DNA from: a virus
Virus record (IMG/VR): IMGVR_UViG_3300047470_000535
Location: 1 to 31,840 of that record
Strand: one strand, 5' to 3'
DNA: 31,840 bases
Both the position numbers and the translations under genes were made by a program. The notes beneath the pieces are model-generated. The model searched no databases. It saw only the letters and a list, made by a program, of their open reading frames with translations, and was not told the DNA's origin. Within the stretch, counting starts at the first letter, position 1. Each line of letters opens with the position of its first letter. Positions 1 to 31,840 of the stretch are shown piece after piece.

Positions 1-598
1 ATATCATCCCCGGGGTTCGCCCAAAACGTGCTGCGAGTGTGGCCGCCATTACTGCATTCATGGTTTCCAGATGAGAGATCATCATGGCCACATAGACCTC
101 AAAAGTCGGATGTTTGGTCCAATAGCCATCCATGACTGCGCTGTGAAGCGAACGATCGAACCAGCTCCGGGTGATCATAAGCAAACCATCAATTCGATCT
201 GGCTCATTCTCCTCACGGCGCATCTGCTCGTATCCACTCTGCTTCATCCGCTCACGTTCGGTATAGTTTCCAGGGCGGTACACTAGCTTATCCTCGGCCT
301 CCAATAAGCGCTCGTGGACATCACGGTGCGATTTTTGATCAGGCTTTTAATAGGCAGCAAAACTGTAATCACAGAATAAACCGTGACTTACACTATTGAG
401 GCCATCGGGCGTATCGACACGCTGATTGATAAGTCGGTCGAACCAGCGATTCAGCTCGTGAAAATTTCGAGCACCGAACAACTCAACTGCAGCTTTGTCC
501 AAGCGCTGAGCATGTGGCAGTTCAGGGGCGGTAGCTTTGAGCTGCTTGCCGAGGCGCTTGACACGTCGGACGTCAGCGTAGGTAAGGGCGTGTTTCAT
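1..598 (-). pseudogene. Hypothetical protein gene interrupted by an in-frame TAA (partial, runs off left edge)
   Basis: An ATG at 598 preceded by a strong ribosome site (GGAGG, 6 nt away) opens an 83-codon frame ending in TAA at 349-347. The same frame then stays open for 115 codons to the window edge. The continuation looks like protein (for example WFDRSLHSAVMDGYWTKHP) and has no start codon with a ribosome site near the break. The simplest reading is one longer gene with a nonsense change, for instance TTA or CTA to TAA after the FCDYSFAA segment. The N-terminal part is basic and probably helical. I do not recognise a function. Two separate genes, or readthrough, are alternatives. Confidence 0.6.
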
Positions 599-1069
599 GT
601 CAGCCTCCAGGGCCAGGCCTAGTGTCCACTACGAAAACCCAATACAGGGCTGTTGTTACGGTCACGGTAAAGCGTGAGCTTTGCCTTTGTGGACGGTGGG
701 CAATCCATCCCCTACGTCCCGCCTGAGAAAAATTTCAGTTCGCCTCGATTCGCTTTACTTTGGTGGGAGTTGATGCGTTTAATCTAGGAGGGGCGCTGGC
801 GGTTAGCAGGACAGCATGCACGCTTAGTTATCCTCCAGCGCTGCCACTTGTTTTCGTCCATTTCAGCTAAATGCGCATGTCCCCATTTCTCGCCCCTTAC
901 GGCTTCCTGCCGACCGAAAAAAAATCCCGCACAGCACAATCAAGGCGACTGAATTATCGGGTTGCACAACAGTATATTTGACGTCAAAATAATGGCTGCA
1001 AATAATAAAGGCACAACAAAACAAATAAACATATTTTTTTTAAAAAAATTTATGAAAAAAGAGAGCTCC
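599..1069. other. Gene-free stretch with small inverted repeats
   Basis: No credible coding frame is seen. It holds an imperfect hairpin at 666-685 (8-bp arms around GTGA, one G:T pair) followed by TTTGTGG. It also holds a perfect 12-bp palindrome, TTTGACGTCAAA, at 977-988, which could be an operator. From about 960 the base composition becomes strongly AT-rich, unlike the neighbouring sequence, which suggests acquired DNA. Confidence 0.5.
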
Positions 1070-1091
1070 AAGCATCCTTTACTGGATGCTT
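1045..1091 (-). terminator. Intrinsic terminator reading leftward
   Basis: A perfect 8-bp stem (1070-1077 with 1084-1091, arms AAGCATCC/GGATGCTT) surrounds a 6-nt loop. On the minus strand it is followed about 9 nt later by a six-T run. On the plus strand no T run follows, so it serves leftward transcription. No convincing protein gene lies just upstream of it on that strand. Confidence 0.6.
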
Positions 1092-1571
1092 ACCAACCCT
1101 CGCGAACTCACATTCTTTAGCAGCTCCATCGCCCTGCACCACGATGATTGTATCCAGTGACTGTTTGACTGACGCGGGAACATTTGTCGCGCCAACGCAC
1201 TCGCGAGACGCAGCCAAATATAGAAATTATACTATCGAAAAAAGCTCCCCCCCGCACTAGAATTCTGCCACACAATAAAAGATCCAGACAAAAAATTAAC
1301 TTTGATATCAACCTCCCCACTTCAAAAACGCTAAAAAATAAATACTATTTAAATATAAATTAAGTAACAAGTGCACCAACAACAAAAGCAACAATCTAAA
1401 TTCAGAAAAGCTCTTATTAAACCCCTAATCAGCAACTCTGTCGAACCATTTTTTCCGCGAGATTCAAGTCACACATCAGTAAAATCAGAAGATGAGCTTA
1501 TATAACTATCAAAACAGCTTGCTCGCCGAAAGGCTTAACGACTAAGAACCAAACAAACACTTTAGATAAAA

Positions 1572-1781
1572 ATGAAAATATTTAGAGCTATAAAAAAATA
1601 TCTAACAAACAATAAAGATCTGGGCATTGCTGCCTGCATAATTTTTTGCGCATTTTCAGCGGTTATATTTATACTCTGCATTGAATATTTAGAACAGATA
1701 AAACTTAGCTATCAAATCACACTTCAAAACTACTACACCCCAACACCTAACAACTTCAATTTTTGGAACCGGCACCACTAA
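1572..1781 (+). CDS. Small single-span membrane protein (hypothetical)
   Basis: A 69-residue frame in AT-rich DNA. A lysine-rich start (about residues 1-16) is followed by one strongly hydrophobic segment (about residues 18-38, GIAACIIFCAFSAVIFILCI) and a polar Asn/Pro-rich tail. This predicts a single-pass inner-membrane peptide. There is no clear Shine-Dalgarno sequence before the ATG, which lowers confidence. No family is recognised. Its AT-rich codon use differs from the phage structural genes and suggests separate acquisition. Confidence 0.35.
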   Translation: MKIFRAIKKYLTNNKDLGIAACIIFCAFSAVIFILCIEYLEQIKLSYQITLQNYYTPTPNNFNFWNRHH

Positions 1782-1844
1782 AAAACCGCTGGTAATATCC
1801 TGACCACGCTCACCGGCCATTTACGGGTTGGATTGGTGAAAATA

Positions 1845-1942
1845 GAAGCCCTGGCACCTTCAACGTTCGGGGCTTTACTTATTCCGCCACCACACAAATG
1901 ACAATCGCCACGGCAAAGCTCCAATAACCATCCAAATAATCT
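1845..1942. repeat. Direct repeat copy 1 (small-peptide cassette)
   Basis: About 75 bp of this stretch match 2281-2390 closely, with scattered substitutions and a small deletion. The repeat covers the coding part of the small hydrophobic peptide and the downstream hairpin (arms AAGCCC/GGGCTT). Confidence 0.75.
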
Positions 1943-1955
1943 TCAGGACTCCCAT
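1879..1955 (-). pseudogene. Frameshifted copy of the 27-residue membrane peptide at 2319-2402
   Basis: Aligning this stretch with 2319-2402 shows the same arrangement of start, IIW segment, SFA-AIVIC segment and stop. Relative to the other copy it has one extra codon near the start and a 10-nt deletion in the middle, so the hydrophobic second half is out of frame. The start frame instead encodes an unrelated Trp/Arg-rich end (ALPWRLSFVWWRNK). The sequence after the stop, including the hairpin arms, is also shared. It is read as a decayed duplicate. Confidence 0.5.
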
Positions 1956-2189
1956 TTGCGCCCCCCCCAATCAGACCTTAAGCGTAACCTGCAAGCTGTT
2001 GCCTCTAACCTCAACAGGTCAACCGCAGAACTGGTGAGGATTGCGGCGCGGCTGAGCCTTGCAGGCAATGAGACAGATGCCCAGGTCGTGCTGAAGATGT
2101 GCACCGTACTTCATGCGGACGAGGATCTTCTGTCTTGGTATGTGGATGAAGTGAAGGCGGGAAGGATTGTGCGGAAGGGCCTTCACTAG
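1956..2189 (+). CDS. Small hypothetical protein
   Basis: A 77-codon frame with a plausible TTG start and AGGA about 8 nt upstream. The product is soluble-looking and helical: LQAVASNLNRSTAELVRIAARLSLAG, then an acidic second half ending in DEVKAGRIVRKGLH. Composition and codon use are protein-like. Near the start is a run of eight C (1961-1968), which makes the N-terminal reading uncertain and slippage-prone. It lies between the two copies of the membrane-peptide cassette and would be transcribed in the opposite direction. No family is recognised. Confidence 0.45.
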   Translation: MRPPQSDLKRNLQAVASNLNRSTAELVRIAARLSLAGNETDAQVVLKMCTVLHADEDLLSWYVDEVKAGRIVRKGLH

Positions 2190-2280
2190 ACGTGCCGATG
2201 TCTGCCTGGACTTGCTCCCAACTTTACTTGCCACAAGCACCTGCACAGCCCGAACACTCTTGTTACGCCTGCAACTCTTA

Positions 2281-2390
2281 ATTAGAAGCCCTGGAGCCTT
2301 CAACCTTAGGGGCTTTGCTTATTCCGTCATCGCACAGATGACAATCGCCAAGGCAAAGCTCCAGCCAGACAGAACGACCAGCCAAATAAT
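2281..2390. repeat. Direct repeat copy 2 (small-peptide cassette)
   Basis: The partner of 1845-1942. It contains the intact peptide frame (2319-2402 on the minus strand) and its trailing hairpin. Confidence 0.75.
2286..2316 (-). terminator. Hairpin after the 27-residue peptide
   Basis: Arms AAGCCC and GGGCTT enclose a loop of about 18 nt directly after the peptide stop. The same hairpin is present in repeat copy 1 (about 1850-1876). The T tract on the minus strand is weak (CTAATT), so it may be a weak terminator or a stabilising 3' end. Confidence 0.4.
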
Positions 2391-2402
2391 CTGTGACCCC
2401 AT
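2319..2402 (-). CDS. 27-residue hydrophobic peptide, candidate type I toxin-like or small membrane protein
   Basis: The ATG at 2402 is preceded by a near-perfect ribosome site (AAGGAGG, about 4 nt away). The 27-residue product is almost entirely one hydrophobic helix (IIWLVVLSGWSFALAIVICA) with a short polar end (MTE), so it should insert in the inner membrane. A hairpin with arms AAGCCC/GGGCTT follows the stop. The cassette is duplicated at 1845-1955, where the frame is broken. Length, hydrophobicity, strong initiation site and tandem copies resemble type I toxins, but no antisense RNA was demonstrated. An ordinary small membrane protein is equally possible. Confidence 0.55.
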   Translation of the reverse strand: MGSQIIWLVVLSGWSFALAIVICAMTE

Positions 2403-2618
2403 CAACCCTCCTTACTCATAGTTTTATCCGCTCAAACCAGCTTATTCTGGAAACAGCGCCAGTAGCCGTTTCGAAAGTCGGCGCTTGCCACACATCCATG
2501 GAACGATTGGCTTTGTCATTTTGCAATCCTTTGCAAGATGTATTAATTGAGGCCATGTTAAATTTTTTCGGCCACGAATATAGACCGGAGCCGCCATTTT
2601 TTTAAAGCGGATTTTCAG

Positions 2619-2819
2619 CTAAGTTTTATTCTTTCTGAGTTGAGTCACCGAGCTACAGCCCTGAGGTACGCCTTCAGGCTCTAGCGCAACCAATATGCCA
2701 GCAATAACCTCTCGGCGAGCAATACTGCGAATATGGCCCAGACAGTTGCTATTACAGCCGTTAACACAAACTTTCTTAATCCCATTATCAAAAACCCAAC
2801 AATTGTAAACCTCTACCAT
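2619..2819 (-). CDS. Small Cys-containing hypothetical protein
   Basis: A 66-codon frame whose product has four cysteines in its first half (NCW, VCVNGCNSNC) and then a smooth helical or beta segment (REVIAGILVALEPEGVPQGC). It could bind a metal, but no known motif is complete. The ribosome site is weak. It lies upstream of the 27-residue peptide on the same strand. No family is recognised. Confidence 0.3.
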   Translation of the reverse strand: MVEVYNCWVFDNGIKKVCVNGCNSNCLGHIRSIARREVIAGILVALEPEGVPQGCSSVTQLRKNKT

Positions 2820-2941
2820 TTACCATCCGGGAATGAGCAGGCATATAGAACTTGTTCTAAAATTAGTATTTGGCGGTAATAGCTCTCACATAGCGCACGC
2901 TCTCGTTACACCTGCACCACCTGCTTCGATCAACTAGACTC

Positions 2942-3678
2942 TCAGCCCCTTAATCTAAGGATGGTCTGAAGTAGGCCGCTATTTTTCGACTGCTGAGCCG
3001 TCTTCTCGATCACAACGCTGAATTTCTTACGGAGCGTCCACGGATCGGCCTTAGCCAAGTCCATAGCCGACTTGACTCCCATAGCATCAAGATGGAGTTT
3101 CATCTTACGACCGCCCCCCCACACCTCCGCCACGTCAGTATTACGCAGCACCCAGTCCCGCTTAACCGGATCGGTGATATTGACCAAACCGCCGGTTTGG
3201 GACTGCAGGCGCTTCGCGGTGTGGTTTGCCAACTTAGCGAGAGTCTTAGTGTGAGCGATACCTACTCCGACAGGGATGCCTGTGCAGCGAAGCACCTGGG
3301 CACGAATCTGTCGGCCTAACGCATCCAACCCAATGACACCTGTCAGATCGGCGAATGCCTCATCGATGCTGTACACCTCAACTGCCGGCACCAACGCCTC
3401 GATCAGGCTCATCACTCGCTCGCTCATGTCGCCGTACAGCGCGTAGTTGGAGGAGAACGGCACAATGCCGTGCTGCCTGAGCTTGTGCTGATCTGGAAAT
3501 ACGGCTCGCCCATCTTGATGAACGGCTTCGCGTCGTAACTGCGCGCAATGACACAGCCGTCGTTGTTGCTCAGCACCACGATGGGCACCTTCGCCAGATC
3601 CGGCCGGAACACCCGCTCGCAACTGGCATAAAAGCTGTTTCAGTCGATCAGCACAAAGGTCGGTTCTTGCTTAGACAT
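2942..3678 (-). pseudogene. umuC: Broken umuC (DNA polymerase V catalytic subunit)
   Basis: Y-family polymerase sequence is clear: an N-terminal NSFYASCERVFRPDL, then VLSNNDGCVIARS, then PFSSNYALYGDMSERVM and YSIDEAFADL with the catalytic Asp-Glu. The gene carries three lesions. Codon 13 is TGA at 3642-3640, where the family has Cys (DCNSFY). One base is missing near 3487-3493, so the start of the gene and the polymerase core are in different frames. Family similarity ends at about 2996, after VVIEKTA, leaving roughly half of the usual ~420 residues. The ATG lies inside the end of umuD (8-nt overlap), the usual umuDC layout. Confidence 0.9.
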
Positions 3679-4096
3679 GGCTGCGCACTGTGCTGGTGAT
3701 CACACCCCAGATTGAGAGCTCATCGCCTTCAAGCACATAACGCGCCGGGTATTTGGGGTTCTCTGATAAAAGGATCACCTCCCGGCCGCGCTTACACAAA
3801 CGCTTGCAGACGGGCTCATTGTTCAGCAGTGCTACCACCACATGCCCGTGGATCGGCTCGATGGCACGATCCACCACGGCCAGGTCACCATCGAAGATCC
3901 CGACGCCCTGCATGCTTTCACCGGTGATTGCTACCAGGTACACATGGGGCGCACGGATATTCAGGACCTCATCCAATGAGATGTGCTGCTCAATGTGGTC
4001 GGCTGCCGGCGAAGGAAAACCGGCCGGAACCTGGAACGAACACAACGGCAACTTCGCGCCTACCTCAGCGATGGGACCCAGAATGGTGAAGCTCAT
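3671..4096 (-). CDS. umuD: UmuD, SOS-induced self-cleaving S24 peptidase
   Basis: A 141-residue product of normal length. UmuD is cleaved with RecA-ssDNA to UmuD', which supports translesion synthesis. Visible here are the Ala25-Gly26 cleavage site (VPAGFPSP), the catalytic Ser61 in GESMQGVGIFDGD and the catalytic Lys98 (VCKRL). A ribosome site (AAAGG) precedes the ATG, and a LexA box lies 22 bp upstream. It looks intact even though its partner umuC directly downstream is not. UmuD may therefore act with another copy of UmuC, or have a regulatory role. Confidence 0.93.
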   Translation of the reverse strand: MSFTILGPIAEVGAKLPLCSFQVPAGFPSPAADHIEQHISLDEVLNIRAPHVYLVAITGESMQGVGIFDGDLAVVDRAIEPIHGHVVVALLNNEPVCKRLCKRGREVILLSENPKYPARYVLEGDELSIWGVITSTVRSHV

Positions 4097-4117
4097 GATA
4101 CGGCCTTTTACATTTAC

Positions 4118-4133
4118 TGTATGAATGTACAGT
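4118..4133. promoter_or_regulatory. LexA (SOS) box between umuD and the SRAP gene
   Basis: The sequence CTGTATGAATGTACAG fits the CTG-N10-CAG consensus with good symmetry. It lies 22 bp upstream of the umuD start, and 64 bp upstream of the divergent SRAP start. Repression of umuD by LexA is well supported by family knowledge; control of the SRAP gene from the same box is inference. Confidence 0.9.
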
Positions 4134-4197
4134 TAACTTTGTAGGACGCTTGCGGTCAATTTTTCTGTACGGGATTTCGACAAGCGGAGAGGTGCGT

Positions 4198-4905
4198 ATG
4201 TGTGGGCGATTCGTGCAATACGAAGGTATGGCGTTCTTCATTGAAGAGCTGAGCCCGCAGATAGAGCTGTTCAGTGGGTATGATGCTCAGCCAATTGATC
4301 GCTACAACGTCGCACCGTCAACGCGGGTGCAGGTTCTACACACAACTGAGGACGGGCTGCATATCGATGCAGTGAGATGGGGATGGGCGCCGTTCTGGGC
4401 GAAGGGTAAGCGCCCGGATCCGATCAACGCTCGGGTCGAGACGGTCACCACAGGGAAATTCTTCAAACAGCTCTGGCCGAATGGCCGAGCCCTGGTGCCG
4501 AGTGAAGGCTGGTATGAGTGGGTCAAAGACCCTGACGATCCGAAGAGAAAGCAGCCCCACTTCATTCGCCTGAAGAGTCAGAAGCCCATGTTCTTTGGTG
4601 CACTCGCCCAAGTTCATCCTGGCCTGGATCCCCACGACGGCGATGGGTTCGTGATCATCACCGCCGTCAGTGATCAGGGCATGGTCGACATCCACGACCG
4701 CAAGCCGTTGGTGCTGACACCTGAGCACGCCAGGGAATGGATCGACCCCAGCCTTAATCCAGGTCGGGCCGAAGAAATAGCGAAGGAGTGTTGTCAGCCA
4801 ATCGATGATTTTGAGTGGTTTCGGGTTGACGCCTCGGTAGGCAACGTTCGAAACCAAGGAGCGGACTTGATCACTCCGATAGCAGGGCGCCCAATCCAAA
4901 CATAA
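4198..4905 (+). CDS. yedK: SRAP/HMCES-family DNA-protein crosslink protein (YedK-like)
   Basis: SRAP proteins shield abasic sites in single-stranded DNA by a covalent bond to Cys2. The start is placed at 4198 because it gives the required MCGRF start with Cys2 after Met removal, and because AGAGG sits just upstream; an earlier ATG at 4150 would bury Cys2. The 235-residue product shows Asn77-Ala-Arg79 (INARVET), Glu103 in EGWYEW and His166 in DIHDRKP, the known active-site set. It diverges from umuD around a LexA box, which suits a DNA-damage role. Confidence 0.93.
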   Translation: MCGRFVQYEGMAFFIEELSPQIELFSGYDAQPIDRYNVAPSTRVQVLHTTEDGLHIDAVRWGWAPFWAKGKRPDPINARVETVTTGKFFKQLWPNGRALVPSEGWYEWVKDPDDPKRKQPHFIRLKSQKPMFFGALAQVHPGLDPHDGDGFVIITAVSDQGMVDIHDRKPLVLTPEHAREWIDPSLNPGRAEEIAKECCQPIDDFEWFRVDASVGNVRNQGADLITPIAGRPIQT

Positions 4906-4990
4906 ACAGAGGACGCTGTGAGAGGACATTCAAAGCACACCTGATGAGTCTCGCAAGCATATTCATCCATTCTTAGGGGATACCCTCTTA

Positions 4991-5074
4991 GTATCTACTG
5001 GATATCTACTGGATATCTACTGGATATCTACTGGATATCTACTGGATATCTACTGGATATCTACTGGATATCTT
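4991..5074. repeat. 11-bp tandem repeat, about 7.5 copies
   Basis: The unit ATATCTACTGG is repeated head to tail seven times (first copy GTATCTACTGG, from 4991), then a partial copy ends in ATATCTT. The copies are identical after the first. Each junction makes a GATATC palindrome, so the array presents an identical face once per helical turn. Confidence 0.95.
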
Positions 5075-5104
5075 TTGATAGCTACAAAGCCAATCATCGA
5101 GAAA

Positions 5105-5160
5105 ACTTACGTAAGTATGTAATTAAGCAAGCACGTAACTTATGCAACCTACGTAAGCTA
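5105..5160. promoter_or_regulatory. Cluster of TACGTAA-type palindromic boxes
   Basis: A perfect 12-bp palindrome, ACTTACGTAAGT, lies at 5105-5116. Related ACGT-centred sequences follow at about 5131-5138 (CACGTAAC) and 5149-5157 (CTACGTAAG). Repeated similar palindromes upstream of a small gene resemble operator sites; the regulator is unknown. Confidence 0.35.
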
Positions 5161-5268
5161 GACAGACCCTCTAACCTTAAAAGCTGAGAAACTTGCACTC
5201 CCATACACCCCTTGACAGCGGCGGGCTGCGGCTTGGCGGCCACCCATCATAAAAATATTTTAAGAGCA

Positions 5269-5298
5269 TTGACAGCCAAGCCAAACTATCTATTTAAT
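5269..5298 (+). promoter_or_regulatory. Candidate sigma-70 promoter for the 26-residue ORF
   Basis: TTGACA at 5269-5274 and TTTAAT at 5293-5298 are separated by 18 bp. They lie about 75 bp upstream of the ATG at 5375. The -35 is perfect; the -10 is only fair. Confidence 0.4.
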
Positions 5299-5374
5299 CT
5301 CCAAGCCACTTAAAGCAATCCACAATCGACGCAAACTAATGCGCCGGATAGACAAACTCAACTTGGAGAACTGT

Positions 5375-5455
5375 ATGATCGTCGAGCTTATTGAACGCAC
5401 CCTCACCTTAGCCATCGAAATTGTTAGACTGATTCAGATGCTAATTCGAGATTAA
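5375..5455 (+). CDS. 26-residue amphipathic peptide
   Basis: The ATG is preceded by TTGGAGAA, a good ribosome site about 6 nt away. The product (MIVELIERTLTLAIEIVRLI, then QMLIRD) has regularly spaced charges in an aliphatic helix, so it should be amphipathic and membrane- or coil-forming. Its last 32 nt overlap the 3' end of the convergent methylase gene. The promoter candidate at 5269-5298 would drive it. No family is recognised. It could be a moron peptide, a toxin-like peptide or a leader. Confidence 0.5.
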   Translation: MIVELIERTLTLAIEIVRLIQMLIRD

Positions 5456-6245
5456 ACAGGCCTCCAAGAGCAGAAGGTATCCAGTTCATGATGACAAGTT
5501 CACCGGTTACCTCTGCTTTCCCCTGGCGCTGATTGGAGTTGCTGTAACGAATTCTCAGGTGCTCGAAATGAAAGCCCTCGAAAGCACGTCGAATGTCAGG
5601 GTGGTCATTGATGCTGACCATCACCTTGCCTTTGCAGCGCCGCATAAAGTCGGCCATGCGCTCGTAATTCTCAAATGGAAAGTCCACGCCATAACCGGCT
5701 GTCTGCCAGTAAGGCGGATCCATGTAGTGGAACGTGTGAGCGCGGTCGTAGCGTTCTGCGCATTCAAGCCAGGGGAGATTTTCGACGTAGGTCCCGGACA
5801 GCCGTTGCCAAGCGGCCGAGAGATTCTCCTCGATCCGCAGCAGATTGATGGCCGGGCCAGTGGTCGCGGTACCAAACGTCTGCCCCGTCACTTTGCCGGC
5901 GAAGGCATGGTGCTGCAGGTAAAAGAATCGCGCGGCGCGCTGGATGTCAGTGAGGGTTTCCGGGCGGGTCATCTTCTGCCACTCGAACACCTGCCGAGAA
6001 CTGAGTGCCCATTTGAACTGGCGCACGAATTCTTCCAGGTGGTTCTGCACGACGCGGTAAAGCGTCACCAGGTCGCCGTTGATGTCGTTGAGGACTTCAA
6101 CAGGCGCGGCCTGGGGACGCATGAAATAGAGCGCGGCGCCGCCGGCAAAGACTTCAACGTAGCATTCGTGAGGTGGGAAGAGCGGGATAAGGCGGTCGGC
6201 CAGGCGGCGTTTGCCGCCCATCCAAGGGATGATGGGTGTGGACAT
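5424..6245 (-). CDS. dam: D12-class DNA adenine N6-methyltransferase (Dam-like)
   Basis: The enzyme transfers a methyl group from S-adenosylmethionine to adenine in DNA. The 273-residue product has the D12 family layout: PIIPWMGGKRRL near the N-terminus, the SAM-binding FAGGAALYF (residues 33-41) and the catalytic DPPY (176-179). There is no partner restriction gene, so it is probably an orphan methylase, used by phages to evade host restriction or change gene control. It lies downstream of the lysis genes with its own LexA box 18 bp before the ATG. The ribosome site is weak. Confidence 0.93.
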   Translation of the reverse strand: MSTPIIPWMGGKRRLADRLIPLFPPHECYVEVFAGGAALYFMRPQAAPVEVLNDINGDLVTLYRVVQNHLEEFVRQFKWALSSRQVFEWQKMTRPETLTDIQRAARFFYLQHHAFAGKVTGQTFGTATTGPAINLLRIEENLSAAWQRLSGTYVENLPWLECAERYDRAHTFHYMDPPYWQTAGYGVDFPFENYERMADFMRRCKGKVMVSINDHPDIRRAFEGFHFEHLRIRYSNSNQRQGKAEVTGELVIMNWIPSALGGLFNLELASESV

Positions 6246-6263
6246 ATAAAAGCAAGACCTTTG

Positions 6264-6279
6264 CTGTATGGATAAACAG
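6264..6279 (-). promoter_or_regulatory. LexA (SOS) box upstream of the methylase gene
   Basis: On the gene's strand the sequence is CTGTTTATCCATACAG, which fits CTG-N10-CAG with good half-site symmetry. It ends 18 bp before the methylase ATG, close enough to overlap promoter or early transcript positions. The only gene it fits is the methylase. Confidence 0.75.
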
Positions 6280-6353
6280 TGCTAGGCTCGCTCCGCTTTG
6301 TGCACGAAGCAGGAGCCTTGGCTGGACTTGCAGGGACGTTCTGCGGGGAAGGT

Positions 6354-6387
6354 GGCCAGGTTGGATGTTGACGCATCCTACCCGGCC
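6354..6387. other. Long imperfect hairpin after the spanin genes
   Basis: Arms 6354-6367 and 6374-6387 pair over 14 bp with two mismatches around a 6-nt loop. It starts 8 nt after the Rz stop. No T run follows on the minus strand, so it is more likely an mRNA-stabilising or REP-like hairpin than a terminator. Confidence 0.55.
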
Positions 6388-6394
6388 GCTCCTT

Positions 6395-6937
6395 TTACTT
6401 CGGTGTAGAGACTTCTTTTGCGTAGGCCTGACAGGCCCGCAGGGCGATCAATCCTTGGTCGCCGGCATCGGTTATTCCGATAATTCGTTGAGCATGCGCT
6501 GGGTCAAGTTGGGCTCTTGTGGTGCCATGAACCACGCGGCCGGTGGCGGTGGTGGCTGACATTGAACAGCTGCCGGTGGTTTCGGTGGCGGCGAGTACGA
6601 CTGACAGCCGCATATCAGCAGTAGCCAGGCGATCACGCAGACGAGCCTGCTTGGTTTGCTCATCGGTCAATTCCTTGTGGTGGGTTTCGTCTTTGTTCTG
6701 CAGACGCCGCTCCAGAGCCAGGCGCTTGTCCTGCTCGATACGCTGCACGGCGGCAGACGCTTGGGATAACTCGTTAAGGGTGTCCGCCTGCAATCGGGCC
6801 TGGCGCTCCAGTTCGCGGCCATAACGCCAGTCCTGGGCTGTCCAGGCCAACGCAGCAGATCCGGCGGTCACCGACAGCAACAGCACGACGACGGCGGCGA
6901 TACGGAACTGCGCGGGGATCAAGTCGAGTAGACGCAT
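6395..6937 (-). CDS. Rz: Rz-like inner-membrane spanin
   Basis: Rz with Rz1 bridges the envelope and disrupts the outer membrane at the end of lysis. The 180-residue product has one N-terminal membrane anchor (about residues 12-32, IAAVVVLLLSVTAGSAALAW) and then a long charged periplasmic coiled coil (ELERQARLQADTL through EQTKQARLRDRLAT). The ATG at 6937 is chosen for its GAGG site and because it overlaps the end of the endolysin gene by 19 nt. The Rz1 gene is nested inside in another frame. Confidence 0.88.
   Translation of the reverse strand: MRLLDLIPAQFRIAAVVVLLLSVTAGSAALAWTAQDWRYGRELERQARLQADTLNELSQASAAVQRIEQDKRLALERRLQNKDETHHKELTDEQTKQARLRDRLATADMRLSVVLAATETTGSCSMSATTATGRVVHGTTRAQLDPAHAQRIIGITDAGDQGLIALRACQAYAKEVSTPK
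6472..6663 (-). CDS. Rz1: Rz1-like outer-membrane lipoprotein spanin (nested in Rz)
   Basis: A 63-residue product wholly inside Rz in another frame. It has a lipoprotein signal peptide with lipobox LICGC, so lipidated Cys20 becomes the mature N-terminus. A Pro-rich segment (SPPPKPPAAV, QPPPPPAA) follows, typical of Rz1. The protein pairs with Rz to complete the spanin complex. The full nesting inside the periplasmic part of Rz is the lambda-type arrangement. Confidence 0.9.
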   Translation of the reverse strand: MSKPSRLVCVIAWLLLICGCQSYSPPPKPPAAVQCQPPPPPAAWFMAPQEPNLTQRMLNELSE

Positions 6938-7482
6938 AACACCGCCCTCGCCCTGCCCCACAACTGCAGGCGATCTTCCAGGCCGTTGAGCCCGCCATTG
7001 ATCCGGCGGGTGATGGTGTTGAACTGCTCTTGATCCGCGAGTACGTTCAGCCCGTTCACCGACCAGAACCACGCAGCTGACTCTGCCGCCCACTGCGGCT
7101 GCTCGAGCAGCTCAGGCGTGCCAAGCAATCGCTCATCGCCGAACAATGCCAAGCTGCAGCGCAGGTAGTTGTCGTGGCCGGTGATCTGGATCAGCCCGCG
7201 CCCCCGATAGCGTTGGCCGTCACCGTCGGCTGCAGGCGTGTTCCCCAGCTTGGCCGCAAGCGCGCCGGTGTCGTACTTGCTGAGGTATTGACCACTCCCC
7301 AGCTCACGCACGTACTGCAGCTGGCCCGACTCGTGGCCGATCTGGGCGAGGAATGCCGCCTGGCGCTTCGGTGTGTCGATCTTTCGATTCGCCATGGCCG
7401 CGTTTAGGGCGGATACAAAAACGCCGGCTTGGCGGCCGGCGTTCGGGAGGATCTGCAGCAACTGCTGCTGGGTGATGGGCAT
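6919..7482 (-). CDS. Phage endolysin, glycoside hydrolase family 19
   Basis: This enzyme cleaves peptidoglycan during lysis. The 187-residue product begins MPITQQQLLQ; the start at 7482 is chosen for its AGGAG site 6 nt upstream. GH19 features are IGHESGQ with probable catalytic Glu51, a second Glu60 in VREL, and the RGRGLIQITG loop (93-102). No signal peptide or anchor is seen, so it needs the holin for release. The holin gene lies about 20 kb away. A strong hairpin lies within codons 13-21. Confidence 0.9.
   Translation of the reverse strand: MPITQQQLLQILPNAGRQAGVFVSALNAAMANRKIDTPKRQAAFLAQIGHESGQLQYVRELGSGQYLSKYDTGALAAKLGNTPAADGDGQRYRGRGLIQITGHDNYLRCSLALFGDERLLGTPELLEQPQWAAESAAWFWSVNGLNVLADQEQFNTITRRINGGLNGLEDRLQLWGRARAVLCVYST
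7417..7443 (-). terminator. Terminator-like hairpin inside the endolysin gene
   Basis: A perfect 9-bp GC-rich stem (7420-7428 with 7435-7443, arms AACGCCGGC/GCCGGCGTT) and a 6-nt loop are followed on the minus strand by more T (five T in all, two of them in the stem). It lies in codons 13-21 of the endolysin. It could act as an intragenic attenuator or only reflect the Asn-Ala-Gly-Arg-Gln-Ala-Gly coding sequence. Confidence 0.4.
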
Positions 7483-7536
7483 ACAAGCTCCTAACATGAG
7501 TAGCCCGCACTTGGCGGGGGTTGTGGTGCGCGACCG

Positions 7537-8586
7537 CTACGCCAGGCTGACGACTTTGACTGGCTTAGCGGCTTTCTTCGTTTTCTTGCCTTTGGCTTTG
7601 GCCTTGCCCTTTTTACCCCCGTTGCACTCGACGGTGGTGGACCAGCCGGCTTGGGTGAATGTCTGCTCGACTGAATCCACCAGATACTCGCCATCAAGCC
7701 CAACCTTGAAGCCCTGGGCGTTAATTGAGCGCTCGGCGAAAAGATCCGTGCGGCCGTCCATTTCCAGACGCACGCCGGCCGTCGAGCGGTTGAACGCAGC
7801 CAAGCGCGCCTTAGCCGCGGATTCGGCGGCGGTCTTGTTCGGGTGAATATGGCGGTCGGTGTGCACTGCCGGCAGTCCATCCGGCACGTCATCGTTGTCC
7901 AGGGATACAACCGATAACTTGCCCGTCTTCTTGTCCTGATGCTTGGCCGCAACGGTCTTGTGCGCGTTACGGTCGCCCAGGCGAAATTGCCAGCGGCTTA
8001 CGTCGCTGCGCGCGATGGTGATCGCGGTAATCACCTTGCCGCTGGCACTCAGGCCCGCTTGGCGCTGCATCACCATCAACTTACCGTCGCCCACCTTGGC
8101 GGTGCAGTCGTACTGTTTAGCCAGGCGCGTGACAAAGCTGAAGTCAGATTCGTGGAGCTGGTCAGCCCTGGCGACTTTCGTGGCGATGGTGCAGGCCGGT
8201 GTCCAGCCGTTGCGCGCCGCAATGTCAGAAACGATTTTCGACAACGGCACGTCTTCCCAGCTACCGCTGCGGATTGACTTGCCAGTACCGCGCATGTCGC
8301 TCGCCTTGCCACGGATAACGATGGTGTCCGGCGGGCCGGACATCTCGATTTCATCGACCACATAGCGCCCCAGGCGCACCAGGGACGTTTCGGCATAGCC
8401 TAGGTAGACCTCGATCCCGGCGCCGCGCTTGGGCAGCGTTACCAGGCCGTCGCGGTCATCAATGCGCAACTCAAACTCGTCCGACTCCATGCCGGGCTTA
8501 TCCGTGGTGCGCAACAGCAAAAGCCGATCGTTAATCAGTGAAGTAATGTCGGAACCGTTCGCGACGATTCTAAATTGGGGAGTCAT
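7537..8586 (-). CDS. D: P2-type late control/baseplate protein D
   Basis: A 349-residue homologue of P2 gpD, a baseplate hub protein of contractile tails. It shows the typical start (TPQFRIVANGSDIT), the DRLLLLRTTDKPGMESDEFELRIDDRD segment and HESDFSFVTRLAKQYDCTAKV in the core. The Lys-rich end (KKGKAKAKGKKTKKAAK) is a basic tail. It lies at the end of the P2-like tail block after U and X. A terminator-like hairpin precedes it, and its ribosome site is weak. Confidence 0.93.
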   Translation of the reverse strand: MTPQFRIVANGSDITSLINDRLLLLRTTDKPGMESDEFELRIDDRDGLVTLPKRGAGIEVYLGYAETSLVRLGRYVVDEIEMSGPPDTIVIRGKASDMRGTGKSIRSGSWEDVPLSKIVSDIAARNGWTPACTIATKVARADQLHESDFSFVTRLAKQYDCTAKVGDGKLMVMQRQAGLSASGKVITAITIARSDVSRWQFRLGDRNAHKTVAAKHQDKKTGKLSVVSLDNDDVPDGLPAVHTDRHIHPNKTAAESAAKARLAAFNRSTAGVRLEMDGRTDLFAERSINAQGFKVGLDGEYLVDSVEQTFTQAGWSTTVECNGGKKGKAKAKGKKTKKAAKPVKVVSLA

Positions 8587-8601
8587 AGGGCATTGGCCAA
8601 T

Positions 8602-8621
8602 AAAAAAACCGCACTGGGCGG
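8602..8621 (-). terminator. Intrinsic terminator between X and D
   Basis: On the minus strand, arms CCGC/GCGG around a 5-nt loop are followed by seven T. It is short but well formed, and resembles the hairpins at 14381, 18708 and 21849. Confidence 0.65.
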
Positions 8622-8685
8622 GCTCTAGGGAAAGGAGGCGTCACGCGTAACGAACGCCAGGCCTATCTGGATGCGTTGAACTGAA

Positions 8686-8892
8686 TTAATCCCAAAGGGC
8701 CACTTGCTCATCAACAGGGCCTGGCAGATCCGGCAAGACAATCACCACACCGGCACGGTAAGGCTGATCCTCGTCCGCTAGGCCCTGATTGGCCGCAAGC
8801 ACTGCCTCAACACTGCCCACCAGATGGCCATAGAAGTTATGGCAAATGGTATCGAGAAGATCCCCGTCAGATGTTCTGCATGTCGTCGCCAT
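8686..8892 (-). CDS. X: P2-type tail protein X (LysM-like)
   Basis: A 68-residue protein matching the tail X family: TSDGDLLDTICHNFYG, then VEAVLAANQGLADEDQPYRAGVVIVLPDLP, a LysM-like fold of the baseplate hub. The ATG at 8892 fits the upstream GGAG better than the TTG three codons earlier. It overlaps the end of U by 26 nt, as in related P2-like tails where U, X and D are adjacent. Confidence 0.9.
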   Translation of the reverse strand: MATTCRTSDGDLLDTICHNFYGHLVGSVEAVLAANQGLADEDQPYRAGVVIVLPDLPGPVDEQVALWD

Positions 8893-9712
8893 AGCGCACA
8901 AACTCCAAGGTAAACGCCTGTTTGCGGGGGATACCGCCCTGCATCAGCGCGCTCTGGTCTTCGTCAATGGTCTTGAGGCACCAGGTGCCCAGCACAACGC
9001 CATAACCCGTGGTCAGGGTCACCGGCTTGAGCTGGGAGCCTATCGAACGCAACGTGTTGAGCTGTTCCAGACCGCCACGGTAGCCCGGAAAAATATCGCC
9101 CTTGAGTGTGATCTTCTCGTCACCCATGCCCACGGCCTGCTGGGCCGACCGACGCGTCAGGCGCTCCTGAGAGGCCCAGCGGTATTCAGTCGAGCGGCGC
9201 AGCGAGTCAAAGGCCGCCGTATCAAGGTTGAAGTAATACGGCTGCGCCTTCGGGTCCAGCGGCTGAATGATCAGCAGATGGGGGAACGGCTTCACCGCCT
9301 CTTTCGCCGGCGTGCCGTCCGTAGCAAACGCACCAGTGGGCAGGATATTTGCCAGCGACGGGTCAATCTTGCCGGCGATCTTGTTGATCGCGGTAGCTGC
9401 CCGCCCTGCCTGCTCTTTCAAGGTGCCCAGGCGCTCGTCAATCTGCGACAGGGCGCGCGTAGCACGGTTGTAGGTGGCCACCACCTGGCCAACCTTGGCT
9501 TGGGCAGTGGCAATACCCCGCATGACTCGCTGTAGCTTCTCTCCCACGGCAGGACCAATAAACGGCAGATCCTCCAGCTCGTTGGCCGCGCCGGTGATTT
9601 CGCTGATCGCACCGTTTACCGGCCCAATCACCCCGTCGATACTGCGCCGACCCGCTTCGCCGGCCGAGGCCAGGTACTTCAGGCCAGACTGTAGCTGTGC
9701 CAGTGATTCCAT
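8867..9712 (-). CDS. U: P2-type tail protein U with N-terminal extension
   Basis: The C-terminal half (about residues 140-281) is P2 gpU-like: PHLLIIQPLDPK, RRSAQQAVGMGDEKITLKGDIFP, and ending in FTLEFVRYGDD. Unlike classical gpU (about 160 residues), it carries roughly 130 extra N-terminal residues that look helical (LAQLQSGLKYLASAGEAG, then ATAQAKVGQVVATYNRATRA). GpU is needed in tail completion at the baseplate end. The ATG has GGGGGG just upstream. Confidence 0.88.
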   Translation of the reverse strand: MESLAQLQSGLKYLASAGEAGRRSIDGVIGPVNGAISEITGAANELEDLPFIGPAVGEKLQRVMRGIATAQAKVGQVVATYNRATRALSQIDERLGTLKEQAGRAATAINKIAGKIDPSLANILPTGAFATDGTPAKEAVKPFPHLLIIQPLDPKAQPYYFNLDTAAFDSLRRSTEYRWASQERLTRRSAQQAVGMGDEKITLKGDIFPGYRGGLEQLNTLRSIGSQLKPVTLTTGYGVVLGTWCLKTIDEDQSALMQGGIPRKQAFTLEFVRYGDDMQNI

Positions 9713-9721
9713 ATTCCCCCC

Positions 9722-12208
9722 TTAGAGATGCGGCGCGTCGTAGAGCTGTCGGTTTTCGAGCTGCTGGGAGATTTCCCGTCGATGCTGCTCCAGCAGCGGC
9801 TGCAACCTGGCCGCAAGCTCATTCGGGTCTTTCACATCGCCCTGCACCGTCAGCGTAAAGGGCGCGCTAATGTCCACTTTGGGCTCGATCTTGGCCGGCT
9901 GGACCTTCGCCACCACGGCCGCCGCAAGTGGCGCCGCTACCGCATCAGCGCTGGCCTGGGGCATCATCATGGACCGCGCAGCATCACCCGGATTGACCGC
10001 GCCAGGCGCCGTAGGCAAAGCCCCCTGTCCGGGATTGGTAAGCATGAGCGGGCCGGTGCGCGACGGGGCAAAAGACTTGGCAGTATCCCCAAGCACCGGC
10101 GGGATGTCCTTGCCGGCATCCTTCATCATCAATGGACCGGCCACGGGCATGACCTTCTTGCTTTCGTCAGAGCCAAACATCGACTTGCCGATGGCACCGC
10201 CCAGGGCATCACCGCCCAAGCTCCCTAGATACCCGCCAATCAGGCCGCCCAAGATGGTGCCGATTACCGGTACCGCCGACCCGATTGCCGCACCGGCCGC
10301 CGCACCGGCAAGAGTGCCAGCAAGCCCGCCGGCCGCCGCGCCATAACCTTCAGCTTTTTCGTCCTGGGTTTCAGCGTTGTCGTAAGTGTCTTTGACCTTA
10401 AAGCCGGCCTCAATTACGGCCAACACTGCCGGCCCCTTCAGGCCCGCGCCAACGCCACGGCCTGGACTTCGGCCACGGCCGCCACCCCTGCCCTTGCCCT
10501 TCCCATCCTTACCGCCAGCGTCGTCGACGCCGCCCAAATCCATGCCACCAGATCCACCAACAGGCATGTTGGTGACAATGACTTTCTGCGGGATATTCGG
10601 GTTACCCATCAGCGAGCCGCGCCCAAGGTTGAGCAACCCCTTGGCAATCTTGAATCCGCTCATCGCGGCCTGAAACGCGATCACGGCCGCCACGGCGGCG
10701 CCGATCCCCGTCACAACCCGGGGCGACTCGTCCGACAGCTTGGCCAGCCCCTGGGTGACATAGGCCAACCCATCCGCCACCTTGTCAGTGACTGGCCGGA
10801 ATGCGTCACCAATGGCGCGCATGGCCTCGTCCATACCCTGGGCCATTTCCGCCCATTTTTGCGCTGACGCCTGCCGGCGTTCCTCAAGGTTCTTATCAAG
10901 GATCCCGGTGGCACTGGCCGAGTCTTTCTTGAGCTGCGCATACAGCTCTTTGTTTTGCATGAAGGCCGTCAAAGCGCCCTTAACCTGCATATCCGCAAAC
11001 AGATCCCCGGTCCGCAAAGCCTGCTCCAAGGAGGCAATCATGGCCTTGGCTTTCTCGGGGTCAGTCTCCTTACTGATCTTCGCCGTAGCGGCGGCCATCG
11101 CGGCGGCCTTCTTCGGATCCGTCGCCGCGATGTACTTCTGTGCCAGCTCAAAGCTGGATTCCAGGGTTGATTTACCGTTCTGCAGGCCGGTATTCATCGA
11201 CCCTTGGTAGTCAATCCCAGCATCCTTGTAGGCCTTGACCGTATCGCCAGAACCGATTTTCTCCATCCAGTTCTTGAGGTTGTTGGCCGCTTCGTCGGCA
11301 CCGCCGGCGGTCTTCATTTGCACCTGAAGCATTGAGCCCAGCTGCGTGACCGCATCCATGCCAGTAATGCCGATCTTGCCCATACCTGCCAGCAGTTCGG
11401 GGAACCAGCGCGCCATGTCGGCCGCTTCAAAACTACCCGCCTGGCCCTGATAGGCGATAGCCTCAAGCGCCTTTTGCATCACGGCCGGGTCGGAGATTTT
11501 GGCGTTCTGCCCCAAGGCGTTAATCATGCGGGCCGTTTCGCCGCCATCCGCCCCCTGCCCTACGGAAAATTTGGCCGCCACTGGTGCGTACGACAGCGCC
11601 TTATCCAGCTCCATGCCGGCCCCCACCAGGGCGTTGACCACCTCGGCCACCTGATTGCGGGCCATGCCGGAATCGCGCGACGTACCAATAATCGTCTTGG
11701 CCATCTGCGCTTCTTCGGGCTTGTTGGCAATGTTCGCCTTGATCGCAATGTCACGAATGATCGCGCCAAAGTCCGCGCTAACCTTCGTCGGAATGGCCAT
11801 CGCTGCCGTGGCGGCCGCCGCCTGGCCGATGCTGCTTCTCATCTGCTGCTTGCCAGCGTCGAGCTGCATATGGCCCTTGGCCTTAAGCTCGGCCTTGGTT
11901 GCCGCCTGGCCCATGGCAGCGTAAGCCTTGGTCAGGTTGCGCACTTCAACGCCCTGCTTACGCAGGCCATCCAGATTATTCTCCAGCTTTCGCCGCAGCG
12001 CCTCGGCGCCCTTGTCCCCGGCCATGTGCGCCTTGCGCCATTCATCGCGCAAACGCATGGTTTCGCCGATGGTCTTTTGCAGCACCCGCGCCTTGTTGCC
12101 TTGTTCCTCCAGCTTCTTGATTTTGTTGCTGACGTCCTTGAACGCCGCCCCTACCGTCGAGCTGACGGCCCCGCCAATCACCAGGCCGAGAGCAAGTTTA
12201 TTCGCCAT
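9722..12208 (-). CDS. T: Tail tape measure protein T
   Basis: The longest gene in the window, with 828 residues. Tape measure proteins set tail length and lie inside the tube. It begins with a coiled coil (KDVSNKIKKLEEQGNKARVLQ), continues with long Ala-rich helices and a TP901-type core, and has a Gly/Ala-rich hydrophobic region at about 600-680 (AAGGLAGTLAGAAAGAAIGS). Length is close to P2 T (815 residues), so a tail of comparable length is expected. It follows E/E' and precedes U, the P2 order. Confidence 0.93.
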   Translation of the reverse strand: MANKLALGLVIGGAVSSTVGAAFKDVSNKIKKLEEQGNKARVLQKTIGETMRLRDEWRKAHMAGDKGAEALRRKLENNLDGLRKQGVEVRNLTKAYAAMGQAATKAELKAKGHMQLDAGKQQMRSSIGQAAAATAAMAIPTKVSADFGAIIRDIAIKANIANKPEEAQMAKTIIGTSRDSGMARNQVAEVVNALVGAGMELDKALSYAPVAAKFSVGQGADGGETARMINALGQNAKISDPAVMQKALEAIAYQGQAGSFEAADMARWFPELLAGMGKIGITGMDAVTQLGSMLQVQMKTAGGADEAANNLKNWMEKIGSGDTVKAYKDAGIDYQGSMNTGLQNGKSTLESSFELAQKYIAATDPKKAAAMAAATAKISKETDPEKAKAMIASLEQALRTGDLFADMQVKGALTAFMQNKELYAQLKKDSASATGILDKNLEERRQASAQKWAEMAQGMDEAMRAIGDAFRPVTDKVADGLAYVTQGLAKLSDESPRVVTGIGAAVAAVIAFQAAMSGFKIAKGLLNLGRGSLMGNPNIPQKVIVTNMPVGGSGGMDLGGVDDAGGKDGKGKGRGGGRGRSPGRGVGAGLKGPAVLAVIEAGFKVKDTYDNAETQDEKAEGYGAAAGGLAGTLAGAAAGAAIGSAVPVIGTILGGLIGGYLGSLGGDALGGAIGKSMFGSDESKKVMPVAGPLMMKDAGKDIPPVLGDTAKSFAPSRTGPLMLTNPGQGALPTAPGAVNPGDAARSMMMPQASADAVAAPLAAAVVAKVQPAKIEPKVDISAPFTLTVQGDVKDPNELAARLQPLLEQHRREISQQLENRQLYDAPHL

Positions 12209-12244
12209 GTGCGCGCCCTATACGTCGGGTAGATCAACAGCGGC

Positions 12245-12451
12245 TCAATCCGTGAGCCACCACACCATCACGTTAAAGGGCATGGCCAGGATCTCGGCAG
12301 ACGAGAAACCCGTCTCTTTTGCCAAGCGCTTGGCCAGCACCTTAAGCGTGCCCTCGTTACACGTCGTCTTCTTCAACCAGGCGAAAATAGCCCGCCTGAA
12401 GGCGCATGTAGTCCTTGTATTTGAGGGCAGTGAGTTCGGCCTCGGTAGCCA
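12245..12451 (-). CDS. E' frame: C-terminal extension of the tail assembly chaperone
   Basis: This frame lies between E and T, overlaps the 3' end of E and has no ATG start. After a TAA at 12454-12452 it stays open to TGA at 12247-12245. Its last part reads as protein (EGTLKVLAKRLAKETGFSSA, then EILAMPFNVMVWWLTD), like the small E' products of P2-like tails. E' is usually made by programmed frameshift from E. Here E' is offset +1 (equivalently -2) from E, not the -1 used by P2. Independent initiation, for example at a GTG near 12340, is possible. Confidence 0.65.
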   Translation of the reverse strand, partial: WLPRPNSLPSNTRTTCAFRRAIFAWLKKTTCNEGTLKVLAKRLAKETGFSSAEILAMPFNVMVWWLTD

Positions 12452-12665
12452 TTAGCAGGCTGCAAAACAAGTTCAGCTCCACCTTTTCATGGTCACCATT
12501 GCCGGCGATCTTGGCGGCCATAACGTCCTTCACGCTGGGCGCCCGCATCATCAGCTTATCGGTCACAACCCCATTGAGATTGGCCTTATGCTTGAGCGTT
12601 ACGGTAACGCCGTCGTCGCTCAGGACAAGCCAGGATGGCAGCGGCGCTGTAAGAGAATCGGTCAT
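12357..12665 (-). CDS. E: Tail assembly chaperone E
   Basis: A 102-residue homologue of P2 gpE, a chaperone that coats the tape measure protein during tail assembly. It has the family start (APLPSWLVLSDDGVTVTLKH), a KDVMAAKIAGNGDHEKVELNLF core and an acidic end (LVEEDDV). The ATG is preceded by AAGGATT. It sits between the tube and T genes as in P2, and the overlapping E' frame begins within its last third. Confidence 0.88.
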   Translation of the reverse strand: MTDSLTAPLPSWLVLSDDGVTVTLKHKANLNGVVTDKLMMRAPSVKDVMAAKIAGNGDHEKVELNLFCSLLMATEAELTALKYKDYMRLQAGYFRLVEEDDV

Positions 12666-12676
12666 GTCATCAATCC

Positions 12677-13180
12677 TTAGAGGCCCAGGGCCGAACGTTC
12701 AGCGGCCAGTTGATCAACACCGTTGATCACCTGCACCATGTTGGCAAAGTCGATTTCGAACATCACACGACCGTCGATTTCGAGCTTGTAGTAAGTGACG
12801 GCCACGGCGTGCTTGATTTCGGCCTTGTCGCCCGGCTTCCAATCGCCCATATCCACTTCTTTGAGCGATCCGCGCAGGGTCACAGTGACCGACTTAACGG
12901 TGCCTTTCTGGCCCCTGAACGAGCCACGAAAAACGAGGTTGCACGCGGTCTGATCCGCCAGGCCGAAGAACTTCAACGCCTCTTTACGCACGCCGTTGGT
13001 GGTGAATGCCGCCTCCAGCTTTTCCAAGCCGGTGGGCAGGTCGACAGGGCCGCTCATGCCGCCGCCCCGGTATTCTTCGCTCTTGATCGCCAGTTTGGGC
13101 AACGTCATCGATGGCACGTCACCGGAAAAGCTCACGCCGTCACAGAACATGACGCAGTTGGTCAACATTTCAGGAATCAT
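12677..13180 (-). CDS. FII: Major tail tube protein FII
   Basis: A 167-residue P2-type tube protein. Family features include the PEMLTNCVMFCDG start, SMTLPKLAIKSEEYRGGGMSGP and LEIDGRVMFEIDFANMVQVINGVD near the end. It polymerises around the tape measure inside the sheath. It directly follows the sheath gene with a 12-nt gap and has GGGGGCC upstream of its ATG. Confidence 0.94.
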   Translation of the reverse strand: MIPEMLTNCVMFCDGVSFSGDVPSMTLPKLAIKSEEYRGGGMSGPVDLPTGLEKLEAAFTTNGVRKEALKFFGLADQTACNLVFRGSFRGQKGTVKSVTVTLRGSLKEVDMGDWKPGDKAEIKHAVAVTYYKLEIDGRVMFEIDFANMVQVINGVDQLAAERSALGL

Positions 13181-13192
13181 TACTCGGCCCCC

Positions 13193-14359
13193 TTAGGCTG
13201 CTTCAAGTACTTCGGTCAGCCACTCGTTGGTGACTTCGATCAGGAAATTCGGGTTCTCGGCCGGCGGCACGTCGGTAAAGCGAATGCGCCAGTAGACTTT
13301 GCCCTGCTCCAACTGGGAGGCCGTGTTCATTTCAGTGTCTGCGTACACCTCAAAGTTGATCACAGCGCCGGCGTTTTTCTGGTCACGCATGAAGGCCTGA
13401 AGCCCTTCGGTCACGTCCGACACATAGGTTTTCGTGATCGAGCGGTCTACCGCCCACTTGTGGCCGGCCTGGATCGCATCCATGAGGATGTCGCAAGTTC
13501 GCACGCGGGTGACAAACGACCACTTGGCATCGGCCGAGCAGGTGCGGTTACCCCACAGGCGGTAGCCGCCGTCACGGATGATCGTGGTGATGTTCGCGTT
13601 ATTGAGCAGGTTGGCCCGACACGTTGCGTCACCGTCCAAGTACTCCACCGGGCGGGTGGTACCGGTGATACCCACAAACTCTTTGTTGGATGGAGACGCC
13701 CAATAGCCGTACTCGGCATCGGTCCAGGCAAACAGGCCTGCCACCCACGCCGAGGCTGGGGCGTCCACGGTCGCGCTTTCGACGGTGCTCCAGAACTGCA
13801 CGCCCGGATCCACCAAGTAAATGCGCTTACTGCCGAAGTTCAGCGCGTAGGCCATAGCGGCCTCATCGGTAGTATTCGGCCCATCGATAATGGCAATCGC
13901 GCGCAGCTTGCCGGCCAGGGCGTCCATTGCGGTGGCCACCGCTTGCGTGGCCGAATGCCCCGGGGCAATCAGCAACTTAGGCTGGGCATTGTGTCGGCTC
14001 TTGCCGTCCAACAGCGCCTGAAGGCCCGTGCGCTGCCCATCCGCCAGAACGCCACCGATGATGGCCGACGTTTGCAGCGCGGCGTCAGCAAGCTTAGGGA
14101 CGCCAACGGCGACGATTACAGCCTTCGCCCGCACATAGATCGCCTGGCACGCCCGGGTGATAGCCGAGTCAGCCCCGAACGCGGCAATGGCCTCACGCTC
14201 GGACGTGATCAGCTTAAGCTCGCCAGCCTTGGCACTGCCGCCACCCAGTACGCCAGGGGTGAAGGTGTCGCACAGACCAATGATCGAGGACGACGGGAGC
14301 GAGATAGTGCGCGCCCCGGTGTCGATCAGCGAAGTGGTGATGCCGTGAAAGAAACTCAT
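13193..14359 (-). CDS. FI: Contractile tail sheath protein FI
   Basis: The 388-residue sheath protein makes this a myovirus-type tail. It begins MSFFHGITTSLIDTGARTIS, has EYGYWASPSNKEFVGITGTTRPVEYLDGD and RDGGYRLWGNRTCSAD in the core, and ends with the conserved handshake-type tail (RIRFTDVPPAENPNFLIEVT, then NEWLTEV). The ATG at 14359 suits the GGAG 10 nt upstream better than a TTG three codons earlier. Confidence 0.95.
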   Translation of the reverse strand: MSFFHGITTSLIDTGARTISLPSSSIIGLCDTFTPGVLGGGSAKAGELKLITSEREAIAAFGADSAITRACQAIYVRAKAVIVAVGVPKLADAALQTSAIIGGVLADGQRTGLQALLDGKSRHNAQPKLLIAPGHSATQAVATAMDALAGKLRAIAIIDGPNTTDEAAMAYALNFGSKRIYLVDPGVQFWSTVESATVDAPASAWVAGLFAWTDAEYGYWASPSNKEFVGITGTTRPVEYLDGDATCRANLLNNANITTIIRDGGYRLWGNRTCSADAKWSFVTRVRTCDILMDAIQAGHKWAVDRSITKTYVSDVTEGLQAFMRDQKNAGAVINFEVYADTEMNTASQLEQGKVYWRIRFTDVPPAENPNFLIEVTNEWLTEVLEAA

Positions 14360-14380
14360 AAGGCTCAATCTCCAGAAACG

Positions 14381-14403
14381 AAAAAGCCCCGCATGAGCAG
14401 GGC
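14381..14403 (-). terminator. Intrinsic terminator between tail-fibre assembly gene and sheath gene
   Basis: On the minus strand, a GC-rich 7-bp stem with one mismatch and a 4-nt loop is followed by five T. It lies just before the sheath start, within the late operon. Confidence 0.6.
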
Positions 14404-14460
14404 CGTAGGTTGTTCGTGTTAGTTGTACTTGGAGCGCCCCTCAAAAAACGGTAAGGGCGA

Positions 14461-14892
14461 CTACACCGGTTCAGCGGCAAACCAAGAAGGCAAAACAGGG
14501 CGATGAGCAGACGCTGGAAACAGCGAGCCGTTAGGCCAATTGCGCAGCTCGCTTCGGTAAGCCTGCAACTGGCTGTACTGCTCGGAAGTTAATGTGGTCA
14601 CTTCCGAAAGCTCCAACTCGTCGCGGTGACGCATAACAAGAGGGTCAGTGAGTGCCAATTGTGCATCCCGCCAAACGCGCTCTTTCGCCTGTAGTTGATC
14701 CAGGGAGGGGCCAGGACGATCAGCAAGTTCCGGCATACCGTCCTCGCCTTTGACGATTACAAAGCCTGCCTCTAATCCCGCAAGCAAAGCTATACGCGTT
14801 TCCTGATCGACCTCGACGGCATCGGGAGGAATAACTTGATTGTATTCAGGGCTAAACCAACCCGACAATTCGTAACAGTAATAAAACCGCAT
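14461..14892 (-). CDS. Tail fibre assembly chaperone (Tfa family)
   Basis: A 143-residue product with the family signature: MRFYYCYELSGWFSPEYN at the start, a helical QAKERVWRDAQLALTDPLVM middle, then SEQYSQLQAYRSELRNWP, close to the typical consensus for Caudoviricetes tail fibre assembly proteins. It helps fold and trimerise the adjacent fibre, whose gene ends 2 nt upstream of its ATG. The ribosome site is weak, so translation may be coupled to the fibre gene. Confidence 0.92.
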   Translation of the reverse strand: MRFYYCYELSGWFSPEYNQVIPPDAVEVDQETRIALLAGLEAGFVIVKGEDGMPELADRPGPSLDQLQAKERVWRDAQLALTDPLVMRHRDELELSEVTTLTSEQYSQLQAYRSELRNWPNGSLFPASAHRPVLPSWFAAEPV

Positions 14893-14894
14893 AT

Positions 14895-16661
14895 TTAATT
14901 ACCCCAAGCCAAGTAATACAGCGTCTGATTACTCGCGCCGCTGGTGGACGAAACGTCTTGAGTCAATCTGATCACTGACTGAGATATAAGCCCCGCATAA
15001 GCGCTGTAGTTGCCGTTGCTGTTCCATCCCGACACGCCCATCCCAGCAATAGCCCCCCGAATACTGTTGAAAGAAATAGGTAGCGTCACGTCAGTGGTTC
15101 CCTCAGGCGCGACCACAGCACTACCGAACTGAATGATGAACCCTCCCGGCGTATCAGGTATCCGAATAAAGTCATTTGCCGAGAACACGCGCTTTGGAAA
15201 TAGGGCCGATATCAGGCGCTGAACAAACTGGGTGTTGGCAATTTGCTCATTGTTGGAGCCCTCGCCAGACAGCGGAGCGGTTGGGGCTTTCGGCTTGCCT
15301 GACAGCAGGGCACTGTCCAAGGGAGCTTTGGCCGCAAGAGCGTTGTTTATGGTGGTGGCAAAGTTGGGGTCTTGGCCCAACGCATCGGCTAACTCTTTGA
15401 GCGTATCCAGCGCGCCAGGCGCGGAGTTTACTAACGCCGCGATGGCAGCTTGAACGAATGCCGTATTCGCAATCTGATCGTTGTTCGCCCCGACAGCAGG
15501 GGTAGGCGCCTTGGGAACTCCCGAAAGCGCTGGGCTTGCCAGCGGCGCCAACAACCCCATGGCGTCGACCAGCTTTTTCAAGGTGTTCAGCGAGCCGGGG
15601 GCGCCACCCACGAGCGCGGCAATCGCAGCCTGGACAAATGCCGCATTAGATATTTGCTCATCGCTAGTACCGGGTAAAGCTGTCGGCGCCTTAGGTACTC
15701 CCGACAACTTCGGGCTATCGAGCGGAGCGGCGTCAACCAATCCGTACCCTACAAGCGTCGTCGGATTACTACCACCAAGCACCCTGCCCATGCTATCGAC
15801 GGTAACCGACCGATACGTGCCGGCATAAACTCCGCTTCGACCAGCGAGCTTTTCGAAAAACAGCCGAGAGGTTCCCAGCACAATCGGGCCGTCAGACGTA
15901 AGCTGAAAAACGCTGTCACCGTTTGCCACACCTTTTTCGACCGGCACCATAAGGCCCGGCGTGACCTCAATGCTTACATCTGCATCCTGTGACCTGGCCC
16001 AGGCGCCGCTGTGAGAAACGATGTAAATGCCATTACCCTTGGATTCAAGCTGATCTTTAACTAGCACCCTGTCCTTGTCAGCGGTCGCCTCACCGTCAAC
16101 TATTTGAGGCCCACTGAGCGTGATGGGGCCAGTAGTTGCCAACAGCACAGAGTTTTTAAAGTCCTGTTTGTTGAAAGCCTCAGCAACAGCTAAATCAACA
16201 TACTCACGCGTCGCCAGCACAACCGCTGGATCAATTTTAAGAACGATGTTTCCAGTGCTGGAAACGATGAAATTCATACGCACAATTTGCGTGCGGCCAG
16301 ACCCCTGGGATAACACTGGTTTGAAGCTAGGCGCGCAGTTAGAAACAGCCACCAAATCGCCGTCCGCGTCATACACGCCTATTTCACGAATCCAGAAGCC
16401 ACCCACATCCGGCGGAATTACTTGTTCTGCGATGATAACGGCGTCATTTACTGGATCGACGCGAACCTGATTAAGCGGGGCACGACGACGCTCATTGATG
16501 AGCTTTGTTTGTGTGCTGCTGGGAATCGGGTCTGTGCCATTGGCATCGCCAACACCCAAGGCTGTAAGGCTCCAGGCCGTACCGAGGGCATTAGCATTAG
16601 CGAGTTTGGCAGCCCCCACGTTCGTGAGGATCGCCATAAATTGCGAGTTTTGATCAATCAT
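14895..16661 (-). CDS. H: Tail fibre protein H
   Basis: A 588-residue P2 H-type fibre that recognises the host surface. The N-terminal ~160 residues are the tail-collar/fibre attachment domain (FMAILTNVGAAKLANA, EQVIPPDVGGFWIREIGVYD). A beta-rich middle and three repeated collar segments follow (LSGVPKAPT to AFVQAAIAAL). The C-terminal ~95 residues (from FSANDFIRIPDTPGG) look like a gp53-type receptor-binding tip. The ATG overlaps the end of I (ATGA). The chaperone gene follows directly. Confidence 0.92.
   Translation of the reverse strand: MIDQNSQFMAILTNVGAAKLANANALGTAWSLTALGVGDANGTDPIPSSTQTKLINERRRAPLNQVRVDPVNDAVIIAEQVIPPDVGGFWIREIGVYDADGDLVAVSNCAPSFKPVLSQGSGRTQIVRMNFIVSSTGNIVLKIDPAVVLATREYVDLAVAEAFNKQDFKNSVLLATTGPITLSGPQIVDGEATADKDRVLVKDQLESKGNGIYIVSHSGAWARSQDADVSIEVTPGLMVPVEKGVANGDSVFQLTSDGPIVLGTSRLFFEKLAGRSGVYAGTYRSVTVDSMGRVLGGSNPTTLVGYGLVDAAPLDSPKLSGVPKAPTALPGTSDEQISNAAFVQAAIAALVGGAPGSLNTLKKLVDAMGLLAPLASPALSGVPKAPTPAVGANNDQIANTAFVQAAIAALVNSAPGALDTLKELADALGQDPNFATTINNALAAKAPLDSALLSGKPKAPTAPLSGEGSNNEQIANTQFVQRLISALFPKRVFSANDFIRIPDTPGGFIIQFGSAVVAPEGTTDVTLPISFNSIRGAIAGMGVSGWNSNGNYSAYAGLISQSVIRLTQDVSSTSGASNQTLYYLAWGN
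15200..15730 (-). repeat. Threefold repeat inside the tail fibre gene
   Basis: The protein segment LSG-PKAPT, a DEQI/NDQI/NEQI motif and a -FVQ- helix recurs three times in tandem with intervening spacers. At DNA level the units are diverged but alignable near 15700, 15510 and 15290. Such repeats lengthen fibres and can recombine. Confidence 0.8.
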
Positions 16662-17263
16662 GAATACACATCCAGGGTGTCTATGCTGTGCTCACGACCG
16701 GCCGCACTGATATAGCCGGTCACGTCGATATCACGCTGTACTGGTGGATAGACGTCGATTACGTCGCCGTCATAGAGGGCAACGCCGATATTTACGGCGC
16801 CACGCGTTTCAAGGCTTATCGCAAGGCCTGTCATATGCCGACTGACGGGCTTGGCGTCATCAATGAGCCGGGCAAGCTCTTCGTACATCTCTTCGGTAAT
16901 ACCAGTGTCCAGAACGCCGACTTTCAGCGCGAACGTACCGGGAACACCCGCCGGCGCCGTCTGCCACCATTCAACGGCTTCGATCAGATAACCCAGCGGC
17001 TCGACAACGCGGCGCAAAGCGCCAATCGTGCCCTTGTGCTTATGGATGTAATACGAGGCCTTGATAGCGGCACGCTTGGTCGCATCGCTCCACCGATAAT
17101 CCCAGCGGTCGACCGACCAGGCCCACGCCAAATGCAGCAGCAAGTGAGCCGGACATGTATCGGCGTTGTAGAGCGTGCGCAGCGGAACAATGGTTTTTTC
17201 GTAGAGCGCCGCCTCAATGGCCCGCTCTAGCTTGGTGCTATTGCTGGGCAGTAGGCTTTTCAT
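16658..17263 (-). CDS. I: P2-type tail protein I (baseplate)
   Basis: A 201-residue homologue of P2 gpI, which forms the baseplate edge with J and anchors the fibre. It shows SKLERAIEAALYEKT-like helices near the start, LAWAWSVDRWDYRW and TIGALRRVVEPLGYLIEAVEWW. It begins inside the end of J (26-nt overlap) with GAGG upstream, and its stop overlaps the H start. Confidence 0.93.
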   Translation of the reverse strand: MKSLLPSNSTKLERAIEAALYEKTIVPLRTLYNADTCPAHLLLHLAWAWSVDRWDYRWSDATKRAAIKASYYIHKHKGTIGALRRVVEPLGYLIEAVEWWQTAPAGVPGTFALKVGVLDTGITEEMYEELARLIDDAKPVSRHMTGLAISLETRGAVNIGVALYDGDVIDVYPPVQRDIDVTGYISAAGREHSIDTLDVYS

Positions 17264-18140
17264 CCGCCAACCTCACGCTGTAACCAGTGCAGTACGCGGC
17301 CTGGGCTCTAGTAGGAGCCAAGTCGACCCACCCAGGCAGATCGACACGGGAAACGCCGGCAACATGCACCTGGGCGTCTACAGCAGAACGGGCCACCTCA
17401 ACGCCAAGACGCTTGCGGGGGTTTACCCATTTCGAAAGGCGGCTTAGGGCTTCGGCCAGAGCCGCGTCACCTTCTGGACCGGCGCTGTTCATATGAAGGA
17501 TTGCGTCAATTCGGTAATGCAGAATTTCGGCGCCCTGGACTGTCACCCGATCACCCAGCGGCCGCACGTTATCGTCATTAAGAGCTGTAGCCACCGTGGC
17601 CAACAGCTCCGGCGTGGGTGTCCCGTCCCCTTCCGTGCTCAACACCGTTACGGTAACGCTCGCCGGCGACGGACTTTCCGCCGTGGCATCGCGCACAAGG
17701 CCGGACGCGTTACGCGCATGCAGGATGTAGCTGTTACGCGGCCCCGCAGTGGTCAGCCCCTCATATGCCAACTGGATGCGCTCACGAAACGAATCATGAT
17801 CCTCAAGCACTTGCGGCACGGGCGGCACCGCCAGAAGGTTCTCGGGCTGGATCACCAGACGTTTCAGGTTGACGTTTGCGCCCAGCTGATCGAGGTCGGC
17901 ACCAATGGCGTGCGCCAACAAAAGCGCCTTGCACGCATCGTTAACCCGGGCGCGGTTGCCAACCTTGTTATAAGCACCAACCTCCAGCAATTTGGTAACT
18001 GGATCGCTTTCAAGTGCGGCGTTCCAATTGTCGCCCATGTAGTCACGAAACGCTGACAGCCCTTCTTCATAAACCCCTTCGAAGTCCAGCGGCTCAAGCA
18101 CCTCCGGGGCCGGCAAGGCCGACAAGTCCACGATGCTCAT
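17238..18140 (-). CDS. J: Baseplate assembly protein J
   Basis: A 300-residue P2 gpJ homologue, part of the baseplate wedge. It has LSALPAPEVLEPLDFEGVYE at the start, the YNKVGNRARVNDACKALLLAHAIGADLDQL core and a C-terminal VNPRKRLGVEVARSAVDAQ segment. A strong GGAGGT lies 8 nt before the ATG. The W-J-I-H order matches P2. Confidence 0.94.
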   Translation of the reverse strand: MSIVDLSALPAPEVLEPLDFEGVYEEGLSAFRDYMGDNWNAALESDPVTKLLEVGAYNKVGNRARVNDACKALLLAHAIGADLDQLGANVNLKRLVIQPENLLAVPPVPQVLEDHDSFRERIQLAYEGLTTAGPRNSYILHARNASGLVRDATAESPSPASVTVTVLSTEGDGTPTPELLATVATALNDDNVRPLGDRVTVQGAEILHYRIDAILHMNSAGPEGDAALAEALSRLSKWVNPRKRLGVEVARSAVDAQVHVAGVSRVDLPGWVDLAPTRAQAAYCTGYSVRLADEKPTAQQ

Positions 18141-18463
18141 ACACTTACCTCCAAGACAAAGCTATCGCCCAGGTACTTGCCGGAAATGATCATGTTTATT
18201 TTCCCGTCCAGCAGCGACAGCGCCGTCACACGCTCAAGCTTCAGGCGCGGCTCATGTAGGCCGAGGGCATGAGCCGCTTCGGCCTGCACCGCACTTTTCC
18301 AACCGGCATTGATTGGCAAGTCAACGAACTGGCGTAACTTGCTGCCGTATTCCGGCCGGTGCCGGCGACTGTCCAGGGGCGTACTCAAGATGTCCGCGAT
18401 GGACTGTCGCAAATGCTCAATGCCGGATATGGGCTGCCCGGTGTGGCGATCCATTCCGATCAT
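18137..18463 (-). CDS. W: Baseplate wedge protein W (gp25-like)
   Basis: A 108-residue P2 gpW/T4 gp25-type wedge protein. Seen here are DRHTGQPISGIEHLRQSIADI, LSTPLDSRRHRPEYGSKL (the diagnostic R-x-PEYGS) and LINMIISGKYLGDS-like beta strands near the end. Its stop overlaps the J start by 4 nt. Confidence 0.94.
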   Translation of the reverse strand: MIGMDRHTGQPISGIEHLRQSIADILSTPLDSRRHRPEYGSKLRQFVDLPINAGWKSAVQAEAAHALGLHEPRLKLERVTALSLLDGKINMIISGKYLGDSFVLEVSV

Positions 18464-18468
18464 CTGGC

Positions 18469-18690
18469 TTAGCCCTCCTGGGCGGCGTATTCGCTGCTGG
18501 CCTTCAGGAAGGCCACTGCCTCTTTGTCAGACTCCGGCACCACCACCAGGGCGTTGACCACTGGATAAGTGCATTCGGTGCCAGGCACAACCAGCGTGCG
18601 CGATGTGTAGACCAGATCGCGGAACGTCAGGGACGCCGACGCGGCCGGGGCTTGTTCGTCGGTTACGGGCTTGTCGATGGTCTTGGCCAT
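18469..18690 (-). CDS. Small hypothetical tail-module protein between V and W
   Basis: A 73-residue product beginning MAKTIDKPVTDEQAPA. The start at 18690 is chosen for GGAG 7 nt upstream rather than a longer frame start. It has no hydrophobic segment. The C-terminal half looks like alternating strand and helix (RTLVVPGTECTYPVVNALVV, ESDKEAVAFLKASSEY). The frame ends 5 nt before W. No family is recognised; position suggests a tail or baseplate accessory role. Confidence 0.7.
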   Translation of the reverse strand: MAKTIDKPVTDEQAPAASASLTFRDLVYTSRTLVVPGTECTYPVVNALVVVPESDKEAVAFLKASSEYAAQEG

Positions 18691-18707
18691 GATTTTCTCC
18701 GGGCATG

Positions 18708-18728
18708 AAAAAACCCGCACGCGGCGGG
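18708..18728 (-). terminator. Intrinsic terminator after gene V
   Basis: On the minus strand, CCCGC/GCGGG arms around a 5-nt loop are followed by six T. It lies in the gap between V and the small hypothetical gene, inside the late operon. Confidence 0.65.
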
Positions 18729-18744
18729 CTGTAGATGATTTAGG

Positions 18745-19350
18745 TTAATGCTTGTGGTGGTTGTCGCTGTTACCGGTTGCCAGGATATCGGCGGCGCCGG
18801 TGATGGTCTGCGTTACGTGTAACGGGCCGTCGATCTCAACCGCGCCGATCAACGATATCTGAGGCGACTTAACCGCCGCCCATCCGGGCGCCAAGTCAAA
18901 CTCTGTGCCGCCCACCGTGGCATTCACCGCGTTATCCGTAACGGTAACCACTGTGCTGCCCACTTTGATGGTGACCGTACCCGTGGGCAGCGTGATGGTG
19001 TACGTCTTGGCCTCCCAGTCGTAAACCAGGGAGCCGCCATCATCAAACCGCCAGACCTCTACATGGTCGCGGTTATCTGGCGGGCCGCCAGCATTGCCGT
19101 ACAGCCCGGGAATAAACGTGCCTATGCCCGCCTGGCCGCTGGGGTTGAACAACACTCCTTGCTCGCCCAGGCTGGGCGCGCGCCAGTGCCGCGCCTTGCC
19201 GGCCGCCAGGCTATGCCAACGCACCCAGGCGCTGGTCCATTCGCCATTGCTGACACGCACCGCCGGCGCCGCCAGGTCCACGCCGACCACCACACAAGGC
19301 ATGAGCATGGCGGCGATCATGCGGTCATGCTCCGCCTCGGCGTAACTCAC
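18745..19350 (-). CDS. V: Baseplate spike protein V
   Basis: A 201-residue P2 gpV-type tail spike that pierces the outer membrane. It has an OB-fold-like N-terminal half (VRWHSLAAGKARHWRAPSLG, EQGVLFNPSGQAG) and a beta-helical end (YTITLPTGTVTIKVGSTVVT). The last residues, DNHHKH, fit the HxH iron-binding apex known in P2 gpV. The start codon is GTG with GAGG upstream, overlapping the previous stop. Confidence 0.93.
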   Translation of the reverse strand: MSYAEAEHDRMIAAMLMPCVVVGVDLAAPAVRVSNGEWTSAWVRWHSLAAGKARHWRAPSLGEQGVLFNPSGQAGIGTFIPGLYGNAGGPPDNRDHVEVWRFDDGGSLVYDWEAKTYTITLPTGTVTIKVGSTVVTVTDNAVNATVGGTEFDLAPGWAAVKSPQISLIGAVEIDGPLHVTQTITGAADILATGNSDNHHKH

Positions 19351-19865
19351 TGAAGATCCTCGGGGCTCACGGGCCCGTCGCCCGGCTCGATGTTGAAAAC
19401 CAGCGAACCAGGCGGCTCATCAGGCCATGGCCATTCCTCAGCGCCCAGGTATACCGTCTGATCCCACTCCACCAGCCAGACGAAGTAGCCATCCAGTTCG
19501 GGTTTGGTCCAGTCCTGGGTGGAGCGCACGAACTGCGCGCAGGCGACCTCCAAGCCCCAGCTCTGCCCTCGCAGAAGCACCGCCAGTTGTGAGGCCAGTT
19601 GCACGGCCTGGCGTTGCGGATCCGCGCTGATCGAATCGACAATGATCCGCGCCTCGAACTTGCAGGTCAGCGCAGTTTCACCGGTACCGATATCGGTCGC
19701 CGGCTCCATTTCAGCCAGCTCCAGCAGCACCACCGGCGTGGGAATGCTGGTGTCTGCCGACAGATCCGGCCAGAACGACGCTCCCTGAATACCCGGCAAG
19801 TGCTCCTGCAGGTGCTGCTCGATGGCGTCATACAGACGGTCGAGGCTGAAAGGCTGATCAGACAC
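19347..19865 (-). CDS. Probable tail terminator/completion protein
   Basis: A 172-residue product starting at GTG 19865 (MSDQPFSLDRLYDAI after initiation), with AAGGGG 8 nt upstream and overlapping the gpZ-like gene. Its pattern of an N-terminal helix, a PTPVVLLELAEME strand, an FEARIIVDSISADPQRQ strand and a following LASQLAVLLRG helix resembles tail terminators. It lies at the boundary between the lambda-like head genes and the P2-like tail genes, where a terminator such as lambda U or P2 R is expected. The function is inferred from fold pattern and position. Confidence 0.6.
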   Translation of the reverse strand: MSDQPFSLDRLYDAIEQHLQEHLPGIQGASFWPDLSADTSIPTPVVLLELAEMEPATDIGTGETALTCKFEARIIVDSISADPQRQAVQLASQLAVLLRGQSWGLEVACAQFVRSTQDWTKPELDGYFVWLVEWDQTVYLGAEEWPWPDEPPGSLVFNIEPGDGPVSPEDLQ

Positions 19866-20514
19866 GGGCGGTCCCCTTGAGGTACTTCTGCAATTCAAAG
19901 TTGAGTTCTTGCTTGAGGATCTCCAGCAGGCGCTCGTCGGCACGCTTTACCCAGGCATCAAAGTGCGGTCGCACTTGCTCCAGTGACACCTTGGCTTTTG
20001 CCAGGGGAAAGCGGTTGTCGTTTTCTTCGACGAAGCCAGAGCGTCTGCCGCCCTGCGCGGCATCTGGGTAGTCCGTGGTGTTGAAGTGTTTGCTTGACGT
20101 GCGGATCCAGATATCGGCGTTGCTGCCGTAGACCTTCTTGAAAAAGGCCCCCTGGTACCGCCGGCCTGCAACCGATACGCCTGCGCCGGTTTGCCGTGCC
20201 CGGCCAGTGCGGCTGGCTTCAATGGCATTGATGCCGAACCACAACTTGCCGCGCATATCGCCGCCGGTCACCGGATACGCCCGAATACGTTGCCGGACAG
20301 CGCCGATAGCGATCCGCTCCTGCTTGCCTACCGCCCGTGCAATTTGGGTGCGCAGCCAACGTATTGTCTTGTTGATTGCACGCCGCTGGGCCGCCGCTGC
20401 CGCCTTGGGCACCAGCTCGCCGAACTCCTTCAACGCCTGAACATGCACCGCCGACGGTTGGATGGTGAGCATCCCACCGTCACGCTTCTGCTGGGTGTAG
20501 CTGCCGATGCTCAT
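19858..20514 (-). CDS. Lambda gpZ-like head-tail/minor tail protein
   Basis: A 218-residue basic protein with RRAINKTIRWLRTQIARAVGKQ and the family's TGRARQTGAGVSVAGRRYQG stretch, followed by EQVRPHFDAWVKRADERLLE helices. Lambda Z-type proteins help join finished tails to heads. The ATG has GAGG upstream and overlaps the previous stop by 4 nt. Its place after the capsid and FII-like genes matches lambda order. Confidence 0.75.
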   Translation of the reverse strand: MSIGSYTQQKRDGGMLTIQPSAVHVQALKEFGELVPKAAAAAQRRAINKTIRWLRTQIARAVGKQERIAIGAVRQRIRAYPVTGGDMRGKLWFGINAIEASRTGRARQTGAGVSVAGRRYQGAFFKKVYGSNADIWIRTSSKHFNTTDYPDAAQGGRRSGFVEENDNRFPLAKAKVSLEQVRPHFDAWVKRADERLLEILKQELNFELQKYLKGTARV

Positions 20515-20831
20515 GGCCGCTTCCTCAATATCAAGGCCACCAGGCCATTGCCGTTGGGTTCAAGCTGCAGCAGGTCATAGTCACCGCCACCATCCAGAGC
20601 CGGTAGATCGACGCTGACCCGCAAACCCTTCACCAACCCGTCCGAGTCCTTGACGCGGATCTCGAAGCGCGGCTCCCGCAGACCGGTATTGAGCTTGCCG
20701 AACTGGGGCTGTTTCCAGGGGGCCGAGAACATGCCCAGCACTGGCTCCGGGCGGCCTTCGATCACCGCGCTGTCGCCCAGTGTTTCGAACACCACGTCGT
20801 CGATATCGTCGATCAGATCGCGGAAGGCCAC
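20511..20831 (-). CDS. Head-tail joining protein (lambda FII-like position)
   Basis: A 106-residue product read from GTG 20831 (AFRDLIDDIDDVVFETLGDS after initiation), chosen because GGAG is 8 nt upstream; a GTG two codons earlier is possible. It ends in a beta-rich DLLQLEPNGNGLVALILRKR, like gpFII-type connectors. It starts within 3 nt of the capsid stop and overlaps the gpZ-like start. The role is inferred from size, strand pattern and gene order. Confidence 0.65.
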   Translation of the reverse strand: MAFRDLIDDIDDVVFETLGDSAVIEGRPEPVLGMFSAPWKQPQFGKLNTGLREPRFEIRVKDSDGLVKGLRVSVDLPALDGGGDYDLLQLEPNGNGLVALILRKRP

Positions 20832-20833
20832 GG

Positions 20834-21829
20834 TCACATCTCCAGCAGGATCTGCGCCCGAGGTCGTGTGCACAGGTGCAACGGGTTGGACTGGGCTTCG
20901 CCGGCCACGCCCTTGTTGAAAGGCAGCGGCTCGATCTTGCTGTAGTACGGGATGCCCTGGGTGTTGACCGTTTCCATGTAATCGGCCGGTGCGAAGCACG
21001 AAATGTAAAGGTCAGGTACGCCCTCGGGGACCAGCAGTGCTTTGTCGTCATGGACAAACGCAACGCCGGCAACCTTGCCGCGATAGCGCTCCCAGACGAT
21101 CCCGCCGAACTCGAAACTTTCGCGTGCATCACCGCGCAGAGACGCGGCCTGCATAGTGTTGCGGTAGGTCTCTTTGACCGACTCGTGGACGATCAGCTCG
21201 TTCCAGAAGTTTTTGCCGCAGAAGGCACGGGAGCCGGTAGTAGTTACGTTGCCCAGCGCGTCTTCCTGCATATCCAAAGCCACGCCACACTTAACCCGCA
21301 CTTCCGTCTTCGGGTTGCCCAGCTCCATGGGTAATCTCTGTCGTTTCACACCGAAACGGTCATAAATGTCCAACAGTACCGTTTTGCCGTCCGCGTCCAG
21401 CACCGTGCCGTTCATAGCACCCATGCGTTGAAATTCGTGGGTGGCATCCAACTGACGGCGCGCCTTACCCAGGCGCTTGTTGACCACGTCTTGCACCGCC
21501 TGCAACTCGGTGAGCGTGCCGAAGGCGCGGATGCCCTGGATCTCATCTGCCCTGATGGTGAAGCGTTCGGGCAGGTGCACGGTATTGAACGGGATCAACT
21601 TACGCTTAGTAGCGCCGACCACCAGGCCGGACGTACCACGTTCACCTGCCGGCACCAACGCCAGGGTGTCGCCGTCCTTCTCAATCTGCACAGTCAGGGT
21701 ACTGATACCCTCTTCACGGAACAGGCCAAGGCTGCTGATACGGCCCGGTAGGTATTCCTGTTCATTGATTGCAGCGGTCAAAGAGGAAACGCTGAACACA
21801 TCGTCTTCAAAAATGGCGATATCGGCCAT
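20834..21829 (-). CDS. E: Major capsid protein, lambda gpE family
   Basis: A 331-residue HK97-fold capsid subunit of the lambda gpE family, not the P2 gpN family. Signature parts are DVFSVSSLTAAINEQEYLPG at the start, LVPAGERGTSGLV, KRKLIPFNTVHLPERFTIRADE, FEFGGIVWERYRGKV and SCFAPADYMETVNTQGIPYY. It has a strong GGAG site. A terminator-like hairpin separates it from the decoration gene. Confidence 0.94.
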   Translation of the reverse strand: MADIAIFEDDVFSVSSLTAAINEQEYLPGRISSLGLFREEGISTLTVQIEKDGDTLALVPAGERGTSGLVVGATKRKLIPFNTVHLPERFTIRADEIQGIRAFGTLTELQAVQDVVNKRLGKARRQLDATHEFQRMGAMNGTVLDADGKTVLLDIYDRFGVKRQRLPMELGNPKTEVRVKCGVALDMQEDALGNVTTTGSRAFCGKNFWNELIVHESVKETYRNTMQAASLRGDARESFEFGGIVWERYRGKVAGVAFVHDDKALLVPEGVPDLYISCFAPADYMETVNTQGIPYYSKIEPLPFNKGVAGEAQSNPLHLCTRPRAQILLEM

Positions 21830-21848
21830 GGGGTACTCTCCAGAAACG

Positions 21849-21870
21849 AAAAATCCCGCACTCGGCGGGA
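21849..21870 (-). terminator. Intrinsic terminator between decoration and capsid genes
   Basis: On the minus strand, TCCCGC/GCGGGA arms around a 5-nt loop are followed by five T, just upstream of the capsid ribosome site. Confidence 0.65.
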
Positions 21871-21891
21871 TGGATAAATAGGTTGAGCGTC

Positions 21892-22230
21892 CTAGCGGAC
21901 GATCACAAAATGGGCGGCCAGAGCCTTTTCGGCTGCGGGGTCGAGGCCGGTCAAATGGGCTTCGCTGACCTCGGCCTGACGCACTATGGCTCGGCCGCGA
22001 CGGACCACATCAGACTGCCCTAGCGGGCCGTACAGAATCGCGATGGCGTTCTCAGAGCCGTCCTCAGCTGTCGGCAGATAGGGGGCGAACTCGCCCGTAG
22101 CGGTCACCAGCCCCAGGATCTGGCCCGGCTCCAGCGCCGGCCCTGCTGCGACGTTGATCGCTTCGCGTGAAATGGTGCCGGGGCCCTCAGACAGCAGGAA
22201 CTCACCTGCGTGCATCGATTCGATTTTCAT
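21892..22230 (-). CDS. D: Head decoration protein, lambda gpD family
   Basis: A 112-residue head decoration protein that stabilises the expanded capsid as trimers. Visible are FLLSEGPGTISREAINV, the LEPGQILGLVTATGEFAPY core and RAIVRQAEVSEAHLTG near the end. AAAGGAG precedes the ATG, which overlaps the protease stop (ATGA). Confidence 0.92.
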   Translation of the reverse strand: MKIESMHAGEFLLSEGPGTISREAINVAAGPALEPGQILGLVTATGEFAPYLPTAEDGSENAIAILYGPLGQSDVVRRGRAIVRQAEVSEAHLTGLDPAAEKALAAHFVIVR

Positions 22231-23357
22231 GCTCTTACTCCTTTCGAGGTTCCGTTCTGTGCCGCCTGACGGGTAGCCCAGATTGATTGGGTGTCGACCT
22301 GTTTGGCCTTGATCGTTGGGGCTGGGTCATCGTCCAGCGGCAGGCTATTGTTGATCTCAAAGCCGCCGCAGCTGCCCACAAGCTTGTCGAACAGCCGCGC
22401 ACGCACTGCTGCCTCATCCAGGCCCGCCGTGATGAACTCACCGGCTAGCTCAGGCAAGCGCGCCGCTACACAAAGCCCATGCAGCGCTTTGGCCTTTGTC
22501 AGCGCAGCCTGGACCACGGCTTCGCTTTCCAGCTTGGTCGTGGCAAGCAGCGGATCCACCAGGTTACCGATGCCCGCTGCTGCACACCCCTGCGTCACCA
22601 TCAGCGCCAGCTTGGCCGCGTCCAGCACAGGCGCTAGATCTGGTTCCGGCGGTTCGACTTCCGGCTCTTCGTCCAGTTGGGCGAGCAGCTCGGGCGGGGC
22701 ATTCTGGAAGCGCTGCAACACGCTGCCCTGGCCGAGACAGGCGCTGACCTTGAGGCCGTCCCCGACTTCATCGGCCAGGCCCAGCGCCACCGCCTCATTG
22801 GCCGTGAGCCAGGTTTCGGCGTTGACCATGCGCCGCAGCTCGGCTTCGTCGATATCCGGCGCCTTGGCCTTGTAGGCCGCGATGATCGCTTCCAGGGTCT
22901 GGTCCAGCACATCCGCGACACGGCGGAAGTCTTCGGCATCACCACCGGCGTAGGTGTATGGGTTGTGAATCATCAGCATGGCATTGGCCGCGATCACCAC
23001 TCGGTGAGCGCCGCATACCGCGACACTGGCAGCACTCGCCGCCAGGGCATCAATGCGACCAGTGCAACGCTCGCCCAGGCGCGACAATGCGTTGTGGATC
23101 GCCAGGCCGTCGAACAAGTCCCCGCCGATGCTGTTGAAGGCAACAATCACCGGTGACTCGCCGTCATCCATGGAGCGCAGATCCTGCACGAACTGATTGG
23201 CGGTGACGCCCCAGGCGCCGATCTCGCCGTACACGAAGATTTCGATGTTGCGTTGCTCGGCTTCGCCGCTGGCCTGGAGGGTGTACCAGCTTTTCTCGGC
23301 GACCTTGACCTGCTTGCCCGCCTTGTCATAGACGCGGGGTTTGGTTTTTTTGCTCAT
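22227..23357 (-). CDS. C: ClpP-like head maturation protease with scaffold tail
   Basis: A 376-residue protease that processes the portal and scaffold during head assembly. The ClpP fold occupies about residues 35-205, with Ser108 in ALAASAASVAV and His131 in MLMIHNPYT as catalytic residues. The Ala/Glu-rich remainder (from EEPEVEPPEPDLAP) could be the scaffold-like part that lambda makes separately as Nu3. It overlaps the portal stop (ATGA) and has AAGGAA upstream. Confidence 0.92.
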   Translation of the reverse strand: MSKKTKPRVYDKAGKQVKVAEKSWYTLQASGEAEQRNIEIFVYGEIGAWGVTANQFVQDLRSMDDGESPVIVAFNSIGGDLFDGLAIHNALSRLGERCTGRIDALAASAASVAVCGAHRVVIAANAMLMIHNPYTYAGGDAEDFRRVADVLDQTLEAIIAAYKAKAPDIDEAELRRMVNAETWLTANEAVALGLADEVGDGLKVSACLGQGSVLQRFQNAPPELLAQLDEEPEVEPPEPDLAPVLDAAKLALMVTQGCAAAGIGNLVDPLLATTKLESEAVVQAALTKAKALHGLCVAARLPELAGEFITAGLDEAAVRARLFDKLVGSCGGFEINNSLPLDDDPAPTIKAKQVDTQSIWATRQAAQNGTSKGVRA

Positions 23358-24835
23358 GGTAATTCCTTGTCATCAATAGGCTCGATGGCATCAAGAGTCG
23401 TGTAGTTGAGACCGAGGCCAGTGGATCTGGCGAGGTCGGCAGCGTTTTCAGCGTCGATGGTTTCGGCGTCGTAACCGTTGCGCAGACACATTTCACTGCG
23501 CGAACCAAAGCCCGCCTGCACTTCCATCCTCCGCGCCTGTACGTCCTGCACCGGCTGGATGTAGGCCCAGCCTTGCGGTACCCAACGTGTGCGCAGGTAT
23601 TCGCGGCGCCGTTGCGCGTAGTCCTCCAGCACCAGCGCGCCGGACAGCACCGCCATGTCCATCCAAGCAGCCCGCACCGGGCGACAAAGCTGATGCACGT
23701 ACACGCCGAATTGCAGTTGCTCCAGGCGGCGCCGAAACTCGTTGAGCACCACCCGCAGCGCCCGGTCGTTGACCTCGCGCATGTCGCCGGTGAGGATTTC
23801 GTAAGGCGTGCCCGAACCCGCCGCCGCCGCCATCAGCTGCTGCCGCATGAAGTCCGGGTAGTTATTGCCGGCGTCTGGTGGCTTGGAGAACTCCACCTCT
23901 TCACCTGGCCCCAGCTCCTGCATGGTGCCGGGCTCCAGGGCCACCATCGGTGTGAAACCGTCGCGGTCAACGTTCAATGGCATTCCAGTAACGGGATCGC
24001 GAGGCTGCTGCATTGCCTCCGGTGCCGGGCGCTTGATGAAGCCCGCGAACAGGTTCGCCACCTCCTGCCGGAACAGCACCGCGTCGTCGTAGTTGTCGAG
24101 ACTGCGCAGGCGTTTCAACACTGGAGCCAGACGCGGCACGCCGCGCAACTGCCCAGGCTCCATCGGTTCGAAGATGTGCAGCACCTGTGTTGCCGGTACG
24201 CGCACCAACTGGTTGTAACCGGCGCTCAGCGACGATGAATCGCGTGGGTGCGACAAGTACATCCAGTACGCCACCCGCTTGCCGGCTGGGTTGAACTCAA
24301 TCCCGGCGCGGATCACGTTGCCGTTTTTGGCCGTCTCGAACTTGTCGTGAGGGACAAACTCAGGCGCCAACGCCTGCAACTGCAGCGGCACCGCTAAACC
24401 TTCGTTCGGGCTGCGCGGTCGCAACCGCACAAAGCATTCACCGGCAGTTTCCACGGTGCGCGCCACCAGGGCCTGCATGCCGTAGAAGTCGGTCAGTTCG
24501 TCGGCGTCCGCCTCATCCACCCAGTCATCCCACAGCTGCTGCTTGAGTTTGCGCAGTGCCGCATCGTCCGTGGTCGGCCTGGGTGTAATGCCCGTGCCGA
24601 TCAGGTTGCTGACGCGCTTGTCGATGACGTTGAACGCGTACGGGTCATTGCGCACCGCCGCCCGCGAGCGAGCCCGCAGGTTGCGCAGGGCCGGGGTGTT
24701 GATGCTATTGATGCCGTTGTCGGTGGCTTCCCAACTGGCCGAACGACGGCCCTCTCCGGCGCCTTCGTAGCTGGCCTTGATGTTCGACGGCAGCAAGAAT
24801 CCGTTACGGGTTAGCGTCGGATAATGTCGGGCCAT
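23354..24835 (-). CDS. B: Portal protein, lambda gpB family
   Basis: A 493-residue lambda-type portal forming the DNA entry ring. It has SWEATDNGINSINTPALRNL, DPYAFNVIDKRVSNLIGTGI and VALEPGTMQELGPGEEVEFS, all typical of the family, and AAGGG before the ATG. Its start overlaps the gpW stop (TAATG). Confidence 0.95.
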   Translation of the reverse strand: MARHYPTLTRNGFLLPSNIKASYEGAGEGRRSASWEATDNGINSINTPALRNLRARSRAAVRNDPYAFNVIDKRVSNLIGTGITPRPTTDDAALRKLKQQLWDDWVDEADADELTDFYGMQALVARTVETAGECFVRLRPRSPNEGLAVPLQLQALAPEFVPHDKFETAKNGNVIRAGIEFNPAGKRVAYWMYLSHPRDSSSLSAGYNQLVRVPATQVLHIFEPMEPGQLRGVPRLAPVLKRLRSLDNYDDAVLFRQEVANLFAGFIKRPAPEAMQQPRDPVTGMPLNVDRDGFTPMVALEPGTMQELGPGEEVEFSKPPDAGNNYPDFMRQQLMAAAAGSGTPYEILTGDMREVNDRALRVVLNEFRRRLEQLQFGVYVHQLCRPVRAAWMDMAVLSGALVLEDYAQRRREYLRTRWVPQGWAYIQPVQDVQARRMEVQAGFGSRSEMCLRNGYDAETIDAENAADLARSTGLGLNYTTLDAIEPIDDKELP

Positions 24836-25041
24836 TAGATTCCCTTGCCTCCATGGGTTAGCCGGATCACGCGGGAGCGCGGCCCAGCGGCTTGGCTCAA
24901 CGATGTGCGGATCTCGTCGCGGGCCTTTAGCAATTCGTCGATAGAGCGGTATTCCACCGTGCGGTCGCTGTAGCGCACGGTCTTTTCACCGCGTGCAATG
25001 GCGCGCTCGATGGCTTCGAGGTGCTTCGGGGTAAACGACAT
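24835..25041 (-). CDS. W: Head-tail joining protein gpW (lambda)
   Basis: A 68-residue gpW-family connector: TPKHLEAIERAIARGEKTVR, then YSDRTVEYRSIDELLKARDE. It closes the filled head and makes the site for gpFII. It lies between the large terminase and the portal exactly as in lambda, with a 1-nt gap to the terminase stop. Confidence 0.93.
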   Translation of the reverse strand: MSFTPKHLEAIERAIARGEKTVRYSDRTVEYRSIDELLKARDEIRTSLSQAAGPRSRVIRLTHGGKGI

Positions 25042-25042
25042 A

Positions 25043-27067
25043 TCAACGTCTCTTCAGGTAACCGCTGGTGGAGCTGCGGCGTTGTGTGGGTGCAGCGGGG
25101 CGCGGTTGGGACACAGGTGCTGCAGGTGGCGGTGCAGGTAGCGACTGACGCGCCGCAACCGGTGCCGGTGTTTTGTCAGCGTCGACGCGCTCGCCTTGTA
25201 CGGGCTTGACGCCCAACACATCGTCGAACAAACCGGACTGAGCCAGCGCCTGGCGCACCCGCTCCCAGTCGTGTTCCTGGTAGCGGTTGATGCCCAGGTA
25301 ATGCGCCATCGCCAGGCAGTACACCATCAGGTCGAGCGCTTCGTTGCGTTCGGCCTTGCCCTTGACCCACTCGATACGCTTGTAGCCTTTGACGTACCGG
25401 GCGACCTTGCGCTCGGCCACGCACTGGGCGAAGAACTCGTCCGGCAGGTCATTGGCAAAGTGCAGCGAACCGGGACCGTCCTCGAAGGCGTAGCGGTTGT
25501 AGATCCAGTCCTTCGCGGTGTCGGTACCGACAAACCACAGCTCGGCGCCGCCACGTTCGGTCTGACCCTTCCATGTCACATCGACCATGGACGGTCGTTG
25601 AGCAATCACCGGTTTGCCAGGCTTACTCGCGCCCTTAATGGCGAAGATGTTGCGCCAGCGCCGCACACGGCAGAACTGGTACACCTCGTCGGTGTGGTGA
25701 CCGCCGGAGTCGACGCCCGTCGCCAGGATCGCCAACGCGACACCGCACGGGTGCCGATATCGAACCTTGAGTTTTTCGTCCAATACCGCCCAGGTGCGCT
25801 CATCGGCAGGATCGCCCCATATCACCTGGTGGTCGACCACCCAACGTTCCATGCCGACACCGAAGCCCATCACCATCAGCTCCAGGCGGTTGGCCTGGAC
25901 ATCGACGGCGCCCGTCAGCATCAGCACGCCCACCGGCATGCTGCCGAGGGTGTAGGTTTCCAGCCGTGCCCGAGCGACCAGCACTTCAGCCTTGGTCTGC
26001 TCTTGTGCGCTGTCCCAGACCTTAGCGAGACGGGTGTTGTAGAACACCTGCATCAGGCCCATGTCGCCCTTGGCTTGAGCCTTCTTGGCGTCTTCGAACT
26101 CCTCGGCAAGCGAGGCCCAGTCCTTCCAACCAATCGGCGAATAGAGCGCGTTCAGGTGGAAACCCACCGTCTTGCCATCGCCGCTGCCATGGGCACGCCA
26201 CTCGCCATGGGCGAGCATGTCGGTCTTGTGATGCTCCTCAATCAGGACGTCACATCCAGGCGCGGCGCACTGATAGTGAACCGTGCTGTAGTCCTTGCTG
26301 TAGAGCAGCCGCTCCCACTCCAGCACCTGCATATGCCCGCAGGTGGGGCATGGCACGTAGTAGTAACGCTGGTCGCTGGACTCGAACAGGTCCGAGATCC
26401 GCGAGGCGCCCTTGATCGTCGGCGAGCTGGAGAAGTAGATTTTGGCGTTGCGCCCAAAGTTGGTCGCCCGGGTTTCCGCCAGAACGATGGGGTCACCTTC
26501 CTGGCCGACATCGTTTTCCCAACGGTCGACCTCATCGCCGTAGATGTAGCGTGCCGACAGCTCGGATAGGTTGGCTGCCGAGCCCGCCGTGGTGACGTAC
26601 AAGGCGCCGCCCTCGAACTCCTTGGTGTCCATGGTGTTACGGGCATCTCGCGAGCGACTGGCCGCTACACGCTTCGCCAGTTCCGGGGTGGCCTTGATCG
26701 TCTTGCTGATCCGCCCGGAGACCCGCTTGGACAGGCTCAGACTGGGCAACAGCGCCAGAATGTTGGATGGTGCCATGTGAATCAGGCCGCCCATCCAGTT
26801 CAAAGCGATCTGAGTTTTCATCAGCTGCGAAGCCACCATGGTGACCACTCGCCGGCACGGGTGGGCCGGCGACAGGCAGCGCATGGGCTCGCGAGCGTAA
26901 GGCGTCCGTTCGGTCCGATACTGGCCGGGCTCAGGCGCGCCGGTATCTCGCGGGATGCGCATGTACTCGTCGGCCCACTCGTCGATCCAGAGGTCTGGAT
27001 CAGGTCGCAGCCCACGGAAATACGCCTCACGGTACGCACGGTCACCGTCAGGAAATTCCGTGGTCAT
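25043..27067 (-). CDS. A: Terminase large subunit, lambda gpA family
   Basis: A 674-residue packaging ATPase/nuclease. A deviant Walker A, ASQLMKT, lies at residues 79-85 and Walker B YIYGDEVDRW at 174-183. A Cys motif (CPTCGH, then CAAPGC) and the nuclease region with TGVDSGGHHTDEVYQF follow. The C-terminal ~60 residues are Pro/Ala-rich. This class usually cuts at cos sites. The gene is 3 nt from the small subunit. Confidence 0.95.
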   Translation of the reverse strand: MTTEFPDGDRAYREAYFRGLRPDPDLWIDEWADEYMRIPRDTGAPEPGQYRTERTPYAREPMRCLSPAHPCRRVVTMVASQLMKTQIALNWMGGLIHMAPSNILALLPSLSLSKRVSGRISKTIKATPELAKRVAASRSRDARNTMDTKEFEGGALYVTTAGSAANLSELSARYIYGDEVDRWENDVGQEGDPIVLAETRATNFGRNAKIYFSSSPTIKGASRISDLFESSDQRYYYVPCPTCGHMQVLEWERLLYSKDYSTVHYQCAAPGCDVLIEEHHKTDMLAHGEWRAHGSGDGKTVGFHLNALYSPIGWKDWASLAEEFEDAKKAQAKGDMGLMQVFYNTRLAKVWDSAQEQTKAEVLVARARLETYTLGSMPVGVLMLTGAVDVQANRLELMVMGFGVGMERWVVDHQVIWGDPADERTWAVLDEKLKVRYRHPCGVALAILATGVDSGGHHTDEVYQFCRVRRWRNIFAIKGASKPGKPVIAQRPSMVDVTWKGQTERGGAELWFVGTDTAKDWIYNRYAFEDGPGSLHFANDLPDEFFAQCVAERKVARYVKGYKRIEWVKGKAERNEALDLMVYCLAMAHYLGINRYQEHDWERVRQALAQSGLFDDVLGVKPVQGERVDADKTPAPVAARQSLPAPPPAAPVSQPRPAAPTQRRSSTSGYLKRR

Positions 27068-27070
27068 AGG

Positions 27071-27673
27071 TCAGCTCGTCGTCATCGCTCGTTCAAGGTC
27101 GGAGGAGGACATGCGCTCAGCCTCTTCCAGTGATTTACGGAGTGTTGCCGTCAGGTGTTTTTCGATGTCCCAAGGGTCGGTCATCACTGACAGCTTGTGG
27201 GACAGCTGGGGCAGCAGGCCGAACAACTGATCACGCAGATGTCGCCCGGCGTTGTATGCCCCAAGCTCCACCGCGTCCCTGGCAACCAGCGAGCCCTGCG
27301 CCTTGTGCAGCTCGATCTCAGCCAGTTGCGCCAGGTTGTATTCGCGCATGGCGCGAGCCTTTTGGAAGTCGTGGCCCTTGGCGCCGACAGCAATAGGCTG
27401 CTGCGGCGCAGCCGTGTTAGTCGGCTCGACCAGGGGGGACAGTTGACTGTAAACGTCACGTTGGATCCGGTCCTGCTGGTGTCGAGCCGCGACGGCGGCC
27501 TTGCTGGGGTCGGCGGTTTCGAGGATCAGCGCTTCGGTTGCCAGCACGTCCACCATCTTGCCGTCAGGCGATAGCACCAGGCGGTTGTTGCCTTTGAGCC
27601 AAGTGATGTAGCTCGGCGTCCTGCCGATGCGAGCCGCGAAAGCGCTTTTAGACAGAAAGAGTGGATCCGTCAT
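27071..27673 (-). CDS. Terminase small subunit
   Basis: A 200-residue DNA-recognition subunit. The N-terminal part (LSKSAFAARIGRTPSYITWL) looks like a helix-turn-helix, as in lambda Nu1, and the C-terminal helices (EIELHKAQGSLVARDAVELG, RKSLEEAERMSSSDLE) would contact the large subunit. A strong AAGGAGG precedes the ATG. Four related TTTCAA-type motifs lie just upstream. Confidence 0.85.
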   Translation of the reverse strand: MTDPLFLSKSAFAARIGRTPSYITWLKGNNRLVLSPDGKMVDVLATEALILETADPSKAAVAARHQQDRIQRDVYSQLSPLVEPTNTAAPQQPIAVGAKGHDFQKARAMREYNLAQLAEIELHKAQGSLVARDAVELGAYNAGRHLRDQLFGLLPQLSHKLSVMTDPWDIEKHLTATLRKSLEEAERMSSSDLERAMTTS

Positions 27674-27878
27674 AAGCCCTCCTTTTCAACGGCTTTTCAA
27701 TGGAAACCTTTCAATTTCAATGGATTGAATTTCAGTAAGCTGGCAGCCCATCCGCTAACGCTTTCCCGCGGGTTTCATGCCCCGTACCCCTCAAATACCG
27801 CCAGGGTCCCCGGCGACTTTCGGCGCACCATTTTGATTCGCTCCGCTACAGGCCACGTATTCCGTGGCCTCCTGCGCA
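27674..27878. other. Gap between holin and terminase with repeats: possible packaging-site region
   Basis: No gene is seen. A perfect 7-bp hairpin (27851-27869, GGCCACG/CGTGGCC) follows the holin stop without a T run. Near the terminase gene are four related motifs (plus strand TTTCAAC 27684, TTTCAATGG 27695, TTTCAAT 27709, TTTCAATGG 27715). In lambda-like phages cos and the small-terminase sites lie at this position. Assignment here is inference. Confidence 0.4.
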
Positions 27879-28223
27879 TCATGCCTGACCGCTTCCCGAG
27901 GGCGGCACATCGCACACGCCCAACCGCTTGGCGGCCCAGCGTTCGTACAAGCCAATCGCGACATCAGCGCCGGCCATCGCCGTGAGGCAGCCAATGCTGC
28001 CCGCCGCCAGTACCGACATGCCCGATGCATGCAACAACATCATGGTGGAGAGCCCACAGACCACGCAGGCACCGGACCGAAGGAGCAACCGGCGAATCAA
28101 TGACCAGCCGCTTACCCCGGCTTTGTCTGCCCGCCATGCCTCGCCCGATATCCCGCCGACCAGGGACAGCACGATCACCATCCAGATCGGCATATCAATA
28201 AGCGCTTGCTGCTCGTTCGTCAT
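27879..28223 (-). CDS. Phage holin (three membrane spans)
   Basis: A 114-residue product from ATG 28223. Hydrophobic spans lie at about residues 11-26 (MPIWMVIVLSLVGGIS), 51-66 (GACVVCGLSTMMLLHA) and 69-90 (MSVLAAGSIGCLTAMAGADVAIG minus its last residues), with positive residues between, as in class I holins of Pseudomonas phages. It would form the lesion that releases the endolysin encoded 20 kb away. It is the first gene after the terminator at 28243 and so the first late gene. The ribosome site is weak. Confidence 0.8.
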   Translation of the reverse strand: MTNEQQALIDMPIWMVIVLSLVGGISGEAWRADKAGVSGWSLIRRLLLRSGACVVCGLSTMMLLHASGMSVLAAGSIGCLTAMAGADVAIGLYERWAAKRLGVCDVPPSGSGQA

Positions 28224-28242
28224 CGCCCTACCCCATAAACGC

Positions 28243-28267
28243 AAAAACCCGGCGCAATGGCCGGGTT
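28243..28267 (-). terminator. Strong intrinsic terminator upstream of the late genes
   Basis: On the minus strand, a perfect 8-bp stem (AACCCGGC/GCCGGGTT) with a 6-nt loop runs into five T. It stands between the Q-like gene and the holin, so late transcription from the right must pass it. This is the position of the lambda tR' terminator that Q overcomes. Confidence 0.75.
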
Positions 28268-28750
28268 TAGTGTGGTGGTGAGTCCCGCTGCTTGCGGTCG
28301 CACCTATCGAAGATGGGTACTTTTTACAGGTGGATTTTACTGGCAGCAAGCTGGTTTTAATGCCATGGCGCAATACGGGTGCTATACGGGTAGGACGCAG
28401 GTGCAACGGAGGGACAACGCATTCAATCGGCTATCGCTTCTGGTGCCCTGTCCTGCCTGTCCCACTATTCAGAATCGAAGTAGGACAGCTACAGGCGCCT
28501 AAATTCGGGGCTTCGCCCAACTGTCCTACCTTATTTAACTTTCTCTTGTGTATAGATAGAAAGCTAAAAGCACGCGTGCGCGCCATGGGCGCGAATACGT
28601 GCCCGCTATGCTCATGTGTGCGTGGGGCGGGTGAAGGTTGGACGGTAGGACAGCCCAGCAACGGCGAGGCCTGCGCCTGTCCAACTGCGCTAAATGCGAG
28701 TCGGACAAGGCCGGACAGTAGGACAGAGGCACGCGGAGTGACGCCGAGGG
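28268..28750. promoter_or_regulatory. Gene-free repeat-rich region between Q-like gene and late genes
   Basis: No coding frame is convincing on either strand. The region carries many copies of a GTAGGACAG-like motif in both directions (28390, 28448, 28457, 28480, 28521, 28637, 28645, 28677, 28700, 28711, 28718). There is an AT-rich patch at 28530-28572 in an otherwise GC-rich stretch. The late promoter recognised by the antiterminator should lie here; no clear -35/-10 pair was found. Confidence 0.5.
28390..28726. repeat. Dispersed GTAGGACAG repeats
   Basis: Exact GTAGGACAG occurs at 28480-28488, 28645-28653 and 28718-28726, and its complement CTGTCCTAC at 28521-28529. Variants such as GTAGGACGC, CTGTCCTGC, CTGTCCCAC, CTGTCCAAC, GTTGGAC and GTCGGACA fill the spaces. 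They lie in non-coding DNA. Confidence 0.85.
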
Positions 28751-29116
28751 TCATGCAGCTTTCCCCATCAGCATCCCTTGGATGAACACATGGGCGTCAT
28801 GCAGCCGCATGTAATAGGTTCTTGAGCTGCAGGCGCAGTGCAACAGCTTCTGCGAGAGGAAGCTTTCATGGTTGCAGTAGTGCTCCCAAACGACCAGGGC
28901 AAGACGGGGCGGCAGGTGCTTCTTGACGATCAGCTCGATATCCACAGATTCATCCAGCAGCACCCGACTGCCGCGAGTGCCGCGTATCAGCTCACCCTTG
29001 CACTCCATCAGCATAGCGATCATGTTGCCGCCACTCGGCCCGCCAGTGTTCTCCGGCACAGGCGAATGCAGATCCTGCGCCCACAGCTTGAGCATCTCGT
29101 CGATTCGCTTAATCAT
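28751..29116 (-). CDS. Q-type late antitermination protein (probable)
   Basis: A 121-residue product resembling the Q82 class of antiterminators in length and pattern: MIKRIDEMLKLWAQDL at the start, GGPSGGNMIAMLMECKG, a VDIELIVKKHLPPRLALVVWEHY helix, then CNHESFLSQKL and YYMRLHDAHVFIQGMLM at the end. Position supports it: last gene of the early/replication block, with a terminator and the late genes next. Q proteins load on RNA polymerase near the late promoter. Its start overlaps the primase stop by 8 nt. Confidence 0.65.
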   Translation of the reverse strand: MIKRIDEMLKLWAQDLHSPVPENTGGPSGGNMIAMLMECKGELIRGTRGSRVLLDESVDIELIVKKHLPPRLALVVWEHYCNHESFLSQKLLHCACSSRTYYMRLHDAHVFIQGMLMGKAA

Positions 29117-31328
29117 CGAAGCAAGACTCCTCTATCACCGACTGCTGCAACGCAGAGATACGCCCCCAGCCCGCAGGCTTTTCATAGGCCCATGGGCGTA
29201 CCCCGCTTTTCGGCAATGCCGGCATGCGACGCTTCCGCCAGCCCAGCCGGTGCATGATCGCCCCGACCCGCATCTGCTCAGGCTTGCCCCAATGGCCAAA
29301 GTCCAGCTTCAGCGCCTGGGTCAGGATCTCGTTGCCGGTTGCGGTTTCGCCAATCTGCGACTCTTCCAACCAGGTCAGGATTGGACCTTCCCATTCATCA
29401 ACCACGAAGCGCTCGTCCTGGGCCTCGGCGAACATCCAGGATTCGTCCTTGGTCACCCACCAGATATCGCCGGCTTCAAAGCAGAACAGCGCCTCAGCCC
29501 ATAGCTGGTCGCGGATCTCGCGCAGGGTATCCAGGTCGACCTTGTTGCAGAATACCGGCCAATAACGACGATTACCCGTGGCGTCCTTGAGGTATTCCTC
29601 TTGGTTGGTGGTACCTACGAACACACACTGGCGTGGCACGTCATTTGTTCTGCGGCCATAGCTCTCGCGGTAGGTGTCGGTGGACGCCGAGAAGAACTGT
29701 TTGGCCTTAGTACTTTCCGCCTTGTTGAAACTGTCCAGCTCCCCCAGCTCAACGATCCACTTGCCGCGAATCGCCTGGAAGCTGTCCTTGTCGCCGAGGG
29801 CAAAAGGCGTATCCATAAACCATTCGCCACCCAGTACGCCCATGGCAGTGGACTTACCAGCGCCCTGCCCGCCTTCGAGGATCATCACCGAGTCGGCCTT
29901 ACAGCCCGGGCGCATCACACGGGCAACCGCCGAGATCGGCCAGCGCTTTCCGACTTTGGCCGAGTAATCCGTAGGCTGGACGCCCAGCACATCGGTCAGC
30001 CAGGTTTCCAGCCGGGGCACGCGGTCCCATTCCAGTTTCTCCAGATACTCGCGCACCGGGTGAAAGGAATGGTCGTGGGCAACAACGCTGACCGCCTCGA
30101 TTACATGGGACGCCTTGACCCGAAGGTTGTACTGCTGCGCGAGCCACTTCATCACCCGCATGTCGTCGATGTCGGCCCAATCACCGGCACCGCCGCCAAA
30201 GGGCGCTGACCGCAGCTTGACGATTTTGGAGCTGAACACGCTGTAACCGATGACGCCGGCCCAGCGTTCGTCATTGCCCAGAATCAGTTCGACGTTTTGC
30301 ATGTGCGCGATCAGGGAGCCGTTTTCGGTGCGGGCAAGTTGATCCTTCCAACCACCAGCTGCTGGAGGCTTGACCACCGCCAGCACCTGGCGGCGGACGG
30401 CCTCCAACCCTTCGGCGATGTGCAGGTCGTTGAAGTCGGTCCACTTGATTTCACGCTCGCCGGAGAAGACGGGTGCGACTACCTGGCCACCGACAATCAG
30501 TGCGGCGTTGCTGGCCTTCTCTTCGCCGGGGTTCCAAGGATCGCCGCTGGGGCGTTTGGTCTTCCAGTCATCATCACGACAAATGATCAGCGGGCAGCCC
30601 GGGAAGCGCTCGCGCATGGCCTTTGAGACTGGCAACAGGTTACCGGCATCGAAGGCGATGGCGACCGTCAGCGAAGTCGCCATGTGCAGGCTGGCGCCCG
30701 TGGCGTAGCCCTCACACACCAGCACCGGCTCACCCGGTTCAGGGTGCGGGCCGATCAAGTGGAAGGCGCCTTCTTTCGACATTCCGTAGGGCCAGTAGGC
30801 CTTGTCACGCCCGGTGTCCTCCTGCTTTGCCGGGAAGATCACCTGCAGGCCAACGATCTGGTCGCGCACGTTGCACATAGGCACCAAAAATGCGCCGGTA
30901 CGTGGCGCATAGCGAACCTTGAAGCCGACGATCTGCTTTCGATCCAGGTAGGCGCTCTTACCCTTCTCGGGCATGCGCTTGAACAAAGCCGCTGCACGGC
31001 TGGCCGCTCGACGTGAGGCATTCGCCGCGACCTCGGCAGCCTTACGCTTGGCCTCTTCCTGGCGAGCGCGCATGACTTCGCGCTCCTCGGGGCTCATACG
31101 CCCGGCCTTGACCTTGATCTTCTGAGACTCACCGGATCGCCAATCACCGAAGCTGCCGAAGATCAACGTTCCGTTTTTCTCGGTGACATGCTCGTGGACC
31201 ACGTACCAGCCGTTTTTTTCCTTGCCCTTGTCCTGGGAGGTTTTGCAACGGGTCAGCTTGCCGAACACCAAGGGTTGATCAGGCTCCAAGCCGTAATCAG
31301 AGAATTGATTGAATACCTCATCGAGCAT
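29109..31328 (-). CDS. Toprim primase fused to VirE-type helicase
   Basis: A 739-residue replication protein. After an Arg/Ala-rich coiled segment (about 80-120), the Toprim part shows VLVCEGYATGAS and IICRDDDWK. The C-terminal half is a VapE/VirE ATPase with the P-loop EGGQGAGKST, then GKWIVELGELDSFNKAE and VGTTNQEEYLKDATGNRRYW. It probably primes and unwinds phage DNA. The ATG has GGAAGG upstream and overlaps the preceding gene's stop. Confidence 0.92.
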   Translation of the reverse strand: MLDEVFNQFSDYGLEPDQPLVFGKLTRCKTSQDKGKEKNGWYVVHEHVTEKNGTLIFGSFGDWRSGESQKIKVKAGRMSPEEREVMRARQEEAKRKAAEVAANASRRAASRAAALFKRMPEKGKSAYLDRKQIVGFKVRYAPRTGAFLVPMCNVRDQIVGLQVIFPAKQEDTGRDKAYWPYGMSKEGAFHLIGPHPEPGEPVLVCEGYATGASLHMATSLTVAIAFDAGNLLPVSKAMRERFPGCPLIICRDDDWKTKRPSGDPWNPGEEKASNAALIVGGQVVAPVFSGEREIKWTDFNDLHIAEGLEAVRRQVLAVVKPPAAGGWKDQLARTENGSLIAHMQNVELILGNDERWAGVIGYSVFSSKIVKLRSAPFGGGAGDWADIDDMRVMKWLAQQYNLRVKASHVIEAVSVVAHDHSFHPVREYLEKLEWDRVPRLETWLTDVLGVQPTDYSAKVGKRWPISAVARVMRPGCKADSVMILEGGQGAGKSTAMGVLGGEWFMDTPFALGDKDSFQAIRGKWIVELGELDSFNKAESTKAKQFFSASTDTYRESYGRRTNDVPRQCVFVGTTNQEEYLKDATGNRRYWPVFCNKVDLDTLREIRDQLWAEALFCFEAGDIWWVTKDESWMFAEAQDERFVVDEWEGPILTWLEESQIGETATGNEILTQALKLDFGHWGKPEQMRVGAIMHRLGWRKRRMPALPKSGVRPWAYEKPAGWGRISALQQSVIEESCFDD

Positions 31329-31545
31329 GGCGGGCCTTCCTGGCTTCGTCGATGGATTGGCACGTCACACAGTGGGTGCAGCCAGGGATCGCTACTCGAC
31401 GCGCCAACGGGATCGGCGTGTCGCAGCTTTCGCAGAACATGAAAGAATGTGCAGCAGTTGCGGTTTTATTCGCATTGCGTGCTGCAAGCGCCTGATCCAT
31501 CCGCTCTTGCACCAGGTCGTTGGCAAAATCGATAACGTCAGCCAC
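31318..31545 (-). CDS. TraR/DksA-type zinc finger protein
   Basis: A 75-residue protein read from GTG 31545. It has an N-terminal helix (DFANDLVQERMDQALAARNA) and a four-Cys zinc site, Cys38-x2-Cys41 (FCESCDTPIPLARR) with Cys59-x2-Cys62 (CVTCQSIDEARK), typical of phage TraR/DksA proteins that bind the RNA polymerase secondary channel. It overlaps both neighbours by a few nt. Confidence 0.88.
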   Translation of the reverse strand: MADVIDFANDLVQERMDQALAARNANKTATAAHSFMFCESCDTPIPLARRVAIPGCTHCVTCQSIDEARKARHAR

Positions 31546-31840
31546 GGTCAGTACCCCGCGTGGTCTGGTTAACGTATGTGGCCCGGTTGAGCATCCCCAG
31601 CAGTCCCTGAATACCGCGAAACACCTGCAGGCGAATCTCGGCCAGTTCCTGATCGCTGACGACACCGTCGCCAATGCTCTTGGCCCACGTATCAGCCAAA
31701 TCAGCCACCTGCCGGAAGTACGAGGCAATACCTGTGGTAAGAGTCTCGGGCATATCACTGGTATAGGTTTCAGCCAGCTCCTGCCATGTGGTATCGCCGA
31801 CCAGGGCATGCACCGCATCAAGAATGCGGCGGTCCTTGGT
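31538..31840 (-). CDS. Unknown phage protein (partial, runs off right edge)
   Basis: The frame is open to the window edge, with protein-like sequence beyond a possible GTG at 31813 (TKDRRILDAVHALVGDTTWQ), so the gene almost certainly begins outside. About 100 residues are visible, helical and acidic, ending in ELAEIRLQVFRGIQGLLGML and a polar tail. The stop overlaps the zinc-finger gene start by 8 nt. I do not recognise it; its place beside replication genes suggests an early regulator. Confidence 0.7.
   Translation of the reverse strand, partial: TKDRRILDAVHALVGDTTWQELAETYTSDMPETLTTGIASYFRQVADLADTWAKSIGDGVVSDQELAEIRLQVFRGIQGLLGMLNRATYVNQTTRGTDRG

What the first reader, a model, noticed from the sequence alone, without database searches (positions are those of the whole stretch)
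12245..12451. Tail chaperone E/E' overlap with an unusual +1 (or -2) offset
E' has no ATG start and overlaps E. Its frame is +1 relative to E, whereas P2-like and lambda-like chaperones normally use -1. A UUU-C sequence (12386-12383) is the type of site where +1 slippage can occur, and a -2 event as in Mu-like phages is another option. The overlap to search is 12357-12451.
Basis: partly seen in the sequence, partly recalled or inferred. Interest (0 to 1): 0.55.

Follow-up and report, generated by a model that had tools for sequence, protein, structure and literature searches.

The report
Forward-slipping ribosome site in phage tails
In Pseudomonas phages and phage-tail-like bacteriocins, the gene for a tail-building helper protein carries a strictly conserved four-letter spot (UUU-C) where some ribosomes very probably slip one base forward to make a longer version, whereas the related phages examined slip backward to make the same kind of protein.

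Summary
E (12665-12357, minus strand) is a Phage_TAC_7 tail chaperone; E' is open in the +1 (= -2) frame (12451-12245) and overlaps its end. This is conserved, not an artefact: 296 fetched loci (236 distinct alleles; Pseudomonas viruses, genomes, an R2-pyocin record) have E' in +1, and each holds exactly one in-frame UUU_C in the overlap, nearly always UAY_UUU_CGY. UUU never becomes UUC there: 0 codon changes on a tree, against 24 in a control Phe column and 14 and 17 in the flanking codons. Five alleles moved UUU_C by one codon yet kept the fusion length. Under strict pairing no other codon re-pairs after +1 in over 6.4% of alleles, and none after -2 in over 6.8%. Half the alleles have no possible E' start after the site. 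No Shine-Dalgarno or downstream structure was found. Best explanation: programmed +1 P-site slippage (tRNA-Phe, UUU to UUC) making a 139-aa E-E' fusion. Relatives outside this clade use -1; the tube tree puts the +1 loci in one clade. The closest known sites are UUU_CGN sites of eukaryotic viruses. Slippage and the fusion protein are inferred, not measured.

The parts
12357..12665 (-). gene E, short tail assembly chaperone (102 aa), zero frame; stop TAA at 12359-12357
   Evidence: PF10109 E=1.2e-10, phrog_166 3.8e-14; lies between tube and tape measure genes
12245..12451 (-). E' open frame, +1 relative to E, ending TGA 12247-12245; no upstream ATG
   Evidence: same frame open in all complete +1 loci
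12383..12386 (-). UUU_C slip site: P-site UUU 12386-12384, re-pairing to UUC 12385-12383
   Evidence: in-frame TTTC exactly once in the overlap of 296 of 296 +1 loci; TTT in 236 of 236 alleles; 0 codon changes by parsimony
12375..12389 (-). conserved context TAT TTT CGC CTG GTT (E site, P site, A site and the next two codons)
   Evidence: codon counts
12248..12382 (-). E' extension as read after the slip, GCC (Ala95) to Asp139 of the 139-aa fusion
   Evidence: translated with TTTC read as one Phe; 45 codons after UUU
9722..12208 (-). tape measure protein, downstream neighbour
   Evidence: PF10145 5.6e-25
12677..13180 (-). tail tube protein FII, upstream neighbour
   Evidence: PF04985 5.8e-60
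13193..14368 (-). tail sheath
   Evidence: PF04984 1.2e-29; only PDB hit R2 pyocin sheath PA0622, 633.8 bits

Best explanation
The E/E' overlap is a programmed +1 ribosomal frameshift site. Most ribosomes read E to its stop (102 aa). Some, with peptidyl-tRNA-Phe on UUU in the P site (UAU in the E site, CGC in the A site), let that tRNA slip one base forward onto UUC, trading a G:U wobble pair for G:C. Decoding resumes at GCC and yields a 139-aa E-E' fusion ending MVWWLTD. By analogy with lambda G/GT and P2 E/E+E', short and fused chaperone coat the tape measure protein and bring the tube subunit to it, and their ratio matters for tail assembly. Shown here: the frame, the conservation of UUU_C as nucleotides, the constant fusion length, the lack of a conserved alternative start, a single +1 clade among -1 relatives. 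Inferred: that ribosomes slip there, how often, that the fusion is made, and what it does.
For: 296 of 296 +1 loci hold exactly one in-frame UUU_C in the overlap; UUU in 236 of 236 alleles while the control Phe column is 113 TTC and 96 TTT. Parsimony changes 0 at the site, 24 at the control Phe, 14 and 17 at the flanking Tyr and Arg. Only this codon re-pairs at +1 in all alleles. Five alleles with UUU_C one codon later keep the fusion length (GYTFWC against GYFAWC). E' counted from UUC is 46 codons in 196 of 233 alleles although the E stop lies 6 to 23 codons after UUU. Trp at +2 of the new frame in 230 of 236. Stops in the +1 frame as near as 23 nt upstream of UUU. In the one element with TTC ATG in place of UUU_C, E' is also gone (L316/L318). 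Relatives with a recognisable E' outside the clade carry it in -1 behind T-rich sites; +1 loci are one clade, 100/98. Published reporter: +1 at a UUC slippery site about 12% in P. aeruginosa, all frameshift reporters below 5% in E. coli (PMC9481147).
Against: No protein or reporter data exist here. The alleles are related, so 236 is not 236 independent trials. The A-site codons CGC and CGU are common codons, so a slow A site is not obvious. No stimulator was found (no anti-SD excess, no downstream structure), leaving the efficiency unexplained. Synonymous redraws keep an in-frame TTTC in 47% of cases, so mere presence in one allele is weak. E' alone has no Pfam or PHROG hit.
Confidence: 0.9

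Rival explanations
1. -2 frameshift, as reported for phage Mu, somewhere in the overlap; it gives the same frame with one extra residue.
For: The frame alone cannot tell +1 from -2. With generous G:U pairing, CAG at codon -4 could re-pair after -2 in 79.7% of alleles and the codon at +4 in 42.4%. -2 is documented for Mu (PMC5009743 passages).
Against: With strict pairing no codon re-pairs after -2 in more than 6.8% of alleles, and UUU in 0%. The codons at -4 and +4 vary freely, while UUU, which cannot use -2, is frozen.
Confidence: 0.04
2. E' is a separate small gene started inside or just after E from GTG or TTG, perhaps by translational coupling.
For: The window has TTG at 12376 and GTG at 12340 in the E' frame.
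Against: 118 of 233 alleles have no ATG, GTG or TTG in the E' frame after UUU, and 97 of 233 have none anywhere before the last 33 codons. It would not explain the frozen UUU or the constant distance from UUU to the E' stop.
Confidence: 0.03
3. The frame is changed upstream of UUU, and UUU is conserved only because it is then read in both frames.
For: If the shift lay upstream, U to C at the third base of UUU would turn Phe into Ser in E'.
Against: The codon just before UUU changes between TAT and TAC 14 times by parsimony, which would swap Ile and Thr in E'. No upstream codon re-pairs at +1 in more than 0.4% with strict pairing. Stops in the +1 frame lie as near as 23 nt upstream. The five alleles with UUU_C moved one codon changed the E residues but kept UUU_C.
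Confidence: 0.02
4. Sequencing error, pseudogene or transcriptional slippage.
For: A single contig alone could carry an indel.
Against: 236 distinct alleles from viral contigs, genomes and a phage record share the offset. The run is only three U in the 56 alleles with UAC before it, short for polymerase slippage (recalled general knowledge).
Confidence: 0.01

Closest known systems
P2-type E / E+E' frameshift of the tail operon (phage 186, Smp131 and others; Christie et al. 2002 recalled, not read)
   Same: Same gene order (tube, E, E', tape measure), E of the same family, E' without its own start, the fused product inferred; 186 and Smp131 records annotate a frameshift or joined E+E'
   Different: Those relatives have E' in -1 behind a T-rich site; here E' is in +1 at UUU_C
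Influenza A PA-X, UCC_UUU_CGU, +1 (PMC3498833, abstract and results read)
   Same: UUU_C in the P site, CGN in the A site, +1, no known 3' stimulator
   Different: Eukaryotic ribosomes; E-site codon UCC, here UAY; direction proved by mass spectrometry there, inferred here; unrelated genes
Plant amalgavirus UUU_CGN +1 motif (PMC5052127, abstract and discussion read)
   Same: UUU_CGN consensus found by comparison of sequences
   Different: RNA viruses of plants; joins a polymerase frame, not a tail chaperone
Phage Mu tail chaperone, -2 frameshift (PMC5009743 and PMC4378225, passages)
   Same: Tail chaperone fusion in the same frame class (+1 = -2)
   Different: Backward by two there; no -2 re-pairing codon conserved here
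Haloarchaeal myovirus HSTV-2, stated to use very likely +1 (PMC5009743 passage; the original papers were not held)
   Same: +1 direction proposed for a contractile-tail virus chaperone
   Different: Archaeal virus; its site was not seen by me
Bacterial release factor 2 (prfB) CUU_UGA +1 site
   Same: +1 slip of a P-site tRNA in bacteria; E-site codon UAU there is recalled
   Different: [quoted passage not shown] neither is present here

Membership tests
Tail assembly chaperone programmed frameshift (lambda G/GT, P2 E/E+E' kind) | Two overlapping frames between tube and tape measure genes, the second without a start of its own | tested here: met
   for the window; for relatives
Tail assembly chaperone programmed frameshift (lambda G/GT, P2 E/E+E' kind) | Zero-frame protein of a known tail chaperone family | tested here: met
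   PF10109 and phrog_166
Tail assembly chaperone programmed frameshift (lambda G/GT, P2 E/E+E' kind) | Conserved slippery site at which tRNA can re-pair in the new frame | tested here: met
   UUU_C in 236 of 236 alleles; re-pairing scan
Tail assembly chaperone programmed frameshift (lambda G/GT, P2 E/E+E' kind) | Fusion protein made and needed for tails | not testable with these tools
   needs protein data
P2-type -1 site | E' in the -1 frame behind a T-rich -1 slippery site | tested here: not met
   E' is in +1; the -1 frame has stops at 12375 and 12270
UUU_CGN +1 class (PA-X, amalgaviruses) | UUU_C in the P site followed by a CGN codon | tested here: met
   window TTT CGC; CGN in 230 of 236 alleles, CUG in 5, CAA in 1
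UUU_CGN +1 class (PA-X, amalgaviruses) | Shift is +1, proved on the protein | not testable with these tools
   only comparative support
UUU_CGN +1 class (PA-X, amalgaviruses) | Works without a recognised 3' structure | tested here: inconclusive
   fold z-scores of 70 nt downstream, mean 0.12, n=40 of 236 alleles; absence of a signal is not proof
Mu-type -2 site | Conserved codon that re-pairs after -2 | tested here: not met
   at most 6.8% of alleles at any codon with strict pairing
[quoted passage not shown]
   A site CGN, CUG or CAA
prfB-type +1 site | Internal Shine-Dalgarno just upstream | tested here: not met
   mean anti-SD energy -3.74 against -3.53 after synonymous shuffling

The most novel reading that the evidence does not exclude
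A whole clade of Pseudomonas contractile tails, the R2 pyocin among them, runs on a bare UUU_C +1 slip with no stop codon, Shine-Dalgarno or RNA structure. It would be the first conserved bacterial family of the PA-X/amalgavirus class. It arose once from -1 shifting chaperones and kept the fusion protein while reversing the direction of the shift, perhaps because Pseudomonas ribosomes slip unusually often on UUU.
Probability: 0.6. Interest if true: 0.75.

Novelty: new variant of a known kind. Interest (0 to 1): 0.62.

Why it matters
+1 sites inside coding sequence are hard to spot, and PRFect (PMC10885494, passages) states that no general motif for forward shifts has been identified. Here one tetranucleotide is frozen across 236 alleles, with natural variants that move it by one codon, so the rule 'UUU_C with a CGN A-site codon' becomes directly testable in bacteria. 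A record whose sheath is that of the R2 pyocin, a particle with solved structures, carries it, and that record (OQ658366) annotates E but not E'. The case also suggests that the direction of a programmed shift can change in evolution while the fused product is kept.

Tried and rejected
-2 slippage, an independent start, slippage upstream of UUU, error or transcriptional slippage: see rivals. Looked for and not found: an internal Shine-Dalgarno and a downstream hairpin (the fold test used every sixth allele, 40 sequences). E' alone has no Pfam or PHROG match, so its kinship with E' of the -1 phages rests on position and on a tail motif aligned by eye, not on a profile hit. A structure prediction of the fusion was planned and not possible. 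Christie 2002, Xu 2004 and Nakayama 2000 are recalled; I did not see them, and whether they remark on R-pyocin E' is unknown to me. Searches for prior notice; in their listings and the passages read I saw no bacterial UUU_C tail-chaperone site.

Limits of the survey and rows dropped. One search found 508 relatives and kept the best 80. One search sampled 298 genomes of one genus and listed one short place (G139:C1:5089-5181) that I did not fetch. One search sampled 369 genomes of the class, 198 of the family. Of the 316 loci with an E hit, 296 count as +1: 292 by an automatic motif, and L108, L109, L124 (contig ends) and L286 (E' ends in a TWC motif) added by hand. The other 20: 10 are -1 by motif; L175, L176, L178, L182, L288 and L289 look -1 by eye; L174 is unclear; L316 and L318 have no E'; L037 is cut off before the E stop. 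L179-L181 had no hit to the E model; L179 and L181 are -1 by eye, and L180 has a run of T at the end of E and an annotated joined E+E'. The tree used 40 of 42 loci that I chose; L176 had no tube hit and L182 was too short. L286 was left out of the parsimony tree (235 of 236 alleles).

Full report
What is there. The window is an IMG/VR virus record of 31,840 bases. On its minus strand lie sheath, tube, E, E', tape measure, GpU-like and GpD-like genes. E is 12665-12357, 102 aa, and matches PF10109 Phage_TAC_7 (1.2e-10).

Is it conserved. A first set of 59 viral loci and two Pseudomonas genome loci showed E' in +1 wherever the locus was complete (which read 60 of the 61; L037 was cut off). I added 80 viral loci, of which 46 were new to the reading, and 20 pyocin-type viral loci; five phage records and 13 more; 298 genomes of the genus, 91 with a match; 369 of the class, 4 with a match, one of them already held; 198 of the family, 24 with a match. 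One script read 319 entries (318 loci and a piece of the window). 316 had an E hit, and 296 of these are +1: 292 by an automatic motif and 4 added by hand. 10 are -1 by motif; the other 10 are listed under Tried and rejected. Some places were fetched twice, so I use distinct alleles: 236.

The slip site. Each of the 296 has exactly one in-frame TTTC in the overlap. In the 236 alleles the codon is TTT in all. The codon before it is TAT 174, TAC 56, ACC 4, ACG 1, CGA 1; the codon after it is CGC 179, CGT 50, CTG 5, CGA 1, CAA 1. The same E proteins use TTC and TTT about equally elsewhere (163 and 155), and the Phe of LFxSL, found in 209 of 236 alleles, is TTC in 113 and TTT in 96. On a tree of 235 alleles, codon changes by parsimony are 0 at the site, 24 at that control column, 14 at the Tyr before and 17 at the Arg after. 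What is kept is the codon, not only the amino acid. Synonymous redraws of the E tail keep an in-frame TTTC in 47% of cases.

Natural experiments. Five alleles read like GGC TAC ACG TTT CTG GTG CGA instead of GGC TAT TTT CGC CTG GTG. UUU_C sits one codon later and the E' part is one codon shorter, so the fusion GYTFWC has the length of GYFAWC. L286, a distant locus, has CGA TTT CAA and a recognisable E' in +1. L316 and L318, one element present twice in a genome, read TAC TTC ATG; there UUU_C is lost, E' is absent, and an unrelated frame follows. The E stop lies 6 to 23 codons after UUU (counted on 269 loci), while E' counted from UUC is 46 codons in 196 of 233 alleles.

Why +1 and why there. 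Upstream of UUU the +1 frame is not protein-like: stops occur as near as 23 nt, 48 of 236 alleles have one at codon -11, and the codon before UUU would swap Ile and Thr. Downstream, Trp at +2 is kept in 230 of 236. From codon -8 to +8, with strict pairing, only UUU re-pairs after +1 in all alleles; the next best is 6.4%, and no codon re-pairs after -2 in more than 6.8%. With generous G:U pairing, CAG at -4 could move -2 in 79.7% and the codon at +4 in 42.4%. That is the best case for -2, and I judge it poor because those codons vary freely. 118 of 233 alleles have no ATG, GTG or TTG in the E' frame after UUU. I found no Shine-Dalgarno excess and no downstream structure.

Mechanism. tRNA-Phe reads UUU with a G:U wobble and UUC with G:C, so a +1 slip in the P site improves pairing. 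This was argued for influenza PA-X at UCC_UUU_CGU (PMC3498833, abstract and first part of the results read) and UUU_CGN was proposed for plant amalgaviruses (PMC5052127, abstract and discussion read). In P. aeruginosa a UUC slippery reporter shifted +1 in about 12% of translation events, while all frameshift reporters stayed below 5% in E. coli (PMC9481147, passages and one section read). That is a lead on why such a bare site could serve in Pseudomonas, not a test of this site. The role of the fusion is taken from lambda and P2 (PMC5009743, passages).

Evolution. In a tube-protein tree of 40 loci the 25 +1 loci form one side of a branch with 100/98 support; the other 15 are -1 loci or, for L174, unclear. 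The simplest reading is one change of direction with the fusion kept. Outside the clade every relative with a recognisable E' had it in -1. The record OQ658366 (L063) has TAC TTT CGC CTG GTG and E' in +1. Its sheath matches the R2 pyocin sheath PA0622 over all 386 residues at 849.9 bits. Its annotation lists E only. The window's sheath also has PA0622 as its only PDB hit.

Verdict. The kind (tail-chaperone frameshift) is known; the site type I know only from eukaryotic viruses; the combination was not seen in the papers searched, which leave out most subscription journals. No step has been shown at the bench.

Noticed in passing
L247, L253, L258, L270 and others (18 of the 269 +1 loci had two E domains): Some Pseudomonas tail loci carry two E-type chaperone domains in tandem in one frame of about 200 aa, with the single UUU_C at the end of the second.
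   Followed up: partly
L316 and L318 (G778, two copies of one element): E of the +1 family with TTC ATG in place of UUU_C; no E' follows, but an unrelated frame beginning MNREHELSAELD.
   Followed up: partly
window 7537-24835: A lambda-type head (portal PF05136, Clp-type protease PF00574) is joined to a tail whose sheath is closest to the R2 pyocin sheath among solved structures.
   Followed up: partly
window 5424-6245: D12-class adenine DNA methyltransferase (PF02086) next to the lysis and tail genes.
   Followed up: no
window 6395-7497: A chitinase-class (GH19, PF00182) lysis-type gene whose end overlaps a longer frame that looks like a spanin by eye; no Pfam hit for the latter.
   Followed up: no
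window 2942-4905: Frames that look by eye like UmuC (short, TTG start), UmuD/LexA and an SRAP (YedK-like) protein; not searched against families.
   Followed up: no
L174 (ON470596, Escherichia phage 569R10): PF10109-like E with no E' recognisable in either frame; its offset stays unclear.
   Followed up: no
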